In this document: positions 1-64,000 of the stretch, one piece after another
Position numbering within the stretch: position 1 is the first letter of the stretch
Layout: each line of letters starts with the position of its first letter
Assembly (NCBI RefSeq): GCF_013410565.1
Contig: NZ_JACCFO010000001.1
Coordinates: 1,674,001-1,738,000, forward strand
From: Streptomonospora nanhaiensis
GTDB lineage: Bacteria > Actinomycetota > Actinomycetes > Streptosporangiales > Streptosporangiaceae
DNA length: 64,000 nucleotides
Direction of reading: 5' to 3'
The notes under the pieces: generated by a model
What the model was told of the DNA's origin: nothing
The model's input: only the letters and a program-made list of their open reading frames with translations
Databases searched by the model: none
Made by a program: the position numbers and the translations under genes

Positions 1-195
1 GCCCCGGTCGCGAGCAGGCGCGCTTTCCGTCCGGCGCGCCGAGATCGCCTCCGGGGCCCTTTTCTCGCCGCATTGCCGCCGAAATCCGACGGGCGGGCGC
101 CCCGGGCGGCGCCCCAGAGCCCGTGCGGGGGTCGTCCGCCCCGCGCGAGGACCGGCCGGGTGGAGCACCGGGCGATTGTCCGCTCCCCGGCCGAC

Positions 196-213
196 GTACA
201 CCTTTTTATGTAC
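196..213. promoter_or_regulatory. GTACA-N8-TGTAC inverted repeat (copy 1)
   Basis: Perfect 5-bp arms GTACA and TGTAC are separated by 8 bases in an AT-rich stretch. The same arms and spacer length occur at 5014-5031 between the divergent ACP and kinase genes, so this looks like a common operator for the cluster. NarL-type response regulators and LuxR-type proteins bind sites of this size, and the cluster encodes three such proteins. Which one binds is not known. Confidence 0.5.
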
Positions 214-284
214 CCGCGGCATCCCGGGCGTAGTAGCGCAACGTCGCTCCCGCGGACGATGCCCCTTTCACGGCGCGCTGCCTA

Positions 285-305
285 TTGTCATTTCCGCGAT
301 GACAA
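285..305. promoter_or_regulatory. inverted repeat TTGTCAT-N7-ATGACAA
   Basis: A 7-bp perfect inverted repeat has a 7-base spacer. A second overlapping pair, ATTTCCG and CGGAAAT, flanks the centre at 289-315. It lies about 220 bases before the peptide gene, so it could be an operator or a hairpin in the leader. Confidence 0.4.
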
Positions 306-528
306 CAACGGAAATCGCGCACCGCGGCGCCGGAGCGCCCCCCCACGTACCGGCCCCTTCCGGGCGCGGCCGCCGACCCCCACCCCCACCCCGGCGGCGC
401 CCCCCGCAGCCTCGTCCCCGCCGCCCCCGGCCGCCGCCGCGGCCGCCCGCGGCGCACGCGGACGCCCAGCCGCTCCGGCTCGCCGAGAGCCGGTGCCCCC
501 TCGACCCCCGCGAAGGAGGTGAACCAGC

Positions 529-612
529 ATGCAGAGCTTTGACGAGTTCGAGGAGATCGTCGTGGAGTCGCAGGAGACCCCCGAGGTGTCCGACATCGAC
601 TTCGGTTGCTGA
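529..612 (+). CDS. 27-residue acidic peptide ending in Gly-Cys, possible RiPP precursor
   Basis: A strong ribosome-binding site (GAAGGAGGTGA, 511-521) precedes an ATG, giving a 27-residue peptide that starts MQSFDEFEEIVVE and ends VSDIDFGC before TGA. It is strongly acidic, with one cysteine as the last residue. The next rightward gene resembles the N-terminus of a radical-SAM/SPASM peptide maturase, which is the usual partner of such short leaders. The core would then be very short, perhaps only the C-terminal FGC. I do not recognise the family. It could instead be a leader peptide with no product of its own, but the good ribosome-binding site and the partner gene favour a real gene. Confidence 0.5.
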   Translation: MQSFDEFEEIVVESQETPEVSDIDFGC

Positions 613-759
613 CATCCCGCGTGAACGGTCCGTTCACCGAAAGACCCGGGGACGCGGACCGCGACCCAGCCGCCGCGGCGTGGCCACACACCTCGCCGCG
701 GCGGCACGCGTCCCCGCCGGCGCGCCGCGCCGGGCCCCCACCCGTACGGAGGGACCCCG

Positions 760-996
760 ATGAGCAGCAACCGCGTCTACAGGCCCTCGCGGTTCACGGT
801 GCTGGCACCACACGACGCCGGTGGTGCGGTGCTCTACAACTCCCTGCGCGGCAGTGTCTTCTACGTGCGCGACCCCCTCGCCCGGCGCGTCCACGACCTG
901 CTGCACAACCGCAGCGCCCGCTTCAGCGCCGACGAGGCCGAGGCCGGCCCCGAGCGCGCCCGGCTGATCGCCGCGCTGGCCGAGCGCGGCTACGAT
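760..996 (+). pseudogene. radical-SAM/SPASM peptide maturase, N-terminal fragment
   Basis: The ATG at 760 follows GGAGGG (748-753). About 79 residues look genuine: a beta-rich N-terminal module with phrases such as FTVLAPHDAGGAVLYNSL and VFYVRDPLARRVHDLL. This resembles the segment that precedes the CxxxCxxC radical-SAM barrel in SPASM-type RiPP maturases. From codon 80 the frame reads the antisense of the acyltransferase on the other strand, so the radical-SAM barrel, its three cysteines and the SPASM domain are all missing. The cut is at about 993-1000. Either a real inversion or deletion, or an assembly misjoin, removed the rest. The assignment rests on the N-terminal module alone. Confidence 0.45.
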
Positions 997-1440
997 GCGC
1001 ACGGCGTCGCGGAAGGTCATGTGGCCGCTGAGGTGGCCGGCCACGATCGAGCCGAGGCTGAGCCCGGCGATGTAGTCGGGGCGGTCGCGGCCGGCGCCGG
1101 TCAGCTCGTGGATGGCGGCGGCGATGGCCAGTGACGCGGGGCGCACCACGCGCCCGCTGTTGACGGCGGCGGGGTCGTCGCCGAAGAAGGCGGCGGCCAG
1201 GTCGGTGTCCAGGACGTCGGACGCCTCGGCGAACCTGCGGCGCACCAGCGGCTGGGCGTCGTAGAGGTCGCGGTAGTCGCCGGGCTGCACCACGACCTGG
1301 GGGTTGAGCAGGACCGCGCTCTTGCCGGGGCCGCCGCCGGCGGCGGTGCGGGGGCCGGCGGTGTCGGCGGGGGCGGCGGCGGTGCGGGCGTCGGGGCCGG
1401 TGGAGGCGTGGGCGGAGGTCGGCACGGGCGGGTCTCCCAT
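994..1440 (-). pseudogene. discrete malonyl-CoA-type acyltransferase, truncated
   Basis: This reads leftward from ATG 1440. After a Pro/Ala-rich leader of about 40 residues it enters an acyltransferase fold (SAVLLNPQVVVQPGDY), with the nucleophile motif GLSLGS followed by HMTFRDAVRIV. The match is to FabD-like discrete or trans-acting ATs, normally 290-320 residues; only about 149 remain. The catalytic His and the rest of the small subdomain are lost at the junction with the radical-SAM fragment. It is the last gene of the leftward ACP operon, 16 bases after the SDR stop. If intact elsewhere in the population, it could load the ACP or the PKS whose own AT is dead. As written it would not be active. 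Confidence 0.7.
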
Positions 1441-1456
1441 CGAAGCGGTGCGCGGG

Positions 1457-2276
<820 letters not shown>

Positions 2277-2287
<11 letters not shown>

Positions 2288-3479
2288 CGGCCGCCACCTC
2301 CTTCAGGGCGCCGGCGAACGCGGCCACGTCCTCGCCGGTGGTGTAGCAGGCCACGCCCGCGCGCAGCGCCGCCGGCAGGCCGGGGGCCACCGCGCCCAGG
2401 GGGCCGGGGGCGTAGAAGCGGCCGTGGGTGAGGCTGACCCCGCGCTCGGCGAACGCCTCGGCCGCCTCGGCGGCCGGCATCCCGGGCAGGAAGAAGACCT
2501 CGACGGGCACGCGGTCGCCGCCGGGGGTCAGCCTGCGCACGCCCGGGGCCGCCTCCAGGACCTGCGCCAGGTCGCGCGCCAGCGCGGCCTCGCGCTCGGC
2601 GACGGCGGCCCGGTCCCAGCCCAGCAGCACCTCGGCGGCCACGGCCGTGCCCAGCAGTTGCTCGAAGGCCAGCGTGCCCGGCTCCAGGCGGCCGGGCAGG
2701 TCGTCGCCCGCCGAGGACGGCTGCTCGGCCAGGCGCAGCGGCTCGGCCGCCTCGTCGGCGATCCACAGCACGCCGGCGTGCGGCCCGTAGAACTTGTAGG
2801 CCGAGGCGACGACGGCGTCGGCCCCCCACGCGGCGGCGTCGACCGCGCGGTGCGGCACCGCCTGCACGGCGTCGACGAAGACGCGGGCGCCCACCCGGTG
2901 GGCGGCGGCGCAGACGGCGGCGAGGTCGGGGGTTGCGCCGAGCGCGTTGGACGCCGCGCTCACGGCCACCCAGCGGGTGCGCGCGGAGAGCACGTCGGCG
3001 ACCGCGGAGGCGGGCAGCGCGCCCTCCTCCAGCCGGGCGGTGCGCACCACGGCCCCGCGGCGCCGCGCCATGGCGCGCCAGGGCGCCACGTTGGCCTCGT
3101 GGTCCAGTTCGGTGCACACGATCTCGTCGCCCGGGCGCACGTGCTCGGCGGCGGCGCGTACGAACAGGGCCGTCAGCGTGGTCATGTTGGGGCCGAAGAC
3201 GACGTGCCCGCCGGGCGCGCCCAGCAGCCGCCGCACGGCCGCGCGCGCCCACGCGGCCAGGGCGTCGGAGTGGCGGCCGGCGGGGTAGGCGCCGCCGTCG
3301 TTGGAGACCGCGGGGCCGGCCAGGTAGCCGGCCACCGCGTCGGCCACGGCCGCGTGCACCAGGGTGCCGGCGGGCCCGTCGAAGCGGGCCTGGCCGGGGC
3401 GGCGCCCGGGGAACTGGGCGGTGAGCGGCCGGGCGAGGTAGTCGGCCAGCGGGCGCGGCAGGACGTCGTCGGCCCTCAT
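2277..3479 (-). CDS. class V PLP enzyme, cysteine desulfurase-like
   Basis: This 400-residue fold-type I PLP enzyme of the aminotransferase class V/cysteine desulfurase group resembles the desulfurase-like family with an SAYKFYGPH lysine loop. Lys229 should carry PLP, Asp203 (VDAVQ) should contact the ring nitrogen, and His127 (ELDHEAN) should stack on the ring. The ATG at 3479 overlaps the oxygenase stop as ATGA. Family members remove sulfur from cysteine or catalyse related eliminations and aminations; no mobile-loop cysteine is obvious. In this operon it probably acts on an amino acid, free or carried by the stand-alone ACP, after beta-hydroxylation, for instance in elimination, amine transfer or sulfur supply. 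The exact reaction cannot be read from sequence. Confidence 0.75.
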
Positions 3480-4491
3480 CGCGGCGCCCGGGGTCCGGTG
3501 GCGCGCTGGCCGAACCCGCTCTCCCGCGCCTCGGCCTCGGGCCGGGGCCGGTCCAGCCGGACGATGGCGCGTTTGAGCCAGCGGTCGGTGCCGTCGTAGC
3601 GGGGGCGGAAGGGCCGGCGGCCGTGCACCGCCACGTCGTTGTCGATGAGGATGATGTCGCCCGCCTGGAGCGGGACCTCCTCCTCGTGGATCTCCAGGCC
3701 CTTTTCCAGCGCGGCGTAGGCGTCGGCGAACCCGGGGTCGTCGGGCAGCCGGCTGTAGGCGGGGTCGAAGCGCAGGCACGGGCCGTCGGGGGCGGCCCAC
3801 ACGGTGGCGATGCCGGGGGCGGCGACCGCCGTCCAGGACCCCGCGTCCTCGGGCGGGCGGTAGGAGTCGTCGGGGGTGATGACCACGCGCGGCCGCTCCA
3901 GCTGGGCGCGCTGGGCGTCGGTGAGGCCGACCCGGCGCACGCTGGAGACCAGGCTGCCCACGCCGTCGGGGTTGCGCAGCGCCGCCAGGAGCAGGATGTG
4001 GGGGCGCAGGGGGTGGAAGGCGTCCTCGGTGTGGCGGGTGAGGGTGGTGGTGCTGCTGGCGCCCACCTGGGCCCGCTCCTGGCCGGGGATGGGCAAGATG
4101 TTGTGCACCAGCCGCCCGCCCTGCTGGTTGGCCCAGCCGTAGAGGTCGCCCAGGGCGGCGGCCACGAGCGCCAGGCCGGTGTCGAGCGCGTTGGCCTCCT
4201 CCCCTGAGGGCCGCTCCAGTGCGGCGGGGTGGGGCCCACGGGGCCGAAGCCGTCGAGCAGGCCGGTGACGACCCGGTAGCCGCGCTCGCGGTCGGGCCGG
4301 GGCAGGGCCGCGGCCAGGGCGGCGGTGACGGGATGGGGCGGCCCGCCGGCGACGTCCTCGGGGGAGTGCCCCGCGGCCGCCAGGTCGCGGGCGGCGCGGG
4401 CCAGGGCGGCCGCCAGGGCGGGGTCGGCGGTGAACGGGGTGAGCGGCGCGGCGGTGTCGGCGCCCGGGGCCGCGCCGGTGCGGTCGGCCAT
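3476..4491 (-). CDS. Fe(II)/2-oxoglutarate oxygenase, AsnO/VioC type, with a frameshift
   Basis: A TauD-superfamily enzyme of the clavaminate synthase/asparagine oxygenase/arginine beta-hydroxylase branch. The iron motif is HTEDAFHP (His and Glu ligands) and the distal part is DNDVAVHGRRPF, giving the second His and nearby Arg for 2-oxoglutarate. The typical phrase GWANQQGGRLVHN lies before them. The first 85 or so residues, from ATG 4491 to GPTPPHW, are in one frame; the rest, from LERPSGEEANALD on, is in another, so one base is missing or two are extra near 4212-4225. The start overlaps the ACP stop (TGATG) and the end overlaps the PLP gene (ATGA). Family members hydroxylate the beta-carbon of Asn, Arg or related amino acids. 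Next to an ACP, this one may act on a carrier-bound amino acid. The frameshift would inactivate it if real. Confidence 0.8.
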
Positions 4492-4772
4492 CAGTCGCCC
4501 TCGCCGACCGGCTCGCGCACGGCCTGGCGCGCCGCGCTGTCGGCGTCGAGCGTCTCGACGATGCGGGCGAGGGTGCGGAAGGAGTCGGTGTTGGTCGAGG
4601 CGATGTCCAAGCCGTAGCGCTCGTGCAGCTCGGAGATGAAACGCAGAGTGTCCATGGAATCCAGTCCGAAGCGTGAACTGAGACCGAACAAGGGCTCGTC
4701 CGCGGCGACCTCTTCGGGGCGCACGTCGAGCTGGTAGACCTGGACAAATAGCTTTCGAATATCGTTGATCAC
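4491..4772 (-). CDS. free-standing acyl/peptidyl carrier protein
   Basis: This 93-residue protein starts at GTG 4772, preceded by AGGTG. FGLDSMDTLRF is a clear phosphopantetheine attachment motif, with Ser39 as the modified residue, in a four-helix carrier fold of normal length. It is the first gene of a tightly coupled leftward operon (ACP, oxygenase, PLP enzyme, SDR, AT). The order suggests an amino acid or acyl group is loaded here, oxidised, further processed, and then passed to the synthases encoded on the other strand. No free-standing adenylation gene is present, so loading could come from the A domain of the large synthase or from the truncated AT. Confidence 0.85.
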   Translation of the reverse strand: MINDIRKLFVQVYQLDVRPEEVAADEPLFGLSSRFGLDSMDTLRFISELHERYGLDIASTNTDSFRTLARIVETLDADSAARQAVREPVGEGD

Positions 4773-5079
4773 GGTTCACCTATTCCGCCGCGGCGGCGGC
4801 CAAAGAAGTCACGCATTGCTACCATGCATTGCCGGGATGCGGAAAGCATGCCCAACGTAGGAGCGCGTTATCGAGCGGGTCAACGCGCGTGTCCTGAACC
4901 GGACATGGCCCGCCCGCGCCATATTTCCCCTGCTAGCCTGCATGGCATGCCACCGATGAGAATGCCTTTACCTGCCCGGAAATGGCTCGCCCCGCAGTCG
5001 CGTAAACTCCGGCGTACATAGAAGTATGTACGCCGTCTCCTTTTAAAGAAGGATGTCCGCGGCATCGGAGGGTGATGCA
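4773..5079. promoter_or_regulatory. divergent promoter region between ACP operon and kinase
   Basis: This stretch of about 307 bases between two divergent operons holds no gene. It contains the strong inverted repeat at 5011-5034 and a weaker one, TGTCC-N6-GGACA, at 4890-4905. A TAAACT hexamer at 5003-5008 could be a -10 box reading right, but no good -35 is seen. Both operons are probably controlled from here. Confidence 0.55.
5011..5034. promoter_or_regulatory. perfect 10-bp inverted repeat containing GTACA-N8-TGTAC (copy 2)
   Basis: GGCGTACATA, a 4-base spacer GAAG, and TATGTACGCC form a perfect palindrome. Its core GTACA-N8-TGTAC (5014-5031) has the same arms and spacer length as the site at 196-213. 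It lies about 45 bases before the kinase start, where a repressor or activator could act. The encoded two-component system or the LuxR-type protein is the likely ligand. Confidence 0.6.
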
Positions 5080-6290
5080 ATGGTGCGCATGGTGTGGCAG
5101 GTACTGGGAAAGCGCGACGCAAAAGCCGTGGTAATAGCCGTCGCGGTCTTCTCCGCAGGGTTCGTGCTGCTCCATTCCGGCGCCTACGCCTCGCGCGACG
5201 CCTCGACGGCGTGGGCCACCACCGAGTACGGCTACCCCGCGCCGCTGCTGATCGGCACGCTGGCGCTGGTGTGCGTGGGGGTGGCCCTGCGCTACCGCGC
5301 GCCGCTGCTGGGCCTGGCCATCGGCACGGTCGGGTTCGTCAGCGACATCGTCATCGGCGCGTCGCTGGCGACCATCCTCATCTACACCGACAACATCTAC
5401 GCCGCCTGCACCTACGGCCCGCGCTCGACCTGGCAAGCTGATGCTGATGGTCACCACGACCATGAGCATCGTCATGGGCGGCGTGGTCTTCGCCATGCAG
5501 CGCCACCTGGCCGGCAGCATCATCCTCATGGCGGTCATCGCGGCCGTGCTGGTCAGCCCGGTGGTGACCGCGGCGGTGGTGCGCCAGAACCGCGACCGCG
5601 CCGAGGACGCCCGGGTGCGCGCCGAGCAGACCGCGCGGCTGGCCGAACTGGACCGGCGCAACGCCGTGGCCACCGAGCGCACCCGCATGGCGCGCGAGCT
5701 GCACGACTCCGTGGCGACCCGGCTGAGCATCATCGTGCTGCAGTCCACCGCCCTGCTGGCGCGACGACCTCGACGCCGAGACCCGGCGCCGCCTGCTCAC
5801 CACCATCCGCGAGGACAGCACCCAGGGCCTGGCCGAGCTGCGCGGCATGATCGACGTGCTGCGCGACGAGCGCGACGAGGAACCGGTGGCCGTGCCCCGG
5901 CGCATGGGCGACATCCACGACCTGGCCGAGAGCCTGGGCGAGGAGGCCACCCTGCACGTCGAGGGCGAGCCCCGGCCGCTGCCCGCGGCCGTGGAGCTGG
6001 CCGCCTTCCGGATCGTGCAGGAGTCGGTGACCAACGCGCTCAAGCACAGCGGCGGCCCCGCCCACGTGCGCGTCACCTACCGGGAGGACGAGATCGAGCT
6101 GACGATCGAGAACCCGATGACCGGCAGCGCGGTGTCGCGGCTGCCCAGCGGCAGCCTGGGCCTGACGGGCATGCGCGAGCGCGCCGAGGTGCTGGGCGGC
6201 AGCTTCGGCGCCGGCCCGGTCCCCGGCACCGGCGACTGGCGGGTGCACGCCGTGCTCCCGGCCAAGGCGGCCACGGAGGCGGTGCTGTGA
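5080..6290 (+). CDS. sensor histidine kinase (NarX/DesK group) with two frameshifts
   Basis: The ATG at 5080 is chosen because GGAGGG (5067-5072) sits 7 bases upstream. The N-terminal half has several hydrophobic segments (AVVIAVAVFSAGFVLL, PLLIGTLALVCVGVAL, MGGVVFAM and a following one), so it is a membrane sensor. Then come a coiled linker, the HisKA_3 box ARELHDSVATRLS with the phosphorylated His, and a HATPase with N-box VQESVTNALKHSG and G-box GSLGLTGMRER. Coding moves frame near 5431-5436 and again near 5762-5768, so three frames are needed to read one protein. Sequence after each break stays family-like, so errors or very recent lesions are likely. The stop overlaps the next gene's GTG (GTGA), giving a kinase-regulator pair. 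Confidence 0.8.
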
Positions 6291-6921
6291 TCCGCGTGGT
6301 GATCGCCGACGACCAGGTCGCCGTGCGGACGGGGCTGTCCCTGATCCTCGACGGCGCGCCCGACATCGACGTGGTGGCCGAGGCCGGCGACGGCAACGAG
6401 GCCGTGGCGCTGGCCCGCGACCTGCGGCCCGACGTGCTGGTGATGGACATCCGCATGCCGCGCAAGGACGGCATCACCGCCACCCGCGAACTGGCCGGGG
6501 TCACCGACGTGCTGATCATGACGACGTTCGACCTCGACGAGTACGTGTTCGGCGCCCTGCACGCCGGGGCCGCGGGGTTCCTGCTCAAGAGCGCCGACAG
6601 CGACGCGCTGCTGCAGGCGGTGCGCACGGTCGCCCGGGGCGAGGGCATGATCTCGCCCTCGGTCACCCGGCGGCTCATCCGCTCCTTCGCCGAGCGGGCG
6701 CCGCCCGCCAGGAGGCGCACCGCCTGGACTCCCTGACCCGGCGCGAGCGCGAGGTGCTCCGGTGCATCGGCGAGGGGCTGTCCAACTACGAGATCTCCGA
6801 GCGGCTGGAGATGGCCGACGCCACGGCCAAGACCCACGTCAGCCGCATCCTGTCCAAGCTCGGGCTGCGCAGCCGCGTGCAGGCGGCCATCCTCGCCCAG
6901 GAACACGAGCACGAGCTGTGA
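6287..6921 (+). CDS. NarL/FixJ response regulator with a frameshift
   Basis: The GTG at 6287 overlaps the kinase stop. The receiver domain starts MIRVVIADDQVAVRTG, has the phospho-acceptor Asp in VLVMDIRMPRKDG and the conserved Lys in FLLKSADS. The first frame ends soon after SFAERAPP. The LuxR-type HTH (SLTRREREVLRCIGEGLS, then AKTHVSRILSKLGLRSR) continues in another frame, so there is one indel near 6700-6715. It is closely similar to the regulator at 17545, including the EYVFGAL and LRSRVQAAI segments, so the two probably arose by duplication and may bind the same DNA. It should take phosphate from the adjacent kinase and control the cluster. Confidence 0.85.
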
Positions 6922-7165
6922 CCACCGCCGACACCGCGGCCGCTGCGCCGGCCGCACTCCCCCGCTCACCCGAGGGCGCCGTGCGGGCGCCCGGCCCCCG
7001 CGCCCGCACCGCCACCGCCCGCCGCGCACGCGTGAACCGCACCGCGCGGAGGGCCGCCGGGCGGACCCGGCGACCCCGGTCCGCCACCCCCACCACCGCC
7101 TGCTCATCGGCGGCACGGCCTGGAACACGGTGCCGCACCACCCCTAGAGCACACGAGGTACCCCC

Positions 7166-7863
7166 ATGCGCAGAACCGCGTCTACGCACCCGACCTGGCG
7201 GGCCACCACCCCCTCCCAGCCCGCCTACGGCGAACTGCTGAGGTTCGCCGCGTCCTTCACCAAGGACTTCTCCGCGATCGTCCCCTGGCAGTGGGTCCCC
7301 GGGCTGGTGATGACCGCCGCGCGCGGCGACCGCCGGGCCGCCCCGGGCGGCCCCGCCTCCTGCCGCGTCGCCTGCGTGGGCGGCGGCACCGGCGCCTCGG
7401 CGCCCGCGTGGCCGCCCTCCACCGAGGTCCGCCAACTGGCGGCCTCCCCCATCTGGCTGGCCATCGGCGACCGCCGCGCCGCCTTCATCGCACCGGCGTC
7501 CGGACATCACCGCGGTCGGGCGTGGATCACGACCGACTCCGACGACGTGCGGACCGCCAAGGGCTTCTTCGAACTCGCCTGGTGCGGCGCCCGGCGCGGC
7601 TCTCCCGCGCGGGCCACCGAGCGCAGGTCGGCGGTGCTGCTGTGCCTGGCCCGCGGGCTCACCGACGCCGCCATCGCCAAGCGGCTCAACGTCACCGACC
7701 GCACGGTGCGCCGCGAGATCAGCTCGCTCATGCGCGACACCGGCTCCACCACGCGCTTCCAACTGGGCCTGCGCACCGCGCTGGGCGGCGTGGGGCTGCC
7801 CTCGCTGGCCCTGCCGCCGGGGCCGGCCGACGCCGAGGAGTACGACGGCCAGGAGGTGTCGGC

Positions 7864-7867
<4 letters not shown>
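7166..7867 (+). CDS. LuxR-type transcriptional regulator without receiver
   Basis: A 233-residue protein starts at ATG 7166, with CGAGG 8 bases upstream. The C-terminal 60 residues are a LuxR-type HTH (CLARGLTDAAIAKRLNV, then DRTVRREISSLM). The N-terminal 150 residues show no receiver Asp and no Walker motif, so it is a pathway-specific regulator of the small LuxR type often found in antibiotic clusters. Its stop overlaps the GTG of the giant synthase (GTGA), so regulator and synthase are translated from one message. The regulator would therefore be autoregulated if it acts on this promoter. Confidence 0.75.
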
Positions 7868-14772
<6,905 letters not shown>

Positions 14773-14780
<8 letters not shown>

Positions 14781-17403
14781 GCCGATGGACTCCTACGACG
14801 CCCTGTTCGAGCGGTCGCTGGCCCGGATCGAGGAACTGGAGGCCGAGGTGGCGGCCCTGCGCCGGGGGCGCGAGCCCGTGGCCGTGGTCGGGATGGGCTG
14901 CCGCTTCCCCGGCGCCGAGGACCCCCGCGCGTTCTGGCGGCTGCTGGAGCGCGGCGGGGACGCCACCCGCGAGGTGCCCGCCGACCGGTGGGACCCCCGC
15001 GCCCTGGCCGAGCGCGGGGTCCGCGCCCCGGCGCGCGGCGGGTTCGTCGGCGGCCTCGCCGACTTCGACGCCGAGTTCTTCCAGATCGCCCCGCGCGAGG
15101 CGGCGCGCATGGACCCCCAGCACCGGCTGCTGCTGGAGGTCGCCTGGGAGGCGGTGGAGGACTCCGGGCGGGCGCCCGCCGACCTGCCCGCCCGCACCGG
15201 CGTCTACGTCGGCATCGGCAACAGCGACTACCGCGAGGCCGCCGCCGCGCAGGGGCCGGGCGCGGTCGACGAGTACTTCGCCAGCGGCGCCACCGCCAGC
15301 ACCGCCAGCGGCCGGCTGTCCTACCTCTTCGGCCTGTCCGGGCCGAGCCTGTCGGTGGACACCGCCTGCTCCTCCTCGGCGGTGGCCGTGCACCTGGCGG
15401 TGGGCGCGCTGCGCTCCGGCGAGTGCGACCTCGCCCTGGCGGACGGGGTGAACCGCATCGTCACCCCGCACGAGCACGTCGGCCTCACCGCCGCCGGCAT
15501 GCTCGCCCCCGACGGGCGGTGCAAGCCCTTCGACGCCGCCGCCGACGGCTACGGCCGCGCCGAGGGCTGCGGGGTGCTGGTGCTCAAGCGGCTCGCCGAC
15601 GCCCGCCGCGACGGCGACCCCGTGCTCGGGGTCGTGCTGGGCTCGGCCGTCTCCCAGGACGGCCGCCGGGCCGGGCTGACGGTGCCGCACGGCGCCGGGC
15701 AGCGGGCGGCCGTCCGCGCCGCGCTGGCCGACGCCGGGCTGGCGCCCGGAGACGTCGGCTACCTGGAGGCGCAGGCCACCGGCACCGCGCTGGGCGACCG
15801 GATCGAGGCCGCGACGCTGTCGGAGGTCTTCGCCGGGCGCGCCGACCCGCTGCCGGTCGGCTCGGCCAAGGCCAACGTCGGGCACATGGAGGCCGCCGCC
15901 GGGGTCGGCGGGCTGATCAAGGTGCTGCTGGCGATGCGCGCGGGCACGCTGCCGGGCACGCCCACCTTCCGCACGCCCGACCCCCACATCGCCTGGGACG
16001 CGGCGCCCTGGCGGGTGTGCGCCCAGGCGCGCCCCTGGCCCCCGGGGCCGCGCGTGGCCGGGGTCAACTCCTTCGGGTTCGGCGGCACCAACTGCCACAT
16101 CGTGCTGGGCGAGGCGCCGCCGGCGCCCGAGCCGGAGCCGGCGGGCCCCGACCGGCCGTGCCACGCGCTGGCGCTGTCGGCCAAGAGCGCGGCGGCACTG
16201 CGCGACCTCGCGCGGCGCCACCTGCGCGAACTGCGGACCGCCGAGGACCCGCCGCCGCTGGGGGACCTCTGCCACACCGCCGCCACCGGCCGCGCCCACT
16301 TCGCCCACCGGCTGTGCCTGCCGGCCGCCGACCACGCCGAACTGGCCGGCCGGCTGGCCGACTGGCTGGACGGCCGCCCCGGCGCCGCGCACGGGTTCGT
16401 CCGGCGGGCGGCGGCGCCGCGCGTCGCCGCCCGCTTCACCGGCGCCACCGCCTACCCGGGCATGGGCGGCGAACTCCTCGCCACCAGCCCCGCGTTCGCC
16501 GGGTCCGTGGAGCGGTGCGCCCGCGCGTGGACCCGCGCGGCGGGGGCGCCGGTGGCGGCGGCCGACCTGGCCGGGGGCGCGCCCGGCGCGGCCGCCCCGC
16601 CGCTCGCCGAGTTCGCGCTGTTCGCGGTGGGCTACGCCCTGTGGGAGCTGTGGCGCTCCTGGGGCGTGGCGCTGGAGCCCGGCACGGGCGGCGGCGCGGG
16701 GCGCTGGGCGGCGGCCTGCGCGGCGGGCGCCCTGGACCCCGAGGGGGTGGCCGCCGCCCTCCTGGCCGGAGCCGCCCCGCCCTCGACGGCCGCCGCTCCG
16801 GCCGAGGGCGCCGTCGTGGTGGAGGTCGGCCCGGCCGAGGCCCCGGCCGGCGCGGCCGAGCCCGGCACGGCCGAGCCCGGCGCGGCCGCCGTTCTGGCGG
16901 GGATCGGGCCCGGCGGCGAGTGGCGCGCCCTGCTGGAGGCGCTGGCCGCGCTGTACGTGCGCGGGGCCGCGCTCGACTGGCGGGCGGTGGAGCGCGACCA
17001 CCGGGCGCACCGCCGGCCCGCCGCGCTGCCGACCTACCCCTTCCAGCGCACCCGCCACTGGTTCGCGCCCCGGCGCCCGGCGCCGGAGGCCGGGGGCGGC
17101 GCCCGGCCCGGCGCGCCGCCCGCGCCCCGGCCGCCCGCGGCCGCGGCGGGCACCGCGCGGGCCGCGTCGCTGGCCGAGACCGCCGAGGCCCTGGCGCGCG
17201 AGACCCTGCGCGCCGCCCGGCCGATCGGTCCGCACGACGACCTGCTGGAGCTGGGCATGGACTCCCTCATGGCGGCGGAGTTCCGGGAGCGCCTGCAGGA
17301 GGCGTCCGGGCGCCGCCTGCCCCTCACCCTCGTCCAGGACCATCCGACCCTCGCCGGGCTGCTGGCGGCGGTCGAGGAGCAGGGCACCACCGGGGACCCG
17401 TAA
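14773..17403 (+). CDS. second PKS: KS with Gln for His, degenerate AT, ACP
   Basis: An 876-residue protein whose ATG overlaps the previous stop by 8 bases; ATG 14785 is an alternative start. An N-terminal docking coiled coil (SLARIEELEAEVAAL) precedes the KS. The active Cys199 (TACSSS) and second His (NVGH) are present, but EAHGTGT reads EAQATGT with Gln334 in place of the first catalytic His. The AT is a remnant: it begins FTGATAYPGMGGELL, but GHSxGE is replaced by GTGGGAG at 637-643 and most of the large subdomain is gone before LPTYPFQRTRHWF. The ACP (LGMDSLMAAEF, Ser near 831) looks intact. It probably cannot extend a chain. It may hold and hand over the acyl group, or be served in trans by the discrete AT. 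No thioesterase follows. Confidence 0.85.
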
Positions 17404-17407
17404 GGCC

Positions 17408-17428
17408 GCGGCGGCCGCCGGCCGCCGC
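17408..17428 (+). terminator. hairpin after the PKS gene
   Basis: Arms GCGGCGGCC and GGCCGCCGC flank a 3-base loop 5 bases after the TAA. It has no T-tract, as is common in high-GC actinobacteria. It may also only reduce read-through into the regulator at 17545. Confidence 0.5.
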
Positions 17429-17544
17429 CGGGCCGCGCGGCGCCCCTACCCCCGGCGTCCGCGCGGCCGCCCGCCCTGGGGGCGCGGCCTTCGCCGCGTC
17501 CCGGCCCTGCCCGCTCACGCACACCTGCCGGATGGAGAACACCC

Positions 17545-18189
17545 ATGACGATCCGAGTGGTCCTGACCGATGACGAAGCGGCCGTCAGAACCGGGTTCGC
17601 GCTCATACTCGACCACTACGCCGAGGACATCGAGGTCGTCGGGAGCGCCGTCGACGGCGCGGAGGCCGTGGCGATGGCGCGGGAGCTGCGGCCCGACGTG
17701 GTGCTGATGGACGTGCGGATGCCCCGCATGGACGGCATCTCCGCGACGCGCCGCATCTGCGACCTGACCAAGGTGCTCATGCTGACCAACTTCGCCCACG
17801 ACGAGTACGTGTTCGGCGCGCTGCGCGCCGGCTGCCACGGGTTCCTGCTCAAGGACGTCGAGCCCGAGCGGCTGGTGGAGTCGGTGCGCTCGGTGCACCG
17901 GGGCGAGGGCGTGCTCGCCCCGGTGGTGGCGACCAAGCTGATCCGGACGTTCTCGGCCCGGTCGATCTCGGTGGGCTGGGAGGCCGACGCGCTCACCCCG
18001 CGCGAGCAGCAGGTGCTGGCCTACCTGGGGCGGGGGATGTCCAACACCCAGATCGCCGCGCGGATGCGCGTGGCCCACACCACCGCCAAGACCCACGTCG
18101 CCCGGATCCTGAGCAAGCTCAACCTGCGCAGCCGGGTGCAGGCCGCGATCGTGGCCCAGGAACTGGGGCTGACCGACACGGTGTCGTGA
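17545..18189 (+). CDS. NarL/FixJ response regulator, intact paralogue
   Basis: A 214-residue regulator starts at ATG 17545 with GGAG upstream. The receiver is complete: TDDEAAVRTG, the phospho-Asp in VLMDVRMPRMDG, and Lys in FLLKDVEPE. The C-terminal LuxR HTH (LTPREQQVLAYLGRGMS, then TAKTHVARILSKLNLRSR) is also complete. It has no kinase partner next to it, so it may share the kinase at 5080 with the frameshifted paralogue at 6287. It closes the biosynthetic cluster and is followed by a strong hairpin. If the first regulator is truly broken, this copy could replace it. Confidence 0.9.
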   Translation: MTIRVVLTDDEAAVRTGFALILDHYAEDIEVVGSAVDGAEAVAMARELRPDVVLMDVRMPRMDGISATRRICDLTKVLMLTNFAHDEYVFGALRAGCHGFLLKDVEPERLVESVRSVHRGEGVLAPVVATKLIRTFSARSISVGWEADALTPREQQVLAYLGRGMSNTQIAARMRVAHTTAKTHVARILSKLNLRSRVQAAIVAQELGLTDTVS

Positions 18190-18194
18190 CGGCG

Positions 18195-18219
18195 GGGGCC
18201 GCGCCCGGGGCGCGGCCCC
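18195..18219. terminator. bidirectional hairpin between convergent genes
   Basis: Eleven-bp perfect arms (GGGGCCGCGCC and GGCGCGGCCCC) with a 3-base loop lie between the regulator and the DUF998 gene, whose 3' ends face each other. It marks the right edge of the biosynthetic cluster. Confidence 0.75.
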
Positions 18220-18233
18220 GCTCGGCCGTCCCC

Positions 18234-18980
18234 TCAGCGCGCGGCCGCGCCGGGCCGCGCGGCCGCCGGCGGGCGCCACCGCAGCAGCGCCACCGCCAGC
18301 ACCACCGCCCACAGATGGCCCGGCCACAGCGCCAGGCGCTCGAACAGGCCGCTGAAGTGCTCGACGTCCACCCGGGCGGCGAACACGGCGGTGCCCGCCA
18401 CGCACACCACGCCCACGGCGATGGTGGACCAGCCCAGCAGCCGCCGGTGGCGGCGCAGCGCCACGCCGGTGGTGATGAGCGCGCACGGCTGGGCGACGAA
18501 CACCGGCAGGGAGGCGAGGGTGTGCGCGGCCGGCGCGCGGTCCAGGGGGAACACCCCGCTGCCGACGGCGCTCAGCCCGGCGGCCACCCACAGCGCCACC
18601 GCCGCCCGCGCGGCGCGGTCGCGGGGCAGCCGGGCGGCCAGGAGGACCGCGCCGGCGGCCAGCGCCAGGCCCAGCACGACGAACGCCGTGTTCATCACCG
18701 GGCTCCACGGCGAGCACACCGGCACCGGGCCGTGGGCGTACTCCACCCGCGTGCACGAGGTGGCCCCGAGGTCGCTGATGGCGTTGTCGAGGAAGGAGTA
18801 GGGCGCGGTGAAGCGGCTTGCGGTGACGGCCTCGGCCGCCAGGTAGAGCGGCTGGGCCAGCCACAGCAGCGCGCCCGCCGCCACGGCCGCCCCGCCGGGG
18901 CGGGGCAGGCGGCGGGCGCGGAGGGCGGTGCCGGTGCGGGCGGCTTTGGCGGGGTGCTCCCGGGGCGGGGGTGGGGCCAT
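18234..18980 (-). CDS. DUF998 family integral membrane protein
   Basis: A 248-residue protein with about six transmembrane segments, for example AVAAGALLWLAQPLYLAAEA, VLGLALAAGAVLLAA, VALWVAAGLSAVGSG and VVLAVALLRW. The conserved feature between TM1 and TM2 is YSFLDNAISDLGATSC, typical of DUF998, where an N-x-x-S-D-L-G motif follows the first helix. The function of this family is not established. It stands alone, in a different orientation from the neighbouring cluster, and looks like ordinary genome rather than part of the pathway. Confidence 0.75.
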   Translation of the reverse strand: MAPPPPREHPAKAARTGTALRARRLPRPGGAAVAAGALLWLAQPLYLAAEAVTASRFTAPYSFLDNAISDLGATSCTRVEYAHGPVPVCSPWSPVMNTAFVVLGLALAAGAVLLAARLPRDRAARAAVALWVAAGLSAVGSGVFPLDRAPAAHTLASLPVFVAQPCALITTGVALRRHRRLLGWSTIAVGVVCVAGTAVFAARVDVEHFSGLFERLALWPGHLWAVVLAVALLRWRPPAAARPGAAAR

Positions 18981-19264
18981 GCGCTGCTCCTGGGGGGCCG
19001 GCGGCCCGGGAGGCCGGTGCGGGGCCGGCCGGCCGGGCGCGTGCGGGCCGCGTCGGGGGCGCGGCGGAGAGCGTCCCGTTCGCGATGGGTCGCGGCCGGA
19101 CTACCCGCGGCCGCGACCGCGAAACGCGGTGGTCCGGTCGCAGTGGGTGACCGCGCAGGTCCGCGCACGGGCCGGCGGCGGCGCGCGGAGGTTCGGCGGA
19201 GGCCCCCGGCGGAGCGACGCGCCCCGCCGGGACCCCGCCCGGCCCGGTCTCGGCCGGCCCGGCG

Positions 19265-21544
19265 TTAGGCCGTCCGCTCCGCGCCGCGCGGGGTGTAGAC
19301 CACCGACCGCGCCCGGCGCGGGGTGACCACCTCGCGCAGGGCGGGGTCGACCAGCAGCACCACGGGGGCGATCCGGTTCTCCTCGACCGGGTACCAGGCG
19401 GGCAGCGCCGCCTCGATCGCGGCCCAGGCGGCGTCGGTGTCGCCCTCGGCCGCCAGGGCGCGGGCGGCGGCCAGGGCCGCCTCGAACTCGGGCGGCTCGG
19501 GGAGTTCCCGCCCGGCCAGCCAGTCCGCCACGGCGGGGTCGTCCAGGGCGTCGCCCTGGGGCACCGGCACGCCGGGCAGCATCTCGGCGAGCTGGGCGGC
19601 CCAGTGCCGCCGGGCGTCGGCCGGGGTGGCGGCGTTGAGGTCGGACCGGCTGCGGTTGAGGTAGAGCGGCACGGCCTCGGCGCGCAGCCGCTCGGGGCCC
19701 ACGGCGGCGGCCACGTGCTCCCGGTGCAGCACGTGGCGCAGGTCGTGGTGGCTGAAGCGGGGCTCGGTGAACGCCTCCAGCAGGACGCGCAGGTAGGAGG
19801 CGGCGCCGGAGCCCTTGTCCTCGGCCTTCTCGTAGGCGTCCAGCGCGCCCTGGACGTCGCCGCGCAGCGCGGCGCGGTTGCCCTCGCGCAGGAGGTCGTC
19901 GGCGCCCTCGGGGTGCACCGGGTTGCCCGAGGAGCCCTCAAGGGACTCCCAGCCGCGGCGCTCCTCGACCACGAGGTCGGCGAAGGAGCGGAAGCGGTCG
20001 CTCAGGCCGGGGAACCAGCTCGCCCAGATGTAGGCGGCCCACTCGCCGTCGGGCGAGACGTCGCCGGCGTCCAGCAGCCAGAACTGGGCGTCGCTCTCGC
20101 CGGAGATGAAGAGCGCCGGCCCCTTCAGTCCGTCTTCGTCGAACACGTAGTCGGGCTCCAGAGGCTGGTCCGGGTGCTCGTGCAGCCAGTGGACGTCGGC
20201 GGCGCCCAGCAGCTCGTAGGTGAACCCGCTGATGTTGGTCCAGCCGTTGGAGGCGGCGAGGAACGCGCGGTAACTGGGCGGCAGCGCGGTGCCCAACCGC
20301 TCCTCCAGCGCCGCCAGCTCGGCCTCGGTGGCACCCTCGAACCCCAGCCAGGAGGCGGCGCGCTGGTCGTCGGTGACGTCGATCAGGTCGTCGGCGCTCA
20401 CCCGCAGCATGTCGGCGCTGTAGGAGGACAGGAAGGCGCGCCAGTCCTCGGGGGTGGTCAGCCGGGACGGGTCGGAGAGGACGGCGGGCGGTCGGCGGCC
20501 CTGCTCCACGTAGCCGCGGAAGGGGCCGGAGGCGGGCACGATCGGCTCGGTGGAGGGGCGGGCGGCGACCCCGCCGTAGGGCTCGGGTTCCCGTCCCGGC
20601 GCGTGGCGGTGGCCGGCGAAGGACTCGTGGAGGGGGCCGGAGGAGAAGAACCGCACCCGCTCGAGCTGGGTGCAGTCGGCGCCGCCGTTGCGCAGGACGC
20701 GCAGCCGGAAGTGGCGGTAGGGGGTCTCGCGCGCGGGGCCGGTGATGTCGAAGCCGCGGAGGTGGTGGCGGTCGGGGAACACCTCGTCGGTGCGGGTGTC
20801 CAGCTCGGTCCAGGTCTCGCCGTCGACCGAGCCGCTGAGCACCCACTCGCGGGGGTCGCGCTCGGCGAAGTCGTTGGCGGAGGTCAGCGTGTAGTAGCGG
20901 ACCACCACGGGTTCGACCATGGTGAAGCGCAGCCAGCAGGGGCCGGGCTCCGGCGCCAGCCACTTGTCGGAGCGCACGTGCAGGACGGACTCGGCGACCT
21001 CGCCGGCCTCGGTGAACTCGGCGCTGGCGGCGACCTCGCGCACGCTGCCGGTGACCTCGCCGCCGGCGGGCAGCCCGCCGGTCCGCAGCGCGACGGCGCC
21101 CCCGCCGCCGGCGCGGTCCGTCCAGGACAGGCGGGTCAGGGTGGCGCCGCCGTCGGCCACGAGCAGCGCCAGCTCCTCGCCGTCGGATCCCCCGGTGGTG
21201 ACGGCGAACCGCTGCGGCTCGGGGTCGACGGCCGGCTCCACGGCGTGGCCGCGCCACTCCTCGGGCGTGCCGCCGGCGGCGGTGCGCACGCCGAGGAAGG
21301 CGGACATGTCGGGCGCGAAGGAGACCACCGCGTCGGCGCCGCCGATGTCGCGCCAGGAGAGCTGGGCGAGCGCCACGGGCTCGCCCGGCTCGAAGCGGAG
21401 GGTCAGCGTCCGGTAGGCGTGCCACTCCCCGCCGCCGAAGGGGCGGCGCTCCGTGCGGAAGGCGAGGGCGCGCGGTGCGGCGGCGGGCGCGTCGGGGGAC
21501 TCGGGGGTGTCGGCGGCGCCGGGGGTGTCGGCGGTGTCGGGCAT
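19265..21544 (-). CDS. large discoidin (F5/8C)-SUKH protein
   Basis: A 759-residue cytosolic-looking protein with no signal peptide. ATG 21544 is chosen because upstream sequence in this frame is not protein-like. Residues about 20-310 are beta-rich; their last part (VRYYTLTSANDFAERDP, SVDGETWTELDTRTD and YRHFRLRVLRNGG) matches the core of a discoidin/F5-8C domain. Residues about 395-500 (TEAELAALEERLG, PPSYRAFLAASNGW) match SMI1/KNR4 (SUKH). The C-terminal 220 residues are helical and may contain TPR-like repeats. SUKH domains often serve as immunity proteins against polymorphic toxins or as protein-binding modules; here one is embedded in a large multidomain protein with no toxin gene beside it. 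Confidence 0.7.
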   Translation of the reverse strand: MPDTADTPGAADTPESPDAPAAAPRALAFRTERRPFGGGEWHAYRTLTLRFEPGEPVALAQLSWRDIGGADAVVSFAPDMSAFLGVRTAAGGTPEEWRGHAVEPAVDPEPQRFAVTTGGSDGEELALLVADGGATLTRLSWTDRAGGGGAVALRTGGLPAGGEVTGSVREVAASAEFTEAGEVAESVLHVRSDKWLAPEPGPCWLRFTMVEPVVVRYYTLTSANDFAERDPREWVLSGSVDGETWTELDTRTDEVFPDRHHLRGFDITGPARETPYRHFRLRVLRNGGADCTQLERVRFFSSGPLHESFAGHRHAPGREPEPYGGVAARPSTEPIVPASGPFRGYVEQGRRPPAVLSDPSRLTTPEDWRAFLSSYSADMLRVSADDLIDVTDDQRAASWLGFEGATEAELAALEERLGTALPPSYRAFLAASNGWTNISGFTYELLGAADVHWLHEHPDQPLEPDYVFDEDGLKGPALFISGESDAQFWLLDAGDVSPDGEWAAYIWASWFPGLSDRFRSFADLVVEERRGWESLEGSSGNPVHPEGADDLLREGNRAALRGDVQGALDAYEKAEDKGSGAASYLRVLLEAFTEPRFSHHDLRHVLHREHVAAAVGPERLRAEAVPLYLNRSRSDLNAATPADARRHWAAQLAEMLPGVPVPQGDALDDPAVADWLAGRELPEPPEFEAALAAARALAAEGDTDAAWAAIEAALPAWYPVEENRIAPVVLLVDPALREVVTPRRARSVVYTPRGAERTA

Positions 21545-22018
21545 GGGGTTCCTCGGGGGGACGGGCACCCGGGAGAGGGGGCGGGGTTCTGGCGGTTCGG
21601 CTTGAAAGCGCGAGCAGACTACCGCCCGGCTACGACAACGCCCGCCGGCCCGCCGGCGCCCGTCCACTGTGGCGGTGGTCACAACGTTTCGCGCGTCCGG
21701 CTCCCGCCGGGGACCGGCCCCCGGCACCCCCGGCGGCCCCGCTCCACGGGCGCGCGGCACCGCCCGCCCGCCGCCACCTGCGCCGCGCCCGCCCCCGTCG
21801 CGGGCCGGCGGGGGTGGGGGGGCGTGCCCCCGCGCGACGCGGCGCATCCGGGCCGCGCCGGTTAGGGGCGGGTCGGACCGCAGCCCGCCGCCGGCCGAAA
21901 CATCGGGTGCGGAACCGCGCGGGCCGGCGTGCCGTTGGCGCGGATGACGACGGACGCGCCGCCGCCCCGGCTGGAGCGGGGCGGCACGCGGGCGCGTCCT
22001 CCCCTTGGAAAGGTCAGG
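21545..22018. other. divergent intergenic region, no gene seen
   Basis: About 474 bases lie between the discoidin-SUKH gene and Spo0M, which are transcribed apart. Promoters for both should lie here. No clear hexamer pair, repeat or small coding frame is recognised; most of it is over 75% GC. The Spo0M ribosome-binding site GGAAAGGTCAGG is at its right end. Confidence 0.5.
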
Positions 22019-22996
22019 ATGGGCTTCAAACGTTTTCTCGCGGCCTTCGGCGTGGGCGGCCCCAGTGTCGACACGGTGCTCACCGGATACGGCACCCGCC
22101 CCGGCGCGCTGCTGGAGGGCCACGTCGAGCTGACCGGCGGTGAGGTCGAGGCCCGCATCGACGAGATCGCCGTGGCGCTGGCCGCCCGCGTGGAACTGGA
22201 GTCGGACGAGGGCGAGCAGGCCGCGGGCGCGGAGTTCGCCCGGGTCCCGGTGATCGGCCCCCTCACCCTGGCGCCGGGCGAGCGGCGCTCGCTGCCGTTC
22301 CGCTACCCGGTGCCCTGGCAGGCGCCCATCACCGACACCGCGCACGGCCCGCTGCCGGGCGCGGTGCTGGGCCTGCGCACCGAGGTGGTGATCGAGCGCG
22401 CCCCCGACAAGGGCGACCTCGACCCGGTGCGGATCCACCCCCTGGCGGCGCAGGAGCGGGTGCTGGACGCGTTCGCCCGGCTCGGGTTCACCCTCAAGCG
22501 CACCGACATCGAGACCGGGCACCTGGCCGGCACCCGCCAGGAGTTCCCCCTGTTCCAGGAGATCGAGTTCCACCCGGCGCCGCACTACGCCCACGAGATC
22601 GGCGAGGTCGAGCTGACCTTCGTCGCCGACCCCCACGGCATGGACGTGGTGGTGGAGTTCGACCGGCGCGGCGGCATGTTCACCCCGGGCGGCGACCTCT
22701 ACGGGCTGTTCCGCGTGGAGCACCGCGACGCCGACCGGCTGGACTGGACCGAGGTGGCGGCCTCCTGGATCGACCACGCGCTGGACCGCCACCGCGCGCT
22801 GTTCGGCGGCTACTCGGGCCACGGGCACGGCGGCTACCACCCCGGCCACGACGACGACCACGGCGGCGGGCTCGGCGGGGTGGCCGGGCTGGCGCTGGGC
22901 GCGGCGGGCGGCTTGGCGGCCGGCTACGCCGCCGCCGAGATCGTCGACGAGGTCGGCGACCTCTTCGAGGGCGAGGAGGAGGACGCCGAGGAGTAG
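22019..22996 (+). CDS. sporulation-control protein Spo0M-like
   Basis: A 325-residue arrestin-fold protein. The start is typical of the family (MGFKRFLAAFGVGGPSVDTVL), followed by LLEGHVELTGG and a long beta-sandwich with LPFRYPVPWQAPITD. The C-terminal part (EVELTFVADPHGMDVVVEFDRRGG) leads to a tail rich in Gly and His (GYSGHGHGGYHPGHDDDHGG), an alanine/glycine hydrophobic stretch and an acidic end. Spo0M influences sporulation and cell division in Bacillus and is widespread in actinobacteria. The His-rich tail might bind metal. The gene stands alone and ends in a shared hairpin. Confidence 0.85.
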   Translation: MGFKRFLAAFGVGGPSVDTVLTGYGTRPGALLEGHVELTGGEVEARIDEIAVALAARVELESDEGEQAAGAEFARVPVIGPLTLAPGERRSLPFRYPVPWQAPITDTAHGPLPGAVLGLRTEVVIERAPDKGDLDPVRIHPLAAQERVLDAFARLGFTLKRTDIETGHLAGTRQEFPLFQEIEFHPAPHYAHEIGEVELTFVADPHGMDVVVEFDRRGGMFTPGGDLYGLFRVEHRDADRLDWTEVAASWIDHALDRHRALFGGYSGHGHGGYHPGHDDDHGGGLGGVAGLALGAAGGLAAGYAAAEIVDEVGDLFEGEEEDAEE

Positions 22997-23023
22997 CCCG
23001 CGCGGCGGGCCGGGGCGGCGCGC

Positions 23024-23050
23024 GGGGCGGGCGCGCCCGGCGCCCGCCCC
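23024..23050. terminator. bidirectional hairpin between convergent genes
   Basis: Perfect 11-bp arms (GGGGCGGGCGC and GCGCCCGCCCC) with a 5-base loop lie between the Spo0M and CocE-type genes, whose 3' ends face each other. Confidence 0.75.
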
Positions 23051-23057
23051 CCGCCCC

Positions 23058-25100
23058 TCACAGCAGGTCGCGCGGTCGGGTCTCGGACCACTCTCGGGAG
23101 AACACCCGGCGGTCGCCCTCGTAGGCGTCCAGGGTGGCGTGCACCAGGAACTCCTCGGCGGTGCACGACAGCACCGTGCGGGTCACGGTGGTGGTCTGCC
23201 AGTCGCCGCGCCCGAACCGCATCGTCCAGGTGGACTCCCCGCTCACCGAGGTGAAGTCGTCGGCGAAGGACTCGTACTCCTCGTAGGCGCGCCGGCCCAC
23301 CTCCATGCCGACGTCGTCGAACCGCACCGTGCCGTTGTCCTTGACGATCTCCAGCGCGGAGCGGTAGTCCACCAGGTCGCGGCGGACCTCCCAGCGGTGC
23401 TCGTCGGGCTCCAGCCGGGTCGTGGCCGCGCGCGGCGCGCCCTCCGGTTCGCCGAACGGCTCCGGCTCGGTGCCCTCGGGGGCGTCGAGCGGGCGCACCG
23501 GCAGCAGCAGCGCGCTGTCCCGGGGGTAGACGGTCAGCAGCGCGGGCTCGGGCGGCGGCCAGGCCAGGGGCCAGTAGGAGCTGGACAGCGACAGCCGGAT
23601 CCGGTGGCCGGCCGGGAACGCCTGCGCCACCCCGTTGAGCTGCACCCGCACCCGGTAGCGGCGGCCGGGCTCCAGCGGCTCGGGGTGGTCGTGGCTGTCG
23701 CGGTGGGTGAGGTTGAGCAGGCCGTAGGTCACCCGCGTGGCGCGGCCGTCGGGGGCCACGTCGGAGAGCCGCGCGGCGACCATGGCCACCGGCCGGTCGG
23801 CCGACACCGACAGCTCCACCACCGGGGCGCCCAGGATCTCGGTGCGCTCGCGCAGCACGGGGGTGTTGAACACCAGCGAGCCGCCGTCCTCCTCGCGCTG
23901 GTCGTAGGGCAGGTCGGGCGGGGCGTTGTAGGAGGCCCACTTGCCGGCGAACTGGCCCACCGACAGCGGCGAGCGCACGGTGAGCCCCCCGCCGGAGTCG
24001 GCGCCGGCGTCGGCCGGGCGGCTGCCCGGCGGCTCGATGCGGTTCTCGCTGAGGGGGTAGGCGCGCACGTCCACGTTGGGCGAGGGCAGCTCCGGCTCGC
24101 CGACCCAGCGGCCCGGCCGCTCCTCGTAGGAGGTTGAGGGGGGCACGCTGTCCTGCATCCAGGCGCGCAGCACGGGGCCGTCCATCACCCCGTTGTCCAC
24201 GCCCTTGAGCCAGTGGTCCCACCAGCGCACCACCTCCTGGAGGTAGCCGATGGCCGGGCCGGGCTCGCCCAGGTGCGGGAACTTGTGCGACCAGGGCCCG
24301 ATGAGCCCCTTGCGCGGGACGTCCAGGCGGGCCAGCAGCCGGGTGACCGCGTTGGAGTAGCCGTCGGCCCAGCCGCTGGAGGCCAGCACCGGGCAGGCCA
24401 CCGCCGAGTAGTCCTGGCAGACCGAGGCGTGCCGCCAGTAGTCGTCGCGCCGCTGGTGGTCCAGCCAGCGCAGCACCCAGGGCCGGGTGCCCTCCAGCCG
24501 CTCGGTCCACATCTCGCGCCAGCGCTCCCCCACGACCTCGGGGTCGGGCGGGCAGGTGCCGTGGGCGAACATGGTGCCGGCCTCGGCGAGGTTGTCCGAC
24601 AGCAGGCAGCCGCCCATGTAGTGCATGTCGTCGGCGAACCGGTCGTCGGTGAAGGACGCGATGACGATCGCCTTGAGGTGCTCGGGCCGCCGGGCGGCGA
24701 CCTGGAGGGCGCTGAACGCGCCCCAGGAGATCCCCATCATGCCCACGCCGCCGTCGCACCAGGGCTGGGCGGCGACCCAGTCGATGACCGCCTCGGCGTC
24801 GGCCTGCTCCTGCTCGACGTACTCGTCGACGAGCACGCCCTCGGAGTCGCCGGTGCCGCGCAGGTCCACGCGCACGCACGCGTAGCCGTGCCCGGCGATG
24901 TAGGGGTGGTGGATGGAGTCGCGCACGGAGGTGAGGTCGCGTTTGCGGTAGGGGATGTACTCCAGGACCCCGGGCACCGGCTCCTCCTCGGCCGTGGCGG
25001 GCCGCCAGATGCGGGCCGACAGCCGGACGCCGTCGGGCATCGGGATCCAGACGTGCTCCTCTTCCTTGATGGCGTGCGGCAGCGCGGTGACCTCGCGCAT
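23058..25100 (-). CDS. CocE/NonD family alpha/beta hydrolase (S15-like)
   Basis: A 680-residue enzyme of the X-Pro dipeptidyl-peptidase/CocE family. The start is MREVTALPHA, then WIPMPDGVRLSARIWRP. VDLRGTGDSEG is a typical oxyanion-region phrase, and Ser125 in GMMGISWGAFSAL is the nucleophile. The later part is the jelly-roll domain (VFNTPVLRERTEILGAP, VRVQLNGVAQAFPAGHRIRLSLSSS). It lacks a signal peptide, so it is cytoplasmic. Members hydrolyse esters, amides or peptide bonds. It lies directly after the ATP-grasp gene on the same strand, 64 bases downstream, so the two are probably co-transcribed and act on related amide or ester substrates. Confidence 0.85.
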   Translation of the reverse strand: MREVTALPHAIKEEEHVWIPMPDGVRLSARIWRPATAEEEPVPGVLEYIPYRKRDLTSVRDSIHHPYIAGHGYACVRVDLRGTGDSEGVLVDEYVEQEQADAEAVIDWVAAQPWCDGGVGMMGISWGAFSALQVAARRPEHLKAIVIASFTDDRFADDMHYMGGCLLSDNLAEAGTMFAHGTCPPDPEVVGERWREMWTERLEGTRPWVLRWLDHQRRDDYWRHASVCQDYSAVACPVLASSGWADGYSNAVTRLLARLDVPRKGLIGPWSHKFPHLGEPGPAIGYLQEVVRWWDHWLKGVDNGVMDGPVLRAWMQDSVPPSTSYEERPGRWVGEPELPSPNVDVRAYPLSENRIEPPGSRPADAGADSGGGLTVRSPLSVGQFAGKWASYNAPPDLPYDQREEDGGSLVFNTPVLRERTEILGAPVVELSVSADRPVAMVAARLSDVAPDGRATRVTYGLLNLTHRDSHDHPEPLEPGRRYRVRVQLNGVAQAFPAGHRIRLSLSSSYWPLAWPPPEPALLTVYPRDSALLLPVRPLDAPEGTEPEPFGEPEGAPRAATTRLEPDEHRWEVRRDLVDYRSALEIVKDNGTVRFDDVGMEVGRRAYEEYESFADDFTSVSGESTWTMRFGRGDWQTTTVTRTVLSCTAEEFLVHATLDAYEGDRRVFSREWSETRPRDLL

Positions 25101-25164
25101 AAGGCCGTGGTCCTCCCTCTCGGCTCGGGGGTCGGGTCGGCTCGGGGGATCGGTGCGGGGCCGC

Positions 25165-26443
25165 TCAGCTCTCGGGCGCCTCGATGTCGTCGAACTCGTA
25201 GGTCAGGCCCTCCACGCACCGCTCGTACTTGGCGCGCAGCGCGGTCTCGTCCTCGGCCCCGATGAAGATGTGCGCCAGCTCGAAGCTGTAGCTGTCCTGG
25301 TCGATCATGTCCGACAGGCGCTGGCCGGGCCGGGGCACGACCTTGATCTTCAGGCCGGGGATCTCGGAGGTGAGCCGGTCGATCTCCTCCCGGCCGGGCA
25401 CCGACACCACGCGGGCGTCGGTGAACCGCCGGTAGTACCACTTGGCGGCCAGGGGGTAGCGGCCCCGGTTCTCCGGCATCCGGGGCTCGCGGCCCAGGCC
25501 CAGGCTGACCATGAAGTCGTGGTTGGGCAGGCCGTCGACGTACTCGAACAGCTCGGCGTGGGACTGGGAGTGCCGGGTGTTGATCTCCAGCAGGTTGATG
25601 TCGCCGGTCAGCGGGTCGTAGAAGTACTCGATGCTGTAGGTGGCGGAGTCCAGGCCCACCTGGGCGATGACGCGGCGGGAGATGTCGTCCAGCCGGGCCA
25701 CCACGTCCTGGCCCAGCACCGAGGGGTACTGGTGGCGCAGGAACACGGGGCTGCCGGGGTAGTCGACGGAGTCCAGCGCCCCGTAGACGACCACCTCGCC
25801 GTTGTGCACGTAGCCCTCGACCGCCACCTGGACGCCCTGCAGCGCCTCCTCGGCCAGGCACGCCTGCCCGCCGGCCTCGGCCACCTCGGGCGGCAGGTCC
25901 AACCGGGCCAGGATCCGCTCGAAGGGCCGGCCGATACGGCCGATGCCCTCGCGGATCCGGTCCACCGCCTCGGTGAACTCCTTCTCGTCCTCGACGCGGA
26001 AGGCCAGGTCGGAGGAGAACGACTTCACCGGCTTGAGCCACATGGGGAACTCCAGCCCCTCGGGCGGGCGGGCGTCGCCCTCCAGGTCCACCAGCGCGAA
26101 GCGCGGCAGCTCGGAGTCACCTTGCTCTGCTCCAGGCGGCTCCAGTACTTGTGCTCGCACTGGTGCCGGGCAGGCCGTACTCGGAGGTGAGGATCGGCAC
26201 GATCATGCTGACCGGGAAGTCCCAGTAGCCCACGATCGCGTCGATGTCGCCGTCGAAGCCGTCCAGCTGCGCCCGCGCCTTGTCCAGCAGCGCCTCGATG
26301 TCCACCTCGCCCTCCTGCAGCTCCTCGGGCTCCAGCAGCCCGTGGAACCGCAGCCGCGCCGCGTCGGGCACGTGCTCCAGGGTCTCGCGGTTCTTGGCGT
26401 CCAGTCCCACGACGAAGACGTTCTTCGGCTCGCCGGTGTCCAT
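25165..26443 (-). CDS. ATP-grasp ligase with two close frameshifts
   Basis: The ATG at 26443 follows GGAGG closely (MDTGEPKNVFVVGLDAKN). The N-terminal domain runs to PILTSEYGLPG. Then about 40 bases (26120-26160) read in a third frame as EHKYWSRLEQSKV, which is what this family shows at that point, and the rest resumes from SELPRFALVDLEG in yet another frame. All three frames are therefore needed. The ATP-grasp part includes MWLKPVKSFSS, VAVEGYVHNGEVVVYG, and the metal-binding run INLLEINTRHSQ. The family joins a carboxylate to an amine or thiol through acyl phosphate, as in carnosine or cyanophycin-like ligases. The substrate is unknown. The gene is likely intact in the organism and broken by sequence errors. 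Confidence 0.75.
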
Positions 26444-26730
26444 CAAACCTCCACTGTTCCCGTCGTCCGTGGGTCGCGCGGCTACCCCGACCGGCGCGGA
26501 ACTACCGTCCGCCCGCTTGGCTGGCCCCGGAGAGCCCGGCCACACCGGGGTCCGCGCCCCTCAGCGGCGGCGGGCGCGGGCGCGGGGAAGCGCGACGCCG
26601 GCGTCCGCGTCGGCACCGGCTGTCCGCTTCCGGTCGTTCACGCCCACACCGCCTTAAGCCACGCAATCGTGTCTATATTGGTCGCTCCCACATTAGATAC
26701 GCTTCCGTAGCTTATTGAGGTGGTCCCCGC
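26444..26730. other. divergent promoter region, ATP-grasp / DUF418
   Basis: No gene is seen. The right end (about 26650-26720) is the only clearly AT-rich stretch and holds TATATT and TAGATA hexamers that could be -10 boxes reading right towards the DUF418 gene. No -35 at proper spacing is convincing. Confidence 0.4.
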
Positions 26731-27990
26731 ATGTCCGACGACGCCCCGCCCCACTCCGCGCCCGCAATGCGGCAGCCTCCCGGCGACCCGGTGTCCGGCG
26801 CCGGCCGCGTGCCGAGCACCGCCGCCGGCACCCCGCCCACCGCACCGCCCGCCCCGCTCCCGCCGGCGCGGCGCGACCTCGCCCCCGACCTCGCGCGCGG
26901 CTTCATGCTGCTGGTCATCGCCACCGTGCACGCGCACCTGTTCCGCGTGGCCACCGGCGCGGGCGGCTTCACCCTCGACGGCACGCTCGACGTCGTCGCG
27001 ACCGCCGTGATGGCCCTGTTCGCCGAGAACCGCGGCTACCCGATGTTCGCGGCCCTCTTCGGCTACGGCCTCGCCCAGATCCACCGCCGCCGCACCGACG
27101 AGGGGCGGCCCTGGCCATGGGTCCGCCGCCTGCTGCGGCGCCGCGGCCGCTGGCTGGTGGTCATCGGCGTCGCCCACACGGCGCTGCTGTTCTACGGCGA
27201 CATCATCTCGGTCTACGGCCTCATCGCGCTCGCCTTCGTCGCGATGCTGCGCTTCACCGACCGCCGCCTGCTCACCCACGCCTTCGCCTGGATGGCGGCG
27301 GGCACCCTGGCCTATTCCGCCGCGCAGAACCTGGTGTTCGGCGCCGCCCAGGAGCCGACGGGCGGGCAGAACCCCGGGCCCCTGCTGGACGTCCTGTTCC
27401 GGCTGATGACCCTGCCCGTGTTCTGGCCGCTGATGATCGCCATCTCGGTGTTCCCGTTCCTCATGGGCGTCTGGGCGGAGCGCCGCCGGCTGCTGGAGGC
27501 GCCCGGCCGCCACCGCGCCCTGCTGGTGCGGATCGCCGCCGGCGGAATCGGCCTGGCGGTGCTCGGCGGGATCCCGCAGGCCCTCGTCAACGTCGAGGTG
27601 TGGAGCGTGGGCCCGGTGGCCGCCACGGCGGTCTTCTGGGTGCACCTGCTCACCGGCTACGCCGGCGGGTTCGGCTACGCCGCCGCGATCGCCCTGGTGG
27701 CGCCGCGCCTCGGCCGGCGGCGCGGACCGGTCACGGCCGCGCTCGCCGCCACCGGCCGGCGCTCCATGACCGCCTACCTCCTCCAGTCGGTGGTGTGGGC
27801 GGCCCTCATCCCGCCCTACGCGCTGAACGTCGCCCCCGGCCTCGGCGACGCCCAGGCCGTGGCACTGGGCGTGGGGGTGTGGCTGGCCACGGTCGTGATC
27901 TGCGACATGCTGCGCCGCGCCGGCTTCCGCCAGGGCCCGGCCGAGTGGTTCCTGCGCCGCATGACCTACGGCCGCCCCGCCCGCGGCTGA
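26731..27990 (+). CDS. DUF418 family membrane protein (YeiB-like)
   Basis: A 419-residue protein starts at ATG 26731 and has a 45-residue Pro/Ala-rich leader. Eight to ten hydrophobic segments follow, beginning DLARGFMLLVIATVHAH, with a later DUF418 signature region GRRSMTAYLLQSVVWAAL. DUF418 proteins often accompany acyltransferase-3-type folds; the group is of unknown function but has been linked to transport. It is a single-gene unit that converges on the glycosyltransferase operon. Confidence 0.8.
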   Translation: MSDDAPPHSAPAMRQPPGDPVSGAGRVPSTAAGTPPTAPPAPLPPARRDLAPDLARGFMLLVIATVHAHLFRVATGAGGFTLDGTLDVVATAVMALFAENRGYPMFAALFGYGLAQIHRRRTDEGRPWPWVRRLLRRRGRWLVVIGVAHTALLFYGDIISVYGLIALAFVAMLRFTDRRLLTHAFAWMAAGTLAYSAAQNLVFGAAQEPTGGQNPGPLLDVLFRLMTLPVFWPLMIAISVFPFLMGVWAERRRLLEAPGRHRALLVRIAAGGIGLAVLGGIPQALVNVEVWSVGPVAATAVFWVHLLTGYAGGFGYAAAIALVAPRLGRRRGPVTAALAATGRRSMTAYLLQSVVWAALIPPYALNVAPGLGDAQAVALGVGVWLATVVICDMLRRAGFRQGPAEWFLRRMTYGRPARG

Positions 27991-27998
27991 CGCCCCGT

Positions 27999-28016
27999 CC
28001 CGCCCGCGCGGGCGGG
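27999..28016. terminator. hairpin between convergent genes
   Basis: Eight-bp arms CCCGCCCG and CGGGCGGG with a 2-base loop lie in the 50-base gap between DUF418 and the glycosyltransferase. The loop is very short, so the formed stem would be about 7 bp. Confidence 0.5.
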
Positions 28017-28040
28017 AGCGGACGCCCCGTGGACCGCGCC

Positions 28041-29480
28041 CTAGGCCTGCCTGGGCGGCTTGTTCACCGGCCGTCCGCGCAGGCCGGCGGAGCGCGGGTG
28101 CCGCACGGCGGAGTGGCCGCGGCGGACGGCGTCGGCCACCGAGCCCGGGAAGTCCGGTCCCGCGGCCCGTTCGGGCACCGCGCCGGCGCCGTCCGCCGCG
28201 CGGCCCGCCAGCAGGGTGCCGTGGGGCCCCTGGACGGTGTGGCGGCGCGCCTCGCCGGGCGCCGTGCTCCAGCGCGGCGGCGCCGCCATGGCCGCCGCCA
28301 CGAACGCCTGTCCCATGTGCTCCCACGTGAACGCCGCGAGCCGGTGCTGGGTGCGGCCCGCCGCCTCGCGGAACTCCGGCAGCCGGCGGAACAGCCGCAG
28401 AACGCCCTGCGCCCAGGCCTGGGGGCGCTCCTCTCCCAGGCCGAGGTCGGGCACGACGAACAGGTCTCCGACGCCCTCGGGCATCCGCCGGGTGTCGCGC
28501 AGCAGCCGCGCGATCCCGCTGTCCTCGTTGACCAGGACCGGCGTCGCGACCCCCAGACCGTCCAGGGGCGCCATGCCGAACGCCTCGTGCTCGGAGGGCA
28601 TCACGACCGCGTCGGCCGCCAGGAGTTCGTTTCGGAGGACGTTGTCGTCGGTGCTGAAGGGCAGCACGGTGATGGCGGGCGGGCCGCCCCCGACGGCCTC
28701 CAGTTCGCGCTGGAGTTCGTCCACCTCGCCGGCCGGCGCGCCGAGCAGGCGCAGCCGCACGTCCAGCCCGTCGTCGCGCAGCATCCGAACCGCCGCCGCG
28801 ACCACCCGGGCGCCCTTGAGGGTGTCGCCCGCGCGCCCCGACAGCAGCAGGCCCAGCGTCATGCCCGGCGTGGGCCGCCGCCCCGGCGCCGCGAGGTCGG
28901 CGCCCGGCACCGCCTCGTGCAGGTGCGGCCGCTGGGCGGCGGGGTGGGCCGCCATCAGCCGGGCCGCCTCCTCGGTCAAGATCTCGCCGATGCCCACGGC
29001 GATGTGGGCGGCGCGCAGGACCCCCCGCTCCATCTGCGCGTGGCGCTGCCCCTGCCGGGGCACGCCCTTGATCTCGGCGTAGCGCTCGGGCGTGGTGTGC
29101 AGGAAGTGCGCCAGGCGGGCGCGTCCGCCGTACCACCGCCGCACGGCCTCCAGCGCCGAGAACCCGGAGAACCGCGAGTGGCCCACGACGATGTCCATCG
29201 GACCCTCCAGTCCGAAGTCCTCGGGACGGTGCGTCCGGATGCCGTTGAAGAGGCTTGCGCGCGCCGGGATCCCCGGCAACGCGGGCAGCTCCACCACGCG
29301 GGCCCGTCCGTGGGGGTCGGCCGGGCCGACGGTGAGCAGCGTGACGTCGTGGTGCAGGGCGAGGGCCTCGGTGAGGCGCTGGTTGAGGACGGTCATGCCG
29401 CCGCCGCCCGGTCGGCGGCCGCTCATGTCCGACACCACAAGGATCCGGCGCCGGACGGGTTCCGCGGATTCGGCCGTCAT
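28041..29480 (-). CDS. GT4-type glycosyltransferase
   Basis: A 479-residue GT-B protein. ILVVSDMSGRRPGGGGMTVL is the N-terminal acceptor domain with its Gly-rich loop. The donor-binding part has LLLSGRAGDTLKGARVV and the E-x7-E type run VVMPSEHEAFGMAPLDGLG, typical of GT4. The C-terminal tail of about 90 residues after TWEHMGQAF is Ala/Arg-rich and not part of the fold. The start codon overlaps the preceding gene (ATGA), making it the last gene of a four-gene operon with a zeta-toxin-like kinase. The donor is probably a nucleotide sugar; acceptor unknown. Confidence 0.8.
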   Translation of the reverse strand: MTAESAEPVRRRILVVSDMSGRRPGGGGMTVLNQRLTEALALHHDVTLLTVGPADPHGRARVVELPALPGIPARASLFNGIRTHRPEDFGLEGPMDIVVGHSRFSGFSALEAVRRWYGGRARLAHFLHTTPERYAEIKGVPRQGQRHAQMERGVLRAAHIAVGIGEILTEEAARLMAAHPAAQRPHLHEAVPGADLAAPGRRPTPGMTLGLLLSGRAGDTLKGARVVAAAVRMLRDDGLDVRLRLLGAPAGEVDELQRELEAVGGGPPAITVLPFSTDDNVLRNELLAADAVVMPSEHEAFGMAPLDGLGVATPVLVNEDSGIARLLRDTRRMPEGVGDLFVVPDLGLGEERPQAWAQGVLRLFRRLPEFREAAGRTQHRLAAFTWEHMGQAFVAAAMAAPPRWSTAPGEARRHTVQGPHGTLLAGRAADGAGAVPERAAGPDFPGSVADAVRRGHSAVRHPRSAGLRGRPVNKPPRQA

Positions 29481-30628
29481 GGCGCCAGCGGGTAGAGCGC
29501 GCGCAGGGCGGCGCCGAACTCGTGGACGAGGAACCGCCCCGCGTGCAGGCCGTCGACGTGGACGGTGCCCACGACGCGGCCCGGCCGCAGCCGCGCGGCC
29601 AGTTCGTCGAGCGCGGCCGCGAGCACGGCGGCGCGGGCCGGGGTCAGCACCGCGATGCGCTCGCCGGGCTCGGGGCCGAAGTCGGGGTCCCCCGCCCATG
29701 GGCGCGGTCCCGCTTCGCCGTCGGACGCGGCGCGCAGTTCGGCGGCGCGCTCGGCGAACCCGACCGGCCGGGCCTCGGTGCCCTCCCACCGCGGGGCGGC
29801 GACCAGGTGCCGGGCCGGGTCGAGGGTGTCGTGGGCCTCCCGCCAGGCGGGGCGGCGCGGATCGGCGAGGACCGCGAGAAGGTCCTGGGCGGCGTCGGCG
29901 ACGGGGCGCGGTACGGAGAAGTCGCCGGCGGCGCGCAGCTCCGCGCGGGTGGGCACGGTCTCGGCGGCGGCGCGGGCCGCGGCCCGCAGCCGGGGGTGGT
30001 GCTCGGCGAGGTCGGCCCGCTCGCCCACCGGTCCGGGACCGTCGGCGATCTGCGCGACCTCGCGGACCGCGGGCACGGGCGCGGGGATGCCGGTGCCGCG
30101 TGCGGCGGCCCGCAGCGCGTCGGCGTTCTCGTGCAGCGCGGCGGCCAGTACGGCCCCCTCGGGGGCGACGGTGTGGGCGGGGCGGCCGGGCGCGAGGCGG
30201 TGGGCCAGCTCGTCCAGCAGGGAGACCGCGACCAGCAGCCACCCCGCGGAGACGGCGGCCGCCGCACCGTGCGGCTCCCCCGGGGGCCGGGCGGCCTCGG
30301 CGCGCAGGAGGGCCCGCCACGACTCCACGGCCGCGCCGAAGGTCACGGGGGCGGTGCCGGGGCGGTGGCCGTTGACCGCGGCGATCATGTGGCGCGCCGG
30401 GGCGGCGGGCGCGCCGGGGGCGGCGGGGTGGGGGTCCTGGCCGAGGAGGTCGGCCAGCCGCGACCACGCGGCGCGGCGGTCGGCCGGCCACGGGCCGGGC
30501 TCGCGCCACGCCGGGGTGCCCTGCAGCCACAGCATGCGCGCGGCGGCGGAGTAGACGCGGCGGTAGTCGCCGGCGGTGTCACCGCCGGGGGCGGGGGGTG
30601 TCGGGTGGTTGTCGTGGCCGCCGGTCAT
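29477..30628 (-). CDS. hypothetical protein of the zeta-kinase operon
   Basis: A 383-residue Ala/Arg-rich, mainly helical protein. I do not recognise a family. There are no transmembrane segments, signal peptide or Walker motif; notable runs are RRVYSAAARMLWLQG near the N-terminus and GTVHVDGLHAGRFLVHEFGAAL near the C-terminus. Several Asp/Glu-His pairs could bind a ligand, but this is guesswork. It overlaps the glycosyltransferase gene (ATGA, 29477-29480) and its start overlaps the kinase stop (30625-30628), so its expression is tied to both. Confidence 0.6.
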   Translation of the reverse strand: MTGGHDNHPTPPAPGGDTAGDYRRVYSAAARMLWLQGTPAWREPGPWPADRRAAWSRLADLLGQDPHPAAPGAPAAPARHMIAAVNGHRPGTAPVTFGAAVESWRALLRAEAARPPGEPHGAAAAVSAGWLLVAVSLLDELAHRLAPGRPAHTVAPEGAVLAAALHENADALRAAARGTGIPAPVPAVREVAQIADGPGPVGERADLAEHHPRLRAAARAAAETVPTRAELRAAGDFSVPRPVADAAQDLLAVLADPRRPAWREAHDTLDPARHLVAAPRWEGTEARPVGFAERAAELRAASDGEAGPRPWAGDPDFGPEPGERIAVLTPARAAVLAAALDELAARLRPGRVVGTVHVDGLHAGRFLVHEFGAALRALYPLAP

Positions 30629-31689
30629 CGGAGCCCCTTCCGTCCGTCGTCGGGTCCGTGCCCCGGCTCCCTGCGCCGGGGTGCGGTGCCGGGCAGGCCC
30701 GGGCCGCCGGGGCGCAGCCCCGGCGGGTGCGGCAGGTCCAGGCCCGCCGGGCGCTCACCGAAGAACGGCTGGGCGGCCACGGCGGGATGGAGCGCGGGGC
30801 GGGCGAGCTCGTAGACCTCCATCAGCGCGTCCCGGCCGGCCGAGCCCAGCTCGTGCGCCGTCCACAGGAACTGGTTGCGGAAGGCGGTGCTCTCGTTCAG
30901 GCTCAGCCGCTCCTCGCGCCGGGCCACGGCCTCGACCGCCGCCGCGCGGCCGAGCCACCGGCCGTCGGGGCCCAGGCTGTTGCTGTAGAGGACTTCGCCG
31001 TCGCGGCGCACGGCGTAGACCTGATGGGCGATACGCCGCTCGTCGATCGCCGCGGCACCGCGCAGCACCCCCGCGTAGCTCCGGGCGTGGTAGTCGCTGC
31101 CGACCAGCAGGCCGGGCTGGCCGTCGGCCCTTTGGACGGCCAGGCGGGTGAGCAGGCCGAGCCGGCTGACGGCGGGGTGCACCACAAGGAGCGGGGCTAT
31201 CACCAGGAAGGGCTTCTTGCCGGCGGCGCGCCGCTCGTCGTCGGTGGAGCGGAAGACGTCGATGACGCCCTCGAAGTCCCTTTCCTTGGCCATGGCGCTC
31301 TCGAAGAGGGCGTTGTAGCCCTCCGCCGCGGCGTCGCGCAGCAGCCGCTCCATCCAGATGCGGCCGTCGTTGCCGGTGTAGGCCCCCGCGGTCTCGGGGT
31401 CCTCGGCCAGCAGCCGCTCGTAGAGGGGGTGGAAGGTCTTGCAGAAGTCGAGGTCGATGCGGGCGATCCCGCCCCTGTCGCGGAACGCCTCGACCACGCG
31501 CGCCATCAGGGTGGTCTTGCCCGCGCCGACCTGCGCGCCGGCGGTGACCTCATAGGGCTGGTCCTGGGGTTCGAGGTGCCCGAAGTGCGCGCGCTTGACC
31601 ACGGCGTAGAGCTGGTCGCTCTCCTTCTCGTCCAACTGGTACCGGGTGCGGTCGACGCTGCGGTAGCGGTCCTGGTTGGGGTCGATCAC
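30625..31689 (-). CDS. zeta-toxin family kinase
   Basis: A 354-residue P-loop protein. GAQVGAGKTT (51-60, Lys58) is a Walker A variant like that of zeta toxins, and RIDLDFCKTFHPLYERL follows as in the zeta D-x-D/HP region. LFESAMAKERDF corresponds to the E-x-T/A segment after strand 4, and the central region ends VVHPAVSRLGLLTRLAVQR. Zeta toxins phosphorylate UDP-N-acetylglucosamine and block wall synthesis; relatives modify other nucleotide sugars. The C-terminal 45 residues are Pro/Gly-rich. Its start overlaps a 96-residue gene (31686-31689), the place expected for an antitoxin. The protein is somewhat longer than classical zeta. Confidence 0.7.
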   Translation of the reverse strand: MIDPNQDRYRSVDRTRYQLDEKESDQLYAVVKRAHFGHLEPQDQPYEVTAGAQVGAGKTTLMARVVEAFRDRGGIARIDLDFCKTFHPLYERLLAEDPETAGAYTGNDGRIWMERLLRDAAAEGYNALFESAMAKERDFEGVIDVFRSTDDERRAAGKKPFLVIAPLLVVHPAVSRLGLLTRLAVQRADGQPGLLVGSDYHARSYAGVLRGAAAIDERRIAHQVYAVRRDGEVLYSNSLGPDGRWLGRAAAVEAVARREERLSLNESTAFRNQFLWTAHELGSAGRDALMEVYELARPALHPAVAAQPFFGERPAGLDLPHPPGLRPGGPGLPGTAPRRREPGHGPDDGRKGLR

Positions 31690-31976
31690 GGTCGGCCGGC
31701 CTCACCGCGCAGCAGGGCCAGCGCGGCGGCGCGGACGCGCTCCACCGCCGCACCGTCCTGGGGGCCGAGGCCGGCGCGGACCGCGGCCCATTCGTCCAGC
31801 GCCGCGCCGGCGCGCCGGGCCTCGGCCGATTCGGGCGGCGCGGAGTTCGACCGGGTGGCCAGCGCGCCGACCACCCGGTCGACCAACTCCATGGTGGCCG
31901 CGTAGCGGGCCGCCGCGCGCCCGTCGACCCCGTGCTGCGGCGGCCACGGCTCCGTACCGAACAGGTCCCCTGTCAT
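31686..31976 (-). CDS. small helical protein, possible antitoxin
   Basis: A 96-residue protein starting MTGDLFGTEPWPPQHG, followed by two long amphipathic helices (AARYAATMELVDRVVGALA, GAALDEWAAVRAGLG). It has no DNA-binding motif. Position and size fit an epsilon-type or other zeta antitoxin: it is the first gene of the operon and overlaps the kinase start as ATGA. No sequence similarity to epsilon can be claimed. A promoter is expected in the 318 bases upstream. Confidence 0.55.
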   Translation of the reverse strand: MTGDLFGTEPWPPQHGVDGRAAARYAATMELVDRVVGALATRSNSAPPESAEARRAGAALDEWAAVRAGLGPQDGAAVERVRAAALALLRGEAGRP

Positions 31977-32294
31977 CGCACACCCCGCTGTGCTCCCCCG
32001 ACCCGGGTGTCCGCGGACACCCGGCCCTCCCGATGCGGCGTGGCGACGCCGCGCCTCAACGATAGGGACGGGCGGGGACAGGATCGGACGCTGTGGCCTA
32101 AAGCGGCCAGGGGGGGATCGGCGCGGACGCGCGCAGGGGCGGGCCGCGGTCCCCGCCGGGGCCGCTGTTGGGAGCGGCGCCCGGTCCGATACGCGGGGAC
32201 CGCGGCGTCCGGTTCCGGCCGGGTGCCGTGCGGGCGGGGCGTCCGGTCGGAGGCCGTGCCGCGGGCGGGGCGTCCCGGCCGGTGCGGCGGGCCG
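31977..32294. other. upstream region of the zeta operon, no gene
   Basis: It lies between the antitoxin-like gene start and the 3' end of the esterase gene, both leftward. A possible -10 reading left (TATCGT, complement of 32059-32064) is the only hexamer seen. No palindromic operator is clear. Confidence 0.4.
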
Positions 32295-33662
32295 CTACCT
32301 GCCCCGGTCGGGGCGGAACAGGGACGCGGGCACCGCCTCGGCCATCGCCGCCATGCCCGCGTCGTTGGGGTGCAGGTGGTCGCCGCTGTCGTAGGCGGGG
32401 CGCAGCCGCAGGGGGTCGGCGGGGTCGCGCATGACGCGGTCGAAGTCGATGACCGCGTCGTATTCGCCGCTCCCGCGGATCCAGTCGTTGACCCGCTGGC
32501 GCTTGGCCTCGTTCTCCGCCGAGTGGAACCCGAGGGTGTCGCCCTTGAACGGCAGGATGGTGCCGCCGTAGACGCGCAGGCCGGCGGCGTGCGCACGGGC
32601 GATGATCTGGCGGTGGGCGCCGATGATCTGCTCGGCGCTCACCGTCTCCGACTCCGGCGCGGTGGTGCCGGGGTGGCCGAGGTCGTTGACCCCCAGCAGC
32701 ACGATGACGTGCTCGGCGCCGGGCTGGGCCAGCACGTCGCGGTCGAAGCGGCGCAGCGCGCTCTCGCCGAAGAACGCCGCGTAGTTCTCGGCGTCGCCGC
32801 CCTCGGGCGGATTGGGGTCGTGCAGCAGCCGGTTGCCGGCCACGCCGAGGTTGAGCACGCCCGTGTGGCGCAGCCGCTCGGCGAGCAGGTCGGGCCAGCG
32901 GTTGTTGGCGTTGACCCGCGTCTCGGCGCCGTCGGTGATGGAGTCGCCGAGGGCCACGACGGCGCCCGCCCCGTGCCCGCGGGTGCGCACGCTGATCCCG
33001 GAGAGCAGGTGCCACTGCGTCATGGTCTCGGTGGCCTCGACCGAGGCGGCGCGGGTGGCGTTGCCCTGGGCGACCTCGTTCTCCTGGTAGGAGAAGGCGT
33101 GCAGGGTCGTGACGGGGGTCTCCTCGGGCAGGTAGACGCTGACGACCAGGTCGGCGCGGGGCGGGAGGTCGAACTTCACCGGATCGCTGACCAGGGGCGC
33201 CCCGGCGGGCACGGTCACGGCGGTCTGCCCGCTGAAGGTCACCGCGCGGTCGGTCGCCGGGACGATGTCGGTCCCGGCGTCGCCGGCGCGGCGGGCCACG
33301 CGTACCTCGCCGATGCGCAGCGGGGCGTCGCCGAACTCGTTGGTCAGCCGCAGGCGCAGGCGGTCGCCGCCGACGCTGGTGTGGACGACCTGGCGGACGG
33401 TCTCGTCGTGGAGCACGGGGGTGGCGGTGGGCGGGGTGGCGGTGGGCACGGTCGCCCAGGTGCCGACCCAGGCGCCGCCGCGGCCGCCGTCGTCGGCTGC
33501 CGCGGGGCCGGCTCCGGGTCCGGTGGCGGCCGCGCCGCCGAGCACGAGCAGGGCGCTCAGCAGGACGGCGGCGACGCCCCACCGCGCACGGGTGAGGGCG
33601 CGGGTGCCGGTGCGGCCGGGGGCGGGGGTGGGTGCGGCGGCGGGGGTCGGTGTGGGGGGCAC
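32295..33662 (-). CDS. secreted SGNH/GDSL esterase
   Basis: GTG 33662 is chosen because GAGGAG lies just upstream; the product is 455 residues. A signal peptide with a hydrophobic core at about 29-48 (VAAVLLSALLVLGG) ends near AAADD. A beta-rich N-terminal domain of about 150 residues comes before the SGNH fold. VALGDSITDG has nucleophile Ser241, the Asn block is LLGVNDLGH, and the C-terminal YDSGDHLHPNDAG gives the catalytic Asp and His. This arrangement is known in secreted actinobacterial acetyl-ester hydrolases. Next to xylan-related genes it probably removes acetyl groups from plant polysaccharide. It follows the deacetylase by 20 bases and is probably co-transcribed with it. Confidence 0.85.
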   Translation of the reverse strand: MPPTPTPAAAPTPAPGRTGTRALTRARWGVAAVLLSALLVLGGAAATGPGAGPAAADDGGRGGAWVGTWATVPTATPPTATPVLHDETVRQVVHTSVGGDRLRLRLTNEFGDAPLRIGEVRVARRAGDAGTDIVPATDRAVTFSGQTAVTVPAGAPLVSDPVKFDLPPRADLVVSVYLPEETPVTTLHAFSYQENEVAQGNATRAASVEATETMTQWHLLSGISVRTRGHGAGAVVALGDSITDGAETRVNANNRWPDLLAERLRHTGVLNLGVAGNRLLHDPNPPEGGDAENYAAFFGESALRRFDRDVLAQPGAEHVIVLLGVNDLGHPGTTAPESETVSAEQIIGAHRQIIARAHAAGLRVYGGTILPFKGDTLGFHSAENEAKRQRVNDWIRGSGEYDAVIDFDRVMRDPADPLRLRPAYDSGDHLHPNDAGMAAMAEAVPASLFRPDRGR

Positions 33663-33682
33663 GGTGTCTCCTCGGCCGGGGC

Positions 33683-34426
33683 TCAGCCGCGCCGGGCGGG
33701 CCGGGTGAAGTGCCAGCCTTGGGCCTGGAGCCGGGGGATGACCTGGTCCACGGCGTCGACCGTCTGCGACCGGTCGCCGCCGCCGTCGTGCAGGAGGACC
33801 ACCGCGCCGGGTGCGGCCCCCTCTTCCAGGCGCCGGACGAGTTCGCCGGTGCCGGGCGGTTCCCAGTCCTCGACGGCCAGGCGCCAGCCGAGCGGCTGCA
33901 TGCCCATGTCGGCGGCGACCTGCGGGGTCTGGCCCCACGCGCCGTAGGGGGCGCGGAAGTAGGGGATGCGGGCGCGGGGGACGGCGTCGCGGATGGCCGC
34001 GTTGGTGGCGCGCAGGTCGGCGCGGATGTCGGCGGCCGACCAGGTGCTCATGTCGTCGTGGCGCATGGTGTGGTTGCACAGCGTGTGCCCGTCACGGGCG
34101 ATGCGCCGCACCAGGTCGGGGTGTTGGCGGACGTGTTCTCCCCAGAGGCAGAAGACGGCCTTGACGCGGTGCTCGCGCAGGACCTCCAGCAGCCGGGGGG
34201 TGTTGCGCGGGTCGGGGCCGTCGTCGAAGGTGAGGGCGAGGGCCTGGCCGCCGCCCGGGGTGGAGTCCACGATGTCGGGGGTGGCGGGCCCGGTGCGGCC
34301 GGGCTTCGCGGCGGCGGTGGCGCCGGCGGCCTGCGCGGGCGGTGCGGCGCAGAGGGTGAGGGCGACGGTGGAGGTGAGCAGGAGGGCGAGCAGTCGGCCC
34401 GGTCTGCGGCGGCGGACGGTCGTCAC
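33683..34426 (-). CDS. secreted polysaccharide deacetylase (CE4)
   Basis: A 247-residue protein with a signal peptide (RLLALLLTSTVALTLCAAPPAQA). The NodB domain shows motif 1 TFDDGPDP with Asp68 as base and Asp69 as metal ligand, motif 2 NHTMRH with metal ligands His119 and His123, motif 3 RAPYGAW, and a late LLHDGGGD with the catalytic His. CE4 enzymes remove acetyl groups from xylan, chitin or peptidoglycan. The upstream motif TTCCGGAAACTTTCGG is shared with the xylanase promoter at 36237-36250, so acetylxylan is the likely substrate. It heads an operon with the SGNH esterase. Confidence 0.85.
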   Translation of the reverse strand: MTTVRRRRPGRLLALLLTSTVALTLCAAPPAQAAGATAAAKPGRTGPATPDIVDSTPGGGQALALTFDDGPDPRNTPRLLEVLREHRVKAVFCLWGEHVRQHPDLVRRIARDGHTLCNHTMRHDDMSTWSAADIRADLRATNAAIRDAVPRARIPYFRAPYGAWGQTPQVAADMGMQPLGWRLAVEDWEPPGTGELVRRLEEGAAPGAVVLLHDGGGDRSQTVDAVDQVIPRLQAQGWHFTRPARRG

Positions 34427-34742
34427 ACGGGTCTCCTTGACCGCTATGGGGGATTTTCCGAAAGTTTCCGGAATGTAAAGGCAACATAAGCAGGCGGCGG
34501 CGCCCTGTCAACGGTCCCTCACGGTTTCTCCCGGCCCTGGTGCGGGGGCGCGGGCGTGGTGCCCGCAAGGGCGGGCGGGTGAGCGGCGACCGGACCGGTA
34601 GGCGGGCGGGCGGGTGAGCGGCCGAGCATCGGTCCGCGCCTCGGGGGTCGGGCGCGCGGCGGACCGCCATGGGCCGCATAGGTCCAGGCAGGCGCCACCG
34701 CCCTCCCGAGGGGCCCGGCCGCGGTGAGGCCGTAGGCCGGTC
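34427..34742. promoter_or_regulatory. CE4 promoter region with operator-like motif
   Basis: About 316 bases with no gene. At 34456-34473 lies TTCCGAAAGTTTCCGGAA, which matches its own complement at 14 of 18 positions. Read towards the deacetylase it contains TTCCGGAAACTTTCGG; the xylanase promoter has TTCCGGAACTTTCG in the same orientation to its gene. It lies close to the deacetylase start, fitting a LacI-type repressor site. Sites with GAAA and TTTC halves are known before actinobacterial xylanase genes. Confidence 0.6.
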
Positions 34743-35792
34743 TCAGACCGAGGCGGGCGGCGGGGCGGTGCTGTCGCGGACGACGAGTTCGGTGGCCAGT
34801 TCGATGCGCGGACTCTCGATCGACTCGCCGCGCATGAGGCGGTGGACGGTGCGGACCGCCAGGCGGCCCATCTCCGCCAGCGGCTGGCGCACGGTGGTCA
34901 GCGGCGGCGAGGACCATCGGGCCTCGGGGAGGTCGTCGAACCCGACCACGCTGACGTCGGCGGGCACCCGCAGGCCCCGGCGGCGCAGGGCCTCGTACAC
35001 GCCCAGGGTCATCTGGTCGCTCGCACCGAAGACCGCCGTGGGCGGATCGGGCAGGGCGAACAGCCGCTCCCCGGCGCGGAAGCCCGACTCGTAGTCGAAC
35101 TCCCCCTGCACCACCAGCGCGTCGTCGACGCTGAGCCCGGCGGTCTCCAGCCCGGCGCGGTACCCGTCGAGGCGGGCGCGGCTGGACCACAGCTCGGGGC
35201 GGCCGGCCACGAAGCCGATGCGCCGGTGGCCCAGGCCGGTCAGGTGGTTGGTAGCGCTGAGCCCGCCCGCCCAGTTGGTGCAGCCGATGGTGGGCACGGC
35301 CAGGTCGGGCACCCCCACGGGGTCGATGACCACCGCCGGGACGTGCAACTCCTCCAACTCGGCGCGCAGCGCGGAGTCCAGGTCGGTGGTGACGAGGATG
35401 GCGCCGTCGCTGGCGCGCGAGCGCACGTTGTCGAGCCACTGGCGGGTGGAGCTGGCCCGGCGGTGGATCGCCGAGACGACGATTCCGCCGCCCGTGCCGT
35501 GGGCGGCGTCCTCCACGCCGCGGATGATCTCAACGGCCCACGGGCTGTCGAGGTCGTTGAAGACGAGGTCGAGCAGCCCGACCTGCGCACCGGCACGCGC
35601 GCCGACCGCCTCGCCCGCCTTGCTGCCGCGCCGCCGGTAGCCGCGGGCGCGCAGCAGGGACTCGATGCGTTCGCGGGTGGCGGGAGCGACGTCGCCCCGC
35701 CCGTTGAGGACGCGCGAGACCGTCGGCGCGGACACGCCCGCTTCCGCGGCGATGGCGGAGATGGTCACGGCAGGGGTCGGGGTCTCGGGCAC
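34743..35792 (-). CDS. LacI-family transcriptional regulator
   Basis: A 349-residue regulator. GTG 35792 follows AGGAGGAG. The N-terminal HTH is typical (TISAIAAEAGVSAPTVSRVLNG), with the hinge helix PATRERIESLLRARGY. The sugar-binding domain has IGFVAGRPELWSSRARLDGY, AVFGASDQMTLGVYEALR and VSVVGFDDLPEARW. It is divergent from the xylanase with 484 bases between them, and near the CE4 operon that carries the same operator-like sequence. It is the best candidate for the local repressor of the xylan genes, released by a xylo-oligosaccharide. It is not obviously CelR, since the cellulase operator at 62768 has a different sequence. Confidence 0.9.
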   Translation of the reverse strand: MPETPTPAVTISAIAAEAGVSAPTVSRVLNGRGDVAPATRERIESLLRARGYRRRGSKAGEAVGARAGAQVGLLDLVFNDLDSPWAVEIIRGVEDAAHGTGGGIVVSAIHRRASSTRQWLDNVRSRASDGAILVTTDLDSALRAELEELHVPAVVIDPVGVPDLAVPTIGCTNWAGGLSATNHLTGLGHRRIGFVAGRPELWSSRARLDGYRAGLETAGLSVDDALVVQGEFDYESGFRAGERLFALPDPPTAVFGASDQMTLGVYEALRRRGLRVPADVSVVGFDDLPEARWSSPPLTTVRQPLAEMGRLAVRTVHRLMRGESIESPRIELATELVVRDSTAPPPASV

Positions 35793-36276
35793 TGCTCCTC
35801 CTTCGTACCTGCCCAGCCTACGAGCGCCCGGCCGCCGCGACATCGATCGGGATCCCCGTCGGGACCGGTGTCGGCGGCCGGAGCGGGACCGGGCCCGGAT
35901 TTCGGCACCGCCCATGCCAACGCGCCGTACCGCCCCAGGGCTCCCGACCAGCCGAATCCGGTGCCGTGGACCGCGGAGCACGCCTCGGGCGCGCCGCCGA
36001 CCGCACCGGCGGCCCGCCGCCCCGCCCCGGATCGCCGCCGGCCCCGGCTCCCACGCCGTTCAGCCCCCACTTTCCGCCGGGATCGGACGCGTGGACCCGC
36101 GGCCGCGCCCGCTTCCCGTCCCGGCCCCCGCCCGACTCGCCGCACGGCTCCGCCGTCCGCGCCCCTCCCGCAGGCAGGGGTATTGACGGTCGCGCCGGGC
36201 ACCGCCTAGTGTCCAACGTCGCCGTACACCGGAATTTTCCGGAACTTTCGACGGCCGACCCGAATGGGAGTCCCCC
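35793..36276. other. divergent region between LacI regulator and xylanase
   Basis: About 484 bases with no gene. The left 380 bases are GC-rich without recognisable signals. The xylanase promoter and operator (36183-36250) occupy the right end. Confidence 0.5.
36183..36250 (+). promoter_or_regulatory. xylanase promoter with operator-like repeat
   Basis: A good -35 TTGACG (36183-36188) is followed after 18 bases by a -10 TAGTGT (36207-36212). Just downstream, 36229-36250 reads CCGGAATTTTCCGGAACTTT then CG, with TTCCGGAACTTTCG at 36237-36250. A repressor there would block initiation or early elongation. Confidence 0.65.
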
Positions 36277-37437
36277 ATGCAACCCATCCGCTTCGTCACC
36301 GCCACCCTCGCGACGGCCGCCACCGCCGCCCTGCTCCTGCCGCTGGGGGCCGCGCCGGCCGCCGCCGACCGGCACCACGGACCCGACGGCCGGCACACCC
36401 CGCCCCACTCCAACGCGAAGTTCGACCGGCTGCGCTGGGCGGCCCCCGAGGACTTCGTCATCGGCACCGCCGTGGCCGGCGGCGGCCACCACCTGGAGCA
36501 GGACTACCCCGACCCCTTCACCTCCGACGGGCGCTACCGCCGGGTGCTCGCCCAGCAGTTCAGCTCGGTCTCCCCCGAGAACCAGATGAAGTGGGAGTAC
36601 CTGCACCCCGAGCGCGACCGCTACGACTTCGCCATGGCCGACCGGATCGTGGACTTCGCCGAGCGCAACGGGCAAGTCGTGCGCGGGCACACACTGCTGT
36701 GGCACAGCCAGAACCCCGCCTGGCTGGAGGAGGGCGACTTCACCGACGCCGAACTGCGCGAGATCCTGCGCGACCACATCACCACCGTGGTGGGCCGCTA
36801 CTCCGGGCGGATCCACCAGTGGGACGTCACCAACGAGATCTTCGACGAGGCGGGCAACCTGCGCACCGAGGACAACATCTGGCTGCGCGAACTGGGCCCG
36901 GGGGTCATCGCCGACGCCTTCCGCTGGGCGCACGAGGCGGACCCGCACGCCGAACTGTTCCTCAACGACTACGGCGTCGAGGAGGTCAACGCCAAGAGCG
37001 ACGCCTATTACGAACTGTCGCAGCAGCTCCTGGCCGACGGCGTGCCGCTGCACGGGTTCTCCACCCAGGCCCACCTCAGCCTGAACTACCCGTTCCCCGC
37101 CGGCCTGGAGGAGAACCTGCGCCGCTTCGACGACCTCGGCCTGGCCACCGCCGTCACCGAGATGGACGTCCGCATGAACGTCCCCGAGAACGGCCGCCCC
37201 ACCGCCGCCCAACTCCGCGAGCAGGCGGACTACTACCGCCAGGGTCTGGCGGCCTGCCTCGCCGTGGAAGGCTGCGACTCCTTCACCATCTGGGGCTTCA
37301 CCGACAAGTACTCCTGGGTCCCCGTCTTCTTCGAGGGCGAGGGCTCGGCCACGGTGATGACGGACGACTACACCCGCAAGCCCGCCTACCACGCCCTCTG
37401 GTCCACCCTCAAGCGCGCCGAGTACGACCGCGGGTAG
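36277..37437 (+). CDS. secreted GH10 endo-beta-1,4-xylanase
   Basis: A 386-residue enzyme with a signal peptide ending near PAAAD (residue 31). The GH10 barrel is complete: SVSPENQMKWEYLHPE, RGHTLLWHSQNPAWL, acid/base Glu187 in WDVTNEIFDE, and nucleophile Glu295 in TAVTEMDVRM. The late run FTIWGFTDKYSWVP also fits. There is no carbohydrate-binding module, so it is a single-domain xylanase. The ribosome-binding site GGGAG is just upstream. It stands alone with its own promoter and a strong 3' hairpin. Together with the CE4 deacetylase and SGNH esterase nearby it should degrade acetylated xylan outside the cell. Confidence 0.95.
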   Translation: MQPIRFVTATLATAATAALLLPLGAAPAAADRHHGPDGRHTPPHSNAKFDRLRWAAPEDFVIGTAVAGGGHHLEQDYPDPFTSDGRYRRVLAQQFSSVSPENQMKWEYLHPERDRYDFAMADRIVDFAERNGQVVRGHTLLWHSQNPAWLEEGDFTDAELREILRDHITTVVGRYSGRIHQWDVTNEIFDEAGNLRTEDNIWLRELGPGVIADAFRWAHEADPHAELFLNDYGVEEVNAKSDAYYELSQQLLADGVPLHGFSTQAHLSLNYPFPAGLEENLRRFDDLGLATAVTEMDVRMNVPENGRPTAAQLREQADYYRQGLAACLAVEGCDSFTIWGFTDKYSWVPVFFEGEGSATVMTDDYTRKPAYHALWSTLKRAEYDRG

Positions 37438-37458
37438 GCGCTCCCGTACCCGCCTCTC

Positions 37459-37487
37459 GGGGCCCGGCCGCCGTGCGGCCGGGCCCC
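37459..37487 (+). terminator. xylanase terminator hairpin
   Basis: Perfect 13-bp arms (GGGGCCCGGCCGC and GCGGCCGGGCCCC) with a 3-base loop lie 22 bases after the stop. Confidence 0.8.
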
Positions 37488-37669
37488 GGGCCGTCCCGCC
37501 CCCCGCGACTCCGCGGCGGCGCGCGAAGGCGGGGGATGGGGTGGTGGGACGGTGGGGTGGTTGTGGGAATACCACTATCAACCCTGTGGCGGACGGGCTC
37601 TGTCGGCGGCTTTAATGAAGCGGCGGGGCTGCGCCCGCATCCGCACCCCCTGTGGACCTGAGGAGTACG

Positions 37670-37897
37670 GTGTCGATCCTGCAGCCGGATATGAAGCGCA
37701 TCAAGCTCGAGGTGCCCGACGCTCCGGAGTTCGCGGACATTCGCGACCTTGACGGTACGTGGACCGAGGTGGCCGATCCCAAGAGCGGCTACCGGTTCAA
37801 GCGGGGCAATGCCACTTTCCGTTTCTCCTCGACGGGCCACACCGTTGACGAGAACGGGGTCAAGGCGGAGGTGTTCACCGCGACCAGCGTGCGGTGA
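37670..37897 (+). CDS. small hypothetical protein
   Basis: A 75-residue protein from GTG 37670, with GAGGAG 4 bases upstream (an upstream GTG in frame at 37652 is less well placed). It reads VSILQPDMKRIKLEVPD then FADIRDLDGTWTEVADPKSG, with RGNATFRFSSTGHTVDENG near its end. It looks like a compact beta-rich domain and has no signal peptide or membrane segment. The family is not recognised. Its composition is like that of real proteins, with few Arg/Pro runs. Confidence 0.65.
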   Translation: MSILQPDMKRIKLEVPDAPEFADIRDLDGTWTEVADPKSGYRFKRGNATFRFSSTGHTVDENGVKAEVFTATSVR

Positions 37898-38491
37898 CAG
37901 GTCTCCCGGGGAGGGCGGGGGCGCCGGTGGCGGCGCGCCCGGCCTCCCCTCGGGGGGCGGCGGTGCCCCCACCACCGCCGCCCCCCGACCGCGTTCGGCC
38001 CCGCGCGGTGCGCCCGCGCCTACCCCCGCCGCCTCGGGCCCGTTAGCGCCCGGCCCGCCGACCCCGGCTCCCTCCGGCCGCCCCGGTCGGCCCGCTCTCC
38101 TCCCGCGCTCCCGCGTCCCGCTCCCCGCCCCGGCGCCTCGCCGACCCGCACGTCCGCGGCCCCCTCACGGCCCCCCTTCCGCGACGTCCTCCGCGCCCCG
38201 CGCCCGCCCCGTGCCGCCCCGCGCTCCGGTCCACGGGCGCCTTGGGCCGTCCGTGCCCACCTCCCGGCCCGGCACCCCTTTTGCGCTACAGCGGGTGGAT
38301 GCCCGCTTACTTAGTTCGATTTCCGTCAAAAGCGGTATTGACTCCCGACACAAGGGGGCGTAGCTTCGTGGCCTGGCTCACAACGGCGGCCCCTCCGCCG
38401 CCGGGAGCGCCGCCAGCCCCACCGCACCCGTCCCCCTGCCGTCTCCACCCGCCCCCGCCGCGTCCGCGCGCCGACCTCCGCAGGAGCAGCC
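37898..38491. promoter_or_regulatory. long GC-rich intergenic region with the ROK promoter
   Basis: About 594 bases with no supported gene; the frames here are Pro/Arg runs. A near-consensus promoter stands out: -35 TTGACT (38338-38343), 17-base spacer, -10 TAGCTT (38361-38366). It is preceded by an AT-richer stretch (38285-38340). This gives a 5' leader of about 115 bases before the ROK start. Confidence 0.65.
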
Positions 38492-39676
38492 GTGTCCTCT
38501 CCGGGCGACATCCTCGACCTCATCAGTCGGGGTGATGCCGCGACCCGCGCCGACCTGGCCCGGGTCACCGGTATGGCGCGCTCCACGGTCGCCCAGCGCG
38601 TCGACACCCTCATCGCCTACGGCCTGGTCGAGGAGCGCGAGACCGGCGCCTCCACCGGCGGCCGGCCGCCCCGCGTGCTGCGCCTGGCCACCGAGCGCAA
38701 CTGCGTGGTGGGCGTCGACCTCGGCGCCACCCACTGCCGCGTGGCGCTGATGGACATCGGCGGCACCCTCCTCGCCGACCGCGAGGACCCCCTGCGCATC
38801 ACCGAGGGCCCCGAGGCCGTGCTGCGCCACATCGACGAGCGCATGCACGAACTCCTCGCCCAGGCCGGGCGCCCCCTGGCCGCCGTCAAGGCCATCGGGA
38901 TCGGGGTCCCCGGCCCCGTCGAGTTCGCCACCGGGCGGCCGGTCAACCCGCCGATCATGCCGGGCTGGCACGAGTTCCCCATCCCCGACTACTTCACGAG
39001 CCGCTACGACCTGGAGGTCCTGGTCGACAACGACGTCAACGCCCTGGCCCTCGGCGAGGTCCGCCACGGCAGCACCGCCGCCGACAACCTGCTGTTCGTC
39101 AAGGTCGGCACCGGAATCGGCTGCGGCATCATCGCCGGCGGCCGCCTGCACCGGGGCGCCCAGGGCGCGGCCGGCGACATCGGGCACATCCGGGTGCCCG
39201 GCGCCGACACCGCCGCCTGCCGCTGCGGCAACACCGGCTGCCTGGAGGCGGTGGCCGGCGGCGCCGCCCTGGCGGCGCGGCTGGCCGAGGCGGGCGTGCC
39301 CGCCGCCGACGGCCGGGCCGTGGTGGACCTGGTCAGCAGCGGCGACCCGCTGGCCGTGCGCCTGGTGCGCGAGGCCGGCCGCGACATCGGCGACGTCCTC
39401 GCCGGACTCGTCAACTTCTTCAACCCCGAGGCGATCGTGGTGGGCGGGGTCATGGCCGCCGCCCACGAGCACCTGCTGGCGGGGGTGCGCGAGGTCATCT
39501 ACCAGCGCTCCCTGCCGCTGGCCACCCACCGGCTCACCGTCGTGCCCACCGAGGCGGGCGAGGCCGGGGGCGCGCTGGGCGCCGGCCGCCTGGCCATCGA
39601 CCACATCCTGGACCCCCGCAACATCGACCGGGCGCTGGCCGCGCACGCGGCGGGCGCCGCACCGGCGGCGCGGTAG
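38492..39676 (+). CDS. ROK-family transcriptional regulator
   Basis: A 394-residue protein. GTG 38492 follows AGGAGC. The N-terminal winged HTH is DLISRGDAATRADLARVTGM then RSTVAQRVDTLIAYGLV. The ROK sugar-kinase fold follows: VVGVDLGATHCRVALMD, GIGVPGPVEFATG, the ROK signature GDIGHIRVPG with the CRCGNTGCLEAVAGG zinc-binding cysteines, and LVDNDVNALALGE. With both HTH and zinc cysteines it is a NagC/XylR-type repressor rather than a kinase. The sugar ABC operon starts 106 bases downstream on the same strand, so it is probably the operon's repressor responding to its sugar. Confidence 0.9.
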   Translation: MSSPGDILDLISRGDAATRADLARVTGMARSTVAQRVDTLIAYGLVEERETGASTGGRPPRVLRLATERNCVVGVDLGATHCRVALMDIGGTLLADREDPLRITEGPEAVLRHIDERMHELLAQAGRPLAAVKAIGIGVPGPVEFATGRPVNPPIMPGWHEFPIPDYFTSRYDLEVLVDNDVNALALGEVRHGSTAADNLLFVKVGTGIGCGIIAGGRLHRGAQGAAGDIGHIRVPGADTAACRCGNTGCLEAVAGGAALAARLAEAGVPAADGRAVVDLVSSGDPLAVRLVREAGRDIGDVLAGLVNFFNPEAIVVGGVMAAAHEHLLAGVREVIYQRSLPLATHRLTVVPTEAGEAGGALGAGRLAIDHILDPRNIDRALAAHAAGAAPAAR

Positions 39677-39782
39677 CGGCCGGGCCCGCCCGGCCGCCGC
39701 ACCCCTCCGCCCCCACCCCACCGTCCCCCTGATCCCGCGACCCCCTATCCCCCATCCCGTCGAAGTACATGGAGGCCCCACG

Positions 39783-40877
39783 ATGGGTTCGATTCCGCAT
39801 TGGCGCACCCGCAGGCACGCGTTCGGCGCGCTGGCGGCGGCCGGCGTCGTGCTCGCCGCGACCGCGTGCAGCACCCCCGAGGCCGGCGGCGGCGACGGCG
39901 GTGAGGGGGCGTCCGACGGCCCCTTCACCATCGGCGTCAGCAACGGCTTCATCGGCAGCGAGTGGCGCGAGCAGATGCTCTCCGTCCTGGAGGACGCCTT
40001 CGCCGAGTACCAGGACGAGGGCGTCGTCGACGAACTCGTGGTGGAGAGCGCCGACGTCGACGTCAACGGCCAGATCCAGCAGATCCGCAACCTGATCCGC
40101 TCCGACGTGGACGCCATCATCGTCAACCCCAACTCCCCCACCGCGCTGGACGAGGTGTTCGCCGAGGCGGCCGACCAGGGGATCCAGATCGTCGCCATCG
40201 ACCAGGCCGTGGAGTCCGAGCACGTCACCAACGTGGTCATCGACCAGTCGGAGTGGGCGTCGATCTCGGCGGAGTGGCTGGCCGAGGAGGTCGGCGAGGG
40301 CGGCGAGATCATCGCCGTCAACGGCATCGACGGCCACCCCGCCAACGAGGACCGCTGGTCCGGCGCCCAGCAGGTGTTCGAGGAGGCCGGCGTGGAGGTC
40401 GTGGCCAACGACTTCGCCGAGTGGGACCAGAGCCAGGGCCAGACCGTCACCCGCGACCTGCTCTCCAGCAACCCCGGCGTGGACGGGATCTTCGTGCAGG
40501 ACGGCATGGCGCTGGGCGCCATGCAGGCGCTCCAGGCCGAGGGCCTGGAGGACGAGGTCGCCATCACCGGCGAGGCGCGGGTGGGCTACATGAAGGAATG
40601 GGACCGGCTCCGCCAGGACAACGAGGACTTCTCCAGCATCGGCGTGCCCAACCCGCCGTCGGTGTCGGTCTCGGCGCTGCACGTCGTGGTCCGGATGCTC
40701 CAGGGCCAGGAGTTCCGCTCCGACGCCCTCGACGGCAACACCCTCTACCTGCCGATGCCCGAGACGGTCACCGACGACACCTTCGACGAGCGCTTCGCCG
40801 AGGTCCAGGACGAGCCCGACGCCTACGCGCTCGACCACAGCATCACCCCCGAGGAAGCCGACTCCTACTTCGAGTAG
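39783..40877 (+). CDS. sugar ABC transporter substrate-binding lipoprotein (CUT2 type)
   Basis: A 364-residue protein with a lipoprotein signal peptide (GALAAAGVVLAATACS); the Cys at about residue 33 should carry lipid. The mature part is a type I periplasmic-binding fold: FTIGVSNGFIGSEWREQML, IRNLIRSDVDAIIVNPNS, IVAIDQAVESEHVTNVVID and VDGIFVQDGMALGAMQALQ. This is the ribose/galactofuranose-binding group. GGAGG is just upstream of the ATG. It is the first of four transporter genes. Confidence 0.9.
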   Translation: MGSIPHWRTRRHAFGALAAAGVVLAATACSTPEAGGGDGGEGASDGPFTIGVSNGFIGSEWREQMLSVLEDAFAEYQDEGVVDELVVESADVDVNGQIQQIRNLIRSDVDAIIVNPNSPTALDEVFAEAADQGIQIVAIDQAVESEHVTNVVIDQSEWASISAEWLAEEVGEGGEIIAVNGIDGHPANEDRWSGAQQVFEEAGVEVVANDFAEWDQSQGQTVTRDLLSSNPGVDGIFVQDGMALGAMQALQAEGLEDEVAITGEARVGYMKEWDRLRQDNEDFSSIGVPNPPSVSVSALHVVVRMLQGQEFRSDALDGNTLYLPMPETVTDDTFDERFAEVQDEPDAYALDHSITPEEADSYFE

Positions 40878-40968
40878 GCCGCCGCCCGCCGCCGGTGCGG
40901 GGGGCGGGCCGGGGCGCACCGCGCCCCGCGCCCGGCCCCCGCGCCGGCGACCAGGACAGGGAGACATC

Positions 40969-42708
40969 GTGGACACACCGCCGTTTCTGCACATGAGCGG
41001 CGTGCGCAAGCGCTACGGCGGCGTCACCGCCCTGGCCGGCGCCGACTTCCAGGCCGACGCCGGCACGGTGCACGCCGTCCTGGGGCCCAACGGCTCGGGC
41101 AAGTCGACGCTGCTGAAGGTGCTCACCGGTGTGGTGGCGCCCGACGCCGGCGAGGTCCTGCTGGAGGGCCGCCGGCTGCGCCCGCGCGGCCCCCGCGACA
41201 CGCTGGCCGCCGGCGTCAGCGCCGTGTACCAGGAGCTGTCGCTGATCGAGGAGTTCAGCGTCCTGGACAACCTGGTCCTGGGCGTGGAGCCGACCCGGTT
41301 CGGGCTGCGCGACACCCGCGCGGCCCGCGCCCGCGCGCTGCCGTGGCTGGAGCGGTTCGCCCCTGCCTTCGGCGGCCGGGTGCCCGCCGACGAGCGCGCC
41401 GCCGACCTCGATCCCGGCGAGCGCCAGATCGTGGAGATCTGCAAGGCGCTGGTGCGCGACCCCCGGGTGCTGGTCCTGGACGAGGCAACGGCCTCGCTGC
41501 GCCGCGCCCAGGTCGACGTGCTGTTCGAGGTGGTCGGGGAGCTGCGCGAGCGGGGCGTGCTGATCCTGTTCATCACCCACCGCCTGGCCGAGATCCTGGC
41601 GCTGTGCGACCGCGCCACCGTCATGCGCAACGGCGCGGCCGTGGCCACCGTGACCGTCGGCGAGACCCCCGAGCGGGAGCTGGTCGAGCTGATGTCGGGC
41701 GGCACGGCCCTCACCGGCGCGGCGCCGGAGGGCTCCGCGGGCTCCGCCGAGGACTCCCTTGAGGGCGCCGGGTCCGCCGCACCCGAGGGCGCGGGGACGG
41801 ACGCGTCCCGGGTGCGGCCCCGCGCCGCGGCGGCGCGGACCGCCACGGCCGAGCCGCTGCTGGAGGTGCGCGACCTCTCCGGCGACCGGATCGACGGCGT
41901 CTCCTTCCAGGTGCGCCCCGGCGAGGTGCTGGGACTGGGCGGCCTCCAGGGCCAGGGCCAGTCGGAGCTGATGGCGACCCTCTTCGGCGCGCGCCGCCGC
42001 ACCGGCGGCACCGTCCTGCTCAAGGGCCGCCCGGTCCACCCGCGCTCGCCCAAGCAGGCGGTGCGCGCCGGATTCGCCTACATCCCGGGCAACAGGGGCG
42101 CCCAGGGCCTGGCGCTGGGCCGGCCGATCCTGGAGAACTTCGCGCTGCCCTCGGTGGGCCGGCGCGCCGCGCTGGGCGTGGCGCTGTCGCGGCGCCGCGA
42201 GGTCGCCGCGGCGCGCGCGGTGGCCGAGCGCATCGGCACCCGCTACGGCTCGCTGGACGACCCCGTCTCCACGCTGTCGGGCGGCAACCAGCAGAAGATC
42301 GTCGTCGGCAAGTGGTTCCCCACCGAGCCGATGGTGGTGCTGATGGACGACCCCGCCAAGGGCATCGACCTGCGGGCCAAGGCCGAGATGTTCGCCGTGG
42401 TGGCCGAACTGGCCGCGGCGGGCGCGGCGGTGGTGCTGGGGGCCAGCGACGACCGCGAACTGGTCGAGGTCTGCGACCGGGTGCTGGTGCTGTTCGAGGG
42501 CCGGGTGGTCGACGAGGTCTCCGGCGACCGGCTCACCGAGGACACCCTGATCGCCAGCTCCATGCACATCGCCGGGCGCGACACCGGCGCCGGCCACCCC
42601 GAGGCGACGTCGGCCCTGCCCGAACCCCACCAGGCGCCTTCGCCGGCCGCCGGCACCGGCGGCCTGGCGCCCGAGCCCGCGCCCTTGGACCCGGGAGGCC
42701 GCGCGTGA
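40969..42708 (+). CDS. sugar ABC transporter ATPase, two ABC domains (RbsA type)
   Basis: GTG 40969 follows AGGGAGA; 579 residues. The first ABC domain has GPNGSGKST, Q-loop VYQELSLIEE, a signature region LDPGERQIVEI that deviates from LSGGQ, and Walker B VLVLDEATASL. The second has a degenerate P-loop region (GLGGLQGQGQSEL), a good signature LSGGNQQKIVVGKW and VLMDDPAKGID. This asymmetry is normal for CUT2 ATPases such as RbsA and YtfR. A linker of about 45 Ala/Gly-rich residues joins the halves, and the C-terminus has a further Pro/Ala tail. It powers uptake through the two permeases downstream. Confidence 0.9.
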   Translation: MDTPPFLHMSGVRKRYGGVTALAGADFQADAGTVHAVLGPNGSGKSTLLKVLTGVVAPDAGEVLLEGRRLRPRGPRDTLAAGVSAVYQELSLIEEFSVLDNLVLGVEPTRFGLRDTRAARARALPWLERFAPAFGGRVPADERAADLDPGERQIVEICKALVRDPRVLVLDEATASLRRAQVDVLFEVVGELRERGVLILFITHRLAEILALCDRATVMRNGAAVATVTVGETPERELVELMSGGTALTGAAPEGSAGSAEDSLEGAGSAAPEGAGTDASRVRPRAAAARTATAEPLLEVRDLSGDRIDGVSFQVRPGEVLGLGGLQGQGQSELMATLFGARRRTGGTVLLKGRPVHPRSPKQAVRAGFAYIPGNRGAQGLALGRPILENFALPSVGRRAALGVALSRRREVAAARAVAERIGTRYGSLDDPVSTLSGGNQQKIVVGKWFPTEPMVVLMDDPAKGIDLRAKAEMFAVVAELAAAGAAVVLGASDDRELVEVCDRVLVLFEGRVVDEVSGDRLTEDTLIASSMHIAGRDTGAGHPEATSALPEPHQAPSPAAGTGGLAPEPAPLDPGGRA

Positions 42709-42814
42709 GCACCGCCTCCGGCGCCTGCCCCGGCGGCGCCCGCACCCGTTCCCCGCACCCCGCGCACCCCGCGCCCCCGGCCGCCCTGTGGCCGGCCCGA
42801 GACCGAGGAAGGCC

Positions 42815-43867
42815 ATGACACCCCCCAGTCGAACCGAGGCACCGGGCACCGCCCCGGGCCCCGCCGCGGGCGCGCCGCCGATCCTGCTGCGGGCGGGCCG
42901 GTCGGTGCTGTCCGCGCGGATGCCGGCCCTGGCGGTCGCCGCGCTGCTGGTGGTGACCGTCGCGGCCTCCGCCGTGCTGCAGCCCAACTTCTTCTCGGCC
43001 TACTCCATGACGGCCGGCTTCGCGACGTTCCTGCCGCTGGCCACCATCGCCGCCGCGCAGACCATCGTGGTCCTGGCCGGCGGGATCGACCTGTCGCTGG
43101 GCACCATCGTCACGCTCTCCGCCGCGGTCTCGGTGGTGCTGATGGACGGCGACGACTCCCGCCTGCCGCTCGCGCTGGCCGCCGGGCTGGCCACCGGCGC
43201 GGCGTGCGGTCTGGTCAACGGCCTGGTCGTGGCGGGGCTGCGCCTCCAGCCGATCGTGGCGACCTTCGCCACCAGCTCAATCTTCGGCGGGGCCGCGCTG
43301 CTGGTGCTGCCCAAGCCCGGCGGCGAGGCGTCCCCCGCCCTCACCGAGACCTTCCGCATGGTCGTGGCGCTCTACGTGCCCGTCCCGGCGGTGCTGCTGG
43401 TGCTGCTGTGGGTCGCCTGGCGCGTGCTGCGCCGACACCGCTTCGGCCAGTACCTCTACGCCGTGGGCGGCGGCGCCGACGCGGCCTACACCTCGGCGGT
43501 GCCGGTGTCGGCGGTGCGGGTGTTCTCCTACACCGCCGGCGGCCTGGTGGCGGCCCTGGCCGGGGTCGCGCTGCTGGCCGACTCCGGCGCGGGCGACCCC
43601 ACGCTGGGCACCGAGCTGACGCTGGGCTCGATCGCGGCGCTGGTCATCGGCGGCACCCGGCTGCGCGGCGGGGTCGGCGGCGTGGGCGGCGCGCTGGTGG
43701 GCGCGATCGTGCTGTCGCTGATCCAGGGCCTGGTGTTCTTCGCCGGGGTGCCCACCGACGCCCGGGAGTTCGTCTACGGCTGCATCATCATCGCCGCCAT
43801 CGCGCTGGCCGGGCTGCTGACCGCCCGCGGCGCGCGGCGGCCCGCCCTCGCGGGAGGCCCCCGATGA
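42815..43867 (+). CDS. sugar ABC transporter permease 1
   Basis: A 350-residue BPD_transp_2 permease with eight to ten transmembrane segments. The family signature VVLAGGIDLSLGTIVTLSAAV comes early, and GSIAALVIGGTRLRGGVGGV lies near the end. ATG 42815 is chosen because GAGGAAGG precedes it; an in-frame GTG at 42788 is possible. Its stop overlaps the next permease start (ATGA). Two separate, different permease genes after one RbsA-type ATPase is the arrangement of YtfT/YjfF. Confidence 0.9.
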   Translation: MTPPSRTEAPGTAPGPAAGAPPILLRAGRSVLSARMPALAVAALLVVTVAASAVLQPNFFSAYSMTAGFATFLPLATIAAAQTIVVLAGGIDLSLGTIVTLSAAVSVVLMDGDDSRLPLALAAGLATGAACGLVNGLVVAGLRLQPIVATFATSSIFGGAALLVLPKPGGEASPALTETFRMVVALYVPVPAVLLVLLWVAWRVLRRHRFGQYLYAVGGGADAAYTSAVPVSAVRVFSYTAGGLVAALAGVALLADSGAGDPTLGTELTLGSIAALVIGGTRLRGGVGGVGGALVGAIVLSLIQGLVFFAGVPTDAREFVYGCIIIAAIALAGLLTARGARRPALAGGPR

Positions 43868-44892
43868 CCGTGTCCACCGCGCCCGAGCGGGCGCCCGAAC
43901 GTCCCGGCGCGCCGGCGCGCACCCCCCTGGCCCGCCGCCTGCTGCGCGACCCCGTGGTGGTCTCGGGGGCGGTGGCGGTGCTGCTGTGGGTGGTGGCCGC
44001 CCTGTACTCCCCCGAGTTCGCCGGCTGGGGGCAGATCGTCACCCTGCTGACCGTCGCCTCGTTCCTGGGCGTGATCGCCATCGGCCAGACGCTGGTGATC
44101 ATCGCCGGCGGGGAGGGCATCGACCTGTCGGTGGGCGCCACCGCCACCCTGTCGGCCATCGTCGCCTCGCGGTACATGGACGGCTCCAACGAGGGAATCG
44201 TCGTCGCCGTGCTGCTGGCGCTGGGCGCCAGCTGCGTGGTGGGGGTCGTCAACGCCGTGGGCGTGCTGGTGTTCCGGGTGCCGCCGCTGGTGATGACCCT
44301 GGGCATGATCGCGGTGGTCACCGGGTTCATCCGCCTCTACACCGGCGGCCGGCCCGAGGGCTCGGCGGCGCCGCTGCTGCGCACGCTGGTCACCGGCGAC
44401 ACGGTCGCGGGGATCCCCGGGGTGCTGTGGCTGTGGCTGGGCCTGGCCGTGCTGGTGGTGTGGCTGCTGCGGCGCACGTCCTTCGGATGGCGGCTCTACG
44501 CCGTCGGCGGCAACCCCACCACCGCCTACCTGTCGGGGGTCAGCCCCACCGCCGTGCGGTTCTCCGCCTACGTGCTGTCGTCGCTGTTCGCCGGGGTCGG
44601 CGGCATGCTGCTGCTGGGCTACGCGCAGAACGTGTACACCAGCCTGGGCACCGACTACATGCTCAACAGCGTGGCGGCGGCCGTGATCGGCGGCACCGCG
44701 CTGGTGGGCGGGGTGGGCGGCTACCTCGGCACGGTCATCGGCGCCATCCTGCTCACCGTCCTCGACTCCCTGCTGCGGATCATGCAGATCGGCGGCGGCG
44801 AGTGGGGCGACGCGCCCCGCCAGATCATCTACGGCGTGGTGCTGATCATCGTCCTGACCGCCTACGGCAGGCAGAAGCGGCTGCGGCAGTGA
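43864..44892 (+). CDS. sugar ABC transporter permease 2
   Basis: A 342-residue permease of the same family, starting at ATG 43864 by ATGA overlap. The signature is VIIAGGEGIDLSVGATATLS, and the cytoplasmic loop RRTSFGWRLYAVGGNPTTAY and SVAAAVIGGTALVGGVGGYL are typical. It forms the heteromeric channel with permease 1. Both have the conserved ATPase contact in the RLYAVGG or YLYAVGG loop. Sugar specificity cannot be read from these proteins. Confidence 0.9.
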   Translation: MTVSTAPERAPERPGAPARTPLARRLLRDPVVVSGAVAVLLWVVAALYSPEFAGWGQIVTLLTVASFLGVIAIGQTLVIIAGGEGIDLSVGATATLSAIVASRYMDGSNEGIVVAVLLALGASCVVGVVNAVGVLVFRVPPLVMTLGMIAVVTGFIRLYTGGRPEGSAAPLLRTLVTGDTVAGIPGVLWLWLGLAVLVVWLLRRTSFGWRLYAVGGNPTTAYLSGVSPTAVRFSAYVLSSLFAGVGGMLLLGYAQNVYTSLGTDYMLNSVAAAVIGGTALVGGVGGYLGTVIGAILLTVLDSLLRIMQIGGGEWGDAPRQIIYGVVLIIVLTAYGRQKRLRQ

Positions 44893-44945
44893 TCGGCGAC
44901 CCCGATCACGCCGCGGCACCCGTCCACGGATATGGAGTGACCAAC

Positions 44946-46217
44946 GTGACAGCACAGGCGAGCGGCCGGCTCGGAGTCGGCATCGTCGGCAGCGGGTTCA
45001 TCGCCGACTTCCACACCCGCGCCTTCCGCGGCGTGCGCGACGCCGACGTGACCGCGGTCTGCGGGCGCACCGAGGAGCGGGTGCGGCGCATCTGCGACCT
45101 GGCGCGCGAGCTGCGGGTGGGCGACCCCACCGCCTACGCCGACGTCCGCGACATGGTGCGCGACCCGGCCGTGGACGCCGTGTGGGTGACCACGCCCAAC
45201 CACGTGCGGGTGGAGACCGTGCGGGCGATCGTGGAGGAGGTGGCCGCGGGGCGGGCCTCGCTGCGCGGGATCGCCATCGAGAAGCCGCTGGGCCGCACGG
45301 TCGCCGAGGCCGAGGAGGTGCTGCGGCTGGTGGAGAGCGTGGGGCTGCTGCACGGCTACCTGGAGAACCAGGTGTTCGCGCCGGGGGTGACCCGCGCGCA
45401 CGAGCTGGCGTGGAAGCGCGGCGCGGCGGCGTCGGGCACCCCCTACCTGGCGCGCTGCGCCGAGGAGCACAGCGGCCCGCACAACGGGTGGTTCTGGCAG
45501 GGCGACAAGCAGGGCGGCGGCGTCCTCAGCGACATGATGTGCCACAGCGTCGAGGCGGGGCGGTTCCTGCTGACCCCGCCCGGGGTCTCCGCCGACGACT
45601 GGCTGACCCCGGTCAGCGTGGACGCCACGATCGCCAGCCTGAAGTGGTCGCGCCCCTCCTACGCCGACGAGCTGGCGCGCCGCTACGGCGCCGAGGTCGA
45701 CTACCGGTCCCGGCCCTCGGAGGACTACGCGCGGGCCACCATCGTCTACCGCAACGGCGACGGCGACGAGGTGGTGGCCGAGGGCACGACGTCCTGGAGC
45801 TACGTGGGCGCGGGCCTGCGGCTGACCTTCGAGCTGCTGGGCCCCGAGTACGCCATGTCGGTGAACAGCCTGGACACCGAGGCCAAGGTGTTCCTCAGCC
45901 GCGAGATCGCCGGCCGTCCGGGCGAGGACCTGGTCGAGAAGCAGAACGCCGAGGGGGGCCTGATGCCGGTCCTGCCCGACGAGGCCGGGGCCTACGGCTA
46001 CACCGAGGAGAACCGGCACATGGTGACGCGGTTCCTCGACGGCGCCGCCCCCGCCGAGAGCCTGGCCGACGGCCTGCAGGTGACGCGGCTGCTGATGGCC
46101 GCCTACCTGTCGGCGCAGGAGGGCCGCCGGGTCGACCTGGCCGACCCGGCGACCGCCGAGAAGCTGGCCGGGTTCGTCCCCGACGTCGCCCAGGGCACCT
46201 GGCGCTCGGGGCGCTGA
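44946..46217 (+). CDS. Gfo/Idh/MocA-family sugar oxidoreductase
   Basis: A 423-residue NAD(P)-dependent dehydrogenase. GTG 44946 is preferred because GGAG lies 8 bases upstream; GTG 44937 in the same frame is possible. The Rossmann motif is VGIVGSGFIADFHTRAF. The catalytic Lys is in AIEKPLGR, the typical EKP motif, and the substrate domain has QGGGVLSDMMCHSVEAGRFL. As the last gene of the ABC operon it should carry out the first oxidation of the imported sugar or polyol. A strong bidirectional hairpin follows. Confidence 0.88.
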   Translation: MTAQASGRLGVGIVGSGFIADFHTRAFRGVRDADVTAVCGRTEERVRRICDLARELRVGDPTAYADVRDMVRDPAVDAVWVTTPNHVRVETVRAIVEEVAAGRASLRGIAIEKPLGRTVAEAEEVLRLVESVGLLHGYLENQVFAPGVTRAHELAWKRGAAASGTPYLARCAEEHSGPHNGWFWQGDKQGGGVLSDMMCHSVEAGRFLLTPPGVSADDWLTPVSVDATIASLKWSRPSYADELARRYGAEVDYRSRPSEDYARATIVYRNGDGDEVVAEGTTSWSYVGAGLRLTFELLGPEYAMSVNSLDTEAKVFLSREIAGRPGEDLVEKQNAEGGLMPVLPDEAGAYGYTEENRHMVTRFLDGAAPAESLADGLQVTRLLMAAYLSAQEGRRVDLADPATAEKLAGFVPDVAQGTWRSGR

Positions 46218-46274
46218 TCCGCCGCGCCCGGTTCCCCGCCGCCCGGTCTTCCGGGCGGTCCGGGCGCGTGGGAA

Positions 46275-46308
46275 GCGCCGAGGGGGCGCCACTCCGCCCC
46301 CTCGGCGC
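46275..46308. terminator. bidirectional terminator hairpin
   Basis: Perfect 14-bp arms (GCGCCGAGGGGGCG and CGCCCCCTCGGCGC) with a 6-base loop lie between the convergent dehydrogenase and nucleosidase genes. Confidence 0.85.
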
Positions 46309-46325
46309 CCTGTCCCCGGCGCGGG

Positions 46326-47261
46326 TCAGGTCCGGGTGAACAGGTCCAGGAACGCGCAGGTGAACGCGGCGGCGCTGCGGGCCGCGACCGGTTGCCAGCG
46401 CGCGTCGGAGGCGGCGTCCTTGCCGGTGAGCAGGTCGGAGATGCCGCGCACCACCAGGACGTCGGCGTGGTCGGCGAGGGACGCCCCGTGCAGCACGCCG
46501 TAGCCCTCCATCTCCACGGCGACCGCGTCGCCGGCGAAGGCGCGGACGCGCCGGGCGGTGGGAGAGTCGGCGTGGGCCAGGAGCTTGCCCCCGGCCGCGA
46601 TGGGCTTGACGAACGCGCGGGGCGCCACGCCCGGCTCGGGGTCGATGATGTAGTCGGTCCACTCCTGGCGGAACACGACGTCCATGGCGCGCTGCACCAC
46701 CGCGTGCGAGGGCACCGCGGTCCGGGCGCGCGGCCAAACGTCCTCGCCGGCGCCCTCCTTGGCGCTCTCGTAGTCGTAGACGGCGTCGGCGGCCACCACG
46801 TCGCCCAGCCGCACGTCCTTGAGGCCGCCAGCCACGCCCGCGAACACGATCAGCTCGGGCGCGAACGCGGTGCGGGCGCGCTCGACGTGCAGGGCGGCGC
46901 CGGTGTTGCCCGGTCCGATCTGGGCCAGGGCGACCCGGCGCGCCCGCTCCCGGCCGCGGAAGGTGCCCAGGCGGTAGAGGGTGCCGCTGACCGTGCGCTC
47001 CTCGAACGGCCCGCCCAGGTGGGCGGCGACGGCGCGGTACTCGCAGTCGACGGCGGTGATCACCACCGCACCGCCGGACAGTCCGGGACCGTCGGCCCAG
47101 CCGGGCGCGGCGCGCTCCGCGGGGCCGGCGGGCGTGTCCGGGCCGGGCTCCGGCGGGGCGTACTGGTGGGCGGAGGAGCCGCGGCCCACGCTGACCGGGC
47201 CGGTGAAGGTCATGCGGCCGCCGTGGTTGGCGATGCCCTCGTTGGGGGTGGGGGTGCTCAT
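46326..47261 (-). CDS. nucleoside phosphorylase-fold (nucleosidase) protein with N-terminal adaptor-like motif
   Basis: A 311-residue protein of the PNP/UDP superfamily. The fold is complete: VVITAVDCEYRAVAAHLGG, IVFAGVAGGLKDVRLGDVV, substrate motif AVAVEMEGYGVLHG, and VVRGISDLLTGKD with the catalytic Asp. This fits MTA/SAH-nucleosidase-like enzymes that cleave N-glycosidic bonds of purine nucleosides. Ahead of the fold lie about 65 extra residues holding TFTGPVSVG at 18-26. The protein encoded just upstream in the same operon ends in TFSGPVSVG, so the two may bind each other through this element. Nucleosidase domains with such extensions occur in predicted bacterial conflict systems, where nucleotide or NAD depletion kills the host cell. 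That role is inference here. Confidence 0.8.
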   Translation of the reverse strand: MSTPTPNEGIANHGGRMTFTGPVSVGRGSSAHQYAPPEPGPDTPAGPAERAAPGWADGPGLSGGAVVITAVDCEYRAVAAHLGGPFEERTVSGTLYRLGTFRGRERARRVALAQIGPGNTGAALHVERARTAFAPELIVFAGVAGGLKDVRLGDVVAADAVYDYESAKEGAGEDVWPRARTAVPSHAVVQRAMDVVFRQEWTDYIIDPEPGVAPRAFVKPIAAGGKLLAHADSPTARRVRAFAGDAVAVEMEGYGVLHGASLADHADVLVVRGISDLLTGKDAASDARWQPVAARSAAAFTCAFLDLFTRT

Positions 47262-47313
47262 CGGGTGGTCCGTCCTTCGGCGGGGGCGGTGCGGGCGGTG
47301 GCGCGGGCCGGGG

Positions 47314-49119
47314 TCACGGCCGCTTCGGGCTGTCGGCGAGGCTCTGGGTGGCCGTGGAGCGGGGGCCCACCGACACCGGTCCGGAGAAGGTGGCGGTGCC
47401 GCCGAACTGCTGCAGGCCGAGGTTGATGTTCTGCACGATGCCGTCGAGGTCGCTGGTGTCGTAGCCCTCGCGCTTGAGCGCGCGGCTGAGCGAGGTCAGG
47501 CAGCGCTTGGTGATGGCGCCCGAGACCCGCCGCACGTCGTGGAGCTGGAAGAGCTGACGGTAGTCGGTGCCGGCGGCGGCCTCGCGGATGCTGAGCCGCG
47601 GGGCGAAGTCGATGTAGGTGCGCCCCTCGCGCAGGTGGCGCCGGTAGTCGGCGGCGAAGCGCTCCGCCCGCCAGCGGGTGAGGTTGTGGCTGACGAGTTC
47701 GGTGACGAACCCACCGAGGTCGGGCAGCAGCCGGCGCAGCGCCGTGAGCGCGCGGCGGCCCCCGGACTCGGTGCCGGCGTCGACGGCGGCCATGTGGCGC
47801 GGGTCGATGGGCGGCATCACGAACGTCTCGCCCTCCACCCGCAGCGAGCCGCCGTGGACGCTGAGGCGGACGAAGGCGGTCACCACGATCTGGCCGTCCC
47901 ACATGCTGACGCCCGCCTCCAGGAAGTGCCGGGCGCGCTCGTGGGAGCCGCGGATGAACTCGGCCACCCATTCGGGGCGCAGCGCCCCGGTGGCCGGGTC
48001 GACGAGTGCGTCCCGCACGGTCTCGGGGGTGTGGGTGCGCCGGCCGGTGAGGAACACGCAGTCGGCCACGTCGACGGGGCGGGGGGTGGCGCGGCCGCCG
48101 TCCTCGGCGCCGAGTCGGCGCAGGTCGGTGCGCAGCCCCTCGTACAGGGCCTCGACCAGCGCGGGACCGGAGCGCGAGGGGGTGCCGTGGGCGCCGCCGG
48201 CCTCGCCGCCGTGGGTGTCGCCGGGTTCGCCGGTGTCGCCGGGCGCCCGGGCGGGGCGCAGGTCCAGTGTCAGCGGCCACTCCTGGTAGCGCACGCCGGT
48301 GCCGATGAACGGGTTGAACCGGCTGAAGAAGCCGACGGGCACGGTGCCGACGCCGCTGGCCGAGGCGCGCTCGCCTCCGTCCTGGCGCAGGATGTCCTCG
48401 ACGGCGGCGCCGCGCCGCTGGTGGTACCACAGCGCGATCACGAAGGCTCCGACGGCGTAGCAGGCCAGCGCCGCCGGCCACGGCATGATCCGGAACACGG
48501 CGGGGGCGTCGGGATCGGCGGCGCCGGGCGCGTAGGGGTCGGACTCGGGCGTGGTCCACGGGTCGGGTTCGGGCGGCGCGGCGGCCATGTAGGCCACGTA
48601 GCCGGCGACCACCACGCACATCAGCAGGACCGCACCGGCCGCCACGGACATCGCCTTGCCCTGGAGCGCGGTGCCCCGGAATCCCGGCTGGCCGGTGCCC
48701 TGCTGGAAGGCGGTGAGCGTGACCAGGGCGAAGGCGGCGAGCACGAGGAGCGCGACCACCAGGTGCACGAACAGCAGCGGAACCCACAGGCTCGCCAGCG
48801 CGGCGCCGGCGACGCTCGCGGCGCGTCGCGCTCGGGCGCATTCGGCGACCACGGCCCGGGGGTCCAGGCCGGGTTCGCGGGAGAGGGCGCGGTAGGCGTG
48901 GTCCTGGCGTTCGGCCAAAACCCGCCGCCGGAAGTCGACGTCCTGCCAGGCGGCGCAGCGCAGCACCGTGGTGGGGTCGAACTCGCTGACCCCGGCGATG
49001 TCGTCGACGCCGCGCGGGGGCGGCGGCTGCGGGGACGGCGGGGGCTGCTGCGGGGGCGGGGGCTGCGGGGACGACTGGGGGCCGCCCGGCGGCGGCGCGG
49101 GGCGCTGGGACTCGGTCAC
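47314..49119 (-). CDS. multi-TM protein with C-terminal adaptor-like motif
   Basis: A 601-residue protein from GTG 49119. The first 36 residues are almost only Pro/Gln/Ser. Hydrophobic segments lie near 100-140 (SLWVPLLFVHLVVALLVLAA), 158-180 and 214-233. The last 360 residues form a soluble domain with EWVAEFIRGSHERARHFLE and TYIDFAPRLSIREAAAG; I do not recognise it. The C-terminal 45 residues read DLDGIVQNINLGLQQFGG then TATFSGPVSVGPRSTATQ, matching the nucleosidase N-terminus at 14 of 25 aligned positions. It lies 52 bases before the nucleosidase on the same strand. I infer a membrane sensor or anchor that recruits the nucleosidase by like-with-like binding. Confidence 0.65.
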   Translation of the reverse strand: MTESQRPAPPPGGPQSSPQPPPPQQPPPSPQPPPPRGVDDIAGVSEFDPTTVLRCAAWQDVDFRRRVLAERQDHAYRALSREPGLDPRAVVAECARARRAASVAGAALASLWVPLLFVHLVVALLVLAAFALVTLTAFQQGTGQPGFRGTALQGKAMSVAAGAVLLMCVVVAGYVAYMAAAPPEPDPWTTPESDPYAPGAADPDAPAVFRIMPWPAALACYAVGAFVIALWYHQRRGAAVEDILRQDGGERASASGVGTVPVGFFSRFNPFIGTGVRYQEWPLTLDLRPARAPGDTGEPGDTHGGEAGGAHGTPSRSGPALVEALYEGLRTDLRRLGAEDGGRATPRPVDVADCVFLTGRRTHTPETVRDALVDPATGALRPEWVAEFIRGSHERARHFLEAGVSMWDGQIVVTAFVRLSVHGGSLRVEGETFVMPPIDPRHMAAVDAGTESGGRRALTALRRLLPDLGGFVTELVSHNLTRWRAERFAADYRRHLREGRTYIDFAPRLSIREAAAGTDYRQLFQLHDVRRVSGAITKRCLTSLSRALKREGYDTSDLDGIVQNINLGLQQFGGTATFSGPVSVGPRSTATQSLADSPKRP

Positions 49120-49300
49120 GGTCGGCTCCTTGGGCTGAGGGCTGCCGGGGGCGGGGGCGCGGGCGCCGCCGGCGCGCGGTCGGGGGGATCGTCGTGGCGT
49201 GTGGAAAGGAACTGGCCGCGCGGCGGAAGAGGCCGCGCGTACGAGAAGGACTCGGCGGACGGCAAGGGCCGGTCGGCGGCGGGAGCGCCTCGGCGCCGGT

Positions 49301-49975
49301 TCACGGTCGGCGCACCGGTTCGCGCGGGGCCGGCCGCCCCGCCTCCCACGCGGACGCGAAGACGCGCGCCGCGAAGTCGTAGAGGTGTCCGGGTCTTCGG
49401 GCGACGATACAGGGGGAGTTCCGGCCGTGTGCGGTACTCAGGTAAAGGGTCAGGTAGGCGACCTTGTCGGTCATGACCACCCGGAACAGGTTGGGCAGGT
49501 TGTAGAAGCGGATCTCGCAGTGGTCCCTGCCCTTGGCCGCCTCGGCGAGGTAGGCGGCGTTCAGCCGCACCTGCTCACCCAGGAGGCCGGGGCGGAAACC
49601 GGGGTCGCGGGCGCGCAGCTCGTCCTCGCGCGCCGCCAGCCAGGTGTCGCGGCCCGGCTCGGGGTCGGGCAGCAGGATCTCGACCGCGCGCAGCGGCCAC
49701 TCGGTCCCCGTCCACAGCGGCTGGAAGGTCTCGCGGGTGAGTTCGCCGCCGCGCCCCGCCAGGACGCGCAGCCACTCGCCCCGGGGGATGTCGGCGGCGA
49801 TGTCGGTGCTCGCCGAGCGCTGGGTGCGGTAGACGCGCTCCACGCCCAAACCGGTGGCGCGGCCCAGCAGGCGCAGCACCAGCCGCCGGGCGCGGCGGGA
49901 CAGCAGCCAGCCCACCGCCGCGACGAGCGCGGTGGTCGCCAGCGAGCTGGCCAGCCCGAGGAGGAACTCCGCCAT
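49301..49975 (-). CDS. one-TM protein with DUF5919-like C-terminal domain
   Basis: A 224-residue protein. ATG 49975 is chosen to give MAEFLLGLASSLATTALVAAVGWLL, one N-terminal membrane helix, followed by a basic RRARR stretch. The soluble part has a phrase IRFYNLPNLFRVVMTDKVAYLTLYLS and ends YDFAARVFASAWE. That run resembles the C-terminal domain of proteins annotated DUF5919, often found fused to HTH or signalling modules; the match is from memory and weak. It lies 181 bases before the multi-TM gene in the same orientation, and may belong to the same response system. Confidence 0.5.
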   Translation of the reverse strand: MAEFLLGLASSLATTALVAAVGWLLSRRARRLVLRLLGRATGLGVERVYRTQRSASTDIAADIPRGEWLRVLAGRGGELTRETFQPLWTGTEWPLRAVEILLPDPEPGRDTWLAAREDELRARDPGFRPGLLGEQVRLNAAYLAEAAKGRDHCEIRFYNLPNLFRVVMTDKVAYLTLYLSTAHGRNSPCIVARRPGHLYDFAARVFASAWEAGRPAPREPVRRP

Positions 49976-50124
49976 CACGCCCCCTTCCGGCCGGGCGGCG
50001 AGCGACGGCGGCCCGCCCGTCCGGGCGGGCTGCCGCACCGCCGCGCCCACGGGCCGCCGCGCCGGCCGGAGGGTCCGGCCGCCATTTCTGGTCAGTTCGA
50101 CCATAAGGGGGCGACCGGGATCAG

Positions 50125-50135
50125 GTCAAGGTGAC
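50125..50135. promoter_or_regulatory. small palindrome GTCA-AGG-TGAC
   Basis: An 11-base perfect inverted repeat lies between the divergent one-TM and Nudix genes, 33 bases before the Nudix GTG. It could be an operator of the Nudix-HTH regulator itself. Confidence 0.4.
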
Positions 50136-50167
50136 TTTTAGGTGGTGGCGCGTTGTACGTTGGCGGG

Positions 50168-50899
50168 GTGACCACCGAGAGGCCGAGCCGCCCGAGCGGC
50201 CCGTTCCCCGCCGCCGTGACCGTGGACCTGGTGATCCTGACCGTGCGCGAGGGGGCGCTGCACGTCCTGCTCATCGAGCGCGGCAACGAGCCGTTCCGGG
50301 GCAGCCCGGCGCTGCCGGGCGGCTACGTCCGCCCGTGGGAGGGGCTGGACGAGACGGCGCTGCGCGAACTGCGCGAGGAGACCGGCCTGGACGGCCGCCG
50401 CCTGCACCTGGAGCAGCTGCGCAGCTACGGCGCCCCCGACCGCGACCCGCGCGGCCGCACGGTCACGGTCGCCTACCTGGCCCTGGGCCCCGACCTTCCG
50501 GTGCCGGTGGCGGGCACCGACGCCCACGCGGCCCGGTGGGTCCCGGTGGCGCGGGCGCTGGGCGAGGGGTTCGGCCTGGCCTTCGACCACGCCGCGATCC
50601 TGGCCGACGGCGTGGAGCGGGCCCGCTCCCAACTGGAGTACACGACGGCGGCGACGGCCTTCTGCACCGAGCCGTTCACCATGAGCGAACTGCGCGGCGT
50701 CTACGAGGTGGTGTGGGGGATCTCCCTGGACCCCAGCAACTTCCGCCGCAAGGTCACCCGCACGGCGGGCTTCGTGGTGCCCACGGGCGAGCGCCGCGCC
50801 ATGGAGTCGGGCCGCCCCGCCGCCCTGTACCGCAGGGGCCCCGCCCGCGACCTGTACCCGCCGCTGCTGAGATCGAGCGAGATGACGGCCTCCGGATAG
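50168..50899 (+). CDS. Nudix-domain regulator, NrtR-like
   Basis: A 243-residue protein from GTG 50168; an upstream TTG at 50153 is possible. The N-terminal Nudix domain has a full Nudix box, GYVRPWEGLDETAL followed by RELREETGL, so it may still hydrolyse. The C-terminal part (TEPFTMSELRGVYEVVWG, NFRRKVTRTAGFVVPTGE) is the winged HTH of NrtR/YjgD-type regulators. NrtR proteins sense ADP-ribose-type NAD metabolites and control NAD or sugar genes. Adjacent to a nucleosidase/TM pair, this suggests nucleotide metabolism is a theme of this block, though no target gene is clear. Confidence 0.8.
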   Translation: MTTERPSRPSGPFPAAVTVDLVILTVREGALHVLLIERGNEPFRGSPALPGGYVRPWEGLDETALRELREETGLDGRRLHLEQLRSYGAPDRDPRGRTVTVAYLALGPDLPVPVAGTDAHAARWVPVARALGEGFGLAFDHAAILADGVERARSQLEYTTAATAFCTEPFTMSELRGVYEVVWGISLDPSNFRRKVTRTAGFVVPTGERRAMESGRPAALYRRGPARDLYPPLLRSSEMTASG

Positions 50900-50969
50900 C
50901 CCGCCCGGCACGCGTTCCCGGCGGCGCGGACGACTCCCGCGCGCCGCGCCCGGCGGGCGGAACGCCCCC

Positions 50970-51246
50970 ATGCGACCGCCGCGGGTGAGCGGTTCGGCCG
51001 CCGGGGCGTGCGGCCTCCTGGCGGTGGCGCTCTCCCTTACCGACCTGGAGACACCGTCCTGGCCGGCCGGCGCCGGGCGGTTCGTCGCCGCGGTCCCGTC
51101 CCTGGTACCGGCCCTGGCCTCGGCCCCTGCTGGCCGAGGGGACGGCCACGGTGCTGGGGTTCTGGCCCGTCCCGGCCGCCGCCGCGGCGGGCGCCGCAGT
51201 CGCGGCGGCGTGGGACGCCCACTGGGGCGGCCGTCTCCGGCGCTGA
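50970..51246 (+). pseudogene. membrane-protein-like fragment, frameshifted
   Basis: Two frames give protein-like hydrophobic pieces: GLLAVALSLTDLETPSWPAG in the first, and PLLAEGTATVLGFWPV then AAWDAHWGGRLRR before TGA 51244-51246 in the next. Together they could be a small membrane protein broken by one indel near 51125. No family is recognised. It ends just before the minus-strand fragment at 51254. Confidence 0.35.
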
Positions 51247-51253
51247 CCGCCGG

Positions 51254-51316
51254 TCAGGGCTCCTCGGGGGTCCAGGCGGCGACGAGGTCGAGCAGGCCGG
51301 GGAAGCGGGCGGCCCC
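51254..51316 (-). pseudogene. C-terminal 20 codons of a lost leftward gene
   Basis: GAARFPGLLDLVAAWTPEEP then TGA reads like the end of a real protein. The frame upstream is antisense to the MFS gene. A regulator divergent from the MFS gene would fit this place, but the family cannot be told from 20 residues. Confidence 0.4.
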
Positions 51317-51809
51317 CTCCCTGCTGGCGGACGTCGTCGGCGTCCGCGGCGGCACCGCCGCGGGGGCCATGGTGTTCGCGATGTTCCTGGCCGCCATCGG
51401 CGCGCAGACCGCCCTCCAACGGCTCCCCCGCCGCGCCGTCCTCCTCCTGGGCGCGGCCGGCACCGCCGCGAGCATGCTCGCCCTGGTGGCCGCCGTGCAC
51501 ACGTCCTCGGCCGCGCTCCTGGCCGCCTCGGCACTGCTGGCCGGAGCGGGCCAGGGCCTGGGCCAACTCGGCGGGCTCTCACTGCTCAACTCCGCGCTGC
51601 CCCCGCGGCGGCTGGCCGAGGCCAACGCCGCCTTCAACGTCGGCGGCTACGTCCCCGCCGGACTGCTGCCGGTCCTGACCGGCTACCTGAGCGACCACGC
51701 GGGCCTCACCGCCGCGACCACCGCCTTCGGCGCCGTCCTGCTCACCCTCGCCGCCACCGGAGCCACCGTGGTAGCCACCGGCCGCCGCCGCGTCCACGGA
51801 CCGGCGTGA
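51317..51809 (+). pseudogene. C-terminal half of an MFS transporter
   Basis: About 163 residues from LLADVVGVRGG to the TGA hold five to six hydrophobic helices: GAMVFAMFLAAIGAQTAL, AVLLLGAAGTAASMLALVAA, ALLAASALLAGAGQGLGQ and two more, with LLNSALPPRRLAEANAAFNV between helices 10 and 11. This is the second half of a 12-TM MFS exporter. The first half is missing; the sequence before 51317 belongs to other genes. It cannot work as written. Confidence 0.7.
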
Positions 51810-51820
51810 CGCCGTCCTCC

Positions 51821-53341
51821 TCAGCGGCCCTCCAGCGCCCCCTCCAAGCGGGTCTCCAAAGCCGCCAGCTCGCTCTCGGGCGGGGGGCCGTCGGACTGGC
51901 GGAGGAGGCGGTTGAGGTCGGTGTAGAGGACCTGGGTGTAGCGGGGGTAGTAGGGGCTGGTGGGGCGGTGGCGGGCGTTGGCGACCTCGTCGAGGAGCAG
52001 GCGGGTGTACTCCTCGCCCCGGCGGTCCGCCACCGAGGCGCCGGAGTCCCCGGTGCCGCCCGGGCACGGGCCCGCCACCGCGCCCGAGTAGGCGTCCTCG
52101 CGGGCGGGCGAGTAGCCGCCGCAGTAGAGGAGGCGGCGCTGCTGCTCGGGGGCGGTCAGGTACTCCACCAGGTCCCACGCCGCCTCCGCCTGGTCGGAGT
52201 CGCGGCTGACCGTGAGGCTCTGGCCGCCCAGGACGCTCTCGCCGGGCAGCGGCACGACGTCGAACTCGATCGGCTCGGCGCCCGCCGCCGCCCCGCCGCC
52301 GCCCGAGCCGTCCTCGGCCTCGGCCGGCGGACCGCCCGCCTGCTCGCCGCGCGCCGGCTCGGCGGCCGGGTCGCGGGCCAGCACGTCGTACCAGCCGGGC
52401 CAGTTGCGCATGGCCACGACCTCGCCGTCCACGAAGTGCCGGAAGCTGTCGTACTCGGTGGCACCGTCGCCGAGCACACCGGGGTGCACGGTTCCGTCGC
52501 CCAGCCCCCGCGCCACCAGGTCCACCGCCGAGCGGCCCGGGCCGGAGGCGAACGCCACCGGCCGGTCCTCGTCGGCCTGGCCGCCGCGCATGCCGTACAT
52601 CAGCTCCAGCATGTTGACGGTCAGCCCCTCGTAGGGCGCGAACTGGCCGCTGTAGCCGTAGGCGACGCCCTCGGCCTCGGCGGTGGCACGCAGCAGGTCC
52701 AGCGTGCCGGCCCAGTTGCGCCCTTCGAGGTCGGCGGCGTCCAGCAGGTCCGAGCGGTAGTAGAGCAGCCCCACGTCGGCGATGAACGGCACCGCCCACA
52801 CCTTCTCGTCGTAGGTGACCGAGGCGATGGAGGGGCCCAGGACCGCGTCGACCGCGACGTCGCCGGGCACCGGCTCCACCCAGCCGTTGCGCGCGAACTC
52901 CGCCGTCCACTGGTTGTCGATGTTGAGGACGTCGTAGGTGAACCCCTCGGTCTGGGTCCAGCGCACGAACTCGGCGTGGACCAGGTCGGCGGCGCTGGAG
53001 ATCTCGACCAGCTCCGCGCGCGGCTCGCCGGGCGCCCGCCGGGCGTTCCACTCCTCCACGAACAGCCGGTAGAGGCCGGTGCCCGAGACGTCCTGCCGGG
53101 TGACCACGGTGATGGTGGCCGGGGCGCCCGCGCCCATCGGCCCCGATGCCAGCAGCCCGCCGACCAGGGCCAGGACGGACAGCACGGCGGTGACGGCCGT
53201 CGCCAGCACCGCGCGCGGCCGGCGGTGGTCCATGAGCAGCCAGCCGAGTGCCCGGGAGGACCCGCGCCGGCCGCGGAGGCCGGGGACGGCGCCCGCGCGG
53301 CCATCCGGGGGCGGCGGGAGCGGAGGCGGTGGTGCGGTCAT
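51821..53341 (-). CDS. membrane-anchored solute-binding protein (family 1)
   Basis: A 506-residue protein starting at ATG 53341. There is a cytoplasmic Pro-rich leader, then one transmembrane helix near 47-66 (AVLATAVTAVLSVLALVGG) with no lipobox, so it is tethered by a helix. The extracellular domain is a type II solute-binding fold: YDVLNIDNQWTAEFARNGWV, VWAVPFIADVGLLYYRSDL, FVDGEVVAMRNWPGWY and AAWDLVEYLTAPEQQRRLL, close to sugar-binding SBP family 1. No permease or ATPase gene is nearby. It follows the VWA/SBP gene on the same strand, so it may be a sensor rather than a transporter part. Confidence 0.75.
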   Translation of the reverse strand: MTAPPPPLPPPPDGRAGAVPGLRGRRGSSRALGWLLMDHRRPRAVLATAVTAVLSVLALVGGLLASGPMGAGAPATITVVTRQDVSGTGLYRLFVEEWNARRAPGEPRAELVEISSAADLVHAEFVRWTQTEGFTYDVLNIDNQWTAEFARNGWVEPVPGDVAVDAVLGPSIASVTYDEKVWAVPFIADVGLLYYRSDLLDAADLEGRNWAGTLDLLRATAEAEGVAYGYSGQFAPYEGLTVNMLELMYGMRGGQADEDRPVAFASGPGRSAVDLVARGLGDGTVHPGVLGDGATEYDSFRHFVDGEVVAMRNWPGWYDVLARDPAAEPARGEQAGGPPAEAEDGSGGGGAAAGAEPIEFDVVPLPGESVLGGQSLTVSRDSDQAEAAWDLVEYLTAPEQQRRLLYCGGYSPAREDAYSGAVAGPCPGGTGDSGASVADRRGEEYTRLLLDEVANARHRPTSPYYPRYTQVLYTDLNRLLRQSDGPPPESELAALETRLEGALEGR

Positions 53342-53561
53342 CGGCAACCTCCCTCTTCCCGCGCCCGGGGGTGCGGCCGCCGGGACGTCCGCGGGGTAGG
53401 CGGGGTCGGGGCGGCGGACACGGTCGGCGGGGTGGGCGCGGTGGGCGGGGTCGGCAAGGCGGGCGCGGCGGGAACCGTCCACTCGGCGGGCGGGGCCGAC
53501 ACGGGGAGGGTGATCGGCGCGGCGGCGGCGCGGGCGCCGGCGGCTTCCGGTTCGGACGTGG

Positions 53562-55910
53562 TCACTGGGCCCGCGCCTCCCCCAGGACGCGCAGGGCGGC
53601 CTCGCCGGGGCTGTCGGCGTCGGCGGGGACGCAGTCGACCAGCGGGTGCTCGGCCAGCTCCGGCAGGCCCGCCACGTCGCAGGGGTCCACGCGCCCCCAG
53701 CGGCGGGTCTCGTCGCCGACCGCGACCAGCCGCACGCGCACCCCGGCGGCGTCGAGGCGATCGGCCGTCGCATCGGCGCTGAGGCCGCCCCCGGCGGGTT
53801 CGCCCACGCCGTCGGTGAAGACGACGAGCACGGGCTCGGCGGCGGCCGCGCCCTGCTCGCCGCCCGCGTCGGCGCCCTCGGGCGGATCCTCCTCGGGCCG
53901 GGCGTCGGCCCAGGCCGCCAGGGCCTCCGCGCCCTCGGCGACCACCTCGCGCAGCGGCGTCGCCTCCCGGTCGGGCGCGAGCGCGGCCAGCTCGCGCACG
54001 ATGAGTCCGCCGGTCCGCACCTGCGGGTCGACCAGGGCGGTCGCGTCGGCCGCCGAGGGGCCGCGCCCCTGCGGGAACGCCCACAGCCCCAGCGCGTCGC
54101 GCGGCCCGGCCGACTGCGCCAGCACGGCGGCCTCCTCCAGCGCCGTGGCGAACTTGCGGTTGGGCGTGCCCATGGACGAGGACCTGTCGACCGCCAGCAG
54201 CAGCGCCGCGCTCCCCTGCGAGGAGTCGTAGAGGTCGAGTACCGCGCCCGCGGCGTCGCGCCACGCCTCCGGGTCGCCCTCGGGGTTGGGCAGCTGCGCG
54301 GGCGCCGAGCCGACCCCCATCGTCACGCGCCCGGCCCCCGCCTCGTTGCGGTAGCCCGCGTAGGCGCCCGCCGCCGACGGGCTCGCCCCCGCCTCGCGGT
54401 AGGGCCGGTCGAAGGCGGCGGGCGGGTACTCGGTCATGAAGCCGTCCAGGTAGCGCTCGAAGCGCCGCAGCTCGGCGGCCACCTCGGGGGCCTCCACCAC
54501 GGGCCGCGCCGCGTCCGCGTCGGCGCCCGCGCGCACGCCCGTGACGCGGACGAAGGGGTGGTCCAGGACGGGGAGTTCAGAGGAGTAGAGCGCGGTCAGC
54601 TCCGCGCCGGAGTCGGTCGGCCCCGGGCAGGCCGCCCGCCAGGCGGGTCCCTCGGCCGCCTCGTAGACCGCCGCCTCGGTGGTCAGCGCGGCGACGGGCA
54701 CGGTGTCGTGAGCGTGCTGGGCGACCTGGCAGACCAGGTCGCGCTCGGTGTGGGCGGTGAGGCCCAGGGACAGTTCGTGCTCGATCTCGGCGGCCCGGTC
54801 GGCGTCGAGCAGGTCGCCGCCGGGGGCGATGGCGCCGTTGGCGGCGTAGAGGAAGGCCGTGTGCAGCATCGCGGCGGCGGAGTCGCCGGGATCGGCGCGG
54901 GCGACGCGCACCCCGGCCGGGCCGACCGCCTCGCGCAGGGCCGCGTAGGGGTCGTCCAGCACCACGGCGTCGGGGTCGTCGCCGGTGACCTCGGCCGCCA
55001 GGTCGCGCGGCACGGCCAGGACGAGCGGGGTGAGGCGGGTGGCCTCGCCGACGTCGATCGCGGTGACCTGGGTGAGGGGCGCGCCGCCGTCGGGCGGCGC
55101 GGTGGCGGCGGGACTGCCGGCGGAACCGGCCGCGCCCGCGGCGCTGCCGCCGCCCAGGTCGTCGGCGGCGGTGGGGGCGCCGTCGGCGGCGCGCGCGGCG
55201 AGGGCGTCGCGCACCATCAGCGCCTCGACGGTGGAGTCGGGGATCCAGACGTGCGGCAGCGGTCCGAGCCGGGAGTCCCAGGTGCCCAGGAGCGCGTTGC
55301 GCATGCGCTGGCCGTCGTCCACGGCGTAGACGGTGACGCGGACACTGCGGCAGCGCTCGCCCGAGCCGCCGTCGGCGGCGCGCTCCTCGGCGAAGGCGGC
55401 GGCGACGGCCTCGACGGCGGGCTCGCTGTCGGGGGTGGTGGCGACCACGATCTCGGTCGGCGGCGCGCAGGAGTCGTCGAAGGGGGAGGACAGCAGGGCG
55501 CCCAGGAGGACGAAGACGGCGGCCGGGGCGAGGACGTAGCGGGCGAGGGTCAGGGCGACCCGGGGCTTGCCGTCGCGCTGGGGGAACAGCGCGGCGAGGC
55601 GCCGCCGCAGGCGGGCGGCGCGGCCGAGGGGAAGGGCGCCCCCGGGTGGTGCAGGGTCAGAGGAGGCGCCGGGGGGCGGTCCGGGCGGCGCCAGCAGCGC
55701 CCACCACCAGACTCCGGCGACCAGCCAGACGAACACCGATCCGGCGAGCACGTACCAGAGGGCCTGGACCCCCCACTCGGGCGCGGAGTCCGGAACCCCG
55801 GCACCGAGGACGCCGGAACTCAGGGTCGCGATGCCGAAACTCAGCCACGTCAGCTCACGCAGCAGCCCGGTCAACGGCGCCTCGCCGCCCTGCCTTCCCT
55901 CCTCCTCCAC
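53562..55910 (-). CDS. membrane VWA protein with SBP-like extracellular region
   Basis: A 782-residue protein from GTG 55910. Two or three transmembrane segments lie at the N-terminus (ALWYVLAGSVFVWLVAGVWWW, YVLAPAAVFVLLGALL). An SBP-like region follows (TEIVVATTPDSEPAVEAVAA, THRLMPLVLAV-type strand at about 290, AAMLHTAFLYAANGAIA). The C-terminal 230 residues are a von Willebrand A domain with MIDAS DRSSSMG, a conserved TPLRE and LVVFTDGVGEPAGG. VWA with SBP-like domains is known in actinobacteria without firm function. It is in an apparent operon with the orphan solute-binding protein, 220 bases apart; both may form an extracellular ligand-sensing or adhesion complex. Confidence 0.75.
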   Translation of the reverse strand: MEEEGRQGGEAPLTGLLRELTWLSFGIATLSSGVLGAGVPDSAPEWGVQALWYVLAGSVFVWLVAGVWWWALLAPPGPPPGASSDPAPPGGALPLGRAARLRRRLAALFPQRDGKPRVALTLARYVLAPAAVFVLLGALLSSPFDDSCAPPTEIVVATTPDSEPAVEAVAAAFAEERAADGGSGERCRSVRVTVYAVDDGQRMRNALLGTWDSRLGPLPHVWIPDSTVEALMVRDALAARAADGAPTAADDLGGGSAAGAAGSAGSPAATAPPDGGAPLTQVTAIDVGEATRLTPLVLAVPRDLAAEVTGDDPDAVVLDDPYAALREAVGPAGVRVARADPGDSAAAMLHTAFLYAANGAIAPGGDLLDADRAAEIEHELSLGLTAHTERDLVCQVAQHAHDTVPVAALTTEAAVYEAAEGPAWRAACPGPTDSGAELTALYSSELPVLDHPFVRVTGVRAGADADAARPVVEAPEVAAELRRFERYLDGFMTEYPPAAFDRPYREAGASPSAAGAYAGYRNEAGAGRVTMGVGSAPAQLPNPEGDPEAWRDAAGAVLDLYDSSQGSAALLLAVDRSSSMGTPNRKFATALEEAAVLAQSAGPRDALGLWAFPQGRGPSAADATALVDPQVRTGGLIVRELAALAPDREATPLREVVAEGAEALAAWADARPEEDPPEGADAGGEQGAAAAEPVLVVFTDGVGEPAGGGLSADATADRLDAAGVRVRLVAVGDETRRWGRVDPCDVAGLPELAEHPLVDCVPADADSPGEAALRVLGEARAQ

Positions 55911-56055
55911 GTCGCCGACCTCCTATGCGACCCGCCCGCCCACACGGGGGACGGCGGTCGCCGCCACGGCGGTGTGTGGTCGAAACATACGGCGTTCCCC
56001 GTAAACGGAACGACCACCGCAAACCGAGTGGCCGGATGCGGACTGAGTTGATCTT

Positions 56056-56088
56056 GGACTGACCGTTTCGAACGCCGGGCGTCAGTCC
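56056..56088. other. composite stem-loop GGACTGAC / GTCAGTCC
   Basis: Eight-bp perfect arms enclose a second small hairpin (CGTT-TCG-AACG). It is in non-coding DNA about 145 bases before the VWA start. It could be an operator, an untranslated-leader structure or a recombination site; no flanking duplication is seen. Confidence 0.4.
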
Positions 56089-56187
56089 CAGTAATGGATT
56101 TTCACTCCCTCGGCATTCACCACATACTGCCGAATGGTACGCACGTGGGCGAATCACCTAATGAAGGCCGCGATTCCAATGCTCGAT

Positions 56188-56205
56188 ACGGCCGTTTTCG
56201 GCCGT
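56188..56205. terminator. hairpin ACGGCCG-TTTT-CGGCCGT
   Basis: Seven-bp perfect arms and a TTTT loop lie 69 bases after the stop of the small membrane peptide gene, reading left. It is a plausible terminator for that gene. Confidence 0.45.
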
Positions 56206-56273
56206 GAGGGGTGGCAGAAGCGGCGGGACGGTTCTCGGCGGCCGCCCCGCCGCCTCTTTCTCGGCGGGCGGCC

Positions 56274-56435
56274 TCAGCGCCGGTGGCGGCCCTTATGGCG
56301 TGAAAGGGCGCGGCCGGACCGGCGGGCCGAAACCGCGGCCACGGCGGCGCCCACCGCCACGGCCAGGATCGCGGTGATCAGCAGCCGCCGACTTTCCGGC
56401 GGAATCACCGGTGGACGGGTACGCTGGGATTTCAT
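56274..56435 (-). CDS. small single-TM peptide
   Basis: A 53-residue peptide starts at ATG 56435 with GGGAG 4 bases upstream. MKSQRTRPPVIPPESRR leads to one membrane helix (LLITAILAVAVGAAVAAVSA) and a basic tail rich in Arg, Lys and His. Such basic one-TM peptides are common in actinobacteria and usually have no known function. A longer reading from further upstream has no good start. Confidence 0.5.
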   Translation of the reverse strand: MKSQRTRPPVIPPESRRLLITAILAVAVGAAVAAVSARRSGRALSRHKGRHRR

Positions 56436-56672
56436 GGTTCTCCCTCTTCGGGTGGATCGCCAAGGGGGTCGCGTTCGTCGCCGGCAAGCTGGGACGCGGC
56501 CCTCTTTTTCGACTTCGTTCCTCGCGTTTCCGAGCGTCATATGCACGTGCATATGCACGGCGATTCTATGCCGTCGCCCTTCCTCCGGGAGGGAGTTCCC
56601 CGATTTCCACCGACCGGGAGAATCACCACAGAACGGACACACGGCCCCCGGCGTCGAACCGCGCCCGGCCCC

Positions 56673-57299
56673 TCACGCCTCCCGCGGCGCCAGCCCGTCG
56701 AACGCCAGCGTGGTGACCGCCTCCGCGATGGCCGCCGCGTCGTAGCGCCCCTCCGGCCGGTACCACTCCACCAGCGAGTTGACCATCCCGAACAGCAGCC
56801 GCGTGGCGAGGTCCGGCGGGATGTCGGTGCGCAGCGCGCCCTCCTCCGCCGCCGCGCGGACCAGTCCGGCCAGGGCCGCGTCGATCCGCCTGCGCCGCCG
56901 CAGCGCCTCCTGCTCCACCTCGCTGTTGCCGCGCACCCGCAGCAGCAGGGTCACCGCCGGCAGGTGCTCCACCAGCACCACCACGCTGCCGCGCACGGCC
57001 TCCTCCAGCCGCGCGTAGGCGGTGCCGCCGCCCCGCTCCGCGCGCGCGGCGGCGTCGATCACCGCCGTCAGCGCGTCCAGCGCCTCGTCCAGCGCCGCCT
57101 GGAGCAGGTGGGACTTGCTCGGGAAGTGGTGGTAGATGGCCGACTTGGTCAGCCCCAGCTCCCGCGCGAGGTCGCCCACGCTCGTGCCGTCGTAGCCGCG
57201 CCGGTTGAACAGGTCGATGGCGCGGCGGAGCACGGCCTCCTGGTCGTATCCCGGCCGGCCGCGCCGCGCCGCCGTACTGGTGGGCGATGGCCGTGACAT
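56673..57299 (-). CDS. TetR-family regulator
   Basis: A 208-residue regulator. The HTH is AIDLFNRRGYDGTSVGDLAR then ELGLTKSAIYHHFPSKSHLL, and the C-terminal part is a helical ligand domain (TRLLFGMVNSLVEWYRPEGR) like that of the KstR2/FadR-type TetR_C group. It is divergent from the small protein at 57387 with 87 bases between them. Targets are unknown; acyl-CoA-type ligands are common in this group. Confidence 0.85.
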   Translation of the reverse strand: MSRPSPTSTAARRGRPGYDQEAVLRRAIDLFNRRGYDGTSVGDLARELGLTKSAIYHHFPSKSHLLQAALDEALDALTAVIDAAARAERGGGTAYARLEEAVRGSVVVLVEHLPAVTLLLRVRGNSEVEQEALRRRRRIDAALAGLVRAAAEEGALRTDIPPDLATRLLFGMVNSLVEWYRPEGRYDAAAIAEAVTTLAFDGLAPREA

Positions 57300-57386
57300 G
57301 GGAACAGGCTCTCATATCGGACGTCCCACCACCGGGCGGCCCGGCTGCGCCGACCGGCCCGGCCCCCATGGCGGAGAATGCCGGTC

Positions 57387-57866
57387 ATGAGTGACCACTA
57401 CGAAGTCGTCTTCTCCTGCTTCCTCCGTGACGACACCCCCCGCTCGGTCCTCGCGGAGCTGCGCTGGCACCTGGGCGTGGACGACGAGCCGCCCGAGACC
57501 GTCGACCTGGACCGCTGCCCCGCCCCCCTGCTGGACCCCGACCCCGACAGCCCGCTTCCGGGCGGCGACGTCGGGCACCTGCGCCGCCAGTCGCGCACGG
57601 ACTCCCACGGGCCCGACGCCGATCCGGGCCTGCGGGAGCGCCTGCTCGACGGCGGCGAGCGCCACGCGTGGGGCCTGTACAGCCGCAGCCACTGGCTGGA
57701 CGACGACCTCGGCCGCGTCTGCGACGTCCTGGAACTGGTGGCGCCGCACCTGGACCACTCCGGCTACGGCGGGCACTACCGCGACGTCTACGGCAGCGAG
57801 GTCACCGTGTTCGTGTTCGACGGGGACGGCGGCTACGAAGTGCGCAAGCCCGGCGGCGGGGCCTGA
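57387..57866 (+). CDS. conserved-looking small hypothetical protein
   Basis: A 159-residue acidic protein. ATG 57387 is preferred over ATG 57378 by spacing from GGAG (57373). It starts MSDHYEVVFSCFLRDDTPRS and later has GLYSRSHWLDDDLGRVCDVL and GYGGHYRDVYGSEVTVFVFD. It is soluble, with a probable alpha/beta fold and no known motif. It is a single gene divergent from a TetR regulator, which may control it. Confidence 0.65.
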   Translation: MSDHYEVVFSCFLRDDTPRSVLAELRWHLGVDDEPPETVDLDRCPAPLLDPDPDSPLPGGDVGHLRRQSRTDSHGPDADPGLRERLLDGGERHAWGLYSRSHWLDDDLGRVCDVLELVAPHLDHSGYGGHYRDVYGSEVTVFVFDGDGGYEVRKPGGGA

Positions 57867-57950
57867 CCCCGGCGGTGCGCCCGCCCCCGCCCGCCGCGCT
57901 CCCCCGCGCCGTCCGGCCGTCCCCCGCTGCCCGCCGTCTCAGGACCGCGA

Positions 57951-57977
57951 CCGGACCGGTCCCGAGATCGGGTCCGG
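57951..57977. terminator. hairpin between convergent genes
   Basis: CCGGACC and GGTCCGG flank an inner CCCGA/TCGGG pair in the 138-base gap between the small protein and the oxidoreductase, whose 3' ends face each other. Confidence 0.5.
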
Positions 57978-58004
57978 CCGGGGCCGCCCTGGGGCGCGCG
58001 GCCG

Positions 58005-58958
58005 CTAGAACGTGAGGACCAGCCGCCCGCGCACGCCCCCGGCCTCCAGGAGGCGGTGGGCCTCCGGCGCCTCCTCGGCGGGCAGGGTGCGCGCCACGCG
58101 CAGGGTCACCACGCCGTCCTCGGCCTGCTGCCGCAGCCGGTCGAGCCTGGCCCGCTCGCGGGCGTAGCGCACCACCAGCACGGGGTGGTAGGAGACCCCG
58201 CGCTCGGCGGCCGCGGAGTCGCCCGCGCCGTCGTACCCGCGCACCGTGGCGATCCCTCCGCCGTCGCGCACCGCGCCGGACACCGCCGCGTCGAGCACGG
58301 CGCCGTCGGCGAGGGCGTCGACCCCCTCGGGGACCGCCTCGCGGATGCGCCGGGCGACGTCCGCGCCGCGCGGCACCACCACGTCGGCGCCCAGGTCGGC
58401 GACCAGCCTCTCGTCCCTGGGCGCGGCGTCGGCCACCACGCGCAGGCCGTCGGCCTTGGCCAGCTGCACGACGTAGCCGCCGAAGGCGCCCGCCGCGCCG
58501 GCGACCGCGATGGTCTGGCCGGGCCGCAGGTCCAGCACGTCCAGCGCCAGGCGGGCGGTCAGCCCGTTCATGGGCAGGGTGGCCGCCGCCGCGTGGTCGG
58601 CGCCGGAGGGTGCGCGCACCACCGACTCCGCCGGCAGGACCAGGCTCTCGCTGTAGGCGCCGTGGGCGCCGTCGGGCACCACCACGGCCATGACCCGGTC
58701 GCCCACGGCGAGGTCGGTGTCGGTGCCCGCGCCGACCTCGTCGACGACCCCGGCCGCGTCCATTCCCGGGACGTAGGGCGGCGGGTCCTTGCGCTGGTGC
58801 CTGGCCCGCGCGCCGTTGCGGACGAAGGTGTCGGTGGGGTTGACCGCGGCCGCGTGGACGCGCACCCGCACCTGGCCGGGCCCCGCGTGGCGCTCGGGGA
58901 CGTCGAAGGGGCGGAGTGCTTCCGGTCCGCCGTACTCGGCTACTCCGATGACTCGCAT
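58005..58958 (-). CDS. NADPH:quinone oxidoreductase-like MDR protein
   Basis: A 317-residue zinc-free medium-chain reductase. ATG 58958 gives [20 protein letters not shown], the usual start. The GroES part has [11 protein letters not shown] and [11 protein letters not shown], and the Rossmann motif is [17 protein letters not shown], an AxxGxxG type of the quinone oxidoreductase group. No structural-zinc cysteines are seen. These enzymes reduce quinones or alpha,beta-unsaturated carbonyls with NADPH. It is a single gene with no clear pathway partner. Confidence 0.85.
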
Positions 58959-59470
58959 ACCTCCGGCAACACGGCGCGCAAGCCGCGGGATTCCCGGCCC
59001 GCGCGGGGGTGGGCGGGCGGAGCGGTGGCCGTGCGGAGGGCTCCCCGGGGGCGGGGGCTCCGCCGCAGCGGGGCCGGCCGCCCGGAGGCACGAGAGGCGG
59101 CGCGGGCACCCGCTGCGGCGTGCGGCGCTACGGGGTAGCGCCTCCCCATCCCGCCGGACCCGCCGCCCCGAGGAGCGGCGGCCGGCGCCTGCGGGCCGCG
59201 GGGGGCCGCGGCCGGGCGAACGCACGGGAACCGCTTTCCACACCCGCGCGGCGGCACGTCGCCCTCAACGAGGGTACGGCGTCCGACTCTTTTCTGTAAA
59301 CACGTGACTACGAGGAGTGTTGACAGCCGCGGCGGGTCTCGCGCAGACTTTCCAGCGGGGTGTGCGCGGCAGCCGGACTCCCGGCCCCGGCGCCGCGCGC
59401 CACCGCCCACAGCGAGGCCGGGCGGTGGCACCCACGAAACACCACCGCCCGGCCCGCTCCCACGCCTCCG
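58959..59470. other. intergenic region with orphan promoter-like signals
   Basis: About 512 bases with no supported gene. From 59263 to 59360 it is less GC-rich and includes CCCTC-AAC-GAGGG (59263-59275) and a consensus TTGACA at about 59320 followed after 18 bases by CAGACT reading right. No gene lies to the right on that strand, so this could drive a small RNA or be chance. A terminator hairpin for the ABC genes is at the right end. Confidence 0.4.
59417..59453 (-). terminator. terminator of the polysaccharide ABC operon
   Basis: Twelve-bp perfect arms (GCCGGGCGGTGG and CCACCGCCCGGC) with a 13-base loop lie 18 bases beyond the ATPase stop. Confidence 0.7.
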
Positions 59471-60331
59471 TCAGGAGGACATGAACTCCTCGTAGGCGGC
59501 CAGCACCTCGTCGGTCTCGCCGTCCATCACCAGGTTGCCGCTCTCCAGCCACAGCACCCGGTTGCAGGTGTCCTTGATCGACTTGTTGCTGTGGCTGACC
59601 AGGAACACCGTGCCGGCCTCCTCGCGCAGCTTGCGGATCCGCGCCTCCGACCGCTTGCGGAACTTGCGGTCGCCGGTGGCCAGCGCCTCGTCGATCATCA
59701 GCACGTCGTGCTTCTTGGCCGAGGCGATCGAGAACCGCAGCCGCGCCGCCATGCCCGAGGAGTAGGCGCGCATCGGCAGCGAGCTGAAGTCGCCCTTCTC
59801 GTTGATCCCGGAGAACTTGATGATCTCGTCGCGCTTGGCGTGCGCCTCCTCCGGGGTCATGCCCATGGCCAAACAGCCCAGGATCACGTTGCGCTCGCCG
59901 CTGAGGTCGTTCATCAGCGCGGCGTTGACGCCCAGCAGCGAGGGCTGGCCGTTGGTGTAGACGCGCCCGCTCTCGGGCGGCATGAGTCCGGCGATGGCCC
60001 GCAGCATGGTGGACTTGCCCGAGCCGTTGGAGCCGATCAGCCCGATCGCCTCGCCCCGGTAGGCGGTGAAGCTGACGCCCTTGACGGCGTGCACCTCGCG
60101 CCCGCGCTTGGGCTGGCGGCCGGTGACGAACCGCTTGAGCCGGGCCCGGGCGCTCTCCTTGGCGGCGGGGACGGCGCGGCCCTTGGCGCCGGCGCCGCGC
60201 AGCCGGTAGACCACGTGCAGGTTGTCGACGATGACCGTGGGCTGCCGCTCCTCGGTGGCCGCGGCCGCCTCGGCGGCGGGGCCCGCCTGCGTCACCGGTG
60301 CGGTGCCGTTCTCGGTGCGCTGCTCAGTCAC
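59471..60331 (-). CDS. polysaccharide/teichoic-acid ABC exporter ATPase (TagH/Wzt type)
   Basis: A 286-residue ATPase from GTG 60331. A long Ala/Gln-rich leader is followed by VIVDNLHVVYRLRG. Walker A GSNGSGKST is at 100-108, the signature YSSGMAARL replaces LSGGQ as is usual in this family, Walker B is VLMIDEALATGD, and VSHSNKSI gives the switch His. It lacks the extra C-terminal sugar-binding domain of some Wzt proteins. The start overlaps the permease stop by 8 bases. With the permease it should export a lipid-linked polymer such as teichoic acid or a wall polysaccharide. Confidence 0.9.
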   Translation of the reverse strand: MTEQRTENGTAPVTQAGPAAEAAAATEERQPTVIVDNLHVVYRLRGAGAKGRAVPAAKESARARLKRFVTGRQPKRGREVHAVKGVSFTAYRGEAIGLIGSNGSGKSTMLRAIAGLMPPESGRVYTNGQPSLLGVNAALMNDLSGERNVILGCLAMGMTPEEAHAKRDEIIKFSGINEKGDFSSLPMRAYSSGMAARLRFSIASAKKHDVLMIDEALATGDRKFRKRSEARIRKLREEAGTVFLVSHSNKSIKDTCNRVLWLESGNLVMDGETDEVLAAYEEFMSS

Positions 60332-61235
60332 GGCCGTACTCCTCCTCAGCCCGCCAGAAGTAGATGAATCCGCCGATGAAGGCGAGCAGGGCCCAGCCCA
60401 GCGCCAGCGCCCAGACGTGCGGGGGGAGCTGGGCGGAGGTGAAGCTGTCGATGAGCGCGAAGCGCATGAGGTCGATGTAGACGGCGGCGGGGTTGACGTC
60501 GAGGACGACCTGCACCCAGCGCGGCGCGTCGGCGGCCATGATGTCGATGCTGTACATGACGCCGGAGGCGTACATCCAGGTCCGCAGCACGAACGGCAGC
60601 AGCTGCGAGGCGTCGCTCACCTTGCTGCCGATGCGCGCCGCCCACATGGCCAGGCCGGTGTTGAACAGCAGCTGCACCACCAGGATCGGCACGATCAGCA
60701 GCCAGTGCACCCGGGGGAGCTGCCCCATGGCCAGCACGATGACCAGCAGGACCGCCATCGAGACCAGCATCTCGCGGAGCTGGATGAGGACGGCCGAGAC
60801 CGGCATGGCCGCGCGGGGGAAGTGCAGCGCCCGGATCAGGCCGCGGTCGCCGGAGATCGCCTTGACCCCCGCCATCACCGACTTGCGGGTGAAGTCGAAG
60901 ATGAAGACGCCGGTGACCAGGAAGGGGATGAAGTCGGGGACCCCGCGGCTGGTGCCCAGCAGCAGGCCGAAGATGAGGTAGTAGACCGCCGCGTTCAGCA
61001 GCGGGGTGAAGACGTGCCAGAGCTGGCCGAGGCGGGCGCGGGTGTACTTCGTCGTGGAGCGCGCCTTGGCGAACTCCGTGATGAAGTGGCGGTGCCGCCA
61101 TAACCTGCGAATGTACTCGACCAGGTGGGGCCGGGCGCCGCTGACGGACAGCCCGTACCTGGCGGCCCGCTCCGCGGCGTCGGACTCCGGCCGCTCGTGT
61201 GCGGCGACTCCGTCTAGTGCCACGCGTCTGCTCAC
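60324..61235 (-). CDS. polysaccharide ABC exporter permease (TagG/Wzm type)
   Basis: A 303-residue ABC-2-type permease from GTG 61235, the only good start after the operator region. The N-terminus is cytoplasmic and ends HFITEFAKARSTTKYTRARLG, then LWHVFTPLLNAAVYYLIFGLL begins the membrane part. About six helices follow, including MLVSMAVLLVIVLAMGQLP and WALALGWALLAFIGGFIYFW. No glycosyltransferases are next to it, so the polymer cannot be told. It is divergent from a TetR regulator and probably repressed by it. Confidence 0.9.
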   Translation of the reverse strand: MSRRVALDGVAAHERPESDAAERAARYGLSVSGARPHLVEYIRRLWRHRHFITEFAKARSTTKYTRARLGQLWHVFTPLLNAAVYYLIFGLLLGTSRGVPDFIPFLVTGVFIFDFTRKSVMAGVKAISGDRGLIRALHFPRAAMPVSAVLIQLREMLVSMAVLLVIVLAMGQLPRVHWLLIVPILVVQLLFNTGLAMWAARIGSKVSDASQLLPFVLRTWMYASGVMYSIDIMAADAPRWVQVVLDVNPAAVYIDLMRFALIDSFTSAQLPPHVWALALGWALLAFIGGFIYFWRAEEEYGRD

Positions 61236-61300
61236 TTCGGATCTTTCAGCGGTTAAGGGTGGCGCCGTGCTCCCGGCCGGCCCGGCGCCCAAGCGCATAC

Positions 61301-61368
61301 GACAGAACGCAACCGTTTCGTCGCCTCGTAGCGTAGGGCGGAGTAGGACAGAACGCAACCGTTTCGTC
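61301..61368. repeat. duplicated 22-bp operator between TagG and TetR
   Basis: GACAGAACGCAACCGTTTCG plus TC occurs at 61301-61322 and again, identically, at 61347-61368, 46 bases apart. Each copy holds the inverted half-sites AACG and CGTT with 4 bases between them, a common TetR-type site. Both lie between the divergent TetR and exporter genes, the second copy 19 bases before the TetR GTG. Two turns of a tandem operator would allow cooperative repression of both promoters. Confidence 0.75.
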
Positions 61369-61387
61369 CCTACGCTAGTATGGCCGC

Positions 61388-62014
61388 GTGACCGCCGCTG
61401 AGAAACCCTCGTCGCGCCGCGCCCCGGCCGGGGCGGCGGTGCTGCAACGGGATGTCACACTGGCGATCCAGGCCGCGGTGTTCGCCGAACTGGCCGAGCA
61501 CGGCTACGGGCGGATGTCCATCGAGGCGGTCGCCCGCCGCGCGGGTGTCGGCAAGACCGCAATCTATCGCCGCTGGAACTCCAAGCTGCAAATGGTGATC
61601 GACGTGGTCTCGACGGCCGCCGTGAAGGTCATGCCGGTGCCCGACACCGGCAGCCTGCGCGGCGACATCCGCGAACTGCTCGACGCCGGCGCCCAGGCGA
61701 TGCGGCACCCGCTGGCCTCGCAGATCGTACCCGACCTCCTGGCCGAGGCCGCCCGCAACCCGGACATCGCCGACACGTTGGAGAAGGCGCTGCGCGAGAC
61801 CCAGCAGGGGGTCAGCGCCGTCATGATCGGCAACGCCGTGGAGCGCGGCGAACTTCCCGCCGACACCGACGTCGAACTCGCCCTGGACATGGTCTTCGGC
61901 CCGCTGTACTGGCGGGTGGCCGTCACGCGCAGCCCGGTCTCCCCCGACTACCTGGACCGCCTCGCCCAGGGGGCCGCCGCCGCCCTCGTCGGCGCGCACG
62001 ACCCCGCGGCCTAG
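61388..62014 (+). CDS. TetR-family regulator next to the exporter
   Basis: A 208-residue regulator from GTG 61388. The HTH is MSIEAVARRAGVGKTAIYRR then WNSKLQMV, close to the family often annotated TetR/AcrR with TetR_C_16 or 11-type ligand domain (LASQIVPDLLAEAARNPD, ELALDMVFGPLYWRVAV). It should bind the duplicated 22-bp sequence directly upstream and control itself and the TagGH-type exporter. Confidence 0.88.
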   Translation: MTAAEKPSSRRAPAGAAVLQRDVTLAIQAAVFAELAEHGYGRMSIEAVARRAGVGKTAIYRRWNSKLQMVIDVVSTAAVKVMPVPDTGSLRGDIRELLDAGAQAMRHPLASQIVPDLLAEAARNPDIADTLEKALRETQQGVSAVMIGNAVERGELPADTDVELALDMVFGPLYWRVAVTRSPVSPDYLDRLAQGAAAALVGAHDPAA

Positions 62015-62073
62015 GCCCGACCGCTCCGACCGGCCCCGCCGCGCCTGTCAGTGGGATGGCGCACACTGGCCGC

Positions 62074-62493
62074 ATGGGTGTTCTCCTCCACTACTCCGCC
62101 ACGCGCGGCCGGGCCCTCACCGCCGGCGAACGCGCGCGCCTGGCCGCGCTGGCCGAGCGCACGTGGCAGGCACTGCGCGACGACCTGCGCGGCCGCCTGC
62201 CCGACTGGCACGCCCGCGCCCAGGTCCCGCCGTCCCTCGACCGCCCCGAGCTCATCGCCGAGGGCCCCCGCCTCTACCCCGAGGACTCCCTCGAACCCGG
62301 TGAGATCCTCGCGGGGGCGAGCAAGGTCTCCCACTCCGGGTGCGGCGAGGAGCCGGTGATCGTGCAGGTGGAGCACCTGGTGGCGATGCTGACCCTGATG
62401 CGCCGCGCGCTCCCCGACGCCGTGTGGCGCGTGCGCGTCGACGACCACGACCTGCCGTGGAACGCCCGCGCGCAGTGCTACGAACTGGACTGA
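62074..62493 (+). CDS. small hypothetical protein
   Basis: A 139-residue protein. ATG 62074 (MGVLLHYSATRGRALTAGER) is preferred on sequence quality; ATG 62056 in frame is possible, and no ribosome-binding site is seen for either, so a leaderless message is possible. It has a helical centre (LAALAERTWQALRDDLRGRL) and a later part with HLVAMLTLMRRALPDAVWRV. No family is recognised. It stands between TetR and the cellulase and is probably not linked to either. Confidence 0.6.
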   Translation: MGVLLHYSATRGRALTAGERARLAALAERTWQALRDDLRGRLPDWHARAQVPPSLDRPELIAEGPRLYPEDSLEPGEILAGASKVSHSGCGEEPVIVQVEHLVAMLTLMRRALPDAVWRVRVDDHDLPWNARAQCYELD

Positions 62494-62865
62494 CAAACCT
62501 GGCCGGCCGCGCCGCCGCGCCCCTCCCCCGGCCCCGTCCGCGCCGCCGCGCGCACCGGCCGCCGCCGCGCGGCCCAACGGGTGCGGGTTACCGCCGTGCC
62601 GCACTTGAGACCGGTTTGTTACGGAGCATCCGCCTCGGGGACGGAAGCCGAGCTGGGAAACGGCGCCCCGCTAGCAGGTGAACCGATTCGACGGCCGGCG
62701 GCGCGCCGGTGCTCACTGTGTGTGCATTGACACATCCGCAATGCCGCTGTCACGATTCGGCTACGCATGGGAGCGCTCCCAATCCGCTCCCGCACGCTCG
62801 GAGACCCGCGAAGGAACCCCGTCCATCCCCCTCATCCCCCATCCCTTTCAACGCGAGGACTCTCA
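62494..62865. promoter_or_regulatory. cellulase upstream region with promoter
   Basis: About 372 bases with no gene. A consensus -35 TTGACA (62727-62732) is followed after 18 bases by CACGAT (62751-62756) as a weak -10. The CelR-type palindrome begins 12 bases later, so it overlaps the expected start of transcription. Confidence 0.6.
62768..62781. promoter_or_regulatory. CelR/CebR operator TGGGAGCGCTCCCA
   Basis: A perfect 14-bp palindrome identical to the operator known for CelR of Thermobifida fusca, a LacI-type repressor released by cellobiose. Its place after the -10 box and 85 bases before the cellulase ATG fits repression. No CelR gene is in the window; the LacI gene at 34743 sits by a different motif. 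Confidence 0.85.
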
Positions 62866-64000
62866 ATGAGCCCAGTTTCCCCCCGCGTCCGACACGCGGC
62901 GGGGGCGGTCACGGCCGCCTCCGCCCTGGCCCTCTCCCTGCTCGCCGGCGCGCCCGCCGCCGCCGACGAGGCCGAGCAGGTCGTCAACGGCGGCTTCGAC
63001 AACGGCACCACCGGCTGGTGGCACACCGAGAACACCCCGGCCCAGGTGGTCGACGGCCGCCTGTGCGCCGAGGTCGAGGGCGGCACCGTCAACGCCTGGG
63101 ACGCCATCGTCGGCCAGGACGACATCGACCTTGCCGAGGGCGAGTCCTACGAGCTGACCTTCACCGCCTCGGCAACCACCGACGTGGCCGTCCGCGCCCT
63201 GGTGCAGGAGCCGGTCGCGCCCTACACCACCTACCTCGCCGAGCGCCCCGTGCTGAGCGGTGAGGCGCAGACCTTCAGCTACGTCTTCACCTCCACCACC
63301 ACCCGCGACGACGCCCAGCTCGCCTTCCAGCTCGGCGGCGCCGACGAGGCGTGGACCTTCTGCCTGGACGACGTGTCGCTCACCGGCGGCGCCGAGCCGC
63401 CCGAGTACGACCCCGACACCGGCCCGCCGGTGCGGGTGAACCAGGTCGGCTACCTGCCCGACGGCCCCAAGAACGCCACGCTGGTGACCGAGGCCACCAC
63501 GGCGCTGCCCTGGGAGCTGGCCGACGCCTCCGGCGAGGTGGTGGCCGAGGGCGAGACCGTGCCCGAGGGCGTGGACCCCAGCTCCGGCGAGAACGTGCAC
63601 TCCATCGACTTCGGCGACTACACCGGCGAGGGCACCGGGTACACGCTCACCGCCGACGGCGCCACCAGCCACCCTTTCGACATCTCCGGCGCCTTCTACG
63701 AGGACCTGCGGGTGGACGCGCTGTCGCTGTACTACCCCCAGCGCAGCGGCATCGAGATCAGCGACGAGATCATGCCCGGCTACGGCCGCGAGGCCGGCCA
63801 CGTGGGCGTGCCGCCCAACCAGGGCGACACCAGCGTGCCGTGCGCGCCGGGGTCGGGCTGCGACTACGAGCTGGACGTCTCCGGCGGCTGGTACGACGCC
63901 GGCGACCACGGCAAGTACGTCGTCAACGGCGGCATCTCGGCCTCCCAGGTCATGAGCGTGTGGGAGCGCACCACCTACGCCGACACCGCCAGCCCCGACC
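62866..64000 (+). CDS. secreted GH9 cellulase with CBM4 and Ig-like domains (partial)
   Basis: The ATG at 62866 has GAGGAC upstream, and 378 codons are seen before the window ends. The signal peptide runs to AAADEAEQ. The next 140 residues are a CBM4-type module (VVNGGFDNGTTGWWHTEN, with FCLDDVSLTGG at its end). An Ig-like N-terminal cellulase domain follows (VRVNQVGYLPDGPKNATLVT). The GH9 barrel then starts with LYYPQRSGIEI, and SGGWYDAGDHGKYVVNGG holds the Asp pair that activates water. CBM4-Ig-GH9 is the order of processive endocellulases such as Cel9B of Thermobifida. The catalytic Glu and any C-terminal modules lie beyond the window. Confidence 0.93.
   Translation, partial: MSPVSPRVRHAAGAVTAASALALSLLAGAPAAADEAEQVVNGGFDNGTTGWWHTENTPAQVVDGRLCAEVEGGTVNAWDAIVGQDDIDLAEGESYELTFTASATTDVAVRALVQEPVAPYTTYLAERPVLSGEAQTFSYVFTSTTTRDDAQLAFQLGGADEAWTFCLDDVSLTGGAEPPEYDPDTGPPVRVNQVGYLPDGPKNATLVTEATTALPWELADASGEVVAEGETVPEGVDPSSGENVHSIDFGDYTGEGTGYTLTADGATSHPFDISGAFYEDLRVDALSLYYPQRSGIEISDEIMPGYGREAGHVGVPPNQGDTSVPCAPGSGCDYELDVSGGWYDAGDHGKYVVNGGISASQVMSVWERTTYADTASPD

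Follow-up and report, generated by a model that had tools for sequence, protein, structure and literature searches.

How do two convergent genes come to end at the same base, and does such a junction join two biosynthetic systems or break one? The question is raised by a 64,000-nucleotide stretch of DNA from Streptomonospora nanhaiensis (hereafter the window; contig NZ_JACCFO010000001.1, positions 1,674,001 to 1,738,000), in which a rightward gene for a radical SAM (rSAM)/SPASM peptide maturase and a leftward gene for a discrete acyltransferase stop together. We put the probability at about 0.85 that one blunt deletion of 10,706 bp cut both genes, breaking one ancestral cluster. Such a deletion scar is ordinary gene-cluster decay, of low interest alone. 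The small linked gene set to which the scar belongs is found across several actinobacterial genera, where it joins a radical SAM peptide pathway to a dedicated acyl-chain pathway, and strains of Murinocardiopsis, Actinomadura and Nocardiopsis offer unbroken versions on which it can be tested.

The junction and the missing segment

The sequence-only reading had placed the cut in both genes at about 993-1000. This was borne out, and the exact junction lies between bases 994 and 995 (994..995), where the homologue matches of both genes stop. The open reading frame that begins at 760 on the plus strand matches the intact 460-aa rSAM of Streptomonospora mangrovi in its first 78 codons only, to base 994, and is the 5' remnant of the maturase gene (760..994, plus strand). 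From the other side, the frame that begins at 1440 on the minus strand matches an intact 387-aa, FabD-like acyltransferase of S. mangrovi (AT1) in its N-terminal part only, down to base 995, leaving a 5' remnant of about 149 codons (995..1440, minus strand). Past the junction each frame reads the antisense of the other gene, and the resulting chimeras of 124 aa (760-1134, plus) and 268 aa (634-1440, minus) are meaningless. The rSAM remnant is without any Fe-S cysteine, the first in S. mangrovi being C114 of the CxxxCxxC motif. The AT1 remnant retains the GLSLGS nucleophile and has lost the catalytic-His region with all that lies downstream.

In S. mangrovi S1-112 (our genome G003), of the same genus, both genes are intact on a single contig, NZ_JAJAQC010000025.1, in the same relative orientation. 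Window positions 500-994 align to this contig at about 96% identity and positions 995-1600 at 85-92%, on the same strand and 10,706 bp apart; the DNA that is absent from the window corresponds to positions 18742-29447 (C16 in our numbering). Collinearity with S. mangrovi extends for about 39 kb to the left of the junction and about 19 kb to the right. The lost segment was sought across the strain's own 2-contig, 100%-complete genome and is absent; besides the flanks, the hits were confined to family and repeat matches that are short or of low identity. Since the intact genes and the 10,706 bp stand on one S. mangrovi contig and the segment is nowhere in the genome that lacks it, a simple deletion is favored for the one genome of this species that was sampled. 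The two genes are convergent, so that a single deletion takes the C-terminal halves of both at one base, and no inversion is needed.

The join itself is blunt. The window reads GGCTACG up to the junction and ATGCGC from it, while in S. mangrovi the left side goes on with TGGTG and the right side is preceded by GGGTC; comparison of the two sequences reveals neither inserted nor shared bases at the join. Within 40 bp on either side the longest shared word is 6 bp, below the background mean of 7.3. Deletion by homology or between repeats was rejected, as the breakpoints carry no repeat or microhomology above background. Breakage would instead have been rejoined by end-joining without homology.

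Gene content and linkage across genera

Read from S. mangrovi, the deletion took the 3' part of the rSAM gene, seven whole genes and the 3' part of the AT1 gene, in the order rSAM, beta-propeller protein, JmjC cupin, HxD..H protein, MFS transporter, KASIII, GNAT, AT2 and AT1. The intact rSAM (L017:16300-17682, in the S. mangrovi locus) matches PF04055 (3.2e-18) and has the cysteines of an rSAM/SPASM enzyme, CNFRCTYC and seven C-terminal residues (346, 365, 406, 409, 415, 420 and 432), their invariance being that of a two-sequence alignment. The 329-aa propeller protein has no Pfam match; its predicted model, of moderate quality (pLDDT 64), resembles WD40-type seven-bladed propellers. The first cupin (cupA) matches JmjC_2 (1.7e-20). 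The HxD..H protein (cupB, 417 aa), a candidate second cupin, has H152-x-D154 and H220 invariant in four sequences; it found no match in Pfam, nor in the PDB by sequence profile, and its structural model is of low confidence (pLDDT 57). The KASIII is of the FabH type, above the NCBIfam cutoffs of both PRK09352 and fabH. The GNAT, an enzyme type to which GdvG also belongs, is followed by a repeat-rich intergenic stretch and then by AT2, a VinK-like acyltransferase that carries PF21124 (VinK_C) and matches PDB entries 5czc/5czd (1.5e-78), which we take to be VinK, the vicenistatin acyltransferase. The GNAT-AT2 gap of S. mangrovi (L017:8000-9100) holds a GC-rich repeat array with many related, low-identity copies elsewhere in both genomes.

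Several genes of the cluster survive in the window. A gene for a RiPP precursor peptide of 27 aa, MQSFDEFEEIVVESQETPEVSDIDFGC (529..612, plus strand), is intact and does not differ from its S. mangrovi counterpart. On the minus strand lie a class-V, NifS-like aminotransferase (2277..3797, the true start lying downstream of the upper coordinate; PF00266, 1.1e-52), which is syntenic in Murinocardiopsis and in a further genome, G173; a TauD-like dioxygenase (3476..4747, with the true start inside the frame; PF02668, 4.5e-12); and an intact acyl carrier protein (ACP; 4491..4772; PF00550, 9.3e-08). The aminotransferase and the TauD-like enzyme are additions found in Streptomonospora, Murinocardiopsis and G173.

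Precursors of 22-27 aa with the C-terminal sequence EVS[DSAV]IDFGC are located upstream of the rSAM gene in several genera and in G173, a short conserved peptide adjoining a peptide maturase gene, as in a RiPP cluster. A DNA pattern for the EVSxIDFGC tail matched 3 of 394 genomes of the class. In two of these the match immediately precedes an intact rSAM gene, and the third match is the one in the window; the reversed-pattern control gave none. The conserved C-terminal core contains no Lys or Arg in the precursor alignment, and no source of Lys or Orn. No family was found for the precursor by hmmscan.

Did the rearrangement create a RiPP-polyketide hybrid, as the sequence-only reading supposed for a real junction? 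That proposal was wrong: the cluster is conserved in at least eight loci and runs in one direction in some of them. In eight loci the rSAM-propeller-cupA genes lie close to KASIII-GNAT-AT1-AT2, together with SDR and ACP where the locus reaches far enough, and several genera keep the precursor, rSAM, beta-propeller, JmjC enzyme, KASIII, ACP, GNAT, SDR and two acyltransferases together. Murinocardiopsis flavida has linked matches at 44-80% identity to every one of the 16 queries, which ran from the precursor to the response regulator, and the cluster genes are linked likewise in G173. The internal order varies. In the stretches examined of Actinomadura sp. WMMA1423 and of a Janibacter MAG, the genes for KASIII, ACP, GNAT, SDR and the acyltransferases follow the rSAM genes co-directionally. 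A different arrangement is seen in Nocardiopsis prasina, N. alkaliphila, N. eucommiae and 'Streptomonospora' nanhaiensis, where the rSAM genes have the acyl genes on their upstream side. None of about 70 more distant rSAM relatives (up to 45% identity) carries the linked set. Linkage of the same genes in several genera indicates that the rearrangement broke a hybrid system rather than creating one. The window is not to be read as a RiPP-polyketide fusion, and no product is to be expected from it.

Alternatively, with the deletion real, the RiPP genes might make one product and the KASIII/AT/SDR/ACP genes another, the two sets being mere neighbors. In Nocardiopsis flavescens (L074) and genome G154 (L066) the stretch examined contains an rSAM of about 60% identity and a propeller gene but none of the acyl genes, and the Nocardiopsis loci that have both blocks side by side show them in the other order. 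Against this stand the linkage in eight loci of several genera despite their differing internal orders, and the single-direction arrays of the Actinomadura and Janibacter loci. We consider two separate products rather unlikely, and one ancestral cluster the better description.

Some of these loci call for separate comment. No precursor ending in GC was found in the N. flavescens locus; this locus and that of G154 may be RiPP-only versions or have an altered precursor. In N. eucommiae the rSAM is in two pieces separated by a frame break (L088:10001-11358) and the KASIII and AT1 matches are partial; this genome is 84% complete, and either errors or decay may be responsible.

Misassembly, other rearrangements and the remaining genes

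The main rival reading is an assembly misjoin, with the 10.7 kb present in the strain and omitted by the assembler. On the sequence-only reading, close relatives that keep the two genes whole, along with the DNA between them, would have shown a misassembly. Such relatives exist, but that inference was too strong, as a lineage-specific deletion fits them equally well. The small frameshifts nearby do hint at a possibly imperfect local base quality. However, the junction has no repeat that could mislead an assembler, the segment leaves no trace on either contig, and the 22 control genes of the same assembly are undisturbed. Two further observations, on the adjacent SDR and on substitution rates, also weigh against a misjoin.

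The SDR ketoreductase gene (1457..2287, minus strand), with its stop codon 17 bp away from where AT1 starts, has two independent inactivating changes. An 18-bp in-frame deletion removes the six residues LMGTLH after the catalytic Asn, and Cys replaces the catalytic Ser that stands 13 residues ahead of the YxxxK Tyr. Seven relatives retain this Ser and align without a gap at LMGTLH, and the enzyme of the window is probably inactive. Relative to S. mangrovi, the AT1 remnant has a dN/dS of 0.89, compared with 0.19 in the rSAM remnant and 0.21 in ACP, values from short sequences without a significance test. Together with the lesions of the neighboring genes and the unchanged precursor gene, these ratios suggest that the loss is fairly recent and that some parts of the cluster are under relaxed constraint. 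Taking this indirect evidence together, a misjoin is quite unlikely and a real deletion is favored; we infer that the leftover cluster genes are now decaying.

Further to the right, a sensor histidine kinase gene (5053..6290, plus strand), intact in S. mangrovi and syntenic in Murinocardiopsis and G173, has two small frameshifts, at about 5435 and 5759, and the response regulator gene (6287..6921, plus strand) has one 1-bp deletion at about 6701. Over this pair (5053-6921) the three frameshifts are of 1-2 bp and the protein pieces remain 95-99% identical to S. mangrovi, consistent with decay or with sequencing error. Indel noise across the assembly was rejected as their source, with 0 of 22 genes disrupted in two 20-kb control regions. 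That the disruptions are localized to the cluster is suggestive only: two left-flank genes likewise show frame changes, and single-base indels may be sequencing errors, so that the frameshifts are supportive evidence rather than conclusive. A 1-bp frameshift near 11943 interrupts a large NRPS/PKS gene (window 7291-14657) that is intact in S. mangrovi, where it encodes 2431 aa, and there is a frame change near 18992 in a gene that encodes 345 aa in S. mangrovi.

As to the kind of rearrangement, an inversion or a large deletion had been proposed from the sequence, and the deletion is the part that stood, with S. mangrovi and further genera intact. Two convergent genes cut at one point superficially resemble the end of an inversion, and the missing 3' halves were expected back to back at the other breakpoint. 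A whole-genome search found no such pair, and neither the maturase barrel nor the AT C-terminus turned up anywhere in the rest of the genome; the flanks also keep the order and orientation of S. mangrovi on both sides. The chance of an inversion is negligible unless sequence is missing from the assembly. Hardly more credible is the reverse polarity, with the window ancestral and the 10.7 kb gained by insertion in the relatives: its breakpoints would be identical to those of a deletion, but the two half-genes of the window would then be original, no distant relative was seen to share them without the DNA between, and the full-length genes common to Murinocardiopsis, G173, Actinomadura and Nocardiopsis-type loci (about 45-80% protein identity) make intactness the ancestral state.

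Predicted product and related systems

Judged by its genes, the intact cluster may specify an acylated RiPP of an undescribed class, to which we give roughly even odds: an rSAM/SPASM-modified, JmjC-hydroxylated peptide with a near-invariant EVSxIDFGC end, capped by GNAT with a beta-hydroxyacyl chain that a single-round ketosynthase/AT/SDR/ACP set of the cluster would supply. Modification of the precursor core would fall to the rSAM/SPASM enzyme and to the cupins, predicted Fe/2-oxoglutarate hydroxylases. On the acyl side, AT1 would load malonyl on ACP, KASIII would condense malonyl-ACP with an acyl starter, and SDR would reduce the condensation product to beta-hydroxyacyl-ACP, with the VinK-like AT2 moving acyl groups between carriers. 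GNAT could then transfer the short beta-hydroxyacyl chain to the peptide, most likely at an amine that removal of the leader uncovers, given that Lys is lacking from the core. The N-acylated RiPP would be exported by the MFS protein. No protease was identified near the cluster.

According to PMC9505594, which lists goadvionins, lipolanthines and selidamides, RiPPs that carry a lipid are very rare. By our comparison, the cluster would work most like these three, and is a member of none. The search of the open literature, with subscription journals mostly outside it, gave no match for a radical SAM lipo-RiPP or for a RiPP with ketosynthase/JmjC genes.

In goadvionin biosynthesis, GdvG attaches a polyketide acyl chain to a peptide of ribosomal origin, and a RiPP precursor is clustered, as here, with acyl-chain machinery and an acyltransferase to join both (PMC9505594 and its ref. 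71). Differently to goadvionins, the present cluster has an rSAM/SPASM maturase and discrete, single-round KASIII, AT, SDR and ACP with no large polyketide synthase. Lipolanthines (microvionin and relatives) are also RiPPs hybridized with a polyketide or fatty acyl moiety (PMC9505594). In the present case there is no lanthipeptide synthetase among the linked genes, and the core ends in a single Cys (EVSxIDFGC); enzymes for lanthionine- or linaridin-type maturation are absent from the conserved linked genes identified.

Selidamides have, as is predicted here, both a GNAT and an Fe/2OG hydroxylase acting on a RiPP, PhaN and PhaI in the case of phaeornamide (PMC9505594). The acyl group of phaeornamide is a 3-hydroxyacyl (PMC9505594), the type that KASIII and SDR would give here. 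However, selidamides are acylated on Orn/Lys side chains with fatty acids from primary metabolism, whereas the cluster described here has a core without Lys or Arg and acyl genes of its own. Despite the GNAT, membership was rejected for the lack of Arg and Lys in the conserved C-terminal core.

Among radical SAM/SPASM RiPP maturases, TIGR04463 is the best NCBIfam match of the intact rSAM, with an E-value of 1.3e-56 over nearly the full length. Its 192 bits fall short of the 525-bit cutoff, and membership in this family was rejected; in contrast to TIGR04463 systems, the precursor is not Cys-rich. AT2, finally, matches VinK in sequence and differs in its context, which here is a RiPP cluster.

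Follow-up and report, generated by a model that had tools for sequence, protein, structure and literature searches.

Matched terminal motifs in a membrane protein and a neighboring nucleosidase: a candidate NrtR-regulated signaling module in actinomycetes

Two adjacent genes within the window (the whole 64,000-nucleotide stretch of Streptomonospora nanhaiensis DNA that was analyzed) encode a multi-transmembrane (TM) protein and a nucleosidase that carry a matched motif, the former in its C-terminal tail and the latter in its N-terminal head. Motif-matched pairs of this kind recur in dozens of actinomycete loci, and the motifs co-vary within pairs. We read the locus, with a probability of about one half, as a motif-coupled signaling module in which the TM protein would activate the nucleosidase by tail-to-head assembly under the control of a NUDIX-NrtR regulator. 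The support in the sequences is of four kinds, namely, matched co-varying motifs, conserved pairing, intact catalytic residues, and a conserved regulator with its operators.

The gene pair and its shared motif

The nucleosidase gene (46326 to 47261, minus strand) encodes a protein of 311 aa with a PF01048 domain of MTAN-like fold (Pfam E = 2.9e-19). The domain runs from residue 66 on, which bears out the 65-residue N-terminal extension given in the preliminary description; the extension contains the core motif TFTGPVSVG at residues 18 to 26 (47184 to 47210). Three residues of catalytic type (E74, E252, and D276) are invariant across nine homologues, and the protein thus combines a PF01048/MTAN-like fold with the catalytic Glu/Glu/Asp set. 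In the structural model (mean pLDDT 58, with parts of the core at 70 to 88), the best Foldseek match is the MTAN structure 3dp9 (TM-score 0.75 by target length), and the N-terminal 59 residues are unstructured in the monomer. The protein scores far below the NCBIfam equivalog cutoffs for both MTAN (56.3 of 169 bits) and futalosine hydrolase (48.5 of 124.7 bits). Its only matches in PADLOC-DB 2.0.0 are a generic PN-superfamily effector and PDC-M60C; that database yielded no system-defining protein set, and neither the TM protein nor the third conserved gene described below has a match in it.

The TM gene (47314 to 49119, GTG start) is also on the minus strand and encodes 601 aa, with the nucleosidase gene following downstream after a gap of 52 bp. 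The AF2 model of the TM protein (pLDDT 79, pTM 0.75) places TM helices within residues 87 to 247 and an alpha/beta domain at 260 to 565, while the tail at 569 to 600 is disordered (pLDDT <50). From hydropathy and the distribution of positive residues, the protein would have three to four TM helices and a cytosolic C terminus, and its large C-terminal domain is probably cytosolic. The protein belongs to no Pfam, NCBIfam, or PADLOC family, including the transporter families of Pfam, and a contig-level genome scan with this protein alone as the query gave no match. Foldseek found no significant match to its model in the PDB (best E = 0.026). The top weak matches are mostly SRPBCC/START-like helix-grip proteins, and we note them as a lead only.

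The core motif of the TM protein, TFSGPVSVG, lies at residues 577 to 585 (47365 to 47391). Both open reading frames and both motifs are present where they were first described, although the earlier wording that the TM protein ends with this motif was loose: it is near the C terminus, and 16 residues come after it. The matched segment, delimited by local alignment and motif-profile search, comprises about 30 residues in each protein, that is, residues 7 to 39 of the nucleosidase (47145 to 47243, minus strand) and residues 566 to 598 of the TM protein (47326 to 47424, minus strand). The similarity previously put at 14 of 25 positions is real, and our alignment sets it at 16 identities in 33 columns with a score of 72, whereas shuffled partners scored 24.6 on average (SD 5.3). 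A short DNA duplication is not the source of the match, since several of the matched residues are encoded by different codons in the two genes (e.g., Ser by TCG versus AGC). When a profile of the motif family was run against the whole genome of the window, these two genes were the only significant matches (E = 1.7e-8 and 3.7e-8; the next match had an E of >0.8), a result that speaks to exclusivity rather than independent discovery, as the profile contains both proteins. Although short motifs with many G, A, V, and N residues could resemble one another by chance or through low complexity, this explanation is refuted by the shuffled controls and the non-cognate controls given below, as well as disfavored by the genome search, and we give it practically no weight.

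Relatives, partners, and co-variation of the motifs

Among 100 related actinomycete genomes, 25 have relatives of the TM protein, and one further relative is on a Streptomyces plasmid. Nearly all full-length members inspected have a variant of the C-terminal motif, roughly N-x-G-[VI]-x4-GG-x(3-5)-G-x-x-A-x-G-x-x-A, and the TM calls that lack it are L017/L075, L053, L068, and L074. At most loci, the next gene lies 0 to 60 bp downstream on the same strand and begins with the matching motif. It encodes either a nucleosidase or a DUF5955-like helical protein of approximately 115 to 130 aa; 7 of the 12 small helical partners scanned match DUF5955 (best, 4e-9), a family on which our literature search found no paper. 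At two loci, L055 and L057, the tail motif is present with no recognized partner in the stretch read. Most TM relatives are paired with the DUF5955-like protein and with no recognized enzyme, so the general output is something other than nucleotide cleavage. The coupling through the motif that was proposed in the preliminary description gains from these results: rather than being confined to two genes, the motif recurs in dozens of loci within a conserved neighborhood, co-varies within pairs, and is found with different partner domains. Weak motif matches elsewhere in the genome of locus L069 (L123 and L129) were discarded as unrelated open reading frames.

Some loci have additional features. 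On the Streptomyces griseorubiginosus plasmid NZ_CP107767.1 (L012, 61915 to 64044), both members of a motif-matched TM/small-protein pair (WP_330294147.1 and WP_330294148.1) are annotated as hypothetical; the plasmid is mobilizable, with AAA ATPase and ATP-dependent endonuclease genes alongside. A TIR-like protein (L073, about 7750 to 8590, plus strand) adjoins a small-partner TM locus, and its C-terminal end has several Gly/Asn-rich repeats of a similar motif kind (GVNHGTVIGTANGPLHTG...). Partners with two motif-like copies ahead of the helical domain were observed in L059 (about 7930 to 8500) and L061 (1063 to 2673). The partner in L061 is continuous with a longer acidic protein, which indicates that the motif repeats are on the partner side.

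Co-variation was clear across the 23 loci of the first set for which both ends were available, in which the mean cognate tail/head score was 71.9, compared with 33.2 for non-cognate and 24.6 for shuffled pairs (permutation p = 1e-5). Cognate similarity was found in all 23 loci, and the excess was also present within the nucleosidase-type and within the small-partner-type loci. With 20 named loci added (43 in total), the cognate mean was 66.7 versus 37.5 for non-cognate pairs (p = 1e-5), the former being lowered by badly extracted heads in two of the added loci; the excess again held within each partner type. It is smaller in the nucleosidase clade (63.5 versus 47.0) because the motif is fairly conserved there. 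The window pair (FSGPVSVG/FTGPVSVG) and a pair from the same genus in genome G005 (VDGVVSAG/VSGIVSAG) have different motifs that are each internally matched, with cognate scores of 72 and 74 and crossed scores of 45 and 29. Further matched barcodes are those of L072 (MSNVQNQPGA/MQNVQNQPGA) and L052 (GGTFNGPVAAG/GGTFNGPMAAG). Tail similarity was correlated with head similarity when TM-body similarity was partialled out (r = 0.46, p = 5e-5), with a mild bias toward cognates due to the picking of segments by tail-to-head alignment. The motif very probably mediates a specific homotypic contact between the TM protein and the nucleosidase, and this is the step of the proposed mechanism with the strongest support.

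The motifs flank the gene junction in almost all loci, as would fit a functionless remnant left when a gene was split or duplicated at that point. We rejected this explanation, which is highly improbable, on the basis of codon analysis and gene order. Among identical residues, 312 of 606 have the same codon in both genes, close to the 304.6 expected from codon usage, so the match is kept at the protein level and is not a DNA copy. Furthermore, the gene order in L064/L100 is reversed while the motifs are still at the C terminus of the TM protein and the N terminus of the nucleosidase, and a relic would not be expected to co-vary over dozens of divergent loci.

Regulator, neighboring genes, and a second motif-coupled set

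The preliminary description treated the locus as a sensor/effector pair, and this gene set was incomplete, as it lacked a NUDIX-NrtR regulator with tandem operators and a third conserved gene. The regulator gene (50153 to 50899, plus strand) is divergent from the pair, is a conserved neighbor, and has Pfam matches to NUDIX (2.8e-18) and NrtR_WHD (2.7e-16). Its Nudix box (GYVRPWEGLDETALRELREETGL) is complete; the strict pattern was found in 17 of the 25 NUDIX open reading frames tested. The divergent promoters contain two copies of the 21-bp site TTAWRGTCN5GACYWTAA, mostly 33 to 34 bp apart, and sites within four mismatches were found in 26 of 29 nucleosidase-locus regions. In the window, these are putative operator 1 (TTCTGGTCAGTTCGACCATAA, 50086 to 50106, one mismatch) and putative operator 2 (ATCAGGTCAAGGTGACTTTTA, 50120 to 50140, three mismatches), which lie 34 bp apart. 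The NUDIX and NrtR_WHD domains, together with a palindromic operator conserved across loci in the divergent promoter, are those of an NrtR-type system.

The third conserved gene (49301 to 49975, minus strand) encodes a membrane-anchored protein of approximately 224 aa, and its homologues suggest a start near 49975 instead of 50104. Its core (RWVRVLAGRGNELTRDGF...HGRNSPC) is strongly conserved. Pfam assigned the protein to no family with confidence, the candidates DUF5919 and MS_channel being far below the cutoff. This gene was present at 7 of 10 first-set nucleosidase loci, all 10 of which have the NUDIX gene. It precedes the TM gene in the window and in G005 and follows the nucleosidase gene in most other loci.

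We also searched 84,980 species genomes with conserved peptides of the nucleosidase core, patterns that contained neither the motif nor the TM protein. This search returned 25 named loci, 4 of them at the same places as first-set loci, and the TM protein was adjacent in 24 and the divergent NUDIX-NrtR gene was present in 23. The loci are from Planotetraspora, Planomonospora, Nonomuraea, Sphaerimonospora, Actinomadura, Acrocarpospora, Thermomonospora, Herbidospora, and Sphaerisporangium, as well as Nocardiopsis potens, one Thermomonosporaceae MAG, and one Actinoallomurus MAG. No defense-island context was found in the window. At 51821 to 55910, a gene for a solute-binding protein is unusually paired with an adjacent gene for a protein of 782 aa that has a weak vWA-like region, both on the minus strand.

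A second motif-coupled nucleosidase/TM pair of the same genome was likewise missing from the earlier account. At L076:8310-12162 (about G000:C1:5237300-5241200), genes for a NUDIX-NrtR protein, a second nucleosidase, and a 659-aa multi-TM protein occur in succession, and the TM protein is of a different family from that in the window. The shared motif is VGIQAG, with a RHIM-like IQxG core, and is found past the catalytic domain of the nucleosidase (GQVGIQAGQVTG) and near the N terminus of the TM protein (ANVGIQAGAVHN). Pfam RHIM had no match in the proteins scanned. The termini are therefore swapped relative to the first set, with the nucleosidase motif C-terminal or internal and the TM motif N-terminal. 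The same gene order and shared motif are found in 10 further loci from other genomes (L143 to L152), with scores of 55.8 for cognate and 44.9 for non-cognate pairs (p = 5e-4) and 23 for shuffled pairs, and a GTCN5GAC palindrome lies ahead of the NUDIX gene in 10 of the 11 second-set loci. As predicted from their sequences, two membrane families pair with nucleosidases via matched motifs under related regulators. A resemblance of the helical C terminus of the second nucleosidase to the DUF5955-like partners was not accepted (hhalign probability of 16%, E = 0.0016).

Proposed mechanism, alternatives, and known systems

From these data, we infer a homotypic assembly, a direction from sensor to effector, a substrate, and a stress or immune role. 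The TM protein, seated in the membrane, would have a flexible tail after a large C-terminal domain that is probably cytosolic, and a cytosolic or membrane-level cue would cause the protein to cluster. The tail motif would then template or bind the matching N-terminal motif of the nucleosidase, which would thereby be assembled and switched on, or released; by analogy, amyloid or beta-solenoid templating is the likely form of contact. As its substrate, the enzyme may take a purine nucleoside or nucleotide (ATP or an NAD-derived or SAH/MTA-like compound) and cleave its N-glycosidic bond; the output would be a nucleotide-derived signal or else depletion and arrest. The divergent repressor on its tandem operators would set the level of expression and probably answers an ADP-ribose-like or NAD-related metabolite, ADP-ribose being known to free MsNrtR from DNA (PMC6800001). 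Since the NUDIX-NrtR link suggests control related to NAD or ADP-ribose, the nucleosidase may have as its substrate a nucleotide that, on being broken down, exerts feedback on expression.

The evidence as to the effector side is divided: a catalytic partner and the swapped second set favor the nucleosidase, whereas the variability of the partners and the C-terminal position of its motif favor the TM protein. In known amyloid signalosomes, the motif is at the C terminus of the effector and the N terminus of the sensor; applied to the first set, this arrangement would make the effector the TM protein and not the nucleosidase. A reversed direction is a reading that we consider rather unlikely: the nucleosidase or DUF5955-like protein would act as the sensor or generate the signal, and the TM protein would be a motif-activated pore effector, in the manner proposed for HeLo/BELL proteins. 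The TM protein is the constant member of the pairs, its motif is placed like that of BELL and HET-S effectors (PMC7889193), and PNPases have been predicted to generate second messengers to which membrane proteins respond (PMC7159879). However, the termini are swapped in the second set, and the large domain of the TM protein, if cytosolic as modeled, would exceed the needs of a pore.

Another reading, which we consider unlikely, is constitutive docking: the motif would be a tag that holds a metabolic nucleosidase at a membrane protein for salvage or channeling under NrtR control, with neither a switch nor a role in conflict. It would accord with the usual role of NUDIX-NrtR regulators in NAD or sugar metabolism (PMC6800001), with the nearness of the nucleosidase fold to MTAN, and with the genes for sugar ABC transport that lie close by in the window. 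However, the nucleosidase does not reach the MTAN and futalosine hydrolase cutoffs, the TM protein matches no transporter family and has non-enzyme partners elsewhere, and a static dock needs no locus-specific barcodes.

The reading as a motif-coupled signaling module can be tentatively extended, at somewhat less than even odds, to a widespread class of NLR-independent amyloid/beta-solenoid signalosomes in actinomycetes. Membrane proteins whose tails carry locus-specific barcodes would nucleate the assembly of cognate nucleosidases or DUF5955-like adaptors as a stress or anti-phage switch under NUDIX-NrtR control linked to NAD/ADP-ribose, in at least two independent architectures (tail-to-head and head-to-tail) that are both represented in the genome of the window.

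Several known systems share parts of this arrangement. Detocs contains an ATP nucleosidase, DtcC, together with a sensor kinase and response-regulator phosphorelay. As in Detocs, a PNP-superfamily nucleosidase is tied to a membrane protein within one operon, but Pfam found no kinase or response-regulator domain in the pair or the third gene, and the coupling here would be through the shared motif. The BASS1-10 motifs were reportedly described by Dyrka et al. in 2020. These bacterial amyloid signaling sequences pair BELL-domain effectors with NLRs (reviewed in PMC7889193), and our loci are similar in having adjacent genes in filamentous actinobacteria and matching terminal motifs of about 20 to 30 residues in many variants. 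They differ in that no NLR or BELL domain was found, the multi-TM protein takes the NLR/BELL place, and the partner is a nucleosidase or DUF5955-like protein. Although the products of adjacent genes share a short terminal motif, as in NLR-amyloid signalosomes, the locus is set apart from these because the defining NLR (NB-ARC/NACHT plus repeats) is absent by Pfam from the window genes and the TM relatives scanned.

In fungi, PUASM motifs pair PNP_UDP effectors with NLRs, and PUASM peptides form fibrils and prions (PMC9815663). The likeness lies in a PF01048-family nucleosidase whose terminal motif is matched in the product of the neighboring gene; the fungal partner is an NLR, the fungal motif is FxGxGxQxxGxGxF, and the effector motif is C-terminal in fungi and N-terminal here. 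The bDLD/EAD conflict systems (PMC8195603, PMC7159879) also have PNPase effectors and homotypic adaptor recruitment in multicellular actinobacteria, but through a folded death-like or EAD domain rather than a short unstructured motif, and no NTPase, caspase, or vWA-MoxR component was recognized in the operon here. As in NrtR regulons such as that of MsNrtR (PMC6800001), a NUDIX protein with an NrtR winged helix is divergent to its target with a palindromic operator in between. Here, however, the target is a motif-coupled operon and not NAD biosynthesis, and the operator is a tandem TTAWGGTCN5GACCWTAA compared with the mycobacterial GTTTTCGA-N7-TCGAAAAC.

A 2021 review of amyloid signaling asks whether NLR-independent signaling amyloids exist in bacteria and notes that searches have been biased toward NLR/executor pairs (PMC7889193). 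The loci reported here are concrete, testable candidates for such amyloids. In them, a co-evolving barcode would directly connect an enzyme that cleaves nucleotides with a membrane protein. The loci would also supply matched and mismatched pairs of natural origin, suited to experiments on specificity, and would place DUF5955, along with several uncharacterized membrane families, in a functional context for the first time. No description of a membrane/nucleosidase motif pairing was found in the open-license PMC literature. Matched terminal motifs in neighboring genes are already known as a principle; what appears to be new is a membrane/nucleosidase version that has barcoded tails and NrtR control and lacks an NLR.
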